A stretch of 64,000 nt of DNA, from contig NZ_VHSF01000002.1 in the NCBI RefSeq assembly GCF_007050985.1, positions 124,001 through 188,000 on the forward strand, given 5' to 3'. The translations under genes were made by a program, and so were the position numbers. The notes under the pieces were generated by a model. It was not told where the DNA came from. It did no database searches and saw nothing but the letters and a program-made list of their open reading frames with translations. Positions within the stretch are counted from its first letter, which is position 1. Every line of letters begins with the position of its first letter. Positions 1-64,000 of this stretch are shown here, one piece after another. This DNA comes from Christiangramia sabulilitoris. GTDB taxonomy: Bacteria; Bacteroidota; Bacteroidia; Flavobacteriales; Flavobacteriaceae.

Positions 1-169
1 TCCCGGCTATTTTTCCATCCTTGATGTATACATCTGTATTTTCCCTGGTGCCATCGGTAATCGTGATCACCGTGGCGTTCTTGATCAATACTTCACCTTT
101 CTTCGTTTGAGCCCATACAGAAACGGCTACGAATTGAAGTATCATTATAAAGATTATATGTTTTCTCAT
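1..169 (-). CDS. Secreted amidohydrolase, N-terminal part only (cut by window edge)
   Basis: The minus strand opens with an ATG at 169-167 and reads without a stop to the window edge. The first ~20 residues are a signal peptide (MRKHIIFIMILQFVAVSVWA-Q). After it comes the start of a metal-dependent amidohydrolase fold, with GEVLIKNATVITITDGT and a DVYIKDGKIAG strand pair, which is the usual small beta domain before the TIM barrel. It follows the 561-codon amidohydrolase after a 31-bp gap in the same direction, so the two are probably co-transcribed and co-secreted. Catalytic residues lie outside the window, so activity and substrate cannot be judged. Confidence 0.8.
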   Translation of the reverse strand, partial: MRKHIIFIMILQFVAVSVWAQTKKGEVLIKNATVITITDGTRENTDVYIKDGKIAG

Positions 170-200
170 TTCTTTTATTCTGTTTTTGAAATCTCCTGAA

Positions 201-1868
201 TTAATTGCGTTTAGCAGGCACTTTACTGCCTTCTACCGGAAAACTTTCACCGCTTCCGGCTATTTCCATATAACCATCGAAGCTTTCTCCTGAAATCGTC
301 AATGAAGCTTCAATGTCCAGGTTCTGACTCTGAAAGGTCACACTATATTCAAATGAAAGTACATCAGCAGAAAGCTGAATATTGCGAAGTTCGTTTTCCT
401 GGCCTGTAATAGTGTTATAGATTGTTCCGGTAAAATCACCCCCTTCATCCTTCAGGATGGTAATGGTACCGGTCATGGTTCCGGCCGGAGTTTCAGCTTC
501 AAAGGTCCAGTCTCCACTTACTATATCCAGAACTTCAGCATCCGGTTTTTTAGATTCCTTTAGATCATATTCATACAGCTTGCCCTCGATCATCACATAT
601 TTGATCCTGGCGTCTTTTTCAAAATATGGTTTATTAGAAATTAAAAGGTTGGCGAGCTTGCCCTTTTCCACTGTCCCGATGCTTTTATCCAAACCTGCCT
701 GTCTGGCTGGTGTAGTGGTAAGCGCGGCAAGAGCAGCATCAGTACTCAAGCCGTTCTCAACGATCTTTTGCAGGTTCTTTTGAACATCCTTTGGTTTAAC
801 CTCCAGGCCTGAAAAAGAAAATGGAATTCCGGCCGCAGCATATTCTGCCATTTGAGAATAATATTTTTTCAGAAATTCCTGTCTTCTGCCTTCCAGTGCT
901 ATCTGCTCCTTGGAAGTATCTTCGGTTTTTGAAGAATCTTTTTTCTTCTCTTCCCATTTCGGCATATCAAGACTGAACTGAACCTTTGAATTGCTTGTTT
1001 TTACATCGCTCACAAGGTCCCAGCCTTCCTTTAGTTCGGTTAAAACCAAATCGAAGCCAAGATCTTTCTGAAGAATCATCGCTCGCTGAGCTTCCAGAAT
1101 TTCTTCGGTCTTAAAGAAAACAGGCACCTGGTTTTTGATGACCGGGTAGAACGCCTCTAGTGTTCTGTTCTTTGTAGGACGTTTTCTTCCGGATGGATCC
1201 TTGTCAAAAGCAATTGAATATTCCATCGACTGATCTGCTTGCCGGTAAAGCTGGCGGTAATGTGCCATGACCCCAAGGATGGTTGCAGGATACATTCTCC
1301 TGGCTCCATCGAAAGTGGAATACAAAGCTGTTTCAGCTTTAAGGATTGGGTTTTCAGGATTTCCACCTAAAAGTATCATCGATCCGGTTCCTGGAAGCAT
1401 TCCTCCTTTTGGTGAGGTTTGAGCAACAGTAAATCCTGCCTCCCTCCATTCAGATACCGATTTATCTGTCATATCCAAGTACTGGTAAACTTTTCGCTCA
1501 GGTGTGATTCCGGCAAGTTCATTCGGTGGATTACCAGGATCCTCAACCTTGGCATTACGGTCTTCCTTATTTTCCGGCATTTTTATACCTACATGAGAAT
1601 GACCGAGTATAAAACCAGGATATAGATGTAAACTGTCGGCTTTCAAAATACGAGCTCCAGGCGGAATTTGAATATTTTTGCCAACAGCTTCAATTAAACC
1701 ATCTCTTACCAGGACGGTTCCATTTTCAATTATTTCTCCGGGTTTTGGATTTATGGTTATGTTGGTGATCGCTACCGTACCGGTCACCGGCGCAAGTTCT
1801 TTATCCTGTGCCCTACCCGAGTAGGTAATAAAAAGTAAGAGCAAAAATGCCCAGGTAATTTTCTTCAT
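201..1868 (-). CDS. Secreted amidohydrolase-like protein with a degenerate active site
   Basis: The start is placed at the ATG at 1868-1866 (MKKITWAFLLLLFITYSGRAQ), which gives a clean signal peptide; an ATG 18 bp further upstream would only add a polar tail. The body is an imidazolonepropionase-like amidohydrolase: an N-terminal beta domain, PGFILGHSHVG at the first metal motif, a late segment LTTTPARQAGLDKSIGTVEKGKLANL typical of the family C-terminus, and an extra ~95-residue C-terminal beta domain. The HxH pair is kept. The usual Asp before it is Leu, and the strand-5 His (FFKTEEILEAQ), strand-6 His and final Asp (AGIPFSFSG) are not seen. It may be an inactive partner of the downstream amidohydrolase. 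Substrate unknown. Confidence 0.8.
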   Translation of the reverse strand: MKKITWAFLLLLFITYSGRAQDKELAPVTGTVAITNITINPKPGEIIENGTVLVRDGLIEAVGKNIQIPPGARILKADSLHLYPGFILGHSHVGIKMPENKEDRNAKVEDPGNPPNELAGITPERKVYQYLDMTDKSVSEWREAGFTVAQTSPKGGMLPGTGSMILLGGNPENPILKAETALYSTFDGARRMYPATILGVMAHYRQLYRQADQSMEYSIAFDKDPSGRKRPTKNRTLEAFYPVIKNQVPVFFKTEEILEAQRAMILQKDLGFDLVLTELKEGWDLVSDVKTSNSKVQFSLDMPKWEEKKKDSSKTEDTSKEQIALEGRRQEFLKKYYSQMAEYAAAGIPFSFSGLEVKPKDVQKNLQKIVENGLSTDAALAALTTTPARQAGLDKSIGTVEKGKLANLLISNKPYFEKDARIKYVMIEGKLYEYDLKESKKPDAEVLDIVSGDWTFEAETPAGTMTGTITILKDEGGDFTGTIYNTITGQENELRNIQLSADVLSFEYSVTFQSQNLDIEASLTISGESFDGYMEIAGSGESFPVEGSKVPAKRN

Positions 1869-2076
1869 ATTGTACTTTTTTATCAATGAGCTGCTGAAGA
1901 TAAAATATTTTGAATGAATCGTTCCATCAAAGTGATTTGAAACCTTATATATCTTTAAAATATCTAATCATTTTTTGAAGCTAGCTGAGATAAATTCTGA
2001 AATAAGGTTAAAATTATCTTTATTTGAACTTGATGGGAATACACAAATTCCTGGCCTAACCAAATTTTTTAACCAA

Positions 2077-3339
2077 ATGGAAAATACCTCCAATTCCAGC
2101 AATTCAATTTTTAAGACCATCGGACCCGGGTTTCTACTAGCCGGTGCCGCCATTGGAGTTTCGCACCTGGTGCAGGCCACGCGAGCTGGTGCAGATTACG
2201 GTTTTCTATTATTATGGGTTTTAGTCCTGGCCTGTGTCACCAAATATCCATTCCTGGAATTTGGACCGCGCTTTGCCGCCGGATCTGGCAATCATCTAAT
2301 TACCGGATATAGAAAAATGGGCAAGTTCCCATACTGGACATTTATAGTTATAACCGTTGGAAGCATGTTTATCATACAGGCTGCGGTAACCATTGTTACT
2401 GCCGGCCTCGCCGAAAGATTATTTGGGATGGGCTGGTCAACCTTCACCTGGAGTTTCGTAATTCTAGGTACCTGCATTGCGCTGCTTTTGATCGGAAAAT
2501 ATCCTGCTCTGGACAAAACCATGAAGGTGATTGTAAGTCTTTTAGGACTTGCCACGCTAACCGCAGTGCTGCTGGCTTTTGGCGAAGGCCGGGTTGAAAA
2601 TGTCCTTTCCATCACTCCTCCTGAAGTATGGAATAAAGCCGGCATCGCCTTTATCATTTCATTTATGGGATGGATGCCTATTCCCCTAGATGCCTCTGTC
2701 TGGCATTCCATCTGGACTAAAGAGAAAGCTGAAAGAAACAAAAGAAGAACAACGATCAAAGAAGCCTTTACCGACTTTAATGTTGGTTATATGGCTGCAG
2801 CAATTATCGGACTTTTATTTTTCCTGATGGGTGCCCTCATTATGTTTGGTTCCGGGGTTAGCTTCTCGGGCAACGGAGTTGAATTTTCAGGCCAGCTTAT
2901 AGATCTATATGGAAAAACCCTGGGAGACTGGAGTAAACCAATCATCGCTGTGGCGGCTTTTATTGCCATGTTTTCCACCACCCTGGCCGTTACCGACGCC
3001 TTTCCCAGGGTAATCTCAGAAATATTAGCCGAAAATAAGCCTCGTTCCAAGCCTAAAATTAAATGGATAAATTATAAAATCAATGTATTCCTCATCCCAG
3101 GATTGTCGCTTCTAATTCTGTATTTTTTCACAACCTCCTTCACCACCCTGATAGATTTTGCTACAGCTCTTTCTTTTCTTTCGGCTCCGTTTATAGCCTG
3201 GTTCAATTATAAACTGGTGACCGGAGAACAATTGAAGGTAGTGGACAGACCGGGAAAGGTCTACCGTTATTTCAGCTTGGGCTGCCTAGCCATTCTGGTA
3301 CTATTCAATCTTGTTTATATCTATACGCTAATAGAATAA
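2077..3339 (+). CDS. Nramp-family transporter lacking the canonical metal-site motifs
   Basis: Multi-pass inner-membrane protein with about 11 predicted helices, beginning with the Nramp-type GPGFLLAGAAIG. I place the start at ATG 2077 (MENTSNSSNS), giving 420 residues; an in-frame TTG at 1975 would add 34 polar residues of no family resemblance. In true manganese/iron Nramp carriers helix 1 carries DPGN and helix 6 carries MPH. Here helix 1 reads AIGVSH, while helix 6 reads GWMPIPLDAS, keeping only Met-Pro. The fold is recognisable but the substrate need not be manganese. It is a single gene, convergent with dnaK, sharing a terminator at 3341-3367. Confidence 0.8.
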   Translation: MENTSNSSNSIFKTIGPGFLLAGAAIGVSHLVQATRAGADYGFLLLWVLVLACVTKYPFLEFGPRFAAGSGNHLITGYRKMGKFPYWTFIVITVGSMFIIQAAVTIVTAGLAERLFGMGWSTFTWSFVILGTCIALLLIGKYPALDKTMKVIVSLLGLATLTAVLLAFGEGRVENVLSITPPEVWNKAGIAFIISFMGWMPIPLDASVWHSIWTKEKAERNKRRTTIKEAFTDFNVGYMAAAIIGLLFFLMGALIMFGSGVSFSGNGVEFSGQLIDLYGKTLGDWSKPIIAVAAFIAMFSTTLAVTDAFPRVISEILAENKPRSKPKIKWINYKINVFLIPGLSLLILYFFTTSFTTLIDFATALSFLSAPFIAWFNYKLVTGEQLKVVDRPGKVYRYFSLGCLAILVLFNLVYIYTLIE

Positions 3340-3340
3340 A

Positions 3341-3367
3341 AAAAGCCCCGCATTTCTGCGAGGCTTT
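3341..3367. terminator. Bidirectional terminator between the Nramp gene and dnaK
   Basis: GC-rich hairpin (GCCCCGCA / TGCGAGGC, loop TTTC) flanked by seven A on the left. Read on the minus strand it is followed by seven T, a good intrinsic terminator for dnaK. On the plus strand the T tract is short, so it ends the Nramp transcript less well. Confidence 0.75.
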
Positions 3368-3439
3368 CTATCCGTATTATGATTTGATTTTATGAAAACC
3401 CCTCGTTAACCTCGGGATAAGCGACACTTAAGGTCTTGC

Positions 3440-5365
3440 TTATTTCACTTCCTCAAAATCTACGTCTTCTACATCATCTCCGGCTTTTGCGCCTTCACCT
3501 TCAGCACCGGTTGCACCTTGTTGCGGTCCACCTGGCTGTCCGTTAGCACCGCCCTGAGCTTCTGCCTGTGCTTTATACATCTCTTCAGAAGCTGTTTTCC
3601 ATGCTTCGTTGATCTTGTCTAAAGCAGGCTGAATAGTTTCAACTTCTTTAGTTTCGTAAGCTTTCTTCAGTTCTTCTAAAGCTTCTTCGATCGGCTTTTT
3701 CTTATCATCTGAAAGTTTATCGCCAAATTCCTTCAACTGCTTCTCAGTCTGGAAGATCATTGCATCAGCTTCATTCAGCTTATCAACTTTTTCTTTGGCT
3801 TTTTTATCAGACTCAGCATTCGCTTCAGCCTCTTTCTTCATTTTTTCGATTTCCTCCTCAGTTAATCCTGAAGATGCTTCGATACGAATATCCTGAGACT
3901 TACCGGTTGCTTTATCTGTTGCACTTACTTTAATGATACCATTGGCATCGATATCGAAAGTTACTTCGATTTGAGGTGTTCCTCGTGGCGCTGGTGGAAT
4001 TCCGTCTAAATGGAATCTACCAATAGTCTTGTTATCTGCCGCCATTGGACGCTCTCCCTGAAGTACGTGGATCTCAACAGAAGGCTGATTATCTGCCGCT
4101 GTAGAGAAAGTCTGTGACTTCTTGGTTGGGATCGTAGTGTTCGCCTCAATAAGTTTAGTATTTACTCCTCCCATAGTTTCAATACCTAGAGAAAGTGGAG
4201 TAACGTCCAGAAGCAATACATCTTTAACGTCTCCGGTAAGTACACCACCCTGGATAGCTGCACCTATTGCAACAACCTCATCTGGGTTTACACCTTTAGA
4301 AGGTTTCTTACCAAAGAATGTCTCTACTTCTTCCTGAATTTTAGGAATACGTGTTGATCCACCCACAAGAATTACCTCGTCGATATCACTTTTTGTAAGA
4401 CCTGCATCGCTTAAAGCTTTTTTTACAGGCTCCATAGATCTGGTTACTAAATCTGAAGCTAACTGCTCAAATTTAGAACGGGTTATAGTTTCTACAAGGT
4501 GTTTTGGTCCACTTGCCGTAGCAGTAACATACGGTAAGTTGATTTCTGTTTGAGAAGAAGATGATAATTCGATCTTCGCTTTCTCTGCAGCTTCCTTCAA
4601 TCTCTGAAGTGCCATAGGATCTTTTCTAAGATCGATGTCTTCAGCTTTTTGGAAATTATCTGCAAGATAGTCGATCAATACCTCATCAAAGTCATCCCCA
4701 CCAAGGTGAGTATCACCATTAGTAGAAAGTACTTCAAATACACCGTCACCTAATTCAAGAATAGAAATATCGAAAGTACCACCACCAAGGTCATACACAG
4801 CGATCTTCTGATCCTGAGATTTTTTATCCAATCCGTAAGCAAGTGCTGCTGCGGTTGGCTCGTTTATAATTCTTCTTACTTTAAGACCTGCGATCTCACC
4901 AGCTTCTTTAGTAGCGTGACGCTGAGAATCATTAAAATATGCAGGTACGGTAATAACCGCTTCGGTTACATCCTGTCCAAGGTAATCCTCGGCAGTTTTC
5001 TTCATCTTCTGAAGAACCATCGCAGAAAGTTCCTGCGGTGTATAAAGACGACCGTCTATTTCTACTCTTGGGGTATCGTTGTCACCTTTTTTAACGGTAT
5101 AAGGCACTCTTCCAGCTTCCTTAGAAGATTCAGAATACTTATTCCCCATAAATCTTTTGATAGAAGAAATAGTCTTAGTTGGGTTTGTTACAGCCTGACG
5201 TTTTGCAGGATCTCCAACTTTTATCTCGCCACCTTCTACAAATGCGATCACAGAAGGTGTAGTTCTTTTTCCTTCGGCATTAGGTATAACTGTTGGCTCA
5301 CTACCTTCCATTACGGCTACGCAGGAGTTGGTTGTACCCAAGTCAATTCCAATTACTTTACTCAT
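3440..5365 (-). CDS. dnaK: Molecular chaperone DnaK (Hsp70)
   Basis: ATP-dependent cytosolic chaperone that, with DnaJ and GrpE, holds and refolds proteins. At 641 residues it has full family length. The nucleotide-binding domain starts [17 protein letters not shown] and carries [43 protein letters not shown] and the [13 protein letters not shown] loop. The linker [19 protein letters not shown] leads into the substrate-binding domain and a lid ending in a Gly/Gln-rich tail and the acidic [11 protein letters not shown] terminus typical of bacterial DnaK. It is transcribed alone; neither dnaJ nor grpE is adjacent. A palindrome lies ~80 bp upstream at 5445-5457. Confidence 0.98.
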
Positions 5366-5444
5366 AACTATATAACTTGTTTTTACGTTAGATTATCAAT
5401 TTTACAGTCACTAGAAGTCAATCATTATGCCAGCGCAAATCTTC

Positions 5445-5457
5445 TGACAGACTGTCA
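5445..5457. promoter_or_regulatory. Candidate operator palindrome upstream of dnaK
   Basis: TGACAG-A-CTGTCA is a perfect 6+6 bp inverted repeat in the dnaK/sdaA divergent spacer (5366-5581). Two further TGTCAC half-motifs lie at 5453-5458 and 5475-5480. No CIRCE element is present, so a different heat-shock control is plausible. The assignment to dnaK rather than sdaA is inference. Confidence 0.35.
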
Positions 5458-5553
5458 CATTTTGAACCAGTCCTTGTCACAGGCCGCTTTTTAAACGATT
5501 TACTACAACGATATAATTTTCGCAATTTTTAATGCATAGGATTAAACATTCGT

Positions 5554-5561
5554 TATTTTTG
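5554..5561 (+). promoter_or_regulatory. Bacteroidota -7 promoter box before sdaA
   Basis: TATTTTTG matches the TAnnTTTG consensus of the Bacteroidota primary sigma factor and lies 20 bp upstream of the sdaA ATG. No convincing TTG -33 element is seen at the expected distance. Confidence 0.4.
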
Positions 5562-5581
5562 TTTCCAAATTTTCTTTCTAA

Positions 5582-7015
5582 ATGCGAAAAATAGAATGCA
5601 TTAGCGTTTTTGACATGTTAAAGGTTGGTGTTGGACCATCCAGTTCACATACCCTGGGTCCATGGAGGGCTGCTCAGCGATGGATTTCCGAATTAAAAAA
5701 GAAAGACAGGTTTGAGGAGGTTGACAAGATCCATATAGATCTTTATGGCTCTTTGAGCTTAACCGGGAAGGGGCACGCTACAGATATTGCAACTCTGCTG
5801 GGTTTACTGGGGCATGATCCTGTGACCATGGACATTTCTATTATTGAATCTGAAATAGGTAAAATCAGGGAAACCGGTAAGTTACTGTTGAATGGGGAAA
5901 GACTCATCGATTTCAATATTTTAGAGAATATTAAATTTAACCGGAAATTTCTAGAATTTCATCCAAACGGGATGACCTTTAGAGCCTGCCTGTTTAATGG
6001 AAAGAAAACATCTTCCTCATTTTATTCTATTGGTGGCGGTTTTGTGGTCAAAAAAGAGCGCAAAAATGCAAGCAGGAAGATGAAAAATTTCCAGCAGTTT
6101 CCTTTTCCGGTGGAAAAGGCGACAGAACTTTTGCTTTATTGTAAACAGGAGAACAAGCCAATTTCAGAAATAGTTCTCGAAAATGAGCGGTCTTTAAGAA
6201 GTGATGACGAAATAGATGCCAATTTTAAGCAGATCTGGAAAGTGATGCTGGAATCTATGTATATAGGCTGCCATACCGAAGGGACTTTACCCGGTGGGCT
6301 TAATGTGAAAAGGCGAGCTTTTGAGATGCATCAGCGCTTAATTGGAGAAACCAAATATACCAATACCAAGGATTGGATCCCTGCCATTAGGCAAACTGAG
6401 GTGAAATTCCGTCAGATTTTAAAATGGGTTACCTGTTTTGCTTTAAGTGTAAATGAGGTGAATGCGTCATTAGGAAGAGTAGTTACTGCCCCTACCAATG
6501 GAAGTGCCGGCACTGTTCCAGCGGTGTTGATGTATTATATGTGTATTGAGAATCACGATGCCACCTATGAGGATATTAAAAAATTTATGCTGGTAGCGGG
6601 AGAAATTGGAAGTCTCTTTAAAAAAGGCGCTACTATTTCGGCAGCTATGGGTGGTTGCCAGGCAGAGATCGGGGTTTCTTCAGCAATGGCTGCCGGAGGA
6701 TTAACCGAATTAATGGGAGGAACTCCGGAAGAGGTACTTATGGCCAGCGAAATTGCCATGGAGCATCACCTGGGACTTACCTGCGATCCTATTGGAGGAT
6801 TGGTTCAGGTACCATGTATAGAAAGAAACGCCATGGGAGCGATAAAGGCCATAAATGCAGCTGAGATCGCTATGGAAAGTGATGCCAGCAAAGCCAAAGT
6901 ACCCCTGGATAAGGTAATCGAGACCATGTGGGAAACAGCCAAGGATATGAATATAAAATATAAGGAAACCTCAGAAGGAGGGCTGGCAGTCAAAGTGAGC
7001 TTGAGTGATTGCTAA
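5582..7015 (+). CDS. sdaA: L-serine ammonia-lyase (iron-sulfur type)
   Basis: Deaminates L-serine to pyruvate and ammonia in the cytosol using a 4Fe-4S cluster. At 477 residues it is a single-chain enzyme with the N-terminal beta domain (VGPSSSHTLGPWRAA) fused to the alpha catalytic domain. Three Cys lie at about 359 (GGCQAEIG), 401 (LTCDPIGG) and 412 (VPCIERN); their spacing of 42 and 11 matches the cluster ligands of characterised SdaA enzymes. VTAPTNGSAGTVPAVLMYY is also family-typical. ATG start 20 bp after a TAnnTTTG box. The CPBP gene follows 15 bp downstream and is likely co-transcribed. Confidence 0.96.
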   Translation: MRKIECISVFDMLKVGVGPSSSHTLGPWRAAQRWISELKKKDRFEEVDKIHIDLYGSLSLTGKGHATDIATLLGLLGHDPVTMDISIIESEIGKIRETGKLLLNGERLIDFNILENIKFNRKFLEFHPNGMTFRACLFNGKKTSSSFYSIGGGFVVKKERKNASRKMKNFQQFPFPVEKATELLLYCKQENKPISEIVLENERSLRSDDEIDANFKQIWKVMLESMYIGCHTEGTLPGGLNVKRRAFEMHQRLIGETKYTNTKDWIPAIRQTEVKFRQILKWVTCFALSVNEVNASLGRVVTAPTNGSAGTVPAVLMYYMCIENHDATYEDIKKFMLVAGEIGSLFKKGATISAAMGGCQAEIGVSSAMAAGGLTELMGGTPEEVLMASEIAMEHHLGLTCDPIGGLVQVPCIERNAMGAIKAINAAEIAMESDASKAKVPLDKVIETMWETAKDMNIKYKETSEGGLAVKVSLSDC

Positions 7016-7030
7016 TAATCTTAAAGGAAT

Positions 7031-7714
7031 TTGAATTTACTTGCAGAGAATAATATAAAAGCTAAAGTGAAAAACCTGGTGAGGAATTTTGCTTTAATGC
7101 TCCTGTTTTATTTTCTCTTTTTCTTCATTATCCGGATTCTTGATGTTTTTGTATTTGATCTGAATTTTCAGAAATATGAACAGCTGGAACTATTGAAGAT
7201 ACTCCAGGAAGATCCCTTGAAATTTGTTTTCCTTGCAGCAATCGTAGCACCTGTTATCGAAGAAAGTATCTTTAGAAGCATTTTGAAACCCAATGCCACG
7301 GGCATTAAGATCTTTACCTGCGCCCTGCTTTATCTTTTAGGAATTGCGATCATTCCGGAAAATGCACACTGGGCTTTGAAATACACTTTGCTCTTTGGCA
7401 GTCTTATCTTTTGCTATTACGCTTTGGGAGAACTTGTACCCACCTGGTTTTTTAAAAAAATCTGTTACTGGCTGCACAAATACTACCTGCTTATCTGGTT
7501 TGCCGGAGCATTAATTTTTGGGATAGCTCATATCTATAATTATGTAGAGACTTTTCAATTGGACCTGGTGCTGTTATTCCTGATCTTTCCCCGGGTCATT
7601 GCCGGCTTCTTTTTCGGAAAAGTAAAAATTGAAAATAAAGGATTGATATGGCCGGTCCTGATGCATAGCATGAACAACTCCATGGTGCTAATCGTACTTC
7701 TTCCTTTTACCTGA
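7031..7714 (+). CDS. CPBP-family intramembrane metalloprotease
   Basis: Integral membrane protein of 227 residues with about six helices. The CPBP/Abi signature is visible: APVIEESIFRSIL holds EExxxR, FGIAHIYNY gives the second histidine motif, and MHSMNNS the late motif. Members are Rce1-like proteases that cleave within or near the membrane; bacterial roles are varied and the substrate here is unknown. The start is TTG at 7031, preceded by AAAGGA, which is the only start giving a normal N-terminus; the first in-frame ATG would remove part of helix 1. It lies 15 bp after sdaA. Confidence 0.8.
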   Translation: MNLLAENNIKAKVKNLVRNFALMLLFYFLFFFIIRILDVFVFDLNFQKYEQLELLKILQEDPLKFVFLAAIVAPVIEESIFRSILKPNATGIKIFTCALLYLLGIAIIPENAHWALKYTLLFGSLIFCYYALGELVPTWFFKKICYWLHKYYLLIWFAGALIFGIAHIYNYVETFQLDLVLLFLIFPRVIAGFFFGKVKIENKGLIWPVLMHSMNNSMVLIVLLPFT

Positions 7715-7780
7715 TCACTACGGTTTATAAAATGCCTCAAATAACCTTACTCCCAAATTTATTACCTGCCTACTTAATGC

Positions 7781-8236
7781 TTATTCGCATTCCTTAATTC
7801 TAGTGTCTATAAGGTAAACGACCTTCCATTCATCATTGAATTTAACCAGCTGAAAACTGTTTACACCGCAATGACTCAGCTTTCCATTATAATAAAATGA
7901 ATAAGGCGTGATAACTGTGGCCAGTAAACCATTCTCTTCTACCCTGAATTCCTTTATTATCTCTTCAAAAGAAGCTTCCGCAGGAATCGAGGCAATACTC
8001 TTTAAAAAATTAGAATAATCATCTGTACTCAGTTTGATATTCCCTTCTACGTCATTGGAAACCGATTGTAATTTAGTTCCTTCAACAGCAAAATTTTTGA
8101 GTTTTACGGTGTCCTGCGCATGAAATGCTGCAAAGAATTTTTCTACCGTTTCTTCAGGAGTGGACTCATCCTTATCTATCTGGGCAGAAAGGGGAATATT
8201 TACAAGCAAAATAAGGGCAATAATAATTCTTTTCAT
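7781..8236 (-). CDS. Secreted NTF2-like (SnoaL-type) protein
   Basis: A 151-residue protein with an N-terminal signal peptide (MKRIIIALILLVNIPLSAQ) and a mature part that looks like a cone-shaped NTF2/SnoaL fold: a first helix TPEETVEKFFAAFHAQDTVKLKNF, then a C-terminal strand pair NSFQLVKFNDEWKVVYLIDTR. The two Cys (SHCGVN and KECE) could form a disulfide in the periplasm. It lies convergent with the CPBP gene and divergent from panB. Proteins of this shape are either small binding domains or enzymes; nothing here fixes a function. Confidence 0.7.
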   Translation of the reverse strand: MKRIIIALILLVNIPLSAQIDKDESTPEETVEKFFAAFHAQDTVKLKNFAVEGTKLQSVSNDVEGNIKLSTDDYSNFLKSIASIPAEASFEEIIKEFRVEENGLLATVITPYSFYYNGKLSHCGVNSFQLVKFNDEWKVVYLIDTRIKECE

Positions 8237-8301
8237 GCTAAAAGTAGTTTTGACTGTGGCTCCCGAATTTACTACTTTTACTCAAATTTAAAATCGACCA
8301 A

Positions 8302-9120
8302 ATGTCAGTTGCAAAAAAGGAGTACAAACGTATCACCACCAAGTCTCTAGTAGACATGAAATCTAACGGAGAAAAGATCAGTATGCTAACTGCATATGAT
8401 TTTACCATGGCTCAAATTGTTGATGGTGCGGGAATAGATGTGATCCTTGTTGGCGATTCGGCTAGTAACGTCATGGCGGGTCATGAAACCACGCTGCCTA
8501 TTACCCTGGACCAGATGATCTATCATGCTACAAGTGTGGTTAGAGCGATAAATCGTGCGCTGGTAGTAGTAGATCTTCCCTTCGGAAGTTACCAGAGTGA
8601 CCCGAAAGAAGCTTTAAGATCGGCTATCAGGATCATGAAAGAAAGTGGCGGTCATGCCGTGAAACTTGAAGGCGGTAAAGAGGTAAAAGAAAGTATAAAG
8701 CGCATACTACATGCAGGTATTCCGGTAATGGGACATTTAGGTTTGACACCCCAATCCATCTACAAATTTGGTACTTATACTGTAAGAGCAAAAGAAGAAC
8801 AGGAAGCTGAAAAATTGAAATCTGATGCAAAAATGCTGGAGAAAATGGGCTGCTTCGCTTTAGTTCTGGAAAAGGTTCCGGCGAAACTGGCCAAAGAAGT
8901 TGCTGAGAGTGTGACCATCCCGGTAATTGGAATTGGAGCAGGTAATGGTGTTGATGGCCAGGTCCTGGTAGTGCATGATATGCTGGGAATGACCCACGAG
9001 TTCAACCCCAGGTTTTTGAGACGTTATGCAGATCTACATGGGGAAATGACCAAAGCATTTCAGAATTACAGGGACGATGTTAAAAGCAAGGCGTTTCCTT
9101 CTGACAACGAGCAATACTAA
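8302..9120 (+). CDS. panB: 3-methyl-2-oxobutanoate hydroxymethyltransferase
   Basis: First step of pantothenate synthesis: transfers a hydroxymethyl group from methylene-tetrahydrofolate to 2-oxoisovalerate, giving ketopantoate. Full length at 272 residues. Family motifs seen are [68 protein letters not shown] and [15 protein letters not shown], containing the metal Asp residues and the catalytic Glu. The substrate comes from the valine pathway encoded at 29-35 kb of this window. ATG start; the pseudouridine synthase follows 75 bp later. Confidence 0.96.
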
Positions 9121-9195
9121 TCGAAGTTAGAAAGGTCCAAAAGCCTGATTTCTTAAAAATGCCATACCTGAAATACTTCAAAAATCTTATTATAA

Positions 9196-9900
9196 TTGGG
9201 TTCAGATAAAACATTTTCCAGCAAGGATAATTTAAAGGTACTCCATGAGGATAATCATATCATCATTGTGAACAAACGTCCGGGAGATATCGTTCAGGGC
9301 GATAAGACCGGTGATAAACCTTTAAGCGAAGTCGTAAAATCTTATCTCAAGGAGAAATATAATAAACCAGGGAATGTATACCTGGGAGTTGTACACCGGC
9401 TGGACCGGCCTACCAGCGGGATCGTTGTATTTTCAAAAACTTCCAAAGCCCTGCCCCGACTCAATAAATTATTTCAGGATAAAAAAGTGAAGAAAACCTA
9501 TTGGGCTGTCGTTAAAAATCCGCCTCCAAATGAAGAAGGTGAGCTGGTACATTACATGAAAAGAAATTCTAAGCAGAATAAATCCTACGCCCATATTAAG
9601 GAAGTTCCGGAAAGTAAAAAAGCGATCCTCGATTACCGGTTATTAAAAAAACTTGATAATTACTATTTACTTGAAATAGATCTGCATACTGGGAGACATC
9701 ATCAGATTAGGAGTCAGTTATCCTCCATTGGCTCTCCCATTAAAGGTGATCTTAAATATGGTTTTGATCGTAGTAATAAGGATGCCAGTATTCATTTGCA
9801 CTCAAGAGAATTAAAATTTATCCACCCGGTAAGTAAAGAACCTATCCGTATCGTTGCTCCTCCTCCTTCAGACCCAATCTGGAATTCTGTTATGATTTAA
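9196..9900 (+). CDS. RluA-family 23S/tRNA pseudouridine synthase
   Basis: Isomerises uridine to pseudouridine in structural RNA. Shows the RluA catalytic motif GVVHRLDRPTSG, with Asp as the nucleophile, plus VYLGV ahead of it, and LEIDLHTGRHHQIRSQLSSIG-type sequence near 165-185. Length 234 residues is that of an RluA-type catalytic domain without an S4 domain. The frame is preceded directly by TAA at 9193-9195, and the first codon after it is TTG at 9196. No in-frame ATG occurs before the catalytic motif, so TTG is the likely start. The exact RNA target cannot be told from sequence. Confidence 0.9.
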   Translation: MGSDKTFSSKDNLKVLHEDNHIIIVNKRPGDIVQGDKTGDKPLSEVVKSYLKEKYNKPGNVYLGVVHRLDRPTSGIVVFSKTSKALPRLNKLFQDKKVKKTYWAVVKNPPPNEEGELVHYMKRNSKQNKSYAHIKEVPESKKAILDYRLLKKLDNYYLLEIDLHTGRHHQIRSQLSSIGSPIKGDLKYGFDRSNKDASIHLHSRELKFIHPVSKEPIRIVAPPPSDPIWNSVMI

Positions 9901-9951
9901 TTTTGAATTTTGTGCTTCATTAATGATTATTTTTGATTAAAACTTATCAAA

Positions 9952-10797
9952 ATGAAATGGCGAGGCAGAAGACAAAGCGGGAATGTCGAAGATCGAAGAG
10001 GTTCTTCGGGTAAAGGTAAACTTATCGCAGGTGGAGGAATAATAGGGGTAATCTTTGTTATTGCACAGTTCATTTTAAGCGATGGTGACGTTTCTGTCCT
10101 GAACCAACTCGAGGGCGTTGGAGCGGGTACTGAAGAAACACGGGAGCTAACGGCCGAGGAGAAAGAACTGGGACAATTCACAGCTACCGTACTCGCCGAC
10201 ACCGAGGACGTCTGGAATGATATTTTTGCTGAAAATAATATGAACTACCGGGAACCCGGCCTGGTATTATTTTCAGATGCCGTACAGACTGCCTGCGGAG
10301 GAGCTTCCGCCGCTAGTGGTCCATTTTATTGTCCGGCAGATCAAAAGATCTATATGGACCTGAGGTTTTTTGATGAACTAAGAAAAAGGTTTGGTGCAAA
10401 AGGTGGTGATTACGCCATTGCCTATGTAATAGCACACGAAGTGGGACACCACGTTCAAACCTTATTGGGCACGGCCTCAAAGGTTAGAAATTTGCAGCAA
10501 CAAACCAGCAGGACCAAAGCAAATGAACTCTCTGTAGCATTAGAATTACAGGCAGATTATTATGCCGGCGTTTTTACCCATCATAATAAGGAGTATTTAA
10601 GCGAAGGAGATATTGATGAGGCGCTTAGTGCCGCAAATGCCGTAGGTGATGATTCTATCCAAAAAAGAACTAGTGGCAGGGTAAATCCTGACTCCTTTAC
10701 TCATGGAACTTCTGAACAACGCAAGGAGTGGTTTATGAGAGGTTTTAGATCTGGTAATCTGCGCCAGGGTGACACTTTTAACGTCATTCTCAATTAG
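9952..10797 (+). CDS. YpfJ-type neutral zinc metallopeptidase
   Basis: Membrane-anchored putative zinc protease of 281 residues. The N-terminus MKWRGRRQSGNVEDRRG is characteristic of the YpfJ/KPN_02809 family, followed by one transmembrane helix (about residues 23-43) and a soluble domain. The zinc motif HEVGHHVQTLLG is intact and the third ligand is probably Glu in ALELQADYYAGV. Two Cys (TACGGASAA and FYCPAD) may be paired. Substrates of this family are not known. It follows the pseudouridine synthase by 51 bp. Confidence 0.9.
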   Translation: MKWRGRRQSGNVEDRRGSSGKGKLIAGGGIIGVIFVIAQFILSDGDVSVLNQLEGVGAGTEETRELTAEEKELGQFTATVLADTEDVWNDIFAENNMNYREPGLVLFSDAVQTACGGASAASGPFYCPADQKIYMDLRFFDELRKRFGAKGGDYAIAYVIAHEVGHHVQTLLGTASKVRNLQQQTSRTKANELSVALELQADYYAGVFTHHNKEYLSEGDIDEALSAANAVGDDSIQKRTSGRVNPDSFTHGTSEQRKEWFMRGFRSGNLRQGDTFNVILN

Positions 10798-10871
10798 TAA
10801 TCGGCTTATACCATCAATTTCCAGGGTGCGCTTTAAAAGATTAATTAGCGTTCTACAGCCTGAACTAGATA

Positions 10872-11747
10872 CTAATTTCGCTTACTTTTTATCGAGATCA
10901 GGCTTTCAATTACTACAGCGCTTATTATAAGGGTACCTCCAACGAAGGTTTTTAAAGAAGGTATTTCGTTCAAAAAGAAAAACGCGATAATAATACCATA
11001 AACGGGCTGTATACTGCTCATAATACTGGCAGCCGTTATACTAAAATTCTTGAAACTCTGCAGGAATAAGGTATGCCCAATACAGGTAGTGAGAATAGCC
11101 AGGACAACAAGAGGTTTCCATTGATCGAGAACCAATTCAAATTTGCTGTAGAAAACCGCAGGAAATAGCAATAGTGAAATCACCAGTATCTGGTAAAACA
11201 TTAGTACAGACCCATTATATCTTTCAACTTCACGCTTCATTAATAAATTTCTCAAGGCATAAAATATCGCTGATGCGACTCCAAAAAGCACTGCTAAAAA
11301 ATAATCATTATCCAGATCAAATTCCGGACTTAAAAAATAGATACCCGCCAGCACCAGAAACCCTAAGGCAATATGAACTTTATCAAACTTTATTTTAAAA
11401 AGTATCGGCTCCAGGAAAGCCGTAATAACCGGGTAAGTAAAAAGTGATAACAAGGCTATTGCTACACTGGAATATTGCAATGAAAAAAAATAGGTGATCC
11501 AATGAGCCCCCATTAAAATTCCTCCAAGTATCAGTTTTAGCAGATCCCCTTTATTTTCAATTTTGAGATTTATATTCTTCCATCTGCAATAGATATAGAA
11601 AACCACTGCCGCAAGTAAACAACGATAGAAAATAGTGGTTACAGGATGAAGCGTAATATATCTTCCCAGAGCACCGGAGGTACTTATGAGTAAAACAGCC
11701 AGGTTAAGCTGGAGTAGGTTACCGAGATATTGCTTCTTTTCTGTCAA
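10872..11747 (-). CDS. EamA/DMT-family inner-membrane exporter
   Basis: A 291-residue protein of ten predicted helices in two repeated EamA halves, of the drug/metabolite transporter superfamily. The first half begins LLISTSGALGRYITLHPVTTIFYRCLLAA and the second half starts near LFGVASAIFYALRNLLMKREV. The late SIQPVYGIIIAFFFLNEIPS with the following GGTLIISAVV is the classic end of the second EamA repeat. Such proteins export amino acids or other metabolites, or take up nucleosides; no substrate can be named. It is 10 bp downstream of the 514-residue gene on the same strand, so the two are probably one transcript. Confidence 0.85.
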   Translation of the reverse strand: MTEKKQYLGNLLQLNLAVLLISTSGALGRYITLHPVTTIFYRCLLAAVVFYIYCRWKNINLKIENKGDLLKLILGGILMGAHWITYFFSLQYSSVAIALLSLFTYPVITAFLEPILFKIKFDKVHIALGFLVLAGIYFLSPEFDLDNDYFLAVLFGVASAIFYALRNLLMKREVERYNGSVLMFYQILVISLLLFPAVFYSKFELVLDQWKPLVVLAILTTCIGHTLFLQSFKNFSITAASIMSSIQPVYGIIIAFFFLNEIPSLKTFVGGTLIISAVVIESLISIKSKRN

Positions 11748-11757
11748 ATCTCAAAAT

Positions 11758-13302
11758 TTACCTTGAAAGTTCCTTGAATTTCTCTGAAAGGATCTCCTTC
11801 ACGGGTCGCTCTTCAATATTGCTTTCAAGCCAGGAAAGAATATCGAGATAAAGAAATGCCCTCCTTTCATAAGGATGATCTTCGAATTTCTTTAAAGTAG
11901 CATGGAGTTTTCTGAATTCGTCCTTTATTTCCAGAGGCGATACATCGGGTAATTTTCTAAGGAATTTTATCATTTCTACCTGTACCGCGTGCATATCATC
12001 CATCTTGATTAGAAACTTATAGGTAGATTTTATCAGGCTATCCAAATGGTAGTCCAGACCGGCTTCATAATGAGCTACCAGGTTCAGTATCCTGGCAAAG
12101 CACATAAGGTCCTGGCGCATTTCCAGAGATTTGTTATTAATAATCTTTTTAAGGTATTCAATAGATTTCTTATTGTCTCCGGCTCCAAAATACAAACAGG
12201 CGATCTTATAATAAAACACCATGATATGATGCTCATCTATCCTCCCCTGAAATTTCAGGATCTTCTCATTGATTTTTTTGATCAGCTCTTCAGAATCCAC
12301 AAATTCACCTTTCATGAATCTTAGATTCAGCTTATTGGTATAAACATACAGAAAGGAGAGCGCAGAGATGTTATCATTATGTGGAATCTTAGGATCCCTA
12401 AGCGCATCTTCCAGTTGTTTGAGGGTTTGTTCAAAAAGATCTGTATGGTTTAAATAAAATAATGACTCCAGCAAGTAATGACTGCCTTTTAAATATGAAA
12501 CCGGATGAATGGGAATAAGGTGATTATATTCAATAAATAATTCCTTCCATTTCATAGAATAACGGTAGCAGCCCAGAAAATCCTGGATCAAAAAACTATA
12601 CCATAGATGTACTTTATACAACCATAAACGCTCTCGAAAACCCAGATCCTTGTAATTGTATTCCGGGAGTTTTTCCTTGAAATATTTTTTGATTTTGAGC
12701 GCTTCTTCTTCACTCTTACAATAGCCGTTTTTCAGGAAAATGGAATATAATTCCAGGGAAAGGTTAGATAGTTTCCCCCATATAGTATTAAGCTTTCCAA
12801 TTTCCTCGGTCTCCTTAATGAGTACATCTGCCCTGTTACTCATACTACGCGTGATATACTGGGATTCAATGATCTTTTCCAACTCTAAAATCTCATAGGT
12901 AAGATTCTTTTCCTCGTAATTGATCGCCAGGGTTTTTACCTTATCAAGTAATTTCAAGCTTTGCTGGTAAAGTCCTTTATGGTAAAGGATATAAGCAAAA
13001 TCTACCTGTTCCCTTATCTGGACTGGAATGCTTTGATGTGCAGGATTCAACCGTAGAGAGATTAGCAGCTGTTTATAAAGGTGTGTTTTGACGTTAGAAA
13101 GCTGTAGTTTACTTATACTCGTGCTTTTCAGGATTTCAGCTTCATCATATTTTTTCTGCCTGGACATGACCTTATACAGGTTAAGGAATTTAGAATCTGT
13201 ATTTACTCCTACTCTACCTACATATAAGGAAAACTGTCTCTTTTCTGAAGCCGAAAGGGATTTAATTAAAGAAAACAGGTTTTCGGTTAAGTCATTGGTC
13301 AT
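11758..13302 (-). CDS. Helical-repeat (TPR-like) protein of unknown function
   Basis: I do not recognise this 514-residue protein. It has no signal peptide or membrane segment, is rich in Lys, Leu and Tyr, and is predicted almost all helical, with repeated helix pairs resembling TPR units (AYILYHKGLYQQSLKLLDKVK, IACLYFGAGDNKKSIEYLKKI). The N-terminus (LIKSLSASEKRQFSLYVGR, then ISKLQLSNVKTHLYKQLL) is shaped like a small helical, possibly winged-helix, head. It is transcribed divergently from leuA with a 148-bp spacer. A scaffold or regulator is possible, but that is inference from fold class only. Confidence 0.65.
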   Translation of the reverse strand: MTNDLTENLFSLIKSLSASEKRQFSLYVGRVGVNTDSKFLNLYKVMSRQKKYDEAEILKSTSISKLQLSNVKTHLYKQLLISLRLNPAHQSIPVQIREQVDFAYILYHKGLYQQSLKLLDKVKTLAINYEEKNLTYEILELEKIIESQYITRSMSNRADVLIKETEEIGKLNTIWGKLSNLSLELYSIFLKNGYCKSEEEALKIKKYFKEKLPEYNYKDLGFRERLWLYKVHLWYSFLIQDFLGCYRYSMKWKELFIEYNHLIPIHPVSYLKGSHYLLESLFYLNHTDLFEQTLKQLEDALRDPKIPHNDNISALSFLYVYTNKLNLRFMKGEFVDSEELIKKINEKILKFQGRIDEHHIMVFYYKIACLYFGAGDNKKSIEYLKKIINNKSLEMRQDLMCFARILNLVAHYEAGLDYHLDSLIKSTYKFLIKMDDMHAVQVEMIKFLRKLPDVSPLEIKDEFRKLHATLKKFEDHPYERRAFLYLDILSWLESNIEERPVKEILSEKFKELSR

Positions 13303-13364
13303 TGTAAATAAATATTTTGCAAACCTTTTAAAAACAAGGCTTTACGATCTTAATTACCTGTTTC

Positions 13365-13420
13365 AAGTATCGTAACACTTTGGTGTTAGCAAAACTTGTT
13401 GCATAAGGATTCCGATACTT
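13365..13420 (+). promoter_or_regulatory. leuA promoter region with nested inverted repeats
   Basis: An outer perfect 8-bp inverted repeat AAGTATCG (13365-13372) / CGATACTT (13413-13420) encloses TAACAC (13373-13378) / GTGTTA (13383-13388) and a small GCAA/TTGC pair. The right arm overlaps a promoter-like TACTTTAG (13417-) with a TTG 17 bp upstream, so an operator is more likely than an RNA structure. The ilvD upstream region shares TATCGTAA. Confidence 0.45.
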
Positions 13421-13450
13421 TAGATAAAGATAAAGTAAAATAAATCTCAT

Positions 13451-14623
13451 ATGCGCACTGAAAAGGTAGAAATTTTCGACACTACATTGAGGGACGGCGA
13501 ACAGGTCCCCGGCTGCAAACTGAATACCGAACAAAAATTAAAAATTGCTGCGCGACTGGATGAACTGGGCGTGGATGTTATAGAAGCTGGTTTTCCTGTT
13601 TCCAGTCCTGGTGATTTTCAATCGGTAACCGAGATCTCAAAACTCGTTAAGAATGCAACTGTATGTGGACTTACGCGTGCCGTTAAAAATGATATCAGAG
13701 TTGCTGCCGAGGCGCTTAAATATGCCCGTAAACCAAGAATTCATACCGGAATTGGAACTTCCGATTCTCATATAAAATATAAATTCAAATCCAGCAGACC
13801 CGAGATCATTGAAAGAGCTGGCGAAGCAGTTGCTTATGCTAAAACTTTTGTTGATGATGTTGAATTTTATGCGGAAGATGCCGGAAGAACCGAGAATGAA
13901 TTCCTTGCGAAAGTATGTTCAGAAGCGGTGAGAAATGGCGCTACAGTATTGAATATTCCGGACACCACGGGATATTGTCTTCCTGAAGAATATGGGAAAA
14001 AGATCAAATATTTAAAGGAAAATGTGATAGGTATTGAAAATGTGATTATTTCCTGCCATTGCCACAACGATCTTGGATTGGCTACTGCTAATGCTATTGC
14101 AGGAATCACTAATGGCGCCAGACAGATCGAATGTACCATCAATGGTATTGGTGAACGCGCCGGAAATACAGCCCTGGAAGAGGTCGTCATGATCTTGAGA
14201 CAGCACCCATATTTACAATTGAATACAGATATTAATCCTCAGTTGTTATACGATACCAGTAAAATGGTCTCCAGGGAGATGGGAATGTACGTCCAGCCTA
14301 ATAAGGCCATCGTCGGAGCCAATGCTTTTGCTCATAGCTCAGGTATCCACCAGGATGGCGTCATTAAGAACAGAGAAACATACGAAATTATAAATCCAGC
14401 CGACGTCGGGGTCACCGAGTCGGCTATTGTTTTGACTGCCCGGAGTGGAAGAGCTGCTTTAGCTTATAAAGCAAAGAAGATGGGATACGATCTTACCAAA
14501 ATTGAGTTAGACCATGTGTACCACGAATTCCTGAATTTCGCTGATGCTAAGAAGGAAGTGGCAGATCATGATATACACACTATTATGGACATTTTTAAAA
14601 AGAACTCCAGAGCAATTGCTTGA
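13451..14623 (+). CDS. leuA: 2-isopropylmalate synthase, short form without regulatory domain
   Basis: Condenses acetyl-CoA with 2-oxoisovalerate in the first committed step of leucine synthesis. The HMGL-like TIM barrel is complete: [13 protein letters not shown] with the metal Asp and catalytic Arg, [19 protein letters not shown] with the HxH ligands, and [17 protein letters not shown] linker ([10 protein letters not shown]) and subdomain follow, and the protein ends at residue 390. The ~120-residue C-terminal dimer domain that binds leucine in ~510-residue enzymes is absent. Control by leucine is therefore probably transcriptional. It heads leuACDB; leuC starts 6 bp downstream. Confidence 0.95.
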
Positions 14624-14629
14624 TAGATT

Positions 14630-16012
14630 ATGAAGAAAACTTTATTTGACAAAATATGGGATTCCCATGTTGTGGAAAGCATATCTAATGGGCCGGACAT
14701 TTTATATATCGATAAACATCTGATACATGAAGTGACCAGCCCACAGGCTTTTAATGAATTAAAGGAAAGAAATATTCCGGTTTTTCGTCCGGACCAGATC
14801 GTTGCAACAGCCGATCATAATACACCTACAAAAGACCAGCACCTGCCTGTTAAGGATCTTTTGTCCAGAAAACAACTAAAGGAACTAAGCCAGAATTGCG
14901 AAGAGAACAATATCACTCTTTACGGGTTAGGACATCCCTATAATGGGATTGTTCACGTGATGGCTCCCGAGCTTGGTATTACTCAACCGGGTATGACCAT
15001 AGTTTGTGGTGATAGCCACACTTCTACTCATGGTGCCTTTGGAACAATTGCTTTCGGAATTGGAACCAGCCAGGTGACCCAGGTGTTTGCCAGCCAGTGT
15101 TTATTGGTTGAAAAGCCTAAGAAACTTCGGGTGAATGTGAACGGAAAACTGAAAAACGGAGTTCTTCCAAAAGATGTTATCCTTTACATCATCAGCAAAC
15201 TTGGCACAAATTCGGGTACAGGATATTTCTGCGAGTACGCAGGTAATATTTTTGAGGAAATGTCTATGGAAGGCCGAATGACCGTTTGTAATATGAGCAT
15301 TGAAATGGGCGCTCGAGGCGGGTTGATCGCTCCAGACCAGACTACTATAGATTATGTGGAAGGACGCGAATTCGCTCCTAAAGGCGCTGAGTTTGAAAAA
15401 ATGAAAGCTCACTGGGAAACATTGAAAACCGATACTGACGCTGAATTCGATCAGGAATATTCCTTTGAAGCTGAAGATATAGAACCGATGATCACCTACG
15501 GAACAAATCCGGGAATGGGGATCAAACTTACAGGATCTATTCCGGTGGAAGGAAATAAAAGTGATGCCAAGGCACTTGCGTATATGAACTTTAAGCCGGG
15601 CGAATCCTTATTGGAAAAGCCGATAAATTATATTTTCATTGGTAGTTGTACTAACTCCAGGATCGAGGATTTCAGAGTTGCTGCCTCCTATATCAAAGGA
15701 AAAAAGAAAGCTGAAAATGTGAACGCTTTGATCGTTCCGGGTAGCCGTCAGGTTGCAGAACAGATCAGAACTGAAGGTTTGGATAAGGTTTTTGAAGAAG
15801 CCGGTTTCACCTTGAGACAGCCGGGATGTTCAGCATGTTTAGCCATGAATGATGATAAGATTCCTGAAGGGGAATATTGTGTCTCGACAAGTAATAGAAA
15901 TTTTGAAGGCAGACAGGGCCCCGGCTCCAGGACCATCCTGGCCAGTCCGCTAACCGCAGCTGCCACCGCTATTTCAGGTAAGATTTCAGATTACACCCAA
16001 ACATTGAACTAA
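14630..16012 (+). CDS. leuC: 3-isopropylmalate dehydratase large subunit
   Basis: With LeuD it isomerises 2- to 3-isopropylmalate in the cytosol via a 4Fe-4S cluster. The aconitase fold is clear: KIWDSHVV at the start, [40 protein letters not shown] and [12 protein letters not shown]. The three cluster Cys lie in FIGSCTN and PGCSACL. Length 460 is normal. The stop at 16010-16012 is followed directly by the leuD ATG, consistent with coupled translation of the two subunits. Confidence 0.97.
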
Positions 16013-16645
16013 ATGGAAAAGTTTATAAAATTAACAGATACGGTCGTGCCGTTGGATGCTGAGAATGTAGATACAGACCAGATCATTCCGGCCCGTTTTC
16101 TAAAGGCAACAGATAAGGAAGGTTTCGGAGAGAATCTTTTCCGGGACTGGCGTTTTGATAAGACAGGAGAGCCAAATGAAGATTTTGTGCTGAATCAGGA
16201 TAAATATTCAGGTTCCATTCTCCTTGCAGGAAATAATTTTGGTTGCGGTTCCAGTCGTGAGCATGCCGCCTGGGCCATAAAAGCTTACGGATTCAAAGCA
16301 GTCGTATCCAGTTATTTTGCAGATATTTTTAAAGGAAACGCGTTGAATAATGGGTTATTACCCGTACAGGTTAGCCCCGATTTTCTTCATAAATTATTCA
16401 CCGCAGTAGAAAAAGATGCCGATGAAAAAGTGATCGTCGATTTAGAAGAACAAAAAATAAGTATCGAAAGTTCTGGTGAATCTGAAAGTTTTGATATCGA
16501 TCCCTACAAAAAAACCTGTCTTATTAATGGGTATGACGATATCGACTTTTTAACCAGTAAACTGGATGCAATAAAGAAATTTGAGAAGAAGAGAAGCGGA
16601 AATCAGGCAGAACCGCAACAAACCCTACAAACTGAAAAAATATGA
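16013..16645 (+). CDS. leuD: 3-isopropylmalate dehydratase small subunit
   Basis: The swivelling domain that completes the isomerase active site. Motifs: [15 protein letters not shown] near the N-terminus and [23 protein letters not shown], the diagnostic LeuD loop. The length of 210 residues includes a charged, low-complexity tail ([19 protein letters not shown]) longer than in many LeuD proteins. Its stop overlaps the leuB start as ATGA at 16642-16645. Confidence 0.96.
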
Positions 16646-17757
16646 AATTCAATATAGCCGTACTTCCCGGAGATGGGATTGGTCCTGAAATAACGCAGCA
16701 GTCAGTGAAAGTGCTGAAGGCTGTTGCAGATAGATTTGATCATGAGTTCAATTTTGAAGAAGCTGTAGTGGGTGCAGCCGCAATAGATCTATTGGGGGAT
16801 CCGTTGCCTGAAAATACACTGAAACTATGTAAAAAATCTGACGCTGTGCTATTCGGGGCAATTGGAGATCCAAAATATGATAATGATCCATCGGCCAAGG
16901 TTAGGCCGGAACAGGGATTGCTTAAACTTAGAAAGGAACTTGGACTTTTCGCTAATATCAGGCCGGTTAGAGCTTATGAAAGCCTTATCCACAAATCTCC
17001 TTTAAAACCTGAGAATATTGAAGGGGCAGATATGGTCATATTCCGGGAACTTACCGGTGGTATATACTTCGGAGAAAAAAGTACTGCAGAAGATGGCAGA
17101 AGCGCATCAGATCTTTGCACCTATTCGGTAGAAGAAATTGAGCGAATAGCACACCTGGCTTTTAAAGCCGCCGAGGAAAGAAGAAAAAAATTAACGCTGA
17201 TCGATAAAGCCAATGTCCTTGAAACTTCCCGTCTCTGGAGAAAAACGGTTACTGAGATCGGTAAGGAATATCCAGGCGTAAAAGTTGAGTATTTATTCGT
17301 GGATAATGCCGCAATGCAAATGATCCTGAACCCAAAACAATTCGATGTAATCCTTACCGAAAATATGTTCGGGGATATTATTTCTGATGAAGCCAGTGTG
17401 ATCGGTGGAAGTATCGGACTGTTAGAGTCTGCTTCTATTGGAACTGAAAACGCTCTGTTTGAGCCTATTCATGGTTCCTATCCGCAAGCTACCGGACAGG
17501 GAATTGCAAATCCAATAGCATCCGTACTTTCCGCAGCGATGATGCTGGACCATTTAGGACTGAAGAAAGAAGCTGAAACGGTGAGAATGGCTGTGGAGTT
17601 AAGCATTAAACTGAATGTTTGCACTATAGATATCAATAAAGATAATCATTATTCAACCGAAAGAGTTGGAGATTTTCTGGAAAGTGTGATCAGCGATACC
17701 GAAGGTCATATCGTAAATAACGAAAACCTTAACCTGGGACAAATGACCATTATTTAA
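16642..17757 (+). CDS. leuB: 3-isopropylmalate dehydrogenase
   Basis: Oxidises 3-isopropylmalate with NAD to the keto precursor of leucine. Motifs: [49 protein letters not shown], the metal-site [21 protein letters not shown], and [18 protein letters not shown]. Length 371 is slightly longer than usual because of a short C-terminal extension. It overlaps leuD by 4 bp and is the last gene of the operon, followed by the terminator at 17787. Confidence 0.97.
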
Positions 17758-17786
17758 GAATTAGTTCATAATTGTTTTTAAAAAGC

Positions 17787-17826
17787 TGCCTCCTGATGAA
17801 TATTTATCTTCAGGAGGTTTTTTTAT
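17787..17826 (+). terminator. Intrinsic terminator of the leu operon
   Basis: Perfect 8-bp stem CCTCCTGA (17789-17796) / TCAGGAGG (17810-17817) with a 13-nt loop, followed by seven T. It lies 30 bp after the leuB stop. Confidence 0.9.
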
Positions 17827-17837
17827 AAAAATGTCTC

Positions 17838-17915
17838 TGTCATTCAGAACGTAGGCGAAGTGAAGAATCTTCATAATATAGATTCCTCTCCCGAACCCTC
17901 GGGATCGTAATGACA
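17838..17915. repeat. Dispersed palindromic repeat, TGTCATTC type, copy 1
   Basis: Starts TGTCATTC and ends GTAATGACA, so its ends form a stem. The middle contains GAAGTGAAGAATCT and a CCGAACCCTCGGG hairpin. It is followed five bases later by a second copy. Confidence 0.75.
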
Positions 17916-17920
17916 ACCAA

Positions 17921-17995
17921 TGTCATTCAGAACGAAGCGATAGCGTAGTGAAGAATCTCTAAATTCTATAGAATTCTACTTTCGTCGCAATGACA
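17921..17995. repeat. Dispersed palindromic repeat, TGTCATTC type, copy 2
   Basis: Tandem neighbour of the copy at 17838. It shares TGTCATTCAGAACG, the GTGAAGAATCT block and the GCAATGACA end, while the centre differs (AATTCTATAGAATT hairpin). Non-coding; it fills most of the leuB/argH convergent spacer. Confidence 0.75.
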
Positions 17996-18014
17996 ACCTA
18001 ATATAATTCAGAGC

Positions 18015-19292
18015 CTAAAGCTGTTGCAACTTGTTCTTGATCATGTTCAGAGAAAGATTATCCTTACTTCCCGAATGCGTGTGCTTCATTCCTTCTGAAG
18101 CTTCATAAGCACCATTTTGAACCTGCTCCCCTATTATTTTATAAGCATCCCTGAATGATTTACCGTTGATAACCAGTTCGTTTATGCTGTCTACAGTAAA
18201 CAGGTATTTATACTTTTCATCCCTAAGATCTATTTCCTTCACCTTGATTTGAGCAATAGAGTGGGTGAAAACATCCAGTATCTCTTTCATATTCTCAACC
18301 GCGTAAATGCTGTTCTCCTTGATTAGCTGAAAATCCCTGTGGTAACCACTAGGCAGGTTGTTGGTGATAAGGATCATTTCATTAGCAATGGCCTGTAATT
18401 TGTTACATTTTCCTCGAACCAGTTCAAAAACATCGGGATTCTTCTTATGGGGCATAATACTGGAACCTGTGGTAAGCTCATCGGGGAAAGTGATGAAATC
18501 AAAGTTCTGACTCATGTACAAACAAATATCCATCGCGAACCTGGATAATGTGTTAGCCAGTGAGGCGATATTTGAAGTAACGGTTCGTTCACATTTCCCC
18601 CTGCTCATCTGTGCCGCCACCACATTGAATTTCTGGGTTGAAAAGCCTAATTCTTTAGTGGTGAATTCCCTGTCTATAGGAAATGAGGAGCCATAACCTG
18701 CTGCGGAACCTAAAGGATTCTGGTCTACGATTTTTAAACCGGCTTCAAGCAGATAAAGGTCATCAATTAGCAATTCGGCGTAAGCTGAAAACCACAATCC
18801 AAAGGAAGAAGGCATTGCTACCTGCAGGTGGGTATAGCCAGGAAGGACCTTATCCTTATGCTCATCGGCCAGGCTTAGAAGAACATCTATCAGGCTTTTA
18901 GTTTTTCGGGAGATCTGTAGCAGGTTTTCTTTAAAATATAACTGCTGGGCTACCAAAACCTGATCGTTTCTTGATCTGGCAGTATGGATCTTTTTTCCGG
19001 TATCACCGAGTTTTTTGGTTAGTTCGAATTCTATTTTAGAATGAACATCTTCAAAATCCTCTTCGATCTGAAACTCACCCTTTTCAAGCTGATCTTTCAG
19101 GACATCAAGTTCTGCTAAAAGTGATTCTACTTCTTGTTCCGTCATTATTCCAACCTTTCCCAGCATTTTAGTATGTGCTTTGGAAGCCTGAATATCATAT
19201 TCGGCCAGATGCATATCCAGTTCACGATCATTGCCTACGGTGAACTTTTCTATCTGTTTGTCTATTGAAATACCTTTATCCCAGAGTTTCAT
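18015..19292 (-). CDS. argH: Argininosuccinate lyase
   Basis: Last step of arginine synthesis: splits argininosuccinate into arginine and fumarate. The fumarase/aspartase-superfamily motifs are present: EDVHSKIEFELTKKLGD, GKKIHTARSRNDQV, LPGYTHLQVAMP and the signature TGSSIMPHKKNPD with the catalytic Ser loop. Length is 425 residues, slightly shorter than the ~460 usual, mainly at the C-terminus. It is the last gene of the arginine operon, separated from argE by a 316-bp spacer made largely of repeats. Confidence 0.96.
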   Translation of the reverse strand: MKLWDKGISIDKQIEKFTVGNDRELDMHLAEYDIQASKAHTKMLGKVGIMTEQEVESLLAELDVLKDQLEKGEFQIEEDFEDVHSKIEFELTKKLGDTGKKIHTARSRNDQVLVAQQLYFKENLLQISRKTKSLIDVLLSLADEHKDKVLPGYTHLQVAMPSSFGLWFSAYAELLIDDLYLLEAGLKIVDQNPLGSAAGYGSSFPIDREFTTKELGFSTQKFNVVAAQMSRGKCERTVTSNIASLANTLSRFAMDICLYMSQNFDFITFPDELTTGSSIMPHKKNPDVFELVRGKCNKLQAIANEMILITNNLPSGYHRDFQLIKENSIYAVENMKEILDVFTHSIAQIKVKEIDLRDEKYKYLFTVDSINELVINGKSFRDAYKIIGEQVQNGAYEASEGMKHTHSGSKDNLSLNMIKNKLQQL

Positions 19293-19311
19293 ATTATCTA
19301 ATTTAATATTT

Positions 19312-19380
19312 CGTCATCCTGTCCCGATACTTCGGGAGTTTCAGGATCCCAAGAAAAGCTGAAATAAATTCAGCTTGACG
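19312..19380. repeat. Palindromic element CGTCATCC...GCTTGACG, rearranged form
   Basis: It shares both ends with the copies at 22642-22709 and 27048-27116, but the internal hairpins are exchanged. Here the CCCGA...TCGGG hairpin sits inside the CATCCTG arm, and a GCTGAA/TTCAGC hairpin fills the other arm. Confidence 0.75.
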
Positions 19381-19398
19381 CATTGTTCCAATTAATGC

Positions 19399-19423
19399 TG
19401 TTGCACTGAGCCTGTCGAAGTGC
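19399..19423 (+). repeat. 25-bp direct repeat, copy 1
   Basis: Begins TGTTGCACTGAGCC and ends GTCGAAGTGC; the GCACT...AGTGC ends can pair. Identical over all 25 positions to 19582-19606, 183 bp away. Confidence 0.85.
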
Positions 19424-19506
19424 CTTTTATAAGTTGCCACTAATGCACGAATAACAATTTATTAGTACATCCGTGGCTGACCTTAGTATAAACTTATTTT
19501 ATTCAT

Positions 19507-19568
19507 TGTCATTCCGAAGGAGTTTACGACTGAGGAATCTCAGATTTCTCACTATGGTCGAAATGACA
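19507..19568. repeat. 62-bp TGTCATTCCG...AATGACA element, copy 1
   Basis: Terminal inverted repeat TGTCATT/AATGACA with an inner GAGGAATCTCAGATTTCTC hairpin. It matches the copy at 22561-22622 at 56 of 62 positions by eye. Confidence 0.8.
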
Positions 19569-19581
19569 TTATTTAATTATT

Positions 19582-19606
19582 TGTTGCACTGAGCCTGTCG
19601 AAGTGC
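19582..19606 (+). repeat. 25-bp direct repeat, copy 2
   Basis: Identical to 19399-19423. It abuts the 3' end of argE. Confidence 0.85.
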
Positions 19607-19608
19607 GA

Positions 19609-20676
19609 TTATTTTAGCGCCTTCTCAAGCAGCTTTATATACTTTTCTATTCCTTCTTCAATCTCCTTTACATAAATAAATTCATCTGCCGAATGAGATC
19701 TGGTGGAATCACCGGGGCCTAACTTTAAAGACGGACAACTCAACATAGCCTGATCACTCAAAGTTGGAGAACCATAAGTATCCATTCCAAGGTCGATGCC
19801 GGCCTTAACCAATTCGTGATCCAACGGAATGGATGATGAATTTAATCGTAGACTTCGGGCATTGATCTCGTCAACCGGAGCATTATCCTTTAAGATCTGC
19901 TCGATCTCCTTATTGCTGTATTTATCATTTACCCTAACATCGATGACCAGATGCGTTTTTGCCGGCACTACATTATGCTGACTCCCGGCATTGATCTGAG
20001 TTACGGTCACCTTTACTTCTCCAAGGTTTTTAGAAACTTTTTCCAATTTGAAGTTTTCAAACCACTCCAGAACTTTCGCAGTCTTATATATCGAATTATC
20101 AGTATTTGGATGAGCGGCATGCGAGGGAGTGCCCTGCACCACCGCATCGAAAACCACCAGGCCCTTTTCAGCAACCGCGAGGTTCATAAGTGTTGGTTCT
20201 CCTACAATGGCAACATCTATTTTCGGGATTTCCGGAATTAAAGCAGCAATTCCATTCTTACCGTTGATCTCCTCTTCAGCCGTTCCCGCAAACAGAATAT
20301 TATGACTTAGATTTTCTTCTGAATACAAATAAGTGAATGTTGCTAACAGGGAAACAAGACATCCCCCGGCATCGTTACTACCTAAACCATATAATTTGCC
20401 ATTTTCGATCTCTGCTTTGAACGGATCTCTGGTATAGGCCGAATTCGGTTTTACCGTGTCGTGGTGAGAGTTAAGTAAAAGTGTAGGCTTGGTCTTGTCA
20501 AAATGCTGATTAACGGCCCAAACGTTATTTAAAAACCTCTTATGCGGAATTTTATGCTGTTTGAACCAATTCTCAAGGAGATCTGCTGTTTTATCCTCCT
20601 CACCGGAAAGTGACTGGGTCTGGATCAGGTTTTTAAGTAATTCTACTGCCGCTTGCTGAAGTTGTTCTAACTGCAT
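19609..20676 (-). CDS. argE: N-acyl-ornithine/N-acyl-citrulline deacylase (M20 family)
   Basis: Zinc-dependent amidohydrolase of 355 residues. Motifs: LLLNSHHDTVKP with the first metal His and Asp, GLGSNDAGGCLVSLL with the bridging Asp, and FAGTAEEEINGKNG with the catalytic Glu pair. A dimerisation domain lies at about 165-280. Because this operon uses an N-acyl-ornithine transcarbamylase, the expected substrate is N-acyl-citrulline rather than acetylornithine, giving citrulline for ArgG. That reassignment is inference from context. The start ATG overlaps the argB stop by one base (TAATG). Confidence 0.88.
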   Translation of the reverse strand: MQLEQLQQAAVELLKNLIQTQSLSGEEDKTADLLENWFKQHKIPHKRFLNNVWAVNQHFDKTKPTLLLNSHHDTVKPNSAYTRDPFKAEIENGKLYGLGSNDAGGCLVSLLATFTYLYSEENLSHNILFAGTAEEEINGKNGIAALIPEIPKIDVAIVGEPTLMNLAVAEKGLVVFDAVVQGTPSHAAHPNTDNSIYKTAKVLEWFENFKLEKVSKNLGEVKVTVTQINAGSQHNVVPAKTHLVIDVRVNDKYSNKEIEQILKDNAPVDEINARSLRLNSSSIPLDHELVKAGIDLGMDTYGSPTLSDQAMLSCPSLKLGPGDSTRSHSADEFIYVKEIEEGIEKYIKLLEKALK

Positions 20677-21452
20677 TATTCTACAATTTTGGTATGGATA
20701 GAATTCTTCTTCAATAACCCGGCACCTCCCAGAATTACTGCAGAAACTCCTTTATTTATTGCTTCAAAGCAATTATGAAGTTTAGGCAACATTCCGTCTG
20801 TGATCACTTTTGAAGCAACTAGTTCTTTATAGTTATCAGAATTCAACTCCGGGATTACAGATTCTTCATCTTCAATATCGGTCAAAACACCTTTTTTCTC
20901 CGAACAGTAATAAAGCTTTACCTCAAAAGACTTACTCATCTCAACCGCAATCTCTGAAGCAACTGAATCTCCGTTAGTATTTAACAAAACACCTTCCTCA
21001 GTACATGAAATTGCCGAAAATACCGGTACCATATCCATAGCAAGACATGAATTAATGAAATCTGAATTCACTTTTTCAATATCCCCTACAAAACCATAAT
21101 CGATCTCTTTTACTTCTCTTCTTTTTGAGATCAGCACCCTTCCATCGGCCCCACATAATCCGATTGCATTTTGTTTCCTGGCCTGGAGGTGAGCAACGAT
21201 ACTTTTATTCAATAGTCCGCCATACACCATGGTTATTACTTCCATAGAGTCTTTATCGGTGATCCTTCTGCCATCGACCATTTTAGTCTGAAAACCAAGT
21301 TTCGCCGCAACCTCGGTGGCCTTATTACCTCCTCCATGAACAAGGATCTTTGGACCTTCCAATTGCACGAAGTCTTCCAGAAAGGAATTCAGAGAAGTTT
21401 CATATTCAATGAGCTTCCCTCCTATTTTTATGACTTTCAGGGTTTGTTTCAT
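20676..21452 (-). CDS. argB: Acetylglutamate kinase (N-acylglutamate kinase)
   Basis: Phosphorylates the gamma carboxyl of N-acylglutamate. Amino-acid-kinase motifs: VIKIGGKLIE, ILVHGGGNKATEVAAKLG, and AVILGGAGLL near the end. I choose the start at ATG 21452 (MKQTLKVIKIGG); an ATG 27 bp upstream only adds MHSWPKKIN, which lies in unconserved spacer. Length from this start is 258 residues, normal for the short, arginine-insensitive class without the N-terminal helix. The natural acyl group (acetyl or succinyl) cannot be read from sequence. Confidence 0.93.
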   Translation of the reverse strand: MKQTLKVIKIGGKLIEYETSLNSFLEDFVQLEGPKILVHGGGNKATEVAAKLGFQTKMVDGRRITDKDSMEVITMVYGGLLNKSIVAHLQARKQNAIGLCGADGRVLISKRREVKEIDYGFVGDIEKVNSDFINSCLAMDMVPVFSAISCTEEGVLLNTNGDSVASEIAVEMSKSFEVKLYYCSEKKGVLTDIEDEESVIPELNSDNYKELVASKVITDGMLPKLHNCFEAINKGVSAVILGGAGLLKKNSIHTKIVE

Positions 21453-21514
21453 ATTTATTTTTTTTGGCCACGAATGCACTAATATTTTTATCTTTCTATC
21501 GACTCTTTAATTTA

Positions 21515-21587
21515 GTCATTGCGAGCCTGCGCCTAGCAGGCGTGGCAATCTCAACTTAGGAGATTTCTCACTGCGTTCGGAATGACA
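21515..21587. repeat. Palindromic repeat GTCATTGCGAGCC...GGAATGACA
   Basis: Complementary ends (GTCATT/AATGAC) with inner hairpins CCTGCGCCTAGCAGG and AACTTAGGAGATT. It fills the argF'-argB spacer and ends 5 bp before the argF' stop codon. Confidence 0.75.
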
Positions 21588-21592
21588 TTCAA

Positions 21593-22543
21593 TTATTCCT
21601 TTCTACACTCCAGAATCCTCTTTAAAACCGCCTGTGCGGCAAAGGTCCTGTTATTAGCCTGGTGGATCACGATCGAGTTTTCACTATCAAGAACATCATC
21701 TGCAATCACCACATTTCTTCTCACCGGGAGGCAGTGCATCACCTTCGCATTATTAGTGTTTTTCAATTTAGCCTGATCAATTGTCCAGTTCTTTTCTACA
21801 TTTAAAACCTGGCCATAATCCTCATAACTACTCCAGTTCTTCACATAGACGAAATCTGCATCCTTGAAAGCCTTTTCCTGGTCATGTTCAACTTTCACCC
21901 CATTTCTAACATGGGGCGCAAGATCATAACCTTCCGGATTGGTGATCACAAAATCGACTTCCAGGCGCTGCATCATTTCTGTAAAAGAATTCGCTACAGA
22001 TTGCGGTAAAGCTTTTGGATGTGGCGCCCAGCTTAAAACAACTTTAGGCCTTACAGCTTTGTTGAATTCCTGAATGGTGATCGCATCGGTAAGAGCCTGT
22101 AAGGGATGTCCAGTGGCACTTTCCAGGTTCACAATTGGCACCGAAGCATATTTTTTAAAACTATTCAGCACATGTTCAGATTCATCTTTTTCCTTATCCT
22201 TCAGCCCCGGAAAAGCTCTAACGGCGATAATATCGCAATATTGAGAAAGTACGGCCGCGGCTTCTTTGATATGCTCGGCTTTATCTGAATTCATCACCGC
22301 CCCATCCTCAAATTCCAGCGCCCAGCCATCTTTATCGGCATTCATAACCATTACTTCCATACCCAATAACTTTGCAGCTTTTTCAGTGCTTAAGCGTGTA
22401 CGCAGACTGTTATTAAAAAAGAGCATGCCCAGGGTTTTACCTTTTCCTGGTTTTGATGATGGATTTTTAGATTTCAGGCTTCTTGCTTCCCTGATGATGG
22501 TTTCGACATGATCTATGTCTGATAATGTGATGTAGTTCTTCAT
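21593..22543 (-). CDS. argF': N-succinyl/N-acetyl-ornithine carbamoyltransferase
   Basis: Carbamoylates an N-acylated ornithine instead of free ornithine. The carbamoyl-phosphate loop is FFNNSLRTRLST, and the family-specific GWALEFEDGAVMNSDKAEH, SWAPHPKALPQSVANSF and HCLPVRRN are present. The 316-residue length and these motifs closely resemble the Bacteroides fragilis succinylornithine enzyme and the Xanthomonas acetylornithine enzyme. The residue reported to separate them (Pro90 in the former, Glu92 in the latter) aligns with Ala89 here. Ala leaves room for the larger succinyl group, so succinylornithine is favoured but not proven. Confidence 0.92.
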   Translation of the reverse strand: MKNYITLSDIDHVETIIREARSLKSKNPSSKPGKGKTLGMLFFNNSLRTRLSTEKAAKLLGMEVMVMNADKDGWALEFEDGAVMNSDKAEHIKEAAAVLSQYCDIIAVRAFPGLKDKEKDESEHVLNSFKKYASVPIVNLESATGHPLQALTDAITIQEFNKAVRPKVVLSWAPHPKALPQSVANSFTEMMQRLEVDFVITNPEGYDLAPHVRNGVKVEHDQEKAFKDADFVYVKNWSSYEDYGQVLNVEKNWTIDQAKLKNTNNAKVMHCLPVRRNVVIADDVLDSENSIVIHQANNRTFAAQAVLKRILECRKE

Positions 22544-22560
22544 ACTAGAATTTAGTTAGT

Positions 22561-22622
22561 TGTCATTCCGAAGAAGTTTAAGACTGAGGAATCTTAGATT
22601 TCTCACCTTGTTCGAAATGACA
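22561..22622. repeat. 62-bp TGTCATTCCG...AATGACA element, copy 2
   Basis: Same length and ends as 19507-19568, with six differences by eye. It lies in the argD-argF' spacer, next to the element at 22642. Confidence 0.8.
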
Positions 22623-22641
22623 TTCTTCTATTTTATTTAAC

Positions 22642-22709
22642 CGTCATCCTGAATTTATTTCAGGATCTCAGAGAAGCTGAATCTCCCGATGCTTCGGGAC
22701 AGCTTGACG
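22642..22709. repeat. Palindromic element CGTCATCC...GCTTGACG overlapping argD 3' end
   Basis: 68-bp element with CCTGAA/TTCAGG and CCCGA...TCGGG hairpins. Thirty-nine bases at its right end are identical to the inverted copy at 27048-27116. Its right-hand 50 bp are translated as the C-terminus of argD. Confidence 0.85.
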
Positions 22710-23856
22710 TAAGTATATTTTTATTTTGGTCCTTCAAGGCTGCTTTTAGCGCACTAAAAAAACTTTCAAAATGTTCTTTTTTAATATTTAATGGTGGTAG
22801 GATACGCAGCAACTTCTTATTAGAAGATGCCCCGGTAAAAATCTGATGTTCAAATAAAATTTCTTTCCTGAGGGCAGCGATCTCAAAATCGAATTCCAGC
22901 CCGATCATCAAGCCTCTTCCTTTGATCTTTTTGATCTCTGGAATTTTAGTCGCTTCTGCCTTTACAAATTCTGAAACCTCAGCTGCATTTTCCATCAAAT
23001 TTTCGTTCTGGATGATATCCAGAACTGAGATTCCTGCAGAACAGGCTAGATGGTTTCCTCCAAAAGTAGTTCCCAACATGCCATATTTAGGCTGAATATT
23101 ATTATCGGTCAGGATCCCGCCAATCGGAAATCCGTTGCCCATTCCTTTAGCCATAGTGATAATATCGGGCCTTATGCCATGTTTCTGAAATGCGAAAAAA
23201 TCGCCAGTTCTTCCGTAACCAGATTGTACCTCATCGGCAATGAGCATTACCTGATTTTCCTTACACAATTCAGCCGCCGATCTGTAAAATTCAGATTCAG
23301 CTTCATCAAGTCCTCCAACTCCCTGAATAACTTCAAAAATAACCGCGGCCACATCTCCTTTTTCGATCTCATTTTTCAAAGATTCAGTATCGTTAAAAGC
23401 CAGTTTCGTTGCTTTATGACCAAGATTGAAAGGAGCCTTTATAGATTCATTATCGGTAATGGCTACAACTCCGGAGGTTCTTCCGTGGAAAGCATTTTCA
23501 AAATAGATGATCCTGTCTTTCCCGGTTTGAAAAGAGGCAACCTTTAAGGCATTTTCATTCGCTTCTGCTCCTGAACTGCACAGAAATAGACTATAATCCT
23601 TAACTCCCGAAACTTTTTCCAGTTTATCAGCAAGTTCCTGTTGTAGTGGATTTTTGATTGAATTCGAGTAGAATCCTAGTTTCGCTGCCTGTTCCTGAAT
23701 AGATTTCACATATTCCGGGTGTGCATGCCCAACCGAGATCACCGCATGCCCGCCATAAAGGTCCAGATACTTTTTCCCGGATACGTCAAAAACATAACAA
23801 CCTTCACCTTTCACCGGAGTGATATCATATAGTGGATAAACATCAAATAATTCCAT
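22660..23856 (-). CDS. argD: N-acyl-ornithine aminotransferase with repeat-derived tail
   Basis: PLP-dependent class III aminotransferase converting N-acyl-glutamate semialdehyde to N-acyl-ornithine. Motifs: YLDLYGGHAVISVGHAHPEYV, LFLCSSGAEANENALK, IYFENAFHGRTSG, LIADEVQSGYGRTG and TMAKGMGNGFPIGG with the PLP lysine. Length is 398 residues. The last 16 (TSSCPEASGDSASLRS) and the stop codon are encoded by the dispersed palindromic repeat at 22642-22709, so the ancestral protein probably ended near residue 382. It starts 2 bp after the proC stop. Confidence 0.95.
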   Translation of the reverse strand: MELFDVYPLYDITPVKGEGCYVFDVSGKKYLDLYGGHAVISVGHAHPEYVKSIQEQAAKLGFYSNSIKNPLQQELADKLEKVSGVKDYSLFLCSSGAEANENALKVASFQTGKDRIIYFENAFHGRTSGVVAITDNESIKAPFNLGHKATKLAFNDTESLKNEIEKGDVAAVIFEVIQGVGGLDEAESEFYRSAAELCKENQVMLIADEVQSGYGRTGDFFAFQKHGIRPDIITMAKGMGNGFPIGGILTDNNIQPKYGMLGTTFGGNHLACSAGISVLDIIQNENLMENAAEVSEFVKAEATKIPEIKKIKGRGLMIGLEFDFEIAALRKEILFEHQIFTGASSNKKLLRILPPLNIKKEHFESFFSALKAALKDQNKNILTSSCPEASGDSASLRS

Positions 23857-23858
23857 AA

Positions 23859-24653
23859 TTACTGATCTGAGATATTATTAATTTTTTTGAATGAGGCCTG
23901 AATCCCTTTGATCAATGAGGAACTAAGTCCGTTATGTTCCATTTCATTAAGACCTTCTATGGTACAGCCTCTGGGCGTAGTCACTTTATCGATCTCCTCT
24001 TCAGGATGCTTACCAGATTCGATCAACAGACTTGCAGCACCCAGACAAGTTTGCATAGAGAGCTCCTGAGCGTCTTTCGCGTCGAAACCGAGTTGTACTG
24101 CTCCCTGAGTGGTTGCGCGTATCAAACGCATCCAGAATGCTACTCCACTGGCGCAGATCACTGTAGCAGCCTGCATCTTATTTTCAGGAATAATGATACT
24201 GCTACCAAGCCTATTGAAAATAGCTTCGGCAATGGCGATCCTCTTCTGTCCTTTCTCATTACTGCATAGACAGGTCATCGACTTTCCAACAGCAATCGCA
24301 GTATTAGGCATTGATCTTATGATAAAATGGTCTTCCCCAACGATGCTTTCCATGCGTGGAATTTTGAACCCGGTGACGGTAGAGATCAAAACATGTTTAT
24401 CGGTGAGTTCATCTTTTATCTCGTAAAGAATCTTTTCCAGTTGAGTGGGCTGAACGGCAAATATCAGGATGTCTGATTCTTTTACCACTCTTAGATTATC
24501 TGAAGTTAAGCTAACTTTTGAATATTCAGAAAAATCCTGAATGTCATCAAGCTTACGTTTGCTCAGATAAAGCGTGGTAAAGGCATTACTAAAGATGAGT
24601 CCCTTCGCAATGGACACTCCCAGATTTCCTGCACCAATAATTCCTATTTTCAT
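23859..24653 (-). CDS. proC: Pyrroline-5-carboxylate reductase
   Basis: Reduces pyrroline-5-carboxylate to proline with NAD(P)H. The Rossmann start MKIGIIGAGNLGVSIAKGL, SDILIFAVQP, RSMPNTAIAVGKSMTCL and the C-terminal TTPRGCTIEGLNEME signature are all present; 264 residues is normal. It sits inside the arginine operon, 2 bp before argD. This arrangement puts proline and arginine synthesis, both drawing on glutamate, on one transcript. A role on an N-acylated intermediate is conceivable but nothing in the sequence demands it. Confidence 0.93.
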   Translation of the reverse strand: MKIGIIGAGNLGVSIAKGLIFSNAFTTLYLSKRKLDDIQDFSEYSKVSLTSDNLRVVKESDILIFAVQPTQLEKILYEIKDELTDKHVLISTVTGFKIPRMESIVGEDHFIIRSMPNTAIAVGKSMTCLCSNEKGQKRIAIAEAIFNRLGSSIIIPENKMQAATVICASGVAFWMRLIRATTQGAVQLGFDAKDAQELSMQTCLGAASLLIESGKHPEEEIDKVTTPRGCTIEGLNEMEHNGLSSSLIKGIQASFKKINNISDQ

Positions 24654-24684
24654 ATCAATATTCTTTTTAAATCGTCCAGCTTAC

Positions 24685-24717
24685 AGACCTCACAGGTTTC
24701 GCAAACCTGTGAGGTCT
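24685..24717. repeat. Perfect 15-bp inverted repeat with 3-base loop
   Basis: AGACCTCACAGGTTT, loop CGC, then its exact complement. It is located in the argC-proC spacer 31 bp upstream of proC. Such a stem would be very stable in mRNA, but no T tract follows on the minus strand, so it is not a simple terminator. This hairpin type recurs in flavobacterial genomes (from memory). Confidence 0.85.
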
Positions 24718-24740
24718 CTCTACCCTAATTATATTTAACC

Positions 24741-24820
24741 GTCATTGCGAGCGGAGTGTTCACGAAGCGACGCAATCTTAAGTTTAAGAACTACCACAAT
24801 TCGACTGCGCTCATTGTGAC
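24741..24820. repeat. Palindromic repeat GTCATTGCGAGCGG...TTGTGAC
   Basis: Relative of 21515-21587, sharing GTCATTGCGAGC and a CGCAATCT block. Its inner arm GAGCGGAGTG...ACTGCGCTC can pair. It lies in the argC-proC spacer. Confidence 0.65.
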
Positions 24821-24879
24821 AAAGCTTAAACCGATTCTTCGCAGGACATTTCTCAATACTCAATACTCACTACTCAATT

Positions 24880-25845
24880 CTAAAAATAACTCGCTTTTAA
24901 ATTCAAGCCCATTTTTTCATCCAGGCCGAACATTAGGTTCATATTCTGTACCGCCTGACCGGAAGCTCCTTTCAACAAATTATCAATTATACTGGTCACC
25001 AGCAATTTATCACCAAACTTCTGTAATCTTAAAAGACATTTATTCGTATTGACGATCTGTTTTAAATGCAATTCCTCATCGGTTACAAAGGTGAAAACTG
25101 AATCTGCGTAAAAATCTTTATAGATCTTTTTGGCTTCTTCCAGGCTTCCTGAAAACTTCGTATAAGCCGTAGCATGAATTCCTCTTGAGAAATTTCCCCT
25201 GTTCGGAATAAAGTACACCTCAGCTTCATGATCAGATTGCAGCTGCTTTAAACTCTGGCCGATCTCGTTCAGATGCTGGTGCTCAAATGATTTATAAGCT
25301 GAAAAATTATTATCCCTCCACGAAAAATGAGTAGTTTCTGAAAGCGAAGTTCCCGCTCCGGTTGCTCCGGTAACTGCATTCACATGAACTTCATCCTTTA
25401 AATGTCCATTTTTTGCCAGAGGAAGGATTGCCAGGGTGATCGCTGTGGCGAAACATCCGGGATTTGCTATAAAATCAGCCGACTTAATTTCCGCATTATT
25501 CAATTCCGGAAGCCCATAAACAAAAGAGTGATCATCAGATTTCTGTCTGAAATCGGTGCTCAGATCAACGATCTTTGTCTTTTCTGAAAACTGATTTTCA
25601 GCGAGGAACTTTTTTGAATTCCCATGCCCCAGACAAAGAAAAACAACGTCTACTTCTTTATTGATCTCATTGGTAAATTGAATTTCGGTCTCGCCAATAA
25701 GGTCCTGGTGAATACTATGAATCGGTTTTCCTGGTTGAGAAGTACTAAACACGAAATTCAGATTCACCCCAGGATGATTCAGAAGAATCCTGATCAATTC
25801 TCCGGCCGTATACCCTGCGCCACCTATTATTCCCGCTTCGATCAT
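24880..25845 (-). CDS. argC: N-acyl-gamma-glutamyl-phosphate reductase
   Basis: NADPH-dependent reduction of N-acylglutamyl phosphate to the semialdehyde. Shows AGIIGGAGYTAGELIRILLNHP for the nucleotide fold, VFLCLGHGNSKKF, the catalytic Cys in FIANPGCFATAITLA, GATGAGTSLSETTHF and GASGQAVQNMNLMFG at the end. Length 321 is usual for the type 1 short form. It overlaps argG by 4 bp (start 25845, argG stop at 25842), a tight junction with no room for repeats. Confidence 0.96.
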   Translation of the reverse strand: MIEAGIIGGAGYTAGELIRILLNHPGVNLNFVFSTSQPGKPIHSIHQDLIGETEIQFTNEINKEVDVVFLCLGHGNSKKFLAENQFSEKTKIVDLSTDFRQKSDDHSFVYGLPELNNAEIKSADFIANPGCFATAITLAILPLAKNGHLKDEVHVNAVTGATGAGTSLSETTHFSWRDNNFSAYKSFEHQHLNEIGQSLKQLQSDHEAEVYFIPNRGNFSRGIHATAYTKFSGSLEEAKKIYKDFYADSVFTFVTDEELHLKQIVNTNKCLLRLQKFGDKLLVTSIIDNLLKGASGQAVQNMNLMFGLDEKMGLNLKASYF

Positions 25846-27029
25846 ATATCCTGATTTACGTGTTGATAGATCTTTCCGGAGTTCGAAAGGATCTTGATAA
25901 ATCCTTTGGCATCATCTGCGGTCCAGGCTTTATTCTCTTCTCCATAGTTTCCGAAACTGCTGTTCATAAGGTCATTCGAAGATTTGACTCCATCAAAAGT
26001 AAATCTGTAAGGATGAAGAGTGACGAATACATCACCGGTCACCTTAGCCTGAGAACTTTCAAGCTGTGCTTCAAAATCACGCATTACAGGATCCAGGTAT
26101 AATCCTTCATGCAGATGCATCCCATACCAGTTCGAAGTATAATCCTTATGTTGAAGCTGCCATTTGCTCAAGGTATGTTTCTCTAACAAATGATGTGCTT
26201 TGATAGTGATCAAGGCAGCAGCGGCTTCAAAACCGACTCTTCCCTTGATCCCAATTATGGTATCACCCACATGAATATCCCTGCCAATGGCATATTTTGA
26301 GGCGATGCTTTCCAGAATTTCTATGTTCTTTTCAGGATAATTTTCCTCGCCATCAATTGCGGTAAGCTCACCTTTGGTGAAACTAAGTTTTACCTGTTTT
26401 GGTTCTTTTTCTTTTAACTGAGAAGGGTAAGCTTCTTCCGGTAAGGCTTTTTCTGAGGTCAGTGTTTCTGCTCCTCCAACACTGGTGCCCCAGAGTCCTT
26501 TATTTACAGAATATTTGGCTTTCTCCCAGTTCATCTCCACGCCTTTGCTATTAAGATACTCGATCTCTTCCTGTCTGCTAAGCTGTTTGTCCCTGATTGG
26601 AGTGATGATCTGAATATCTGGCGCAATGATCTGGAAGATCATATCGAATCTCACCTGGTCGTTCCCGGCTCCGGTACTCCCATGAGCGATATACTTTGCT
26701 CCTACTTTCTTGGTATAGTATACGATCTCGATCGCCTGGATGATCCTTTCTGCACTTACCGAAAGTGGATAGGTATCATTTTTAAGAACATTTCCAAAAA
26801 TGAGATACTTCACTACTTTTTGATAAAAGGAAGAAATGGCATCGATATTCTTATAACTGCTGGCACCTATCTTTTTTGCATTATCGCCTATCTTCTTAAT
26901 TTCTTCTTCTGAAAAACCACCGGTATTCACGCTTACCGCATGTACTTCAAATCCTTCTTCTTCAGATAAATATTTCGCGCAATAGGAGGTATCCAATCCT
27001 CCGCTGTATGCTATAACTACTTTTTTCAT
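25842..27029 (-). CDS. argG: Argininosuccinate synthase
   Basis: Joins citrulline and aspartate with ATP. The N-type ATP pyrophosphatase loop AYSGGLDTSYCAKYL is at the N-terminus, with ISIAHGST-type AHGSTGAGNDQVRFD, WGTSVGGAETL and GRVGFEAAAALI further on. I choose the start MKKVVIAYSGG at 27029, giving 395 residues. An upstream in-frame ATG at 27068 would add 13 residues, the first part of which comes from the palindromic repeat at 27048-27116, so it should be disregarded. Confidence 0.96.
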   Translation of the reverse strand: MKKVVIAYSGGLDTSYCAKYLSEEEGFEVHAVSVNTGGFSEEEIKKIGDNAKKIGASSYKNIDAISSFYQKVVKYLIFGNVLKNDTYPLSVSAERIIQAIEIVYYTKKVGAKYIAHGSTGAGNDQVRFDMIFQIIAPDIQIITPIRDKQLSRQEEIEYLNSKGVEMNWEKAKYSVNKGLWGTSVGGAETLTSEKALPEEAYPSQLKEKEPKQVKLSFTKGELTAIDGEENYPEKNIEILESIASKYAIGRDIHVGDTIIGIKGRVGFEAAAALITIKAHHLLEKHTLSKWQLQHKDYTSNWYGMHLHEGLYLDPVMRDFEAQLESSQAKVTGDVFVTLHPYRFTFDGVKSSNDLMNSSFGNYGEENKAWTADDAKGFIKILSNSGKIYQHVNQDI

Positions 27030-27047
27030 TTTTATATATTCTTCAAA

Positions 27048-27116
27048 CGTCAAGCTGTCCCGAAGCATCGGGAGATTCAGCTTCTCAATAGATCCTGAAA
27101 CAAGTTCAGGATGACG
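27048..27116. repeat. Palindromic element CGTCAAGC...GGATGACG, inverted copy
   Basis: Reverse complement of the 22642-22709 element; 39 bases are identical at one end and a few substitutions plus one extra base occur at the other. It lies 18 bp upstream of argG. Confidence 0.85.
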
Positions 27117-27180
27117 AGTTATTTATATTTATTCCTTTTTTGCCACAAATTCACTAATAATTTACGTCATTCTATATTTC

Positions 27181-27226
27181 CCTTCCTTTTAAGGAGGGGT
27201 GTCCGACATTGTCGGACGGGGTGGTC
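27181..27226. repeat. Hairpin-rich repeat CCTTCC...GTCCGACATTGTCGGAC...GGTGG
   Basis: Contains CCTTCCTTTTAAGGAGGGG and GTCCGACA/TGTCGGAC-type hairpins. It reaches into the stop codon of the GNAT gene (27225-27227), so this repeat supplies or borders the end of that gene. I recall similar repeats in other Bacteroidota, which would need a database check. Confidence 0.6.
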
Positions 27227-27869
27227 AGTTTTCTTTCGCAGCCTTTTCCTTCTTATAAAAAAGCGTTTGTTTAATATGTTTTAATCTTTGAAATGCCTTG
27301 TCGTTGAATTTGCTAATGCTATTCGAAGTTTTCATATTTTCTTTTTTCTTTTCCGGGTCGTATAACATCCCTGTGCATAGGCACATTTTGTGTTCAGTCC
27401 GGGTAAGGATATCATAATTTTTACAGGTCTGACAACCTTTCCAGAAGGTCTCATCATCCGTTAATTCAGAAAAGGTAACCGGTTGGTATCCCAGTTCGTA
27501 GTTGATCTTCATAACCGCCAAACCGGTGGTGATCCCAAAGATCTTGGCATGGGGATATTTGGTCCTGGAGTGTTTGAAGATCACTTTTTTGATCTCCTTG
27601 GCCAGCCCATGATTCCTGAAATCGGGATGCACAATAAGACCGGAATTAGCCACGTATTTATCATGACTCCAGGTTTCTATATAGCAAAAACCGGCAAATT
27701 GCTCCCCTTCAAGAGCGATAACGGCATTTCCTTTTTCCATCTTATTAATGATGTATTCAGGAGTTCTGCGTGCAATACCGGTCCCACGAACCTTTGCCGA
27801 CTCTTCGATAGTATTACAAATGATCTCAGCGTAAGAAGCATGAGATTTATTAGCAATGATAATTTTCAT
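27225..27869 (-). CDS. GNAT acyltransferase, likely N-acylglutamate synthase, with Cys cluster
   Basis: First gene of the arginine operon, 214 residues. The GNAT core is seen in AVIALEGEQFAGFCYIETW, the acyl-CoA loop NSGLIVHPDFRNHGLAKEIKK and AVMKINYELGYQPVT. After the fold come four Cys at 146, 149, 163 and 165 (C-x2-C-x13-C-x-C), which could bind zinc, and a basic tail. No argA or argJ is present in the window, and all other steps to arginine are, so this protein is the best candidate for acylating glutamate. The acyl donor (acetyl- or succinyl-CoA) and the Cys role are inference. Confidence 0.75.
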   Translation of the reverse strand: MKIIIANKSHASYAEIICNTIEESAKVRGTGIARRTPEYIINKMEKGNAVIALEGEQFAGFCYIETWSHDKYVANSGLIVHPDFRNHGLAKEIKKVIFKHSRTKYPHAKIFGITTGLAVMKINYELGYQPVTFSELTDDETFWKGCQTCKNYDILTRTEHKMCLCTGMLYDPEKKKENMKTSNSISKFNDKAFQRLKHIKQTLFYKKEKAAKEN

Positions 27870-27929
27870 CTGCTAAGGAATTAAATTGAAAAAAAATTTG
27901 ATTTGGGGGATTCGAGAGCGGAACCGGAC

Positions 27930-27998
27930 TCACCTAAGTTCCATAGATATATAGACGCACTTACGTGCGGGGGAAACGGCGACGCAGAGAAGTAACAT
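27930..27998 (-). other. Short open frame in the second half of the arg leader
   Basis: Twenty-two codons from ATG 27998 to TGA (MLLLCVAVSPARK...). It contains a CGCAC-GTAA-GTGCG hairpin at 27956-27969. There is no independent sign of translation; it is listed because the region is otherwise unexplained. Confidence 0.25.
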
Positions 27999-28055
27999 CA
28001 GAAAATGCTCTGATATTAAGGTTATATGCTATGCTGTTTAAGTATTTCAAAATGG

Positions 28056-28148
28056 AAAAAATCAAATAATATTAATGGAAAAGGATTTCAGGGGCACAAC
28101 CTAGAAGCGGCGGCGGGGCCTGACATTGAAACGGGGTAATATTATTTG
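28056..28148 (-). terminator. Candidate attenuator stem with T tract in arg leader
   Basis: A perfect 12-bp inverted repeat CAAATAATATTA (minus strand, 28148-28137) / TAATATTATTTG (28074-28063) is followed by A and six T on the minus strand. The 5' arm is made of codons 6-9 of the Arg-rich leader frame. Between the arms TCAGG can pair with CCTGA. The loop is long (62 nt), which is unusual for an intrinsic terminator unless the inner pairing folds it. Confidence 0.55.
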
Positions 28149-28163
28149 TTTGATAAAAATCAT
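28101..28163 (-). CDS. Arg-rich leader peptide of the arginine operon (putative)
   Basis: ATG at 28163-28161, 20 codons and TAG at 28103-28101. The peptide ends PRFNVRPRRRF, with Arg at positions 11, 15, 17, 18 and 19, the last three as consecutive CGC codons. It stands directly upstream of nine arginine genes, and its codons 6-9 form one arm of the stem at 28063-28148. This is the textbook layout of ribosome-controlled attenuation. A ribosome stalled on the first Arg codons would cover that arm and keep the stem open. Caution: a TACATTTG box lies only 4 bp before the ATG, so the message is either nearly leaderless or comes from ilvA read-through. Confidence 0.6.
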   Translation of the reverse strand: MIFIKQIILPRFNVRPRRRF

Positions 28164-28167
28164 ATTT

Positions 28168-28195
28168 CAAATGTACATAAAATTTTAACCTGCAA
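28168..28195 (-). promoter_or_regulatory. Bacteroidota-type promoter for the arginine operon
   Basis: On the minus strand TTG (28195-28193), 17 bp, then TACATTTG (28175-28168), matching TTG-N17-20-TAnnTTTG. It begins 7 bp after the ilvA stop codon. No terminator separates it from ilvA, so read-through from the ilv operon is also possible. Confidence 0.55.
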
Positions 28196-28202
28196 GCACT
28201 TA

Positions 28203-29477
28203 CTAGATTAAAAATTGAAATAAATTTGGATTATCGTTTAGATATTCCCCGTAAAAATTCTTCTTTTTCATTCTATCTACCAGTGGTTTAAAGTCGTTTG
28301 GATCTTTTAACTCTATCCCAACCACCGCAGGTCCGTTAGATCTATTGTGCTTTTTAGAATATTCAAAATGAGTTATATCATCATTAGGTCCAAGAACTTT
28401 AGCCACAAACTCTTTTAAAGCACCCGCTCTCTGAGGAAATACCACCACGAAATAATGCTTCAATCCTGAATATAAAAGAGCTCTTTCCTTAATTTCAGCC
28501 ATCCTGATGATATCGTTATTGCTTCCGCTAACGATACATACCACATTCTTACCTTTAATTTTTTCTGAATAAAGGTCTAATGCTGAAATAGCCATTGCTC
28601 CGGCTGGCTCTACCACCATCGCATCCTGGTTATAAAGATCAAGAATGGTCTGGCAAATCTTCCCTTCGGGAACCGTGATCATTTCGTCGAGGTTCTTTTT
28701 ACAGATCGCGAAATTCCTGGCACCAACTTTCTGAACAGAAGCACCATCTACAAACCGCTCGATATTCTCTAGTTCTACAACTTTACCTTCCCGTAAGGAA
28801 GTTTTCATCGAAGGTGCTCCTTGAGGTTCTATACCTATGATCTTGGTATTAGGCGATAGTTCCTTGAATATGGATGAAACCCCGGCAAGTAATCCACCGC
28901 CTCCAAGAGGAGCAAAAATATAATCTATAGGTTCATCAGCCTGTTCTAAAATTTCCAAAGCTATGGTCGCCTGGCCTTCTATTACTTTTTCATCATCAAA
29001 TGGATGAATAAATACAAGGCCCTGCTCTTCCATCTGCTTCATTGCACTCTTAAAAGAATCGTCATAAGTATCTCCTTTAAGAACCACATCAATCCATTCT
29101 CCTCCAAACATCTGGGTTTGCTCAACCTTTTGTTTTGGAGTAGTTCCGGGCATATAAATTACTCCCTTAACCTTTAATTTATTACAGGCAAAAGCAACTC
29201 CCTGGGCGTGATTCCCTGCACTGGCACAGATTACTCCCTTTTTTAATTGCTCTTGCGGTAAGCTGGAAATCTTGTTATAAGCACCCCGAATTTTATAAGA
29301 TCTTACCTGTTGCAGGTCTTCTCTTTTCAGCATGACATTGGCCTCAAAGCGTTTGCTATAAGTAAAGGATTCGGCTAAAGGAGTTTTTAAAACAACTTTG
29401 GAAATTCTTTCAGCAGCCTGTTTAACGGCTTCAAGGCTTGGTATATATGTTTTATCTTTTTCCAGCAAAGTATTCAT
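28203..29477 (-). CDS. ilvA: Threonine ammonia-lyase (biosynthetic)
   Basis: PLP enzyme that converts threonine to 2-oxobutanoate, entering the isoleucine pathway. Motifs: REDLQQVRSYKIRGAYN with the PLP lysine, CASAGNHAQGVAFAC, FAPLGGGGLLAG and CIVSGSNNDIIRM. Length is 424 residues, with a single short ACT-like regulatory domain from about residue 335 (HYFVVVFPQRAGALKEFVAKVLGP). This is shorter than the ~510-residue enterobacterial form with two such domains. Last gene of the ilv operon; its ATG overlaps the ilvC stop by one base. Confidence 0.95.
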   Translation of the reverse strand: MNTLLEKDKTYIPSLEAVKQAAERISKVVLKTPLAESFTYSKRFEANVMLKREDLQQVRSYKIRGAYNKISSLPQEQLKKGVICASAGNHAQGVAFACNKLKVKGVIYMPGTTPKQKVEQTQMFGGEWIDVVLKGDTYDDSFKSAMKQMEEQGLVFIHPFDDEKVIEGQATIALEILEQADEPIDYIFAPLGGGGLLAGVSSIFKELSPNTKIIGIEPQGAPSMKTSLREGKVVELENIERFVDGASVQKVGARNFAICKKNLDEMITVPEGKICQTILDLYNQDAMVVEPAGAMAISALDLYSEKIKGKNVVCIVSGSNNDIIRMAEIKERALLYSGLKHYFVVVFPQRAGALKEFVAKVLGPNDDITHFEYSKKHNRSNGPAVVGIELKDPNDFKPLVDRMKKKNFYGEYLNDNPNLFQFLI

Positions 29478-30946
29478 TACGCGTATATTTTCTTCATTGC
29501 GGTCATCGCAGATCTTAATTTAGCTCCAACCTCCTCAACAGGATGATTTTTTACTTCCTCATTAACTTTTTCCAGTTTCTGCTCATCAACATTTGCACCT
29601 TCAAATTTCTTGCCGGCAACTTCAGGCTCAAGAGAATTCACATAATCCTTGATCAAAGGTTTTGCAGCATGATCAAACAGGTAACAACCATATTCAGCTG
29701 TATCTGAAATTACCCGGTTCATCTCATACAATTTCTTTCGGGCGATGGTATTTGCGATAAGCGGAGTTTCATGAAGGGACTCATAATAAGCCGATTCTTC
29801 AATGATTCCTGCATCTACCATGGTCTCGAAAGCCAGCTCCACTCCAGACTTTACAAAAGCGACGAGCAATACTCCCTTATCGAAATATTCCTGTTCGCTG
29901 ATCTCTTTAGAAGTCGCTTCGGTCTTTTCAAAAGCGGTGTTCTCGGTTTCAGCTCGCCAGGTATGCAATTCATTATCGTCATTCGCCCAGTCTTTCATCA
30001 TGCGACTGCTGAATTCTCCGGATATGATATCATCCATATGCTTTTGAAATAATGGGCGCATGGTTTTCTTAAGATCTTCGGAAATTTCATAAGCTCTCAA
30101 TTTTGCAGGATCAGAAAGGCGATCCATCATCTGAGTGATTCCGCCATGTTTCAATGCTTCCGTAATAGTTTCCCAGCCATACTGAATCAATTTCGCAGCA
30201 TAGTTTGGATCTACTCCTTCGGCAACCATCTTATCGAAAGTCAAAATTGAGCCTGTTTGAAGCACTCCACAAAGAATGGTTTGCTCACCCATAAGATCTG
30301 ATTTCACTTCAGCAACGAAAGAAGATTCCAGTACTCCTGCCCTATGACCACCGGTGGCGTAAGCATAGGCTTTTGCCCATTCAAGGCCAATGCCTTGAGG
30401 GTCATTTTCAGGATGCACGGCGATAAGCGTAGGTACTCCAAAACCTCTTTTATATTCTTCACGAACTTCAGATCCCGGACATTTAGGTGCGACCATGATC
30501 ACGGTCACATCTTCACGGATCTTCATTCCCTCCTCCACGATATTGAAACCATGGGAATAAGAAAGTACCGCTCCTTTTTTCAAATGAGGCTGAATAGCTT
30601 TGATTACAGAAGTATGTTGCTTGTCTGGAGTTAGATTGATCACCAGGTCTGCTTCTGGAACCAGTTCTTCATAAGTACCCACTTTGAAATCATTTTCAGT
30701 GGCATTTTTCCACGACTGGCGCTTTTCCTTGATCGCTCCTTCTCTTAAAGCGTATGAAATATCGAGTCCGCTGTCGCGCATATTGAGTCCCTGGTTGAGA
30801 CCCTGGGCGCCGCAGCCCACGATGACTATTTTCTTACCATACAGGGCTTCTGCTCCATTACTGAATTCATCCAGTTCCATGAAACGACAGGTTCCTAATT
30901 GATCTTGTTTTTCAGCTTTAGAAAGGCTGTTAAAATAGTTGGTCAT
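29477..30946 (-). CDS. ilvC: Ketol-acid reductoisomerase, class II (long form)
   Basis: Rearranges and reduces acetolactate or acetohydroxybutyrate with NADPH and magnesium. At 489 residues it is the class II form with a duplicated helical domain, like E. coli IlvC. Motifs: [54 protein letters not shown] and [13 protein letters not shown] with the metal residues. It overlaps ilvN by 4 bp and ilvA by one base, consistent with coupled expression. Confidence 0.97.
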
Positions 30947-31482
30947 GATAATGAGTTTGTTGTATTAAATTTTTCTAGTATGCCTGAAATAGGCATTTCA
31001 TTTTTTGTTACCGCGATGGTTCCAGATCTTACAAATTGCATCAATCCATAAGGTTTCAATGTTTCGTAAAGAGCATCTACCTCAGTTCGTTTTCCGGTCT
31101 TTTCGATCACGAAAAATTCCTTGGTAACTGTCACAATGCGGGCATTGGTTTCCTTAATGAAGTCCTGAATATTATGATCGTCTAAAAAGTCCTGAGACTT
31201 AATCTTATAAAGAGCGGTTTCCTGATAGATGGTTTCAGCATCGGTGTGATAAAATGCCTTGATCACTTCTATTTGTTTCTCGATCTGGCCCACGATCTTT
31301 TTAATCTGTTCCTCGGTCACATTCACAATGATGATAAACCGCATCACTTCAGTCACCTCACTAGGCGAAGCGGTGATACTCTCAATATTGATGTGCCTTT
31401 TTAAGAAAATGGCCGCTATCCTGCTCAATAAACCAAGGTTATTCTCGGTATATATTGATACTGTATAATTATTTTTTTCCAT
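30943..31482 (-). CDS. ilvN: Acetolactate synthase small (regulatory) subunit
   Basis: Binds valine and activates the catalytic subunit. The N-terminal ACT domain is clear ([36 protein letters not shown] is the start of this domain's span, residues 6-42). A second ALS_ss C-terminal domain follows from about residue 85. Length 179 is typical of full small subunits. The start overlaps the ilvB stop by one base and the end overlaps ilvC by 4 bp. Confidence 0.94.
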
Positions 31483-33215
31483 TACTCTAATAATATGTCT
31501 GAAACTGCTGCTCCCGTTGGAATCATTGGGAACACATTTTCTTCCTGTTCAACTTTCACTTCAAGGAAATAAGCCTCCTCAGATTCCATCATTTCCTTTA
31601 CAGCTTCTTCTAACTGACTCCTATCATTCACCTGTTTTGCTTTGATATGGTATCCTTTGGCGATGGTTATAAAGTCTGGATTTACCATAGTGGTGGATGC
31701 GTATCGTTTGTCGAAAAATAATTGCTGCCACTGTCTTACCATTCCCAGGAATCCATTGTTCAAAAGCACAATTTTCACGGGAACCTTAGTCTGAAAAATA
31801 GTTCCTAATTCCTGTATGGTCATCTGGTAACCGCCATCACCAATCACGGCAACAACCTCCCTTTCTGGCTTGGCCATTTTAGCACCAATAGCTGCCGGAA
31901 GCGCAAACCCCATGGTTCCTAATCCGCCGGAAGTCACATTGCTTCGAGTGCCATTGAATTTTGCATATCTGCAAGCGGCCATCTGGTGCTGGCCAACGTC
32001 GGAAACAATGATAGCGTCTCCCTTGGACTGCGTATTTATTTCCTGAATAACCTCAGCCATACCAAGGTCCTTTTTATTTACATCAAGGTTGCCTTTAATG
32101 ACCTTTTCATACTCGGTCTTATACATATCCTTGAACTTCTGGTGCCATTCCTCATGAGAATTAGGCTCTAAAAGTTCCAGCAAAGCTTTCAGGCTTTCTT
32201 TCACGTCACCCAGAACCGGGTAGTCTGCATGTACATTTTTATTGATCTCGGCAGGATCTATTTCGAAATGGATCACTTTGGCCTGTTTAGCGTATTTTTC
32301 CAGATTTCCGGTTACCCGGTCATCGAACCTCATCCCAATGGCGATCAAAACATCACATTCGTTGGTAAGCATATTAGGCCCGTAATTTCCATGCATCCCA
32401 ACCATTCCCACATTCAGCGGGTGATCTGTTGGTAATGCCGAAAGACCCAGAATAGTCCATGCTGCCGGGATACCTGCTTTTTCAACTACTTGTTTAAACA
32501 GATCTTCTGCTCCTCCAAGAATTACTCCCTGTCCCCATACTATCATTGGCTTTTTTGCATTATTAATCACCTCGGCAGCTCTTTCAACTTCAAGCAGGTT
32601 CAGCTCCGGGTAAGGCTTATAACTTCTAATTCCGGAACATTTCTTATAACTGAATTCCAACGAGGCAAACTGGGCATCTTTGGTAATATCTATAAGCACT
32701 GGCCCTGGTCTTCCAGATTTAGCGATATAAAAGGCCTTCGCCATTACTTCCGGAATTTCTTCAGCCTTAGTTACCTGGTAGTTCCATTTGGTAATAGGCG
32801 TGGAAATACCAACAATATCGGTTTCCTGGAAAGCATCGCTTCCCAGTAAATGTGATCCCACCTGCCCGGTAATGCATACCATTGGGGTAGAATCTATTTG
32901 TGCATCAGCAATTCCGGTAACCAGGTTGGTTGCTCCGGGGCCCGATGTGGCAATGGCAACACCAACTTTTCCCGAAACGCGTGCATATCCCTGGGCTGCA
33001 TGTGTGGCGCCCTGTTCATGCCTGGTGAGCACATGGTGAATTTCCTTCTGATATTTATACAATTCATCGTAGACAGGCATAATTGCCCCTCCGGGATAAC
33101 CGTAAATTGTCTCCACACCTTCTTCAAGCAAACATTTAATCACTGCTTCGGCTCCCGAAACAGTCGTTTTAGCTTTTGTTTTCTCTTTTTCGAAACTTGC
33201 TGTCTTTACCTGCAT
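31482..33215 (-). CDS. ilvB: Acetolactate synthase large (catalytic) subunit
   Basis: Thiamine-diphosphate enzyme making acetolactate and acetohydroxybutyrate. Motifs: VETIYGYPGGAIMPVYDEL, the catalytic Glu in TRHEQGATHAAQGYARVSGK, SGPGATNLVTGIADA, and the ThDP/magnesium motif VIGDGGYQMTIQEL followed by NNGFLGMVRQWQ. Length 577 with the three-domain architecture (PYR, FAD-binding, PP). It starts 11 bp after ilvD and is followed without a gap by its regulatory subunit. Confidence 0.97.
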   Translation of the reverse strand: MQVKTASFEKEKTKAKTTVSGAEAVIKCLLEEGVETIYGYPGGAIMPVYDELYKYQKEIHHVLTRHEQGATHAAQGYARVSGKVGVAIATSGPGATNLVTGIADAQIDSTPMVCITGQVGSHLLGSDAFQETDIVGISTPITKWNYQVTKAEEIPEVMAKAFYIAKSGRPGPVLIDITKDAQFASLEFSYKKCSGIRSYKPYPELNLLEVERAAEVINNAKKPMIVWGQGVILGGAEDLFKQVVEKAGIPAAWTILGLSALPTDHPLNVGMVGMHGNYGPNMLTNECDVLIAIGMRFDDRVTGNLEKYAKQAKVIHFEIDPAEINKNVHADYPVLGDVKESLKALLELLEPNSHEEWHQKFKDMYKTEYEKVIKGNLDVNKKDLGMAEVIQEINTQSKGDAIIVSDVGQHQMAACRYAKFNGTRSNVTSGGLGTMGFALPAAIGAKMAKPEREVVAVIGDGGYQMTIQELGTIFQTKVPVKIVLLNNGFLGMVRQWQQLFFDKRYASTTMVNPDFITIAKGYHIKAKQVNDRSQLEEAVKEMMESEEAYFLEVKVEQEENVFPMIPTGAAVSDILLE

Positions 33216-33226
33216 AATTCACCGTA

Positions 33227-34900
33227 TTAAAATTCATCTGTAACACATCCCTGTGAAGCTGATGCCACTGTTTTTGCGTATTTATAGAGTACACCTCCGT
33301 TTACCTTAAAAGCAGGCGCTTTCCAGGCTTTCTGTCTTTCACTAATTTCTTCATCGCTTAAATGCGCTTCGATCCTGTTGGTTTCAGCATTGATACTGAT
33401 CTCGTCACCATCTTTAAGAAGTCCTATAAGCCCACCTTCCTGAGCTTCTGGAGTGATATGACCCACTACAAAACCGTGGGTTCCCCCTGAAAATCTTCCG
33501 TCTGTAATAAGGGCGACTTCTTTTCCAAGACCAGCGCCCATGATCGCTGAAGTAGGTTTCAGCATTTCGGGCATTCCCGGCCCTCCTTTGGGGCCCTCAT
33601 AGCGAATGACGACTACGTCTCCTTTTTGAACCTTACCGGAGGAAATCCCTTCGTTAGCTTCAAATTCACCATTAAAAACTCTGGCCTTTCCTGTAAATTT
33701 CAATCCTTCCTTACCCGTTATTTTAGCGACGGAACCTTCAGAAGCCAGATTACCGTATAGAATTCTGATATGTCCGGTGGCTTTGATAGGTTTTTCTACA
33801 GGATGAATTACATCCTGGTCGAAAGGCAAAGGATCAACATTTTCAAGGTTTTCAGCAATAGTTTTCCCGGTCACGGTCATACATTCGCCATGAAGTAATC
33901 CTTTTTCCAACATATATTTCATAACCGCGGGAATTCCTCCTATCCTATGAATGTCTTCCATTAGATACTTTCCGCTGGGCTTGAGATCTGCCAGAAATGG
34001 CGTCTCTTCACATATCCTCTCAAAATCTTTTAATCCAAAACTGATATCGGCTGCTTTGGCGATCGCTAAAAAGTGCAGTACCGCGTTGGTAGAACCTCCC
34101 AGCACCGTGAGTAAACGCACGGCATTTTCAAATGACTTGGCCGTCACGATGTCCTTTGGTTTCAGATCATTTTCCAGCAAATATTCCATTGCCTGTCCTG
34201 CCTTAATACTTTCCTGAACTTTTTCGGGTCCGGTCGCCGGATTGGAACTATTGAAAGGAAGGCTCATCCCCAATGCTTCAATTGCTGAAGCCATGGTATT
34301 GGCAGTATACATTCCTCCACAAGCTCCTGCACCGGGGCAGGCTTTTTCTATGACCGCCTGGTATTCTTCTTCCTGCATTTCCCCGGAAACCTTAGATCCC
34401 CAGGCTTCAAAAGCGGAAACCACATCCAGTTTTTTACCATTATGGCAACCCGAGGCGATAGTACCCCCATAAACCAAAACTGACGGTCGGTTTAATCTTA
34501 ACATAGCCATTAATGCTCCGGGCATATTCTTATCGCAACCAACAACAGTCACCAGCCCGTCATAAGACATTCCGGCCACCACCGTTTCCATGGAATCTGC
34601 GATAATATCCCTGGAAGGAAGCGAATAGCGCATTCCCGGCGTACCCATGGAAATACCATCACTCACCCCAATGGTGTTAAAAATGAGTCCATTCAAGCCT
34701 GCATTCTGAGTTCCTTTTTTAACTTCTTTAGCAAGATCGTTCAGGTGCATATTACAGGGATTACCTTCATAACCGGTACTTCCTATTCCCACAAATGGTT
34801 TTTTGAGATCTTCTCTATTTAGTCCAATTGCGTGAAGCATTGCCTGCGAAGCAGGTTGCGAATCACTTTGGGTTATTTTGCTGCTGTATTTGGTGTTCAT
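33227..34900 (-). CDS. ilvD: Dihydroxy-acid dehydratase
   Basis: Iron-sulfur enzyme dehydrating dihydroxy acids to the keto acids of valine and isoleucine; its product also feeds leuA and panB. Motifs: [35 protein letters not shown] and [18 protein letters not shown] carry the cluster Cys, and [25 protein letters not shown] the C-terminal signature. Length 557. First gene of the ilv operon, preceded by a 254-bp region with two palindromes. Confidence 0.97.
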
Positions 34901-35087
34901 TTAATTTGTTTCGGTTTCAATAAGAATTAAAAATAGTTTGATAAGTACAGGCCTGTCTTTTCTATACTGGTACCGAATTACTTCCAACTACAGCTACACA
35001 AACTTAATTATTTGATTTACAGTAGGTTACGACTATCGTTATTACGATAGCTAATAATTGGGTTTTAATTTTCTGACGGGTGGTAAA
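34901..35087 (-). promoter_or_regulatory. ilvD upstream region with palindromes
   Basis: Minus-strand -7 box TAAGTTTG near 34997-35004 has no good TTG partner, hinting at activator dependence. Just upstream is the perfect inverted repeat CTATCG (35033-35038) / CGATAG (35045-35050), and in the 5' UTR the palindrome ACAGGCCTGT (34947-34956). The half-site TATCGTAA recurs before leuA. No leader peptide with Ile, Leu or Val codons was found. Confidence 0.4.
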
Positions 35088-35116
35088 ACAAAAAAGCCAT
35101 CATTCCTGATGGCCTC
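35088..35116 (-). terminator. Intrinsic terminator of the GNAT-nitrilase gene
   Basis: Perfect 7-bp stem GCCATCA / TGATGGC with a 4-base loop (35096-35113). On the minus strand it is followed by six T. It lies about 40 bp after the stop at 35155 and insulates ilvD from upstream transcription. Confidence 0.85.
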
Positions 35117-35154
35117 TTATCAATTCGTCCTTTTATGGACGGGTATTGATTACT

Positions 35155-36678
35155 TTATTTCTTCTTTTTAAGTGAATACAGGTCTTTTCTTCTGTCTTTC
35201 ATATTTCGAACGCTACCAAAATTATGCAGCTCTTTTAAGAGATCCAGGTCTACATCTACGAGCAAAGTACTTTCGGTGTTTGGAGTCGCTTCAGCCTTGA
35301 TCCCATTTACCGGAAACGCAAAATCTGAAGGGGTTAGTACAGCACTTTGCGCGTACTGAATATCCATATTATCTACTTTCGGCAGGTTGCCCACTGATCC
35401 GGCCATAGCAACATAACATTCATTCTCAACAGCCCTGGCCTGAGCACATATTTTCACCCTGGAATATCCATTCTGAGTATCTGTCATGAAGGGTACGAAG
35501 AGAATGTTCATTCCTTCTTCTGCAAGGATCCTGGACACTTCCGGGAACTCTATATCATAACATATTAGAACCCCGATCTTTCCACAATCTGTATCAAAGG
35601 TTTCCAGTTTATTTCCGCCTTTCATCCCCCAGGCTGTTTCCTCTGCCGGAGTGATATGCAGTTTTTCATACCTTTCATAACTACCATCCCTTCTACATAA
35701 ATACCCCACATTATACATATGCTCTCCAATTGGCTGCGGCATACTACCGGTGATAATGTTGATATTGTAATTAATCGCAAATTCTCTGAAGGTCTCCAGT
35801 AATCGCTCTGTATATTCTGACAGTCCACGAATTGCCTCCGGCTCTGATAAATGATTAAACTGAGCCATTAAAGGCGCATTGAACAGCTCTGGAAACAATA
35901 TAAAATCGCTCTGATAATTACTAACGGCATCCACAAAAAATTCGATCTGTGAGACCAGTGCCTCATAATCTTTGAAAAGGCGCATTTGCCATTGCACCAG
36001 GCCTAACCTTACTACCGTCTTAGTAGTATTCACCAGCTTTTGAGGCTTGGTATAATAAATATTATTCCATTCCATCAAAGTAGCAAATTCCTTACTTTCA
36101 TGATCCCCCGGTAAATATCCTGTGATCACCTTTTTAACATGAAAGTCATTATTCAATTGGAAAGACAGGACTGGATCGTGGATCTCCTGTAATTTGACTT
36201 TTTCAATATATTTTTTTGGAGTTAGCTCTGAGGCATATTTCGCATAATTGGGAATCCTGCCTCCAAATATTATAGCTTTCAGATTAAGATGTTCACAAAG
36301 CTCTTTTCGTGCCTCATAAAGTCTTCGACCAAGACGCATCCCCCGAAATTCAGGGTGTATAAAAACATCTATGCCGTAGAGTACATTCCCATTCTTTGTA
36401 TGAGTAGAGAAATTTTCTCCCCCTATAATCTGTTCGTAATTGTGGTTGTCATCAAATTTATCATAATCCACAATGATAGATAAGGCACAACCGGCAATTC
36501 GGTTATCTATAACGATACATAACTGGCCTTCAGGAAATTTATTAACCAGGGTTTTGATCTCTCCCTTGCTCCAGTATTCATCTGGCATTGCCTGATAACT
36601 CTTGACCATGGAAATCTTTAGTTCCTCATAATCTTTAACGCGTAAGTTCCTTAGTTCTATTTTTGCTGAATCTATCAC
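35155..36678 (-). CDS. GNAT acetyltransferase-nitrilase fusion (carbon-nitrogen hydrolase)
   Basis: Two domains in 507 residues. Residues ~1-210 form a GNAT acetyltransferase (VLYGIDVFIHPEFRGMRLGRRLYEARK is the acyl-CoA-binding stretch, at about 100-126). Residues ~225-500 form a nitrilase-superfamily amidase with its triad visible: Glu in FILFPELFNAPL, Lys in YEKLHITPAEE and Cys in VLICYDIEFPEVS. The fusion is known across bacteria as a conserved protein of undefined substrate. Release of an amide followed by N-acetylation, or the reverse, is inference. ATG start; it has its own terminator. Confidence 0.88.
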   Translation of the reverse strand: MIDSAKIELRNLRVKDYEELKISMVKSYQAMPDEYWSKGEIKTLVNKFPEGQLCIVIDNRIAGCALSIIVDYDKFDDNHNYEQIIGGENFSTHTKNGNVLYGIDVFIHPEFRGMRLGRRLYEARKELCEHLNLKAIIFGGRIPNYAKYASELTPKKYIEKVKLQEIHDPVLSFQLNNDFHVKKVITGYLPGDHESKEFATLMEWNNIYYTKPQKLVNTTKTVVRLGLVQWQMRLFKDYEALVSQIEFFVDAVSNYQSDFILFPELFNAPLMAQFNHLSEPEAIRGLSEYTERLLETFREFAINYNINIITGSMPQPIGEHMYNVGYLCRRDGSYERYEKLHITPAEETAWGMKGGNKLETFDTDCGKIGVLICYDIEFPEVSRILAEEGMNILFVPFMTDTQNGYSRVKICAQARAVENECYVAMAGSVGNLPKVDNMDIQYAQSAVLTPSDFAFPVNGIKAEATPNTESTLLVDVDLDLLKELHNFGSVRNMKDRRKDLYSLKKKK

Positions 36679-36765
36679 ACCTTAATTTTTAAATACGAAG
36701 ATACTGTAGTTTGCGCAGTTTAAAATAGTTGCAAGGAAGAATTGAATTAAAGTATTCTTAAATTA

Positions 36766-37398
36766 TTAAACCTCCATCAAGCCTTCCTTAATGGCATAGA
36801 TCACAAGCCCTACCCTGCTCTTCACATGAAGCTTTTGGAAAAGGCTTTCACGATAGTTCTCCACCGTCTTGGGACTCAGGTTCATTTCGTCTGCAATGGC
36901 CTTGTAGGTCTTTTCACTGCAGGCCAGATTAAGGAATTCGAATTCCCGTTTGGTAAGCTCCTCATACTTCTTTTGCCTTTCTTCGCGGCTTAAGGCATCA
37001 GAAATTGTTTTGTTTGAATAATATCCAGTGCGATCTATAGCGTTTAGGGCATGTTCCAACTCCTCAGGATCTATATCCTTGAGCAAATACCCGCGACAAC
37101 CCAATCTTAGCATTCTTATGATACTTTCATCTTCCTGATCAACAGTTAAGGCAAGTACCTTTTGTTCAGGATGATTTTCTTTTAGCCATTTCATGGTTTG
37201 CATTCCATCCATCACCGGCATTCGCATATCAAGAAGAACAATATCTGGCGAGCCGGGACCTTCTTCTAAATGCTTTACTAATTCCTCACCATTTTTGAAT
37301 ACATGATCTACATGGAAACCATCAAAGGAATTCACCAGTATTTGAAGAGACTGCGCAAAAAGTTTATGGTCGTCAACTATTATGATCGACTTATTCAT
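36766..37398 (-). CDS. LuxR/NarL-family response regulator
   Basis: Receiver domain at ~1-125 with IIIVDDHKLFAQSL, phospho-acceptor Asp57 (VLLDMRMPVMDG) and the conserved Lys region. The C-terminal LuxR helix-turn-helix is at ~145-205 (LTKREFEFLNLACSEKTYKAIADEM, then LSPKTVENYRESLFQKL). It is 210 residues long. It overlaps the histidine kinase gene by 8 bp, so the pair is almost certainly cognate. Target genes are not evident here. Confidence 0.93.
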   Translation of the reverse strand: MNKSIIIVDDHKLFAQSLQILVNSFDGFHVDHVFKNGEELVKHLEEGPGSPDIVLLDMRMPVMDGMQTMKWLKENHPEQKVLALTVDQEDESIIRMLRLGCRGYLLKDIDPEELEHALNAIDRTGYYSNKTISDALSREERQKKYEELTKREFEFLNLACSEKTYKAIADEMNLSPKTVENYRESLFQKLHVKSRVGLVIYAIKEGLMEV

Positions 37399-38179
37399 TG
37401 GTTATGATCTTGGTTGGATAGGTCAAAGTTAAGTAAGTTCCGTTACCAGGCGAAGACTTCAGCAGGAAACCAGCATTAATGATCTCGGCACGGCTGCGCA
37501 TATTAAGCAAGCCTGAACCGGCTTTTGTTTCTTCAATATTAAAACCTTTACCGTTATCCTCGATTATGATCTTCAAAACATCCCGGCCATAAATAAAGTT
37601 TACATGTAGCTTTGAAGCGGAAGCATATTTTATTGTATTGGAAAGAAATTCCTGTATGATCCTGAATAATATAATACTGTCTTCCTGTGAAACCATAAAT
37701 GGCGTGCCCTTAATTTCTATTTTAGCTTCCAGGACGGCCAGCCTGTTAAATCTTTCAATTTCATTTTTTACGGATGCCTCTAAACCAACATAATCTATTA
37801 CCTCATTATTCAAAGATCTTGACAAGGCTCTGATTTCTGAAAGCGAATTAGCCACAAGATCTTTTACGTCGTTTACCGTTGTATGAGTTGCTTCGTCAAC
37901 CTTTTTACTCAGAATATTAAGTTGCATACTAGCAATAGCGAGCAATTGACCAATGTTGTCATGCAGTTCCCAGCTAACATTTTTTAGAGTAGCTTCCTGT
38001 ATTTCCAGCTTTACATTAGAAAGTTCAGCCTTAAAGTTCTGCTCTGCCTCATATTTTTCCTTAAGGATCTTATTCTTTCTTCTTTGATAGGTTATAAAGA
38101 AGAGAACCGTAAAACCTGCCAGGAAAAGAATGACCAGAATAAAATATATTATTAATAGAATTTCTTCTTTACGAAGCAT
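37391..38179 (-). CDS. NarL-type sensor histidine kinase with one membrane anchor
   Basis: 262 residues: a single transmembrane helix (about 8-30), a charged coiled coil (~31-65), a HisKA_3 dimerisation helix with phospho-acceptor His73 (SWELHDNIGQLLAIASMQL) and an HATPase domain with IIEDNGKGFN and GSGLLNMRSRAEIINA. There is no periplasmic or PAS sensory domain, so the signal must come from the membrane region or a partner. The adjacent membrane protein at 38230-38988 is a candidate partner. Confidence 0.9.
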   Translation of the reverse strand: MLRKEEILLIIYFILVILFLAGFTVLFFITYQRRKNKILKEKYEAEQNFKAELSNVKLEIQEATLKNVSWELHDNIGQLLAIASMQLNILSKKVDEATHTTVNDVKDLVANSLSEIRALSRSLNNEVIDYVGLEASVKNEIERFNRLAVLEAKIEIKGTPFMVSQEDSIILFRIIQEFLSNTIKYASASKLHVNFIYGRDVLKIIIEDNGKGFNIEETKAGSGLLNMRSRAEIINAGFLLKSSPGNGTYLTLTYPTKIITNE

Positions 38180-38229
38180 GCTATAGATTGATTAGTCTAA
38201 ACAAGTATACATAAAATATATAATAATAT

Positions 38230-38988
38230 TTAGTCACTAAAAATATGGTTTTCCTTTGAGTGATAGGTCTCTCGTTGATACCTGTAATCTATAAAAAATC
38301 CTATAGCAAATGTGGAGTAAAGGAAGATATTACCATAGCGTAAAACTGTTGCATAAAAGTGAATAAAATCAGGATTTTCAGTATTAAAATAGGAGGTGTA
38401 GATCTGTATTGGAATTATACAAAGCTGATAGATTAAGATTCCAACTGAAATAAAAAATACTACATCTTTATTGAATTTCAGGATTTTATCTGAAGTAAGA
38501 ATATCATAATAATATGCACCTATACAAATCATTATAAAGAAGGCACTTAGAATGATCACACTAATATCATAATCATATAAAAAATCTCCGAAAGTGGAAA
38601 AGCAAACTATGCTATATACAACAAATAGGTATACTCCTATTTTTAGCCATCTTCGCATTGCAGACATTTTCCTCTTAATCAACTGCCTAATGAAAAGTTG
38701 GGAATAGAAAACAAATATGACGACATGAAGCAAATTAAACCACCAAAAGTTTCGATGTAGAGGTGAATCCTTTAAAAATGGTAAAGTCTCATAATTATCA
38801 TAATACGCCCAGACAGCGTAAATTCCGAAGACATCTGCAAAAAATATGAAACACAGGTAATAGACAAAAATCTTAACTCCGGGCTTAGGCCTGGCAATTT
38901 TTGTAAGATAAAACATTCCCGCCACTGCGGCTAAAAATTCAAAGATATAGGTAACATATATCTTGTTTTTTATAATAAATTCGATCAC
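38230..38988 (-). CDS. Seven-helix membrane protein of unknown function, possible sensor
   Basis: 252 residues with about seven hydrophobic helices, rich in Phe and Tyr, with short polar loops (DNYETLPFLKDSPLHRN; KRKMSAMRRW) and a hydrophilic C-terminal tail. I do not recognise a family. It precedes the short-anchor histidine kinase by 50 bp on the same strand. Because that kinase lacks a sensory domain, this protein may be its membrane sensor. That is inference from position; a transporter or an unrelated membrane protein is also possible. Confidence 0.6.
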   Translation of the reverse strand: MIEFIIKNKIYVTYIFEFLAAVAGMFYLTKIARPKPGVKIFVYYLCFIFFADVFGIYAVWAYYDNYETLPFLKDSPLHRNFWWFNLLHVVIFVFYSQLFIRQLIKRKMSAMRRWLKIGVYLFVVYSIVCFSTFGDFLYDYDISVIILSAFFIMICIGAYYYDILTSDKILKFNKDVVFFISVGILIYQLCIIPIQIYTSYFNTENPDFIHFYATVLRYGNIFLYSTFAIGFFIDYRYQRETYHSKENHIFSD

Positions 38989-39025
38989 TTACTCAAGGGG
39001 GTTAGGTTTCAAATAAAATTTATAT

Positions 39026-39421
39026 TTAATAAACTCCAGGAGGCCATAACCCACTACCGCCATTCATTGGATCTATTTCTTCGTTCTCCTCAAAATCATT
39101 TTCACCTTCTTCATAAGTCCCTGGTGCCTTCTTCCTGGTAGGAGACAGAAAAACAGTACTATATCCTTTTTTCTTTTCCGGAACTTTTTCATCATCCTCC
39201 GGGTAGGTTCCCATCCAGATAGAGATTCCCGGGTCATTCACATCTTTTGAATTCTCCTTCACATAGGCAAGGTAGTCTTCCAACTCTGCAATGCTAAAAT
39301 TAACTGCACAGACATCTTTATGTTTTACGGCATTCTCGATAGCCTTGCCACGTGAATTCCACCAAGTTTCAGATAGTTCATGTGCCTCTGATCTTGGAAT
39401 ACAGTTTTCAGGTTTTTCCAT
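39026..39421 (-). CDS. Small acidic cytosolic protein of unknown function
   Basis: 131 residues, no signal peptide or membrane segment. The N-terminal ~60 residues look helical (AHELSETWWNSRGKAIENAVK, SIAELEDYLAYVKEN). The C-terminal third is acidic and low in complexity (EEGENDFEENEEIDPMNGG) and probably disordered, ending in LWPPGVY. No family recognised. It lies 37 bp upstream of the seven-helix protein on the same strand, so it could be part of the two-component operon. Codon use looks like that of its neighbours. Confidence 0.6.
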   Translation of the reverse strand: MEKPENCIPRSEAHELSETWWNSRGKAIENAVKHKDVCAVNFSIAELEDYLAYVKENSKDVNDPGISIWMGTYPEDDEKVPEKKKGYSTVFLSPTRKKAPGTYEEGENDFEENEEIDPMNGGSGLWPPGVY

Positions 39422-39580
39422 TATAAATGATTTGGTTGGTTTAGAGGTGGTTAAAAATATAATTTCTTCAGGTTAATTTCGGTTTAAGATTGAAGAAAGG
39501 GGAAAATTCCCCTTTCCACCCATGAAGTTGCAGGCTATATTTGTCTCAGTCATTTTAGTAAAGCTAAAGTGTTTTGGGGC

Positions 39581-39658
39581 AAAAAAGTGCTATCCAAGGT
39601 TAGTTATAGTTCTGAGTAGGGTCTTTTCTATAGCATAAAACCGCGGTGGCACTTTTTT
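39581..39658 (-). terminator. Long inverted repeat after the pxp operon
   Basis: A perfect 10-bp pair AAAAAAGTGC (39581-39590) / GCACTTTTTT (39649-39658) with a 58-base interior containing CCGCGG. On the minus strand it follows the pxpC stop and ends in T6, so it probably terminates that operon. The long loop is unusual. Confidence 0.45.
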
Positions 39659-40541
39659 ATTTGTGGAAATGCGGATACTCCTTTTTCCTAAACCTAATCA
39701 TCTCACCGGGTATTTTTTGAGATATAGTTTGTATTCCATTTTCAGAAAGCTGTAAAATTCTGGGATATCCTCCTGTGGTTTGACAATCTCTCATAAGAGC
39801 GATAAGTTTTCCGGAAGGCGTTAATTGTACCGTTCCCGGAACAACAGGAGCTGTAATAATTGGTTCCAGATCATTATACAATTCCTGATTAAACTGAACA
39901 GCCATTCTGTTACTGCTTTGGTCTAAAGTGAATTCTGTATCAAACAATTCTTCTTTTTGCTTTGGAGATAATTTTTCGAATTCGGGACCTGGGTATGCTT
40001 CTATGTTCTGAGATTCTAAATAATCCATTTCTATTTTAAGTGAAGAAAATGTATTAGCATCTTTAAAGTTACTATGATCATATTCCAATAGCATTCCTTT
40101 TTTTAGACGGAATTCATCGGTTAAGCCTTCATACCAACTCTTACTTCCTAAAACTTCCTGCGTATTAAATCCTCCGCGAATTCCCAGATAAGCGCGAAAT
40201 CCTCTTTTAAGTCTACCAAATTTTAATATATCGCCCGGCTTGATTGTAATAATTTCCTTTTGCGGAACTACTTCAGAATTCAATTTTGGAGAAATATCGG
40301 CTCCACACATATAGATATAGGCCGATGCAGAAAATTTCAATTCAGGGCCCTGCATGGTAATTTCCATAACCGCGGTATCCTGAGAATTCCCCAGGATCAT
40401 ATTACAAATACGCATGGCATATCTATCCATGACCCCACTTTGAGGAACCCCGAATTTTTGATATCCAAATCTTCCCAGATCCTGAATACTTGAAAACAAT
40501 CCCGGTTGTATAACTTCAATTTCAGCCATGATGATCTTCAA
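39657..40541 (-). CDS. pxpC: 5-oxoprolinase subunit C (KipA-like carboxyltransferase domain)
   Basis: Together with PxpA and PxpB it hydrolyses 5-oxoproline to glutamate with ATP. The 294-residue protein shows the biotin-dependent carboxyltransferase/KipA fold: VIQPGLFSSIQDLGRFGYQKFGVPQSGVMD, GIRGGFNTQEVLGSKS and SNRMAVQF, with the late GYPRILQLS stretch. It overlaps pxpB by 20 bp. Last gene of the cluster. The older name kipA (sporulation kinase inhibitor antagonist) is not relevant in this non-sporulating lineage. Confidence 0.92.
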   Translation of the reverse strand: MKIIMAEIEVIQPGLFSSIQDLGRFGYQKFGVPQSGVMDRYAMRICNMILGNSQDTAVMEITMQGPELKFSASAYIYMCGADISPKLNSEVVPQKEIITIKPGDILKFGRLKRGFRAYLGIRGGFNTQEVLGSKSWYEGLTDEFRLKKGMLLEYDHSNFKDANTFSSLKIEMDYLESQNIEAYPGPEFEKLSPKQKEELFDTEFTLDQSSNRMAVQFNQELYNDLEPIITAPVVPGTVQLTPSGKLIALMRDCQTTGGYPRILQLSENGIQTISQKIPGEMIRFRKKEYPHFHK

Positions 40542-41253
40542 ATTTGAGTTCGTAATTCCCTTCGTTTATTTCCTTATGGATACGATCATATTCTTCTCGA
40601 GAAACCGCAAAGAATTTTATTTTATCACCGGCAGAAAACGGACATGGCAGATCTTCATTTTTATCGAATAATTTAAGTGGAGATCTGCCTAAAATTTGCC
40701 ATCCTCCCGGACTGTTTTTTGGATAGATCCCGGTTTGATTTTCACCTATTCCAACCGAACCTTTTTCGACCAATTTACGGGGGGTCTTTTTCCTGGAAAT
40801 TTGAAGTTGTGGATCAAGTCCACCCAGGTATAAAAATCCGGGTAGAAATCCTATGAAATAAATTTGATAAACGGGTGCAGTATGCAACCTGATTATTTCT
40901 TCAACCCTTAGGTTTTTCCTTACAGAAATGAAATCAAGATCCCAGCCAAAATCAGCGTCATAACAAACCGGAACATTAAAAGTTTTATAGTTGTTGTTTT
41001 TTGGTATCTTAGCCTCACTAAATAGGCTATTTAGCCTCAAAAACTCACCATAGACATCCTCTATAGCTAACTCGTAACTTACTAATAATGAGTTATATGT
41101 ATTCGTTATTTCAACCTTTTCTTTAATTCTTTCATTTTCCAGTATATTTTTATAAAAAAGAACTTTTTTAAGCGTTTCCTCCCCTATTCCGCCACCAAAA
41201 TCAATCAAAAAAGAGCGGTCTCCAAAAGCTGATATTTTAGGGTAATCCGGCAT
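40522..41253 (-). CDS. pxpB: 5-oxoprolinase subunit B (KipI-like)
   Basis: 243 residues with the KipI/AHS1 allophanate-hydrolase fold: FGDRSFLIDFGGGI at the start, YNSLLVSYE, PVCYDADFGWDLDFIS, YFIGFLPGFLYLGGLDP and GIGENQTGIYPKNSPGGWQILGRSP, which are diagnostic. It overlaps pxpC by 20 bp and abuts pxpA with a one-base overlap, which fits a stoichiometric complex. Confidence 0.93.
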   Translation of the reverse strand: MPDYPKISAFGDRSFLIDFGGGIGEETLKKVLFYKNILENERIKEKVEITNTYNSLLVSYELAIEDVYGEFLRLNSLFSEAKIPKNNNYKTFNVPVCYDADFGWDLDFISVRKNLRVEEIIRLHTAPVYQIYFIGFLPGFLYLGGLDPQLQISRKKTPRKLVEKGSVGIGENQTGIYPKNSPGGWQILGRSPLKLFDKNEDLPCPFSAGDKIKFFAVSREEYDRIHKEINEGNYELKFEDHHG

Positions 41254-41993
41254 TAGGCGTTCTTAATTCTTATTCCTTTTTCTGCAAATTTTTTATGTAA
41301 AAAATTTAGAATTTCCAGGGAGGACTTAGTATCGCTATGCACACAAAATGTATCAGCATTACAAGGTAGTTTTTCACCATTCACGGTGATAATTTCACCT
41401 TCTTTATACATGGAAAAAACATGATTAAAAACCTTCTCTTTTTCGCTAAGTACAGCGTGATTTTCTCCTCTTGGAACCAGGGTATAATCTTGCCGGTAGT
41501 TACGGTCTGCAAAAGCTTCGAAAACCAGATCGAATTTCCCCATGGCAAATTCAGATATTTTGGAATTGAGGGGAACATATAATTTGAAATTATCACCAAA
41601 TTCCTGTAAACATTCTACAATGATTTTCGCAATATTTTCATCTCTGGCTGCATCATTATAAAGGGCTCCATGAAGTTTCACATGATCCATAATCGCTCCT
41701 TCAGATTCTGCGATCTGCTTTAAACTTAACACCTGACCTTCGATGGATAACCTGAGATCTTTATGGGACATTTCCAGATGATTCCGGCCAAAATTTTTCC
41801 TATCGGGATATGAAGGATGTGCTCCTATCTCCACTTTATGCTCCATGGCCAGTCTAACCGTCCTGTGCATAGTTTCCAGGTTACCGGCATGCCCCCCGCA
41901 AGCAATATTACAGGCAGATACCAGGGGCATTAACTGCTCATCAAAATCTGAACCTTCCCCAAGGTCACAATTAATATGAATAGAATTTTGCAT
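41253..41993 (-). CDS. pxpA: 5-oxoprolinase subunit A (LamB/YcsF family)
   Basis: 246 residues of the LamB/YcsF TIM-barrel-like family. INCDLGEGSDFDEQLMPLVSACNIACGGHAG is the defining N-terminal signature (about residues 8-38), followed by IGAHPSYPDRKNFGR, VKLHGALYNDA and CVHSDTKSSLEIL. It starts 10 bp after the Nramp-like transporter. PxpABC clears 5-oxoproline, which forms spontaneously from glutamine and glutamate. Confidence 0.94.
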   Translation of the reverse strand: MQNSIHINCDLGEGSDFDEQLMPLVSACNIACGGHAGNLETMHRTVRLAMEHKVEIGAHPSYPDRKNFGRNHLEMSHKDLRLSIEGQVLSLKQIAESEGAIMDHVKLHGALYNDAARDENIAKIIVECLQEFGDNFKLYVPLNSKISEFAMGKFDLVFEAFADRNYRQDYTLVPRGENHAVLSEKEKVFNHVFSMYKEGEIITVNGEKLPCNADTFCVHSDTKSSLEILNFLHKKFAEKGIRIKNA

Positions 41994-42003
41994 AATGGTT
42001 GAA

Positions 42004-43224
42004 TTAAAGATTTTGAACCACGCTATAAATAGACTTTATTCCAAGAAAGACAGATAGGGCAATGACCAGTAAACCTACGAGGTTCTGCGTAAGACTATTC
42101 CTATGAACACCGAGCAGAGATCCCTGATTCACAATCCAAAATAAGAAAATAGCAATGATTGGTAATACCAACCCATTAGCAATTTGCGCAAACTGGATAA
42201 TTTCCACAGGCTTAATTCCTAAGGACGAAAAAAGTATCCCAAGAAAAATGATTATCATCCAAACAGCTTTAAACTTTTTAGACTGCATACCACCTTTCCA
42301 TCCTAAACACCCCTTTACCACATAAGCTGCGGCCAGAGGCGCAGTAATAGACGAAGTAACTCCTGCAGCCAGTAAGCCTATGGAAATAAATAGCGTGGCA
42401 GAATTTCCAAATAAGGGCTCAAGACCCAAAGCCAGATCTGCTGCATTTTCTATTTTATCTATTTGAGAAGCTGCAGCACATACTACGATTGCCATTGAGA
42501 CGAGGCCACCCAGGATCAAAGAGAATACAAGTTCCTTTCTTACTATACCCAGGTTTCCCGCTCCCTGCCACTTTTCGCTTACCAGGGAGGCATGAAGAAA
42601 GAGGTTATATGGCACTACCGTAGTTCCAACCAGGGCGATAATAGTGAGAATACCACTATCCAGGGAACCCGGAACAAAACCAGATAATACCTCACTAATT
42701 ACAGGTCGGGTTAATACCGCTGTAACTATGAATGACAAACTCATAAGCAAAACCAGGCCGATAAAGATCTTTTCAAGTTTTTTATAACTCCCCAGATACA
42801 GTAATGTAAAGGCAAAACCACCAATTACCAGACTCCAGATATTGAGCTTTATCCCTGCAATTTCAAAGTTAACCGAGAAAAAGACAGACTCTAAACCCAG
42901 AACAGCTCCAGAAATATTTCCTGCTTCATAAGCAGCATTCCCTATTACTATAGCAGAAAATATTAAAAATAGCGTGAAAATCCTCACCACAGGATTTTTC
43001 ATTTCATCCCGAATACATTCGCTAAGACCTTTTCCTGAAATAAGACCAAGTCTCGCAGACATTTCCTGAAGTATAATACAGGCAAAAATCGAGATAAGCA
43101 GTGCCCACAATAAGGAATACCCAAAGGTTACGCCTGCAATACTGCAAATAGTCACCGTACCAGGCCCTATAAAGGCAGCGCTCACCAGAATCCCTGGCCC
43201 TAAATTATTCAGAAATTTTCTCAC
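42004..43224 (-). CDS. YcsG-like Nramp-family transporter in the 5-oxoproline cluster
   Basis: 406 residues, about 11 helices, clear Nramp fold. The metal-binding signatures are changed: helix 1 reads FIGPGTVTI where manganese carriers have DPGN, and helix 6 reads VVPYNLFLHASL where they have MPHN. In Bacillus subtilis the homologous ycsG also sits beside ycsF (pxpA) and kipI/kipA (pxpBC). This conserved pairing with altered ligand residues suggests transport of 5-oxoproline or a related acid, not a metal. That function is inference. Start overlaps the DUF2891 gene stop by 4 bp. Confidence 0.85.
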   Translation of the reverse strand: MRKFLNNLGPGILVSAAFIGPGTVTICSIAGVTFGYSLLWALLISIFACIILQEMSARLGLISGKGLSECIRDEMKNPVVRIFTLFLIFSAIVIGNAAYEAGNISGAVLGLESVFFSVNFEIAGIKLNIWSLVIGGFAFTLLYLGSYKKLEKIFIGLVLLMSLSFIVTAVLTRPVISEVLSGFVPGSLDSGILTIIALVGTTVVPYNLFLHASLVSEKWQGAGNLGIVRKELVFSLILGGLVSMAIVVCAAASQIDKIENAADLALGLEPLFGNSATLFISIGLLAAGVTSSITAPLAAAYVVKGCLGWKGGMQSKKFKAVWMIIIFLGILFSSLGIKPVEIIQFAQIANGLVLPIIAIFLFWIVNQGSLLGVHRNSLTQNLVGLLVIALSVFLGIKSIYSVVQNL

Positions 43225-44384
43225 TGCTTTACTTTAGCCTGAGCTTCCTGTAAAGCATAAATTGCAAATGTTCCCAGCCAGTGACCTCCTTCATAACTAT
43301 CACCAACCACATTTGGGAATGAATACGCCACATGTTCGTTAGCCAATGTTTTTAAATGCCCGAATTGTTGCGGATACTGGTTGGCCAGACCATATAACAC
43401 CCATGCCCTGCTAAAGTTGAGGCCGTCAAGATGCACTAGTTTCCCATCTGTACGATCTGATACCTCTCCCACTTCCATTTCAAAATCCTTCTTTTTCATT
43501 TGTGGCATGAAGTCGTCCATCCACAGGCTAAACGCATTTTTAGGCAATACGCGTCTCATAATATCAATTTCAGAAAGACATGGAGAAAGAAAGTCATATC
43601 CACCCGGCTCCCAGGATACAGGACAATTATCGTCTTTTAAATAAAAATCCTGCGCCCTTTTCTTAATGGCTTCCAGAAATTCTTCATTTCCGGTAGCATT
43701 AGCATAATCGTATGCGAGGGTTAATCCAAAAGCGGTATTTGTATGTTCACCAACTCTTATAGGATAGTTCAATTTAGGTAAAAACTCAATATACTCCTGC
43801 ACTATATAATCTGTCAAAGGTTGCAGGTTATTTGCTAATTCCTGTCCCAATGGATCCTCCCAGGTTCTCAATTCCTCAGCAAGTTGAAGTAACCAGGCCC
43901 AGCCATAAGTACGCTCAAAAGAACCACTCTCTGCCCGATTGAAATATTCCAATTCACCCTGGATATTTTCTGATGACAGAGAATTTTTCAAAGTTTCACG
44001 AATGGTTTCTTTTTTTTCGAGTTTCGGAAATTGTTTTAGCAAGCTAACTAAAGACCAATGTGCATGAACAGATGAATGCCAGTCGAAGCAGCCATAAAAA
44101 GCAGGATGCAACTCATGGGGCTCGCCCATCGCCTCCTTGTTCTCCAGGGTTTGACCTAATTTATTTGGATATTCTGTAGCGATACACCCGAGAGGTAATT
44201 CTACCAGCTTATTCGCCTCCTCAACATCGAGAATAACGGGCTCTGAAGTTGCCAGTCCATCTGGCAGCAAAGCTTCAACATCAATACTATCTGTGGAGGT
44301 TTTATTATTTTCGGTTTCGTTAGATTTATCCCCTTTGCAGGAAATTACTCCAAGGCAGAGAATAACTAAAAAAAATCTTTTCAT
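43221..44384 (-). CDS. DUF2891-family lipoprotein
   Basis: 387 residues. A lipobox-type signal (LVILCLGVISC-KGD) predicts a lipid-anchored envelope protein, followed by a Ser/Thr/Asn/Asp-rich linker. The mature part resembles DUF2891: HPAFYGCFDWHSSVHAHWSL, ERTYGWAWLLQLAEEL, VGEHTNTAFGLTLAYDYA, LSPCLSEIDIMRRVLP and DSYEGGHWLGTFAIYAL. Conserved His, Asp, Glu and Trp in an alpha/alpha-barrel-like pattern suggest an enzyme, but no activity is established. It heads the pxp operon (4-bp overlap with the transporter), so a link to pyroglutamyl peptides or 5-oxoproline is possible. Confidence 0.8.
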   Translation of the reverse strand: MKRFFLVILCLGVISCKGDKSNETENNKTSTDSIDVEALLPDGLATSEPVILDVEEANKLVELPLGCIATEYPNKLGQTLENKEAMGEPHELHPAFYGCFDWHSSVHAHWSLVSLLKQFPKLEKKETIRETLKNSLSSENIQGELEYFNRAESGSFERTYGWAWLLQLAEELRTWEDPLGQELANNLQPLTDYIVQEYIEFLPKLNYPIRVGEHTNTAFGLTLAYDYANATGNEEFLEAIKKRAQDFYLKDDNCPVSWEPGGYDFLSPCLSEIDIMRRVLPKNAFSLWMDDFMPQMKKKDFEMEVGEVSDRTDGKLVHLDGLNFSRAWVLYGLANQYPQQFGHLKTLANEHVAYSFPNVVGDSYEGGHWLGTFAIYALQEAQAKVKQ

Positions 44385-44472
44385 CGAATTGGGTTAATTG
44401 AGATTGGTTTTTAAGGTCTTTCCAAAAATATAAAAAAGCCTGATAGGTTTAGTTAATTAAACCTCAAGATAT

Positions 44473-46011
44473 TCAGGCTAACCAACCCTCCCGATCAAGA
44501 CTTCTATACTGGATCGCCTCGCTAATATGATCTGCTTTAATATTTTCATTATGCTCAAGATCTGCAATGCTCCGGGCTACTTTCAATATCCGGTCATACG
44601 CTCTGGCAGACAGATTTAAGCGTTCCATGGCGGTTTTGAGAAGATTTTTGGAAACCTCATCCATTTTGCAAAATTCTCTTATCTGTCTGGGACCCATTTG
44701 TGCGTTATAATGTATATGCTCAATTTCCTTAAACCTGTTGGTCTGTATCTCCCTGGCCCGGGTTACCCTTTTTCTAATGTTTATACTGCTCTCGCCTTTG
44801 CGTTCTTCACTTAATTTTTCAAATGGTACCGGAGTTACTTCAATATGAATATCGATCCTGTCTAGTAAGGGGCCGCTTATCTTACTTAAATAACGTTGCA
44901 TTTCATATTGGGAAGAGGTCGCGGGAGATCCGGGATCATTAAAATAACCTCCCGGACTTGGATTCATACTGGCGACAAGCATAAAACTGGAAGGATAGGT
45001 AACTGTAAATTTCGCTCTGGAAATAGTAACCTCACGGTCTTCCAGAGGTTGTCGCATTACTTCCAACACACCTCTTTTAAATTCTGGCAGTTCATCAAGA
45101 AACAAAACCCCGTTATGAGAAAGTGAAATCTCTCCGGGCTGTGGATATGCTCCTCCGCCGACTAAAGCTACATCAGAAATCGTATGATGAGGACTGCGGA
45201 AGGGTCGCTGGGCCATTAAACCAACATTATCCCTGATCCTCCCTGCTACACTATGTATTTTTGTGGTTTCCAGCGCTTCCTGCAGGGTCATTGGTGGTAA
45301 AATAGTGGGCAGCCGCTTGGCCAGCATTGTTTTTCCTGCTCCCGGAGGACCAATGAGAATTATATTGTGACCGCCCGCAGCGGCAATTTCCATACATCTT
45401 TTTATAGACTCCTGTCCCTTGACGTCTGCGAAATCAAATTCAAGGTTATCCAGACTATTGTAGAAAGTTTCCCTTGTATTGATCTCTGTCCTCTCTAAAT
45501 CCAATCCCTTGTCGAAAAAATTGATGACCTGGGTAATATTGTTTACTCCATACACCTCCAGCCCGGCCACTATTGCCGCTTCCCGCGCATTTTGCTCGGG
45601 CAGAATAAATCCTTTAAAGCCTTCCTTTTTTGCCTGTATGGCAATTGGTAATGCTCCTCTAATGGGTTGAAGGCTGCCATCCAGTGATAGCTCTCCCATA
45701 ATTATATACTGGTCAATATTTAAAGCTTTGATCTGCCCTGAAGCAGACAGAATTCCAATAGCAAAAGTCAGGTCATAAGCAGAACCTTCCTTCCGGAGAT
45801 CTGCCGGAGCCATATTGATTATAATCTTTTTACCGGGTAGTTTATACTTGTTATTCTGAAGGGCGGCCGCAATTCTATAACTGGATTCTCTTACCGCATT
45901 ATCGGGAAGACCTACCAGGTGATAACCAATTCCTGAGGCGATATTTACTTCCACCGTTATTGTAGTTGCCTCCACGCCAAATACCGCACTACCATATACC
46001 TTTACCAGCAT
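44473..46011 (-). CDS. YifB/ComM-family AAA ATPase (Mg-chelatase-like)
   Basis: 512 residues. An N-terminal Lon-protease-like ChlI domain ([36 protein letters not shown]) is followed by an AAA module with Walker [19 protein letters not shown], Walker [12 protein letters not shown], sensor [15 protein letters not shown] and the Mg_chelatase_C helical end ([19 protein letters not shown]). In naturally competent bacteria ComM is a branch-migration helicase in transformation; in others the role is unknown. Not a true magnesium chelatase, since no partner subunits are present. Stands alone. Confidence 0.93.
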
Positions 46012-46089
46012 ATTGAATTTCTTGATAATTAATAAATTCTGGAGGTCACACGAACAAGTGTGTAGGGATGTACTTTTTAATGCTTCAGA

Positions 46090-47232
46090 TCAATTTTCTG
46101 AATAATTGAGTTCAGTTCGGACTTTACCAGGTTTGTTTGCATATTTTTTAAGAAGTAAGGAAAAGGTGGTTCCATTTACTTCGTTGCTTTCCAGTTGGAC
46201 ATTTCCGCCATGGGCCCTGGCTACACTTTTCACCAATGTAAGACCCATACCCCAGCTTTCTAAAGTAGAATCACTTTTAACTGCACCACGACTTAGAAAT
46301 TCAAAAATTTCATCCTGATCTTCCACCGGTATAGGTTTTCCTTCATTATGAATTTTTATAATAACTTCATCATTATTGGACTCTACCAATATCCTGACCG
46401 GAGAATTTCGGGATCCATATTTAACCGCATTCGTAACCAGGTTTTCTATGACTCTTCTTATGGCTGTACCATCAAAGATTCCAATAATCTTATCCTTACC
46501 TGTCTCCAGAATTATTTCATTAGAATAAATCTCTGAAGCTTCTTTATACACCCATTTCAATTCTTTTAAAATGTCGATCTCAGAAAAATTAAGGGAAATT
46601 CCTTCCCCGGCTTTAACGGTAATGGCATCCAGCAGGCCTTCGAGCATTTCTAAAGATTTACGGAGACTTCCTAATCCCATTTTTTTCAATTTCATGATCC
46701 TTTCAGCATTATCTGTCGGGCTGATGATATCCAGGGCGAAATATGCCGCAGTAATTGGATTTCTAATGTCGTGGGCCAGGGTTCCAATTAATTTCTCCCG
46801 CATATCCTGCAAGGATTCTGTAAATGAACCTGCAGAATTGAGCATTGAAGTTTCAAGGGTATATTTCAAAATTATACCTACCTCTGTCGTATAAAGGGAA
46901 TTATTCACAAGTGTTTCTGTAAGAACGCGGTGAAAAATGATATATTCTTTGAGAATTTGCGTTACCGTATAGTGGGAGGATGTAGCCCGGTGCCGACCAT
47001 GCTCTAAACTATTCTTAATGATCTCTTCAAACTTTTCCTCATGTTGAAGTTCCTGTTTATCTGTATAACGCTCAATAATATCTGCAAAATCTTCCAGTAA
47101 TTTAGGAAGTTGATTTCTTAAAGCAAGATTACTGGAATTATAAGCTGCCGGTATCTCTTCCTTTACTTTGGATTCCCAATTTTCAATAATCTCAGGACCA
47201 CAATTTCTTAAGATTTCAGAAGCTTTTTGCAT
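46090..47232 (-). CDS. Soluble sensor histidine kinase with RsbR-like helical N-terminus
   Basis: 380 residues without membrane segments. Residues ~1-135 form an all-helical domain resembling the RsbRD N-terminal domain (ILRNCGPEIIENWESKVKEE, then HYTVTQILKEYIIFHRVLTE). Next come a HisKA domain with phospho-acceptor His154 (GTLAHDIRNPITAAYFALDI) and an HATPase domain (NLVTNAVKYGS, GMGLTLVKSVARAHGG). There is no response regulator beside it, so it is an orphan. The HisKA motif starts HDIRNP, as in many cytosolic hybrid-type kinases. Signal unknown. Confidence 0.85.
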   Translation of the reverse strand: MQKASEILRNCGPEIIENWESKVKEEIPAAYNSSNLALRNQLPKLLEDFADIIERYTDKQELQHEEKFEEIIKNSLEHGRHRATSSHYTVTQILKEYIIFHRVLTETLVNNSLYTTEVGIILKYTLETSMLNSAGSFTESLQDMREKLIGTLAHDIRNPITAAYFALDIISPTDNAERIMKLKKMGLGSLRKSLEMLEGLLDAITVKAGEGISLNFSEIDILKELKWVYKEASEIYSNEIILETGKDKIIGIFDGTAIRRVIENLVTNAVKYGSRNSPVRILVESNNDEVIIKIHNEGKPIPVEDQDEIFEFLSRGAVKSDSTLESWGMGLTLVKSVARAHGGNVQLESNEVNGTTFSLLLKKYANKPGKVRTELNYSEN

Positions 47233-47311
47233 GAATATATTTTAGGCTTGTTAATTTAACTTATTATTTTGATTTACAGGTAATTAAAACCTGAAAATAG
47301 CACCTGATAAC

Positions 47312-47337
47312 AAAAAAGGCCTGCGTTTCCGCAAGCC
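47312..47337 (-). terminator. Intrinsic terminator after the GlcNAc-kinase-like gene
   Basis: On the minus strand GGCTTGCG-GAAA-CGCAGGCC is followed by six T. It lies 25 bp after the stop at 47362. Confidence 0.85.
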
Positions 47338-47361
47338 ATTCAACAAATAAATTAAAATTGT

Positions 47362-48222
47362 TTAAGAAACCTTGATCACATTCTGCCGGTAGTATTCTAT
47401 AAGAGCATCAATAGGCCTTCTTACGATATTCCCTAATTCTATGCCATAAGGCTGCAGAACAGCCCTAATGATATCTTCACTAAAAAAGGCGATGGTCCCG
47501 ATAAAATGGACCGGGACAGAAGTCACCTGTGGATATGCGAGAACACGTGAATGAACAAAATCTGTCAATCCTTCGTGCAGTAATTTGTAAAAATAACCAT
47601 TGCGCTCGTTCGTGAAAATGAATTCAGCAAAGTGAGCCAAGTAGGTATTAGGGTTTTCTTTTCGATAAAGGTTCATCTTAATTGTATCTGAATTAAGATC
47701 GAATTTCTTTTCAAAACTTTCAGCTACTTCCGGAGGCATTCGTTTATAATAATAATCACGAATTAACCTTTTCCCGAAATAATTCCCACTGGCCTCATCC
47801 ATAAGGATGTAACCCAGTGAAGCAACAGCCTGATGAATATTCTCGCCGTCATAATAACAACTATTGGAACCTGTTCCCAGGATACATACTATTCCAGGCT
47901 CAGTAGTTGCGGCATATACCGCTGCAACCATATCTTCCTTTACCAGAATTTCATCTGCATTGGTAAAATAATTACCAATAATACTTTTCAATAATTCTGT
48001 AGGTGTGGGAGTTCCACATCCAGCCCCGTAGAAATGAACTTTTTCTACCTGATCCCTTACCTCGGCAAGTTCAGGGTTTTCAGCAAGTCTTTCTTCCAGC
48101 ACCGGCTCCTTGAAAACCGCCGGATTAAGCCCTTTAGTCCTGGTTTTAAAAACCTGGTCACCCTCATTATTCAGAAGTATCCAGTCACATTTGGTGGAAC
48201 CTCCATCAGCTATTAAAATCAT
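47362..48222 (-). CDS. BadF/N-acetylglucosamine-kinase-like ATPase
   Basis: 286 residues of the ASKHA (actin-like ATPase) sugar-kinase class. ILIADGGSTKCDWILLN is the phosphate-1 motif, PGIVCILGTGSNSCYYDG phosphate-2, and LGYILMDEASGNYFGKRLIRDYY is typical of N-acetylglucosamine kinases. VHFIGTIAFFSEDIIRAVL is the adenosine region. Likely phosphorylates an amino sugar recycled from peptidoglycan or chitin; the exact sugar is not determined. It is downstream of gapA by 98 bp, possibly in the same transcription unit as pfkA-gapA. Confidence 0.82.
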   Translation of the reverse strand: MILIADGGSTKCDWILLNNEGDQVFKTRTKGLNPAVFKEPVLEERLAENPELAEVRDQVEKVHFYGAGCGTPTPTELLKSIIGNYFTNADEILVKEDMVAAVYAATTEPGIVCILGTGSNSCYYDGENIHQAVASLGYILMDEASGNYFGKRLIRDYYYKRMPPEVAESFEKKFDLNSDTIKMNLYRKENPNTYLAHFAEFIFTNERNGYFYKLLHEGLTDFVHSRVLAYPQVTSVPVHFIGTIAFFSEDIIRAVLQPYGIELGNIVRRPIDALIEYYRQNVIKVS

Positions 48223-48320
48223 TTTTCTTATGATTAATTAAAACCAGAAATAAGCACAGTTCATCAGAATAAAGTTACGACTTAATCTATGGAATCTGTG
48301 CTTTATCAGATTTAAAAATA

Positions 48321-49334
<1,014 letters not shown>

Positions 49335-50321
49335 TTAAACAGAAGTGATGTCTGCCACCCTTCTTAGTTCTTTATCAATTTTTGCGTCACCTTTGATCGC
49401 GGTAACAAGATCTACATGCACCACTTTCTGGTGATGTATACCTATCATAATTTCTGTTTTATGGTTCATTAATGCCTCCACGGCACCTACACCTAGCTTA
49501 CTTGCCAACACACGGTCAAAACAGCTTGGGGAGCCACCTCTCTGAATATGGCCCAGAACAGAAACCCTGACCTCATATTCATCCATATTCTCTTCTATAT
49601 AAGTAGCCAGCTCAAATATGTTCTTTCCACTTTTTTCTCCTTCAGCCACGACTATGATACTGGAAGTCTTTCCCGATTTCTTACTCTTCCGCAGAGATTC
49701 GATCAACCTTTCTGCCCCTAAATTTTCTTCAGGTATGAGTATTTCTTCGGCTCCCGCACCAATACCACTATTTAAAGCAATATCACCGGCATCTCTTCCC
49801 ATAACTTCGATAAGGAAAAGCCGGTTATGTGAACTGGCAGTATCGCGAATTTTATCGATCGCCTCCACCACCGTGTTTAAAGCAGTATCATACCCCAGGG
49901 TATAATCTGTTCCATTAATATCATTATCTATGGTTGCAGGTATACCTACTATGGGGAATTTAAATTCCTTACTGAAGAGTTGCCCACCGGTAAAAGTACC
50001 GTCACCTCCAATAACGATCAGGGCATCAACATTGTTAGCCTTAAGATTATTGTAGGCTTTTGTTCTGCCTTCGGTAGTTTTAAATTCTTCTGAACGGGTA
50101 GATTTAAGAAAAGTACCTCCCTTATTTATGATGTTCCTTACAGAACGGGCATCGAGGGTTTCGAAATCGGCTTCGATAAGTCCCTGATAACCTCTATATA
50201 CGCCGGTGCATTCTAAATTATAAAAAGAACAAGCACGAACGACTGCTCTGATTGCAGCATTCATTCCCGGAGCATCTCCCCCGGAAGTTAAAACTGCGAT
50301 GTTTTTAATATTTTCAACCAT
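49335..50321 (-). CDS. pfkA: ATP-dependent 6-phosphofructokinase
   Basis: Commits glucose to glycolysis. 328 residues of the bacterial ATP-PFK class: AVLTSGGDAPGMNAAIRAVVR, VIGGDGTFTGGQLF, GIPATIDNDINGTDYTLG with the catalytic Asp, EVMGRDAGDIALNSGIG and VLGHIQRGGSPS. The Gly in GGDGT supports ATP rather than pyrophosphate as donor. A near-palindromic LacI-type site lies ~50 bp upstream (50372-50385), hinting at joint control with the maltose locus. Confidence 0.96.
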   Translation of the reverse strand: MVENIKNIAVLTSGGDAPGMNAAIRAVVRACSFYNLECTGVYRGYQGLIEADFETLDARSVRNIINKGGTFLKSTRSEEFKTTEGRTKAYNNLKANNVDALIVIGGDGTFTGGQLFSKEFKFPIVGIPATIDNDINGTDYTLGYDTALNTVVEAIDKIRDTASSHNRLFLIEVMGRDAGDIALNSGIGAGAEEILIPEENLGAERLIESLRKSKKSGKTSSIIVVAEGEKSGKNIFELATYIEENMDEYEVRVSVLGHIQRGGSPSCFDRVLASKLGVGAVEALMNHKTEIMIGIHHQKVVHVDLVTAIKGDAKIDKELRRVADITSV

Positions 50322-50371
50322 TTACCTCAAAACTAACTTCTTTAAAGCCAACTACCTAATTTCGGAAAAAA

Positions 50372-50385
50372 CTAAAACGTTTTCG
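50372..50385. promoter_or_regulatory. Candidate LacI-family operator upstream of pfkA
   Basis: CTAAAACGTTTTCG matches CGAAAACGTTTTCG, the core of the palindrome at 59495-59510, at 13 of 14 positions. It is placed 51 bp before the pfkA start codon. Confidence 0.5.
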
Positions 50386-50398
50386 GTTAATAACTAAT

Positions 50399-50426
50399 AA
50401 AAAAAGCCACTATAAAGTGGCTTTTT
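50399..50426. terminator. Bidirectional terminator between the maltose operon and pfkA
   Basis: A/T-flanked hairpin AAAAAGCCACT-ATA-AAGTGGCTTTTT. On the minus strand it ends the alpha-amylase transcript, 21 bp after its stop. Confidence 0.9.
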
Positions 50427-50446
50427 GCAAATATTTATGAGTTTAA

Positions 50447-51889
50447 TTACTTATTTATCAAAATTTTATACTCCCAGGGTTCAAATTGCATTTCCTGGCC
50501 TTGATTAATTGAGATGGCTGAATCGCTCATATAATCCATAAATTCGCCTTGAAAATCAGCAGTAAAGGTCACCGGCTTGCTGCTCATGTTTGCAACGTAA
50601 TATAAAACTTCACCATCCTTCTCTCTTCTAAACGCTAATACCTTTTCTTCATCAGAAGTTTCAACATCGGTATAACTTGCTGCTTCTTTTGCTCCATGCA
50701 AAGCCGGATTATTATTTTTCAATTCTCCTAATTTTTCCAAAAGAGGGTAAACCTTCCCTTTAGTCTTTGGAATAGTATCCTTTTCGAAAAACAGGAGCCT
50801 TTTATCCATATCATATTCCTGACCACTATAGATTAGGGGCATTCCTGGAAGCGTGTAGGTTAATGCAAGCATAGTTTCTGAGGCATCCCCCATTCTCTCC
50901 TTCACCGTACCTGCCCAGGAGTTCTCATCATGATTGGTTACAAAGTTCATCAGGTAATCGTCATCTTGAAAAGTCGAATCCACCTTTTTCATATAATCAT
51001 CCCAGTCTTTTGCCGTTTTTTCTCCTTTTGCAATGCTATTCAGAATATGATGGCCTTCCCAGTTATATCCCATTTCGAATGCAGCATGAAAAAGATCTTT
51101 AGGACTTTCGGCTTCAGCTAACATTAAAACCGGCTTTTCTTTCCTGATCTCTTCCGCAGCTGTTTCCCAGAAATCTGTTGGGACAGAGTGAGCTGCATCT
51201 GCTCTAAACCCATCTACATCGTGTTCCCTGACCCAGAACAGCATTTCATCTATCATGGCCTTTCGCATTTCCTGGTTATCGAAATTTAGATCTGCCACAT
51301 CTGTCCAACCCCAGGATTCTCCGGTTTCGTCATTAATGGGGTCTACCACTTCTCCTTTTTCATTCTGAGTATACCAATCCTTATGATCTGTAAGCCATTG
51401 ATGATCCCAGCCGGTATGGTTTGCAACCCAATCCAGGATCACATACATCCCGTTATCATGAGCAGTCTGGACCAGTTCGTCGAAATCTGCCATGTTCCCA
51501 TGCTCAGGATTTACTGCGGAATAATCTGAGATTGAATAATAGCTCCCCAGGTATTTCTTGCGCTCTTCCGGGTCTTCAATGTCTGCTACATCCCTGCCAC
51601 CGGTAGCTTTTCTATTCTTTTCTGAAATTGGATACATCGGCATTAACCAGATCACTTTTACCCCTAATTCTTTTAGCTGCGGAATATCTTTGGTAAAAGC
51701 ATCAAAAGTTCCTTCCGGAGAATACTGGCGAATATTAGCTTCATAAATCACAGCAGATTCGAGTATATCATTGCTTATTGGGGCAAGACTGTCCTTTTTC
51801 GTTTCAATTTGTTCGTTTGTTTTCCCAGGATCATTTTTACAGGAAACCATCATCCCCAGGGATATAAAAAGCAAAAGCAAGTTTTTCAT
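50447..51889 (-). CDS. GH13 alpha-amylase lipoprotein
   Basis: 480 residues. The lipobox-type signal (LFISLGMMVSC-KND) predicts anchoring in an envelope membrane. GH13 conserved regions are in order: VILDWVANHTG, DGFRADAAHSVP with the nucleophile Asp, LMLAEAES with the acid/base Glu, and FVTNHDENS with the third Asp. A C-terminal beta domain follows from ~400 (KVLAFRREKDGEVLYYVANMS). It probably cuts starch or maltodextrins. Final gene of the maltose operon, 25 bp after the previous GH13 gene. Confidence 0.92.
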   Translation of the reverse strand: MKNLLLLFISLGMMVSCKNDPGKTNEQIETKKDSLAPISNDILESAVIYEANIRQYSPEGTFDAFTKDIPQLKELGVKVIWLMPMYPISEKNRKATGGRDVADIEDPEERKKYLGSYYSISDYSAVNPEHGNMADFDELVQTAHDNGMYVILDWVANHTGWDHQWLTDHKDWYTQNEKGEVVDPINDETGESWGWTDVADLNFDNQEMRKAMIDEMLFWVREHDVDGFRADAAHSVPTDFWETAAEEIRKEKPVLMLAEAESPKDLFHAAFEMGYNWEGHHILNSIAKGEKTAKDWDDYMKKVDSTFQDDDYLMNFVTNHDENSWAGTVKERMGDASETMLALTYTLPGMPLIYSGQEYDMDKRLLFFEKDTIPKTKGKVYPLLEKLGELKNNNPALHGAKEAASYTDVETSDEEKVLAFRREKDGEVLYYVANMSSKPVTFTADFQGEFMDYMSDSAISINQGQEMQFEPWEYKILINK

Positions 51890-51914
51890 ATAATGTATTT
51901 AAATATATTAAGTA

Positions 51915-53774
51915 TTAATCCAATTTAGAAGTGAAAAGGTAAGGTCCCCTTGAAGATAGTTCTATCATACCATCCCACTGAATTTTCTCACCGGTAATAA
52001 CATTCCTTAGGGTTGAGCCATCCAGACCAAGCTCCTTGAACCTGTTAAGATCAAGGCTCACCATTTTTTTATTTTTATTCAAAATTAGAACTACGGTCTC
52101 ATCACCCGCTATTCTGGAAATAACATAGATTCCATCCTGAGGAGCAAAATGTGTGGTCCTGCCACTATGGATCGCCGTACTGTTCTTTCTGAAATTCAAT
52201 AAATTCTTCACAAAGCTTTGCATGTCTTTTTCTGCTGCTGTGAGACCAGCCCCGGTAAAAGCATTTTTTTTACTTCCTGTCCACCCACCCGGAAAATCTG
52301 TACGAATTAATCCATGATCTCCAGGCTTTGCAGAGTCGTTCATTAAAATTTCAGTCCCGTAATAAATTTGAAGAATTCTAGGCAGGACAGACATATAACT
52401 CAGGGCCATCTTAGTATTTGGAATATCTTCTTTAAGCTGGGTATAGATCCTGCTCATATCATGATTATCTGGAAAGATCATAATATCTTCCGGCGAAGCA
52501 TAAGCAAAATCATTTGCCAGCCCATCATAAATCTTTATTAGTCCCGTATCCCAGTTCTCATCCTCATTTAATCCCTGGACAACATTTGTTTGCATGGCAA
52601 AATCCATAGTAGATTTTAAATTAGAATCATACCCATTGTCCACTCCATCCTGCCAGTATCTAATAAGCAAAGGATTATTGCTCCACTCTTCTCCCACAAT
52701 ATTGAAATTTGGGTACTCCTTCATAATTCTTCCGGCCCAGTCGCTCATAAAATCCTTATCGGGATAAGGATAAGTGTCCTGGCGAATTCCGCCTAAACCT
52801 AAGGTTTCCACCCACCAGATACTGTTCTGAATAAGGTATTTGGCCAGAAACGGGTTTTTCTGATTCAGATCTGGCATGGAATCCACAAACCATCCGTCAT
52901 TCATTTGTTTCTTATCGGCTTCGGAAGCATATATATCCTGGTTAGTAGTTCTGCGATGACTTGAATAGATCACTTCTTCCTCATTCTCATACCTTTCCTG
53001 AAAGTTTATCCAGTCATCAAAAGGCAGATCTTTCATCCACCAGTGTTCAATGCCAATATGATTTGCCACCTGGTCCATAACGATCTTGATGCCTCTTTCC
53101 TTTGCTTTTTCAGCCAGCTCCTTATATTCTTCCAGGCTGCCAAAGCGCGGATCTACCTTATAGAAATCTGTCATGGCATAACCGTGATAAGAAGCAGATT
53201 TCATATCATTGATCAATAAAGGAGAGGACCATATAGCCGTAAAACCCATGTCTTCAATATAATCCAGATGATCTATGATCCCTTTAATGTCTCCACCATG
53301 CCGCGCATAATCATCATCCCGGTTAATAGTTTTCTCATTAAGGGATTCATCGATGTCATTTGAAGGATCTCCATTGACAAAACGATCTGGAGTAATAAGG
53401 TAGATGGCATCGGTATTATCAAATCCAATAAATTCTTCCCCCTTCTTTTCACGGGCTTTTAATTCGTACTGATAGGAATATTCCTTACCATCGGGCATTT
53501 TAAATTTCAGAGCGAAACTTCCCGGGTTCGCATTTTCAGAAATATTGAGATCGATGAACAGATAATTTAAATTATCTGCCGGTGTAAAGTTTTCAATTTC
53601 CACACCATTGTAGTCAAGCTCTGGAGTAGCTTTTCCAATATTATCTCCATAAACCATAATCTGAAGCTCAGATTCCTGTAATCCAACCCACCAGTTTGGT
53701 GGTTCCACTCGTTCTATTTGGGAGAAAGTATTCATACTGTTCAAGAAGATGAATAGAAGGAGAAAGTTTTTCAT
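51915..53774 (-). CDS. Secreted GH13 neopullulanase/cyclomaltodextrinase (SusA-like)
   Basis: I start at ATG 53774 (MKNFLLLFIFLNSMNTFS), which gives a clean signal peptide; the ATG 9 bp upstream is less natural. After it come an N-terminal immunoglobulin-like cyclomaltodextrinase domain (IERVEPPNWWVGLQESELQIMVYG begins it), then a GH13 barrel with IVMDQVANHIG, LGGIRQDTYPYP (nucleophile), NIVGEEWSNN (acid/base) and FPDNHDMSRI. Domain order and length (~619) match SusA-like periplasmic enzymes that split imported maltodextrins. A hairpin at 53793-53818 lies in the 53-bp spacer before it. Confidence 0.92.
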   Translation of the reverse strand: MKNFLLLFIFLNSMNTFSQIERVEPPNWWVGLQESELQIMVYGDNIGKATPELDYNGVEIENFTPADNLNYLFIDLNISENANPGSFALKFKMPDGKEYSYQYELKAREKKGEEFIGFDNTDAIYLITPDRFVNGDPSNDIDESLNEKTINRDDDYARHGGDIKGIIDHLDYIEDMGFTAIWSSPLLINDMKSASYHGYAMTDFYKVDPRFGSLEEYKELAEKAKERGIKIVMDQVANHIGIEHWWMKDLPFDDWINFQERYENEEEVIYSSHRRTTNQDIYASEADKKQMNDGWFVDSMPDLNQKNPFLAKYLIQNSIWWVETLGLGGIRQDTYPYPDKDFMSDWAGRIMKEYPNFNIVGEEWSNNPLLIRYWQDGVDNGYDSNLKSTMDFAMQTNVVQGLNEDENWDTGLIKIYDGLANDFAYASPEDIMIFPDNHDMSRIYTQLKEDIPNTKMALSYMSVLPRILQIYYGTEILMNDSAKPGDHGLIRTDFPGGWTGSKKNAFTGAGLTAAEKDMQSFVKNLLNFRKNSTAIHSGRTTHFAPQDGIYVISRIAGDETVVLILNKNKKMVSLDLNRFKELGLDGSTLRNVITGEKIQWDGMIELSSRGPYLFTSKLD

Positions 53775-53792
53775 TTTAAGCAAATTAGAAAA

Positions 53793-53818
53793 GGGCTTCC
53801 TGGATATTCAGAAAGCCC
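53793..53818 (-). other. Intercistronic hairpin in the maltose operon
   Basis: Near-perfect stem GGGCTTCCTG / CAGAAAGCCC (one mismatch, 6-base loop) between the GH65 gene and the GH13 gene. Only four T follow on the minus strand, so it is more likely an mRNA-stability or partial-termination element than a full terminator. Confidence 0.5.
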
Positions 53819-53827
53819 CCTGATATA

Positions 53828-56134
53828 TTAAGCGGTTACAGTTGAGTCTGGGGTAATTTTCAAAGTTTTACCATTTACCAATATTTCAAGAGACTCCTGT
53901 CCTTCCAAAGAGAATCTGGTCTGTTCTTCAGAAACGTGAACCTTTATTATACGGTCTCTAAAATTTATCTTGAATGAATAAGCATCCCATTGTTCCGGGA
54001 TCTGAGGTTTGAAGGATAATTTATCGTCTTCTACCCTCATTCCTCCAAAACCTTCAACAATGCTCATCCAGGTACCCGCCATACTGGTGATATGGCAGCC
54101 CTCTTCAACCTCCTTATTATAATCGTCCAGATCCAGACGTGAGGTGCGTACATAAAACTCATAAGCCTGTTCCATTCTACCCAATAACGCTGCCTGTATA
54201 CTATGAACACAGGGGGATAATGATGATTCGTGAACAGTTAGAGGTTCATAATAATCAAAATGTTTCTTTAGATCCTCTTTGCTGAAGTGATCTGCAAAGA
54301 AATAGAACCCCTGTAACACATCTGCCTGTTTTATATAGCATGATCTCAGAATCCTGTCCCAACTCCATTTTTGATTGATTGGTCGCTGGGTTTTTCCAAG
54401 TTCAGAAACCGGAATAATCTCTTTATCAAGAAAGCCATCCTGTTGCAGGTATACTCCGTGTTCCTCTGAATATGGGAAATACATATTATCTGCTACCTTC
54501 TTCCATTGAGCCAGTTCATCATCGCTTACCGATGTTAATCCCATTACTCTCAGGTAATCTTCCTCATAACTATCTTTTACCTTATCCAGCATCTCCAGGC
54601 AGTATTCAATGCACCATTTCGCTATATAGTTGGTATACCAGTTATTATTAACATTGTTCTCGTATTCATTGGGACCGGTAACTCCCAGGATAACATATTT
54701 ATCCTTGTGTTTACTATAGTTTGCCCTTTGATGCCAGAACCTGGCTATTGCGATCATAACTTCAAGCCCTTTTTCAGGAATATAACTGAAGTCACCTGTA
54801 AAGCGCACATAATTATAAATAGCAAAGACCATGGCACCATTTCTATGGATTTCCTCAAAAGTTATTTCCCATTCGTTATGACTTTCTTCACCGTTCATGG
54901 TTACCATGGGGTACAATGCAGCTCCATTGGTGAAACCTAATTTTTCTGCATTTTCCTTAGCCTTCTCCAGGTGGTTATAACGGTAGGAAAGTAATTTCCT
55001 GGCCACTTTTTGATCTTTGGTAGCCATATAGAAAGGAATGCAGTAAGCCTCTGTATCCCAATAAGTACTACCTCCATATTTCTCACCGGTAAACCCTTTC
55101 GGGCCAATATTCAGTCTTTCATCTTTACCAAGGTAAGTCTGATTTAACTGAAAAATATTAAAGCGGATTCCCTGTTGAGCCTTAACATCGCCGGCAATGG
55201 TTATATCTGCCATTTCCCAAATGGATGCCCAGGCTTCTTTCTGAGCCTTCCTTAGATTATCAAAGCCCTGTTCCTCTGCCTTTTTCAAAACCATAGTGGC
55301 CGCCTGTACGAGGTCTGCCCTTTTATGATTCATATCTGTAACATACCCGGCATACTTTATAATTCCAGCCGACTCACCTTTATTCGCTTTTATGGTGTAG
55401 GTAAAAGAAACCGTATCATCACCGGTATTTATCTCTGGGGACAATTCAATTCTATCCCCGTTCTGGAAAATTTCAGATTTCATATAAGTACCAACATGAA
55501 ATTCTGTTTTCAAGGTTTTGGAAACAATAAAACCTTTATCCTTATCTGTGGTTACTTCCAGGGTTTTCCAGAACCTTTCTTCCCAGTTGGCATCGGTATT
55601 CGTAATACTTCCATCCAGGTAAGGTTCAAATTGAATAACAGCATCAGAATTTAAAGGGGTTACCTCGTATTTGATTGCTCCAAGTTCGTCATTTACTATT
55701 GAAAGAAAACGAAGTGATTTAACCTGAATTTCTACTCCATTGGGAAGAACAGCTTCAAAAGACCTGGACAGGAAACCTTCTTTCATATTCAATTCCCGGC
55801 GAAAGTTCTTAACCTCTTTACAGGTATGAAGATCCAAAGCCTCATTATTCACAAAGACATTGATCCCTATCCAGTTTGGGGCGTTTAATACCTTGGCAAA
55901 ATACTCCGGGTATCCATTTTTCCACCAGCCAACTTTAGTCTTATCTGGATAGAAAACTCCTCCTATATAACTTCCCTGGAAGCTTGGTCCGGAAAAACGT
56001 TCTTCAAAATTTGCTCTCTGGCCCATGGCGCCGTTACCAATACTGAAAAGACTTTCAGAAGATTTTACCCTTCCGGGATCAAACTCTTCTTCAATGATAG
56101 ACCATGCGTCTGCTTTAATATAATCCTGGTTCAT
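53828..56134 (-). CDS. GH65 maltose phosphorylase (or related disaccharide phosphorylase)
   Basis: 768 residues. Phosphorolyses an alpha-glucobiose to glucose and beta-glucose-1-phosphate in the cytosol. The GH65 N-terminal super-sandwich (SLFSIGNGAMGQRANFEE), the alpha/alpha barrel with WDTEAYCIPFY, the general-acid Glu in LGVTGPNEYENN and the IKQADVLQGFYFF phosphate-site motif are all present. Maltose rather than trehalose or kojibiose is favoured by the operon's GH13 enzymes and the beta-phosphoglucomutase next to it. Its start overlaps the pgmB stop by one base. Confidence 0.92.
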   Translation of the reverse strand: MNQDYIKADAWSIIEEEFDPGRVKSSESLFSIGNGAMGQRANFEERFSGPSFQGSYIGGVFYPDKTKVGWWKNGYPEYFAKVLNAPNWIGINVFVNNEALDLHTCKEVKNFRRELNMKEGFLSRSFEAVLPNGVEIQVKSLRFLSIVNDELGAIKYEVTPLNSDAVIQFEPYLDGSITNTDANWEERFWKTLEVTTDKDKGFIVSKTLKTEFHVGTYMKSEIFQNGDRIELSPEINTGDDTVSFTYTIKANKGESAGIIKYAGYVTDMNHKRADLVQAATMVLKKAEEQGFDNLRKAQKEAWASIWEMADITIAGDVKAQQGIRFNIFQLNQTYLGKDERLNIGPKGFTGEKYGGSTYWDTEAYCIPFYMATKDQKVARKLLSYRYNHLEKAKENAEKLGFTNGAALYPMVTMNGEESHNEWEITFEEIHRNGAMVFAIYNYVRFTGDFSYIPEKGLEVMIAIARFWHQRANYSKHKDKYVILGVTGPNEYENNVNNNWYTNYIAKWCIEYCLEMLDKVKDSYEEDYLRVMGLTSVSDDELAQWKKVADNMYFPYSEEHGVYLQQDGFLDKEIIPVSELGKTQRPINQKWSWDRILRSCYIKQADVLQGFYFFADHFSKEDLKKHFDYYEPLTVHESSLSPCVHSIQAALLGRMEQAYEFYVRTSRLDLDDYNKEVEEGCHITSMAGTWMSIVEGFGGMRVEDDKLSFKPQIPEQWDAYSFKINFRDRIIKVHVSEEQTRFSLEGQESLEILVNGKTLKITPDSTVTA

Positions 56135-56817
56135 TAGTTTTCGTTTCTCAATAAGTTTTCAATAAATTCGATTGTAATCTCAGTAAAATCAGAAAATACA
56201 TAGTCTGCCTCTTCCAGAACAGTCTTTTCTCCAATTCCAATACTTGTCATTTTGCCGATATTGGCAGCCTGTATTCCGGCTACCGAATCTTCAAATACCA
56301 CACAATTCTGCGGGTTGGTCTCTAATTTTTCTGCCGCGATAAGGAATACTTCCGGATCTGGCTTGGCTTTTTTTACATCTGTACCATCCACGATCGCATC
56401 AAATTTTTCGTACAGGTCGATCTTTTTTAGGATGGGCCGGGCGTTCTTACTTGCTGAACCCAGGGCGAACGGGATCTTATGCTCTCTAAGATATTTTAAA
56501 ATTTTCTGAACTCCCGGAAGGATCTCTTTAGAATCCATTTTATCAACATAAGATAGGTAATTTTCATTTTTCATGGCCATCTGCCGCTGGAACTCATCTT
56601 CCTCAAGCTCCAAATTCCCCCAGTTGAGGATACGTTTTAAAGATTCTACCCTGCTAACACCTTTCAATTGTTCATTCTGTTCTTCGGTAAAATCAAAACC
56701 CAGATCGTTCGCCAGTTTTCTCCAGGCTAAAAAATGGAATTTCGCAGTATCCACTATTACCCCATCCAGGTCGAAAATGAATGCTTTATTATTTCTATTT
56801 GGCCTAGACTGGCTCAT
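56134..56817 (-). CDS. pgmB: Beta-phosphoglucomutase
   Basis: HAD-superfamily enzyme of 227 residues that turns beta-glucose-1-phosphate into glucose-6-phosphate. FIFDLDGVIVDTAKFHFLAWRKLA carries the nucleophile and acid/base Asp pair (about residues 13-36), followed by LKGVSRVESLKRIL from the cap, ALGSASKNARPILKK and VFEDSVAGIQAAN. It follows the carrier gene with a 14-bp overlap and precedes the GH65 gene with a one-base overlap, the classical partnership for maltose phosphorolysis. Confidence 0.93.
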   Translation of the reverse strand: MSQSRPNRNNKAFIFDLDGVIVDTAKFHFLAWRKLANDLGFDFTEEQNEQLKGVSRVESLKRILNWGNLELEEDEFQRQMAMKNENYLSYVDKMDSKEILPGVQKILKYLREHKIPFALGSASKNARPILKKIDLYEKFDAIVDGTDVKKAKPDPEVFLIAAEKLETNPQNCVVFEDSVAGIQAANIGKMTSIGIGEKTVLEEADYVFSDFTEITIEFIENLLRNEN

Positions 56818-58237
56818 ATTTGATCGCTTTTTTATCTGTAATTAATAAGTTCGAGAACGCTGCCAGCAAAAGAAAAACGCCGGCGACGGTCATCGCATGT
56901 ATAGATTCCTCTCCTATAAGCTGTTGCAAAAACACAACACCGCCAAGAGCTGCTATGATTTGAGGGATCACAATAAACATATTGAAAACTCCCATCATCA
57001 ATCCCATTTTAGCGGAATCTACCGAGCTGGAAAGCATGGCATAAGGCATGGACAGAATACTTCCCCAGGCAAAACCTATCAGGGCAAAACTCACATACAA
57101 CATTTCAGGATCACCCGGAATAAATAGCATCAACAAGAAACCTAATCCTCCCAGGATTAAACTCACCATGTGCACAAGCCTTCGGTTAATAGAAAATTTC
57201 GAGGTATAAAAGGTAAGTAAAAGTGCGAATACCATCGATGATAATCCATAGATACCCATTTTTGAACCTACATCATCACTTGCTTCATTATATCTTTTAT
57301 CCCTGGCTTCATACTCTGTTTGAGCCTGATCGCTGTTAAATAAGATAACGCGATCTGCATCATACTGAATATCCCCGTTTTCATCCACTTTTGCAAATTC
57401 CTCGATCTGAGGCTTGGGGGCATTATAAATGTGACTGGTCAAAGCCGGATTGGCCAGAGTCCACATTGCAAAAAATGCAAACCAGGAAAAAAACTGAACT
57501 ACTCCCAGTTTTTTCATAATCCTGGGCATAAGAGCATAAGTTCCCAGGATGGTTTTAATCATACCTTTATCCTCCTCTTCTACCGCATTACCATTGAAAG
57601 CCTTCATCTCTTCGGGAGAATATTCCTTGGTCGTAAAAATGGTAATAAGAATAGAGCCAAGGAAAACCACTGCCCCAACGATAAATGCAACCTTAACCGA
57701 TTCTGGCACAACTCCCGGGGGAGCCTCATTGCTTATATCCAGGACATTATTCATGAATTTAGGCAGGTTACTCGCTACCCACGTTCCAATCCCGATAATT
57801 AGGGTTTGAATGACGAAACCATAACTCCTTTGTGAATCTGGCAGCTTATCTGCAACTAAAGCTCTAAATGGCTCCATTGAAATGTTGATGGAAGCATCAA
57901 GAACTAAGAGCAATCCTGCGGCCATCCATATTGCCGAAGAATAAGGCATCAGGACCAGGGCAATAGAACTTAAAATAGCTCCTAAAAGAAAAAAGGGTCG
58001 TCTTCTGCCCAGGGTTTTATGCCAGGTGTTATCACTCAAATAACCAATAATTGGCTGAACGATCAAACCTGCCAGAGGTGCGGCGATCCATAAAAGCGGA
58101 ATATTATCCTTTTCGGCTCCTAAAGTTTCGAAAATACGGGACATTGTAGAGCCCTGGAGCGCAAATCCAAATTGAATTCCAAGGAATCCGAAACTCATGT
58201 TCCAGATATCCCAAAACTTTAAACGGGGTTTTTGCAT
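56804..58237 (-). CDS. MFS sugar transporter (SLC45/GPH-like), putative maltose carrier
   Basis: 477 residues and about 12 helices. The first helix (NMSFGFLGIQFGFALQGSTMSRIFETLGA) resembles SLC45/sucrose-type MFS proteins. The loop KTLGRRRPFFLLGAI matches the MFS RxGRRxxF motif between helices 2 and 3. A large charged loop lies around residues 190-300 (VEEEDKGMIKTILG; IEEFAKVDENGDIQYDADRV). As first gene of the minus-strand operon it most likely brings maltose or maltodextrin across the inner membrane. Substrate assignment is from context. Confidence 0.87.
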   Translation of the reverse strand: MQKPRLKFWDIWNMSFGFLGIQFGFALQGSTMSRIFETLGAEKDNIPLLWIAAPLAGLIVQPIIGYLSDNTWHKTLGRRRPFFLLGAILSSIALVLMPYSSAIWMAAGLLLVLDASINISMEPFRALVADKLPDSQRSYGFVIQTLIIGIGTWVASNLPKFMNNVLDISNEAPPGVVPESVKVAFIVGAVVFLGSILITIFTTKEYSPEEMKAFNGNAVEEEDKGMIKTILGTYALMPRIMKKLGVVQFFSWFAFFAMWTLANPALTSHIYNAPKPQIEEFAKVDENGDIQYDADRVILFNSDQAQTEYEARDKRYNEASDDVGSKMGIYGLSSMVFALLLTFYTSKFSINRRLVHMVSLILGGLGFLLMLFIPGDPEMLYVSFALIGFAWGSILSMPYAMLSSSVDSAKMGLMMGVFNMFIVIPQIIAALGGVVFLQQLIGEESIHAMTVAGVFLLLAAFSNLLITDKKAIKYEPV

Positions 58238-58295
58238 ATCGTGATTTAAATGTTTCTACGATAAGCACTAAGACTTATCAAAACTTAAATTAGGT

Positions 58296-58313
58296 AGGAA
58301 GTAAAAGTATAAG
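58296..58313 (+). repeat. 18-bp direct repeat flanking lacI, copy 1
   Basis: AGGAAGTAAAAGTATAAG, identical to 59568-59585. This copy lies between the carrier gene and the lacI-type gene. It is on the plus strand, antisense to the carrier's own leader. Confidence 0.8.
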
Positions 58314-58365
58314 TTCTGATAAATTTCAACAGGGACAAATATATATAATTTTTAAAACGTCAGGT

Positions 58366-59394
58366 CTATTTCTTTGATTTTGTTGAATCACGTACTACCA
58401 GACCGGTCTCGACAATGATCGTTTTATAATAATCCTCTTCAGTTGGAGTTCTTTCCAGTTTTTCAATCAACAAACGCGCAGACTCCTCACCTATGCGCAT
58501 TCCATGCTGACTCACGGTAGTAAGACCCGGGATAAACCTTTTGGATAGTTCTCCATCGGTAAAACCAATCACAGATACATCTTGTGGTACTTTCTTTCCA
58601 CTCTCCTGAAGGGTTTTTACGGCCGAAATCGCAAAATGCTCATTCACAGCGAAAACGCCATCCACCTCACAATTGCTTAAGAATTCCTCAATTTCTTTCT
58701 CAGAATCTTCCATCTCCTCGATCTTAAGTATAAGATTTTCATCGAACTCAATATCATTTTCTTCCAGGGCTTCCTTATAGCCTTTGGTTCTAAGTTTTCC
58801 TACGCTCACATAATCTACCGTAGAAATCATGGCGATTCTCCTGCAGCCAACATCCAGCAAGTGCTGCACCGCTTTTTTTGCTCCTGCAACATCATCAATA
58901 ATTACCTTATCACAGGCAATACTGTCTACGACCCGGTCAAATAACACCAAAGGCATTCCCTGGTTAATAGCTTCCTGCAAGTGGTGGTAATCCCCTTTCT
59001 GCATTGTTTCTTTAGCTAAAGAAAGAATGAAACCATCTGTACTCCCGTTAGCAAGCATCTCCATGTTTAGAACTTCCTTATCAAAAGAATTGTCAGACAG
59101 GCAAACCAAAACGTTATAACCCATTTCATTGGCAACCTTCTCTACTCCGCTAATAACCGTAGTAAAAAAGTGATGGACGATTTCAGGAATAATGATGCCT
59201 ATTGTCTTGGTCTTTCTGTTTTTTAAACTTAGAGCTATATTATTGGGCTTGTAGTTATAATGTTTAGCAAATGCCTTGATCTTCTCACGGGTTTCCTCGC
59301 CAATTTCGGGGCTGTCACGCAGAGCTTTTGACACTGTAGAAATCGAAACGTCTAATTCTTTCGCAATTTTCTTAAGAGTAAGTTTTGGCTTCAT
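58366..59394 (-). CDS. LacI-family transcriptional regulator of the maltose locus
   Basis: 342 residues: an N-terminal helix-turn-helix (LTLKKIAKELDVSISTVSKALRDSPEIGEETRE spans about residues 4-36), a hinge (NNIALSLKNRKTKTIG) and a periplasmic-binding-protein-like sensor domain (GIIIPEIVHHFFTTVISGVE, GVFAVNEHFAISAV, VIGFTDGELSKRF). LacI regulators next to GH65/MFS genes usually respond to a sugar or sugar phosphate. The palindrome ACGAAAACGTTTTCGT in the spacer to susC is its likely operator. A TAAATTTG box upstream may be its own promoter. Confidence 0.92.
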   Translation of the reverse strand: MKPKLTLKKIAKELDVSISTVSKALRDSPEIGEETREKIKAFAKHYNYKPNNIALSLKNRKTKTIGIIIPEIVHHFFTTVISGVEKVANEMGYNVLVCLSDNSFDKEVLNMEMLANGSTDGFILSLAKETMQKGDYHHLQEAINQGMPLVLFDRVVDSIACDKVIIDDVAGAKKAVQHLLDVGCRRIAMISTVDYVSVGKLRTKGYKEALEENDIEFDENLILKIEEMEDSEKEIEEFLSNCEVDGVFAVNEHFAISAVKTLQESGKKVPQDVSVIGFTDGELSKRFIPGLTTVSQHGMRIGEESARLLIEKLERTPTEEDYYKTIIVETGLVVRDSTKSKK

Positions 59395-59441
59395 GGGGTT
59401 GTGATATTCTCAATTAGGGCGTGCTCTTATTTTTGATAATC

Positions 59442-59449
59442 CAAATTTA
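59442..59449 (-). promoter_or_regulatory. -7 promoter box for the lacI-type gene
   Basis: Minus-strand TAAATTTG matches TAnnTTTG 47 bp before the gene; no well-spaced TTG is present, so confidence is modest. It is 45 bp from the operator palindrome. Confidence 0.35.
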
Positions 59450-59494
59450 CCATATTTACACTATTAATCCCTCAAGTTAAAAAAGTTTTCAACA

Positions 59495-59510
59495 CGAAAA
59501 CGTTTTCGTA
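59495..59510. promoter_or_regulatory. Palindromic LacI-family operator between lacI and susC
   Basis: ACGAAAACGTTTTCGT is a perfect 16-bp palindrome with the central CG typical of LacI-family sites. It lies 106 bp before susC and 100 bp before the regulator gene, placed to control both directions. Confidence 0.75.
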
Positions 59511-59567
59511 GTTTCGCAATGATTAAATCCCTCATTATTAGAGGAGATTTTACATACATTTAACCTC

Positions 59568-59585
59568 AGGAAGTAAAAGTATAAG
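59568..59585 (+). repeat. 18-bp direct repeat flanking lacI, copy 2
   Basis: Identical to 58296-58313. This copy lies in the likely 5' UTR of susC, 31 bp before its start codon. Confidence 0.8.
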
Positions 59586-59616
59586 GTTAATTTTTAGTCA
59601 AAACCAATAGAAATTT

Positions 59617-62547
59617 ATGAGAACTTTAATTAAAAGCACATTGTTTTTGCTGTTTATGCTGCCAATGAGCTTTTTTGCCCAAAACACCGTGAGCGGTACC
59701 GTGAGCGAAAGCGCTACAGGTTTGCCCATACCGGGAGTAAATGTAATTGTTAAGGGTACCACGAATGGTACAGTAACAGATTTTGATGGTAATTATACCA
59801 TAACGAACGTAGCCGGAGAGGATATTTTAGTATTCTCCTACCTGGGTTTCGTAACCCGGGAGATTCCATTTCAGGGACAAAGTACAATAGATGTAGTACT
59901 CGATGAAGATGCTGCAGCATTGGACGAAGTGGTATTAATAGGTTATGGTGCCACCTCAGAGCAGGATGCCACTGGTGCTGTAGAGAAAATATCGGCCAGT
60001 GAATTTAACCAGGGAGCTGTGGTAGCTCCGGAACAACTTATCGCAGGAAAGTCTGCCGGGGTACAAATCACTCCTGGTGGAGGAGCGCCCGGACAGGGAG
60101 GAACCATCCGTATTCGTGGTGGAGCCTCGCTTAGCGCATCCAATGATCCTCTTATCGTGGTTGATGGTGTGCCCCTGGATCAAAGAGGTGTTGCCGGTTC
60201 AAGAAATGCCTTGAACTCCATTAACCCGAATGAAATTGAAGATTTTACTATTTTAAAAGATGCTGCTGCAACCTCAATTTATGGTTCCAGAGCATCGAAT
60301 GGGGTAATTCTTATTACTACCAGAAAAGGTAAAAAAGATTCGCCATTTCAATTTACTTATGATGTAAAGGCCTCTGTAGGAAACATTATCGATAAGGTGG
60401 ATGTGCTGGATGCAGATGAATTCAGAAACCTTATCCAGAATACTCCCGGAACAGACCCTTCATTACTTGGTGAAGCCAATACAGACTGGCAGGACCAAAT
60501 ATATGGTACTTCTGTTGGGGCTATTCACAACTTTACAGCTACCCAGGGAGTCGGAAATTTCTACTATCGCTTAAACTTTAACCATACTGCAGAGACCGGA
60601 GTACTGGAAGGTGATTATTATGAAAGAAATGCCTTTAATGTTGCCCTTAACCAGGATCTTTTTGATAATCATTTAAAATTATCCTTAACATCTAAAAACA
60701 GTTTAGATAAAAACAAATTTGCAGATCAGGGAGCAATTGGCGCTGCCGTTGCTTTTGATCCTACACAACCGGTGCTTGATCCTACCAGCCCGTTTGGAGG
60801 ATATTTTGAGTTTACCAGAATGTCTGGAGGAGAGATCACCCAGCAAAATCTTGCTACAAGAAACCCTGTTGCTCTGCTGGATCTTTACGAAGATGATAAC
60901 CAGACCAGGCGATCTATCACTAATTTAAATGCTGAATACAAGTTCCACTGGTTACCGGAACTTAAAGCAGTAGTGAATGCAGGTTTTGATTATGCCGAAG
61001 CAAGAGGTGGTACTTTCCGCCCACTTACTTCTGCAGCTAACATTTCAAATATCAATCAGTTCAGCAATTACGAGAATATCAACCGTAACCTGCTTCTGGA
61101 TGCTTATTTAAATTATAAGAAAGAATTTGATGTTTTAAGCGGAACAGAAGTAGATGTTACCGCCGGTCACTCTTACCAGGAATTCTATTCATATTCTGAT
61201 GTAATTGGAACAGAACAGGATCAGGTATTTGATTTTCCGGAGGATATAAACAGAAACTCTCTTGAATCTTATTTCGCCCGTGCGAGTTTTGACATTAATG
61301 ACAAATACCTTATTTCAGGAAGTATTCGTGCCGATGGTTCTTCGAGAGTGGCACCGCAAAACAGGTGGGGTTATTTCCCGGCTGCTTCTATAGGTTGGAA
61401 ATTGCATAATGAAGATTTCCTGGCAGAGTCAAAATTCATTTCAGAGCTTAAACTTCGTGGTGGTTACGGTGAGACCGGAAATTACGAAATAGGAAGAAAT
61501 TATGGATACCTTGGATTATATACTCCAAGTCAGGGTGGTGCGAGATACCAGTTTGGTTCAACTTTCGTTCCAACCATCAGACCAGAAGAATATGATGAAA
61601 ACCTTAAGTGGGAAAGCCTTATTAACTATAATGCAGGTATAGATTTCGGATTTTTCAGCAACAGACTAAGCGGATCTGTGGATGCTTACTACAGAGAAAC
61701 CGAAGATCTTATTGCTACGGTTCCTGTTCCTGCCGGAGCTAACCTTTCAGATCAATTACTAACCAATGTTGGTACTACGGTAAGTAGAGGTATTGAAGTA
61801 GGGTTAAGCGGCGATATCGCAAGATCTAATGATTTCAACTGGACCCTTAATTACAATATCACTTTCCAGGATAGGGAAATCACTAAATTAACTCTTGGAG
61901 ATGATCCAAACTTTTTCATCCCTCAGGGAGGAATTAGTGGAGGAGTTGGAAACACAATCCAGATCTGGAAAGAAGATTATGACCCAACTACTTTCTTTGT
62001 GTTCAGACAGGTATACAACGAACAGGGGCAGCCAATAGAAGGTGCTTATGTAGATGTGAACGGTGATAATCAAATCACAGAAAGTGACAGGCAGCCTTAT
62101 AAAAAGGCCACTCCAGATTACTTTATGGGTCTTACCAATTCCATGAACTATAAGAACCTGGATTTTAGCTTCACCTTCAGAGGAAGTTTTGGAAACTATA
62201 TTTATAACAATACTCAATCTGCAAATGGATTTGTAGAGGCAGGAACAAATACTCCTTCAGACTACTATTCTAACTTAAACGCAAATGTTCTGGAAACAGG
62301 ATTTGAGAACAGTCAATTCTTCTCAGATTATTATTTAAATGCAGCAGATTTCGTTAAATTAGACAACGTTAGTATCGGGTACACGGTACCGGGAGAGAAA
62401 GTAGACTTCAGAGCCTCTCTTACGGCAACGAATGTCCTAACAATTACAGATTACGAAGGTTTAGATCCCGAAGTATTTGGAGGAATAGACAATAACTTCT
62501 ACCCGAGATCAAGAAGATTTGTTTTAGGGTTTAACCTTTCATTTTAA
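59617..62547 (+). CDS. SusC/RagA TonB-linked outer-membrane receptor
   Basis: 976 residues. After a signal peptide (TLIKSTLFLLFMLPMSFFAQ) come a carboxypeptidase-D-like regulatory domain (VSGTVSESATGLPIPGVNVIVKG, about 25-100), a plug with the SusC signature DEVVLIGYG and TILKDAAATSIYGSRASNGVILITTRKGK, and a large beta-barrel ending in YPRSRRFVLGFNLSF with the terminal Phe. It imports oligosaccharides bound by SusD using TonB energy. Neighbouring GH13/GH65 enzymes point to alpha-glucans or maltodextrins. The SusD gene follows 25 bp downstream. Confidence 0.96.
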   Translation: MRTLIKSTLFLLFMLPMSFFAQNTVSGTVSESATGLPIPGVNVIVKGTTNGTVTDFDGNYTITNVAGEDILVFSYLGFVTREIPFQGQSTIDVVLDEDAAALDEVVLIGYGATSEQDATGAVEKISASEFNQGAVVAPEQLIAGKSAGVQITPGGGAPGQGGTIRIRGGASLSASNDPLIVVDGVPLDQRGVAGSRNALNSINPNEIEDFTILKDAAATSIYGSRASNGVILITTRKGKKDSPFQFTYDVKASVGNIIDKVDVLDADEFRNLIQNTPGTDPSLLGEANTDWQDQIYGTSVGAIHNFTATQGVGNFYYRLNFNHTAETGVLEGDYYERNAFNVALNQDLFDNHLKLSLTSKNSLDKNKFADQGAIGAAVAFDPTQPVLDPTSPFGGYFEFTRMSGGEITQQNLATRNPVALLDLYEDDNQTRRSITNLNAEYKFHWLPELKAVVNAGFDYAEARGGTFRPLTSAANISNINQFSNYENINRNLLLDAYLNYKKEFDVLSGTEVDVTAGHSYQEFYSYSDVIGTEQDQVFDFPEDINRNSLESYFARASFDINDKYLISGSIRADGSSRVAPQNRWGYFPAASIGWKLHNEDFLAESKFISELKLRGGYGETGNYEIGRNYGYLGLYTPSQGGARYQFGSTFVPTIRPEEYDENLKWESLINYNAGIDFGFFSNRLSGSVDAYYRETEDLIATVPVPAGANLSDQLLTNVGTTVSRGIEVGLSGDIARSNDFNWTLNYNITFQDREITKLTLGDDPNFFIPQGGISGGVGNTIQIWKEDYDPTTFFVFRQVYNEQGQPIEGAYVDVNGDNQITESDRQPYKKATPDYFMGLTNSMNYKNLDFSFTFRGSFGNYIYNNTQSANGFVEAGTNTPSDYYSNLNANVLETGFENSQFFSDYYLNAADFVKLDNVSIGYTVPGEKVDFRASLTATNVLTITDYEGLDPEVFGGIDNNFYPRSRRFVLGFNLSF

Positions 62548-62572
62548 TAACAAATAGAAAAATTATAAGACT

Positions 62573-64000
62573 ATGTTTAATAAGATAAAATCAATTTTCC
62601 TGGTTTTCTTCAGCCTGACCCTTTTCTGGTCCTGCGAGAGTGAATTAGATCTTCAACCAGAAGATAATCGGGAGACAGCTGCTTCAGCTTTTGATGACCC
62701 TGAAGCTTATAAGCAGTTCCTTGCCAAGCTGTATGCCGGTTTTGCAATTAGCGGGCAGGACGGTCCTGCAGGTGACCCGGATCTTTCAGGTCTGGACGAA
62801 GGTTTCTCTCAATACATGAGATTATACTGGAAGATGCAGGAATTAACTACAGATGAAGCGGTTATTGGATGGAATGACGGTACTATTAAAGATCTTCATT
62901 CTCAAAACTGGACTTCTGGTAATGAATTTATCAGAACCATGTATTCCAGGATCATGTACCAGATTGCTCAGTCTAATGAATTTTTGAGACAGACGACTCC
63001 AGAGAAACTTGATTCCCGTGGAGTGGATGCAAGTCTTCAGTCTGAGATCGCAGTATTCAGAGCTGAAGCCAGGTTCCTTAGAGCACTAAGCTACTGGCAT
63101 GCCCTTGACCTTTTTGGAAATCCTCCGTTTGTGACCGAAGAAGATGCGGTTGGAGCTTTCCTTCCAAGACAGATCAACAGCCCGGAATTATTCAGCTATA
63201 TCGAAAGTGAATTACTGGCTGTAGAAAGCGAACTAAAAGCACCCCGTAGTAACGAATATGGGCGTGCAGACCAGGGAGCGCTATGGATGTTATTGTCTAA
63301 ACTTTACCTGAACGCAGAAAAGTATAGCGGTACCTCACGATATAATGAAGTTGTTACTTATACAGAAAAAGTGATCAATTCAAACTACGGGCTGGTAGAA
63401 GATTACCAGAAACTATTCCTTGCAGATAATGATACAAATGGTGCACAGGATGAGATCATTTTCCCAATAACTTTTGACGGCCTTAACACACAGGCTTACG
63501 GTGGTATGACCTTTATAATTCATGCTGCTGTAGGGGGTGATATGGATCCTGATGATTTTGGTATTAATGGTGGTTGGGCAGGATTGCGAACTACTTCTGC
63601 ACTAGTTAATAAATTTTTAGACGATAATGATGATCCTATTGAAGAGGTTGAAGATGACAGAGCTTTATTCTTTACTGATGGCCAGACTAAAGAGATAAAC
63701 GATATATCCAGTTTTACAGATGGTTATGCCGTAACCAAATTCAAGAATGTTGATGTAAACGGTAACGCAGGGTCAGATCCTACCGGAGATTTCCCTGATA
63801 CAGATTTTCCTATGTTCCGTTTAGCAGATGCATATCTTATGTATGCTGAAGCTGTATTAAGAGGTGGCGGCGGAAGCCAGGCCGATGCAGTTAGCTATGT
63901 AAACGAACTAAGAGAACGAGCATTTGGAGATACCAGTAACAATATATCTTCCGGAGATCTTACTTTAGATTTTATCATCAATGAGAGAGCCAGAGAATTA
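62573..64000 (+). CDS. SusD/RagB outer-membrane lipoprotein, C-terminus outside window
   Basis: ATG at 62573; the frame runs open to the window end (476 codons). The lipobox signal (SIFLVFFSLTLFWSC-ESE) places it on the cell surface. The N-terminal SusD-like helix region (ETAASAFDDPEAYKQFLAKLYAGF) is followed by AEARFLRALSYWHALDLFGNPPFV, the hallmark TPR-rich SusD segment, and RLADAYLMYAEAVLRGGG near the cut end. It caps the SusC barrel and captures glycans. The last ~50 residues, including the usual end of the SusD domain, lie outside the window. Confidence 0.95.
   Translation, partial: MFNKIKSIFLVFFSLTLFWSCESELDLQPEDNRETAASAFDDPEAYKQFLAKLYAGFAISGQDGPAGDPDLSGLDEGFSQYMRLYWKMQELTTDEAVIGWNDGTIKDLHSQNWTSGNEFIRTMYSRIMYQIAQSNEFLRQTTPEKLDSRGVDASLQSEIAVFRAEARFLRALSYWHALDLFGNPPFVTEEDAVGAFLPRQINSPELFSYIESELLAVESELKAPRSNEYGRADQGALWMLLSKLYLNAEKYSGTSRYNEVVTYTEKVINSNYGLVEDYQKLFLADNDTNGAQDEIIFPITFDGLNTQAYGGMTFIIHAAVGGDMDPDDFGINGGWAGLRTTSALVNKFLDDNDDPIEEVEDDRALFFTDGQTKEINDISSFTDGYAVTKFKNVDVNGNAGSDPTGDFPDTDFPMFRLADAYLMYAEAVLRGGGGSQADAVSYVNELRERAFGDTSNNISSGDLTLDFIINERAREL

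Follow-up and report, generated by a model that had tools for sequence, protein, structure and literature searches.

The arginine operon and the region upstream of it

The window, that is, the whole 64,000-nucleotide stretch of the Christiangramia sabulilitoris genome analysed here, carries nine arginine-synthesis genes on the minus strand: a GNAT-family acetyltransferase gene, argG, argC, proC, argD, a gene for an N-acetylornithine-type carbamoyltransferase, argB, an argE/dapE-like gene, and argH. The original prediction, made from the DNA letters, had placed an arginine-rich leader in front of nine arginine genes, and ORF and family searches recovered all nine downstream of it. The carbamoyltransferase scores above its NCBIfam cut-off; the argG, argD, and argE-like assignments have scores below the curated NCBIfam cut-offs. 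The first gene product is a putative N-acetylglutamate synthase. proC sits within the arginine operon, and between 13451 and 34900 the leucine, arginine, and isoleucine/valine genes adjoin one another, the leu and ilv genes being putative assignments from their sequences. The features of the locus are as follows (window coordinates).

18015..27068, minus strand: argG, argC, proC, argD, carbamoyltransferase, argB, argE/dapE-like, and argH genes (ORFs and family searches)
27225..27869, minus strand: GNAT-family acetyltransferase, first gene of the operon (similarity and family searches)
27920..27942, minus strand: hairpin P2, GGAACUUAGGUGAGUCCGGUUCC, with a 6-bp stem, a 5' bulge, GG/CC, and the loop UGNGU (alignment, covariation)
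27956..27969, minus strand: hairpin P1, CGCAC-GUAA-GUGCG, its loop containing the leader B stop codon (alignment, covariance model)
27961..28050, minus strand: leader B, 29 codons from a TTG start, MKYLNSIAYNLNIRAFSDVTSLRRRFPRT and stop (translation; start placed at a TTG conserved in relatives)
27993..28018, minus strand: hairpin P0, within leader B and upstream of its Arg run (inverted-repeat pair)
28056..28061, minus strand: run of six T after stem A, not kept across the genus (read from the sequence)
28063..28074, minus strand: 3' arm of stem A, TAATATTATTTG, with its end 12 nt upstream of the leader B start (inverted repeat, fold, genus alignment)
28101..28163, minus strand: leader A, 20 codons, MIFIKQIILPRFNVRPRRRF and stop, leaderless or nearly so by motif (ORF translation, relatives)
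28137..28148, minus strand: 5' arm of stem A, CAAATAATATTA, codons 6-9 of leader A (inverted repeat, fold, genus alignment)
28168..28175, minus strand: -7 box TACATTTG of the TAnnTTTG type (sequence motif; position conserved in relatives)
28195-28193, minus strand: TTG, a possible -33 element (sequence motif)

Among named genomes, the GNAT protein has its closest matches in Christiangramia/Gramella (up to 95%), followed by Salegentibacter, Gillisia, Salinimicrobium, and Zunongwangia. In a family sample of 199 Flavobacteriaceae genomes, one per genus, the GNAT first gene has a match in 130, and the upstream DNA of all 130 loci was scanned for short Arg-rich ORFs. These ORFs are of two kinds, A and B, and up to two of them precede the arg operon in tandem across the genera of the family; the window has both. 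For the family alignment (A1), 112 of the 130 loci had at most two mismatches to the loop word of P2, and 111 were aligned after one (L115) was judged spurious. Counts within the genus and within the family are phylogenetically non-independent throughout. A search for similar leaders upstream of ilvD and leuA in the window gave no convincing candidate.

Two tandem arginine-rich leaders

The 20-codon minus-strand frame described in the original prediction reads as claimed, since 28163 to 28101 translates as MIFIKQIILPRFNVRPRRRF and stop, with Arg at positions 11, 15, 17, 18, and 19. The alignment of relatives that had been proposed as a check confirms that the frame is conserved: all 24 members of the Christiangramia-like genus have a leader A with at least three Arg, and an A-like ORF occupies a single fixed place in 50 of the 111 genera. 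Wherever they lie, A-like ORFs occur in 59/111 genera (3/111 in the antisense-strand control), the nine off the fixed place probably being tails of upstream genes or chance. In relatives, leader A ends about 130 nt upstream of hairpin P1. Leader A alone among the short ORFs of the 64-kb window combines a residue run above the thresholds with a TAnnTTTG motif at most 25 nt upstream, and the 126-nt leader has a fold z-score of -3.5, equalled by one of 200 dinucleotide shuffles.

The -7 box TACATTTG lies 4 nt upstream of the leader A start. This proximity and the missing ribosome-binding site had been listed as weak points; they are instead conserved features, as the TAnnTTTG motif stands 2-15 nt upstream of the first leader start in exact form in 39 of 110 genera and, when one mismatch is allowed, in 92 of 110 (the control gave a single exact window, out of an unstated total). 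Its spacing to the start is mostly 4 nt for A (10/15) and 7 nt for B (19/24). Because the motif adjoins the first leader start, the leaders appear to be leaderless or nearly so, and transcription would begin at or beside the ATG of leader A. The phylum Bacteroidota largely dispenses with Shine-Dalgarno initiation. In Flavobacterium psychrophilum, leaderless mRNAs are reported to make up only 5.5% of the mapped mRNAs (PMC9723704), so they are present in Flavobacteriaceae, though uncommon.

Leader B, which was overlooked in the original prediction, ends inside hairpin P1. A B-type ORF ending at P1 is found in 24/24 genus members, the start being set at an inner in-frame TTG for two of them (L150 and L154). 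In relatives its stop lies within P1 or slightly (a few codons) beyond, in most cases at a distance of about 90 nt from the gene, and is usually preceded by RRP. Over the 15 codons upstream of P1, the B frame contains a stop in none of the 111 genera, compared with 56% and 55% for the other two frames, and its Arg content per 15 codons is 3.28, the other frames having 0.69 and 0.48. As the frame is stop-free in 111/111 genera and enriched in Arg, we regard it as coding. Two adjacent Arg stand within the final four codons in 100/111, the P1 codons specify RP in 105/111, and the stop codon lies within the P1 loop in 94/111; ahead of the Arg run the peptide varies greatly. The genus has CGCAC/GUGCG as its P1, and in 23 of its 24 members the last two residues are RT instead. 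Leader B and the P1-P2 element are conserved more widely than leader A, the B frame being open in 111/111 genera and A standing at its fixed place in 50/111. Hairpin P0 shares its place among the genomes with both leaders but differs in sequence (GUUAUU..AAUAAC or UAUCAG..CUGAUA), as judged by eye.

The P1-P2 RNA element

A covariance model (R1) matches the window at 27981-27915 with 63.7 bits, the next best match scoring 8.9 bits, and the element has one copy in its own genome. Across the 111 genera of A1, the P1 consensus is CGCCC-GUAA-GGGUG (CGCAC/GUGCG in the window), and P2 consists of a six-pair stem, GG/CC, and the loop UGNGU, with a 5' bulge of 1-2 nt in 99/111 (a bulged A in the window). 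The structure is paired in 93.1% of the cells of A1, and its covariation of 0.248 exceeds that of shuffled alignments (0.128; 0/500), slid structures being far poorer. P2 has two-sided changes in six of its eight pairs, and its stems take 53 distinct forms, all six pairs being formed in 95/111. In P1 only one of five pairs shows two-sided changes, a low covariation that is expected because P1 also codes. RNAalifold alone finds P2 on A1 and misses P1. Every aligned sequence has GGUG.G.CC, above a stem that varies freely, although the invariance of the loop is partly due to the choice of loci, which were first picked by the loop word. G-U pairs are frequent in P2, which suggests that it acts as RNA rather than as a DNA palindrome.

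Downstream of P1 comes a U-rich linker. P2 gives way to a pyrimidine patch, beyond which the DNA is rich in A and poor in G (7% G between P2 and the gene), and the distance from P2 to the first gene ranges from 38 to 229 nt in the 111 loci. Over the span from P1 to P2, no helix alternative to them stood out among the best-scoring column pairs. A search of 12 loci against Rfam 15 gave no match at E <= 0.5, placing the element outside the Rfam 15 families (T-box, riboswitch, Flavo-1, and others), and window positions 24000-34000 had seven matches, all under the gathering score and none in the leader.

R1 has a match in 123 of the 199 family genera, namely 123 of the 138 with argG and none of the 61 without. 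The count of 138 refers to strong argG matches; at E <= 1e-3 it is 151, weak matches to other enzymes included. The 61 genera without a strong argG match, some of them with incomplete genomes, raise the possibility of frequent arginine auxotrophy in Flavobacteriaceae. All 80 named relatives picked by GNAT similarity, which overlap in part with the A1 genomes, carry the element once each, just 5' of the gene. Fifteen of the 138 argG-positive genera have no genome-level match, including six of the eight in which the first gene has been exchanged (see below).

Order and phylum samples were scored with stricter filters. The order sample (296 genomes) gave 22 same-family matches and one further match (G707, 25.3 bits), and the phylum sample (395 genomes) 16 same-family matches and one further match (G598, 27.7 bits), which lies antisense over the end of an ORF that we take to resemble a molybdopterin gene. 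Both further matches were treated as chance, as were weak second matches in two family genomes (G043, L174; G075, L175).

Stem A and the proposed terminator

The original prediction reported a perfect 12-bp inverted repeat with codons 6-9 of the leader as one arm, and six T after the other. Both are there: CAAATAATATTA pairs with TAATATTATTTG, the repeat extends to 15 nt at 93%, and the T run occupies 28061-28056. In the genus alignment (A3; 21 of 24 members, with L140, L141, and L142 left out, which have the same arrangement and stem), 97.6% of 252 cells are paired. In the covariation check proposed for this stem, two pairs are compensated within the genus (C-G to A-U and A-U to G-C), but these double changes are confined to one group of four species, apparently a single lineage, and changed pairs are no more numerous than in shuffles (241/500).

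In 49 genera, early leader A codons are able to pair with the DNA just upstream of the B start, with arm-to-arm duplexes at a mean z of -1.1 against shuffled sequences and below -2 in 7/49. RNAalifold recovered P1 alone, and neither stem A nor P0, from 45 A-region sequences (45 of 49 segments aligned, with L002, L106, L107, and L118 left out; L028 was removed by hand as an upstream-gene tail, and L002 and L108 were trimmed to an internal start). As the duplexes across genera are little better than shuffles and RNAalifold misses the stem there, stem A is likely to be real within the genus and is only suggested for the wider family.

The further claim that stem A and the T run form a terminator was not supported. 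Three species have CATCCC in place of the T run (L145, L147, L153) and in a fourth it is interrupted (L150, CTTTTCC); the outermost pair of this AU-rich stem is its sole G-C pair, the loop measures 62 nt, and a terminator scan of the leader region found no intrinsic terminator.

The idea that a ribosome stalled at the first Arg codons covers the 5' arm would hold for codon 11 and not for codons 15-17. In a stall simulation of 22 of the 24 genus members (L136 and L152 left out), a stall at codon 11 made the B start more open on average (0.65, up from 0.45), with a rise of more than 0.1 in 18/22 species; a stall at codon 16, within the 15-17 range, freed the B start in 3/22. Arg11 is present in 17/24 genus members and missing in 7/24.

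Arginine codon usage and the missing repressor

Both leaders are strongly biased towards CGY, which accounts for 90% of the Arg codons in leader B and 81% in leader A, compared with 19% in 16 window genes, which favour AGA/AGG. In 30 genera, the CGY share is 86% in B and 31% in GNAT and the next frame (Fisher p 1e-33, relatedness ignored). The bias of B is forced in part by P1 pairing, whereas that of A is not. In theory, attenuators use the codons whose tRNA is the first to lose its charge, and the CGY bias of the leaders fits this.

The Pfam family Arg_repressor (PF01316) is found in one of the 199 family genera (G174, 26.9 bits), leaving 198 without a detectable ArgR; as a control, the same search was positive in 9/14 genomes including a Bacteroides, eight of them above the cut-off. 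It gave no ArgR match in the window's genome, which places the operon outside an ArgR regulon.

A probable ribosome-sensing leader and its alternatives

The reading frames, their arginine content and codon bias, the covariation of P2, the linkage to the arg operon, and the near-absence of ArgR are established by comparison of genomes, and leader control by sensing of Arg-tRNA is well supported on this comparative footing. The leaders and the RNA element probably let the ribosome sense an arginine shortage and turn the operon on where ArgR is missing, and we favour a two-stage arrangement as the probable form of this control. Shortage of Arg-tRNA would slow the translation of both leaders at their CGY-type codons. 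In the first stage, a ribosome delayed over the opening codons of leader A would sit on the 5' arm of stem A and make B translatable; uncovered, stem A would fold just 5' of the B start. In the second, a ribosome held in the terminal Arg run of B would keep P1 open. With ample arginine, the ribosome at the stop codon in the P1 loop would leave, P1 would close, and P1-P2 would form the OFF state. Genera without leader A would use the second stage alone. The output would most likely be premature factor-dependent termination (Rho or another factor), with mRNA decay or translation as less likely candidates. The licensing of B by A is put forward as a hypothesis only, because Arg11 is present in 17/24 genus members and a stall at codon 16 is ineffective (3/22).

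Of the features that mark an attenuator, the locus has an ORF of regulatory codons and linkage to the operon, while the scans brought out no intrinsic terminator with a U tract and, from P1 to P2, no alternative helix as antiterminator. At 38-229 nt from the first gene, P2 would hardly act on one ribosome site, and this spacing would suit an effect on the whole operon, for example factor-dependent termination, which has a precedent in Salmonella speF (PMC6386406). The invariant loop of P2 exceeds what attenuation requires and counts against the two-stage model. More tentatively, and at somewhat less than an even chance, the arginine repressor may have been replaced family-wide by a cascade of two leaders in which A licenses B, with P1-P2, a hitherto undescribed RNA class with a UGNGU loop on a stem with a bulged A, as its output, no intrinsic terminator, and probably a dedicated trans factor or Rho.

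Control of mRNA stability or of the translation of the first gene, rather than of transcription, is unlikely. The scan found no intrinsic terminator, and there are precedents in Salmonella speF and S. aureus rbfL (PMC6386406, PMC13009471), yet the element is kept before a different first gene in two genera and at widely varying distances from the start codon, for which an operon-wide effect is the better fit. It is rather improbable that P1-P2 is the true regulator, as an RNA that binds a protein or a ligand, such as a repressor site or a small riboswitch, with the leader peptide secondary to it. The invariance of GGUG.G.CC above a changing stem and the wider spread of the element compared with leader A speak for this, as does the likeness of P2 to protein-binding hairpins of the type with a bulged A, 2 bp, and a pentaloop. 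However, the invariance comes partly from the picking of loci by the loop, P2 is small for an aptamer, the conserved Arg-rich frame and the CGY bias are left unexplained, and six genera with exchanged first genes keep a P1-like hairpin and a B-type leader while losing the loop motif.

TnaC and SpeFL arrest terminating ribosomes on tryptophan and ornithine, respectively. A similar arrest of the terminating ribosome by the B peptide (...RRRP and stop), on free arginine or ornithine, would agree with the frequency of RP at the P1 codons and of a stop immediately after it, but we consider it highly improbable: the residues before the Arg run are very variable, and the RT ending in the genus with a CGCAC/GUGCG P1 means that RNA pairing explains RP better than the peptide does. 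Least probable is a classical attenuator in which stem A and the T run act as a terminator hidden or freed by a ribosome on leader A alone, because, although stem and T run are present and the stem is kept in the genus with two compensated pairs, four species have lost the T run or have it interrupted, the stem is AU-rich with a 62-nt loop and goes undetected by the terminator scan, and in 61 of the 111 genera with B and P1-P2 no leader A was found at the usual site.

Relation to known systems

The his, trp, ilv, and thr operons have ribosome-mediated transcription attenuators. The proposed two-stage arginine leader shares with them a short ORF rich in codons for the product, directly 5' of the operon, overlapping hairpins, and the use of sensitive codons. 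It differs in that arginine would be the residue sensed, two tandem leaders are present that are leaderless or nearly so by motif, no intrinsic terminator was found, and a hairpin with a fixed UGNGU loop is part of the design. Arginine operons are elsewhere controlled according to arginine supply by ArgR/AhrC, a protein repressor on DNA; control by arginine supply would be common to both, whereas ArgR/AhrC is a DNA-bound protein, of a family detected here in 1/199 genera.

Two parallels use Arg codons as sensors. The Salmonella speF leader orf34/SpeFL relays arginine supply through consecutive Arg codons to Rho-dependent termination without an intrinsic terminator (PMC6386406). The consecutive Arg codons in a leader ORF and the lack of an intrinsic terminator are shared; orf34/SpeFL differs, as described there, in regulating ornithine decarboxylase and in being a single leader. 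A Pfam search with five of our leaders, in which the HMMER filters drop weak matches, found no family at E <= 10, including the speF leader family DUF2618. S. aureus rbfL likewise senses arginine restriction through Arg codons and differs in lowering expression by blocking the ribosome site of a biofilm regulator (PMC13009471). Within the same family, leader-peptide attenuation has been proposed before amino-acid operons of F. psychrophilum from transcript data, although the accessible part of that study names no arginine operon (PMC9723704).

Among the best-ranked literature matches, subscription journals being mostly outside the scope of the search, we found no account of such an arginine leader or of the P1-P2 RNA. 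Leader-peptide attenuation is a known kind of control; what is new here, to our knowledge, is the tandem arrangement of the leaders, their arginine target, the wide spread of the RNA element, and the lack of a terminator. The system offers a candidate for the control of arginine synthesis in a family with 198/199 genera lacking a detectable ArgR, and brings to light a widespread structured RNA that Rfam 15 does not contain. Together, tandem leaders, CGY bias, and the missing terminator provide a clean test of ribosome control of expression in a phylum that makes little use of Shine-Dalgarno initiation.

Exchanged first genes

Eight argG-positive genera have no match to the GNAT gene. In three of them (G084, G152, and G017), another GNAT-like gene comes first, followed by argG and, in G084 and G152, argC. 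These alternative proteins are 48-59% identical to each other in the pairs compared and 23% identical to that of the window over 126 residues. Two of the exchanged GNAT-like genes lie at L172 1354-1938 and L173 1455-2048, with a Pfam match for L173 only. In the remaining five genera, the first genes are alike at the N-terminus of their products.

Despite the exchanged first gene, G084 and G152 (2/8) retain the leaders and P1-P2. With the search filters off, the six other genera revealed decayed versions, in which a P1-like hairpin is followed, where P2 would stand, by a plain one. Their B-type leader starts with GTG, has 1-3 Arg, and ends in RP before the stop in 5/6, and the P2 loop motif is lost. 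The same six genera (L177 1137-1400; L178-L182) have a near-invariant 5' RNA, ATTAACGAAAGGGGCTYRYGCCGACGATTTAGAGTTAAT, with complementary ends, before the GTG-started leader. A comparison of this region with Rfam gave nothing above a gathering score; the 5' RNA may be a distinct regulator of this operon.
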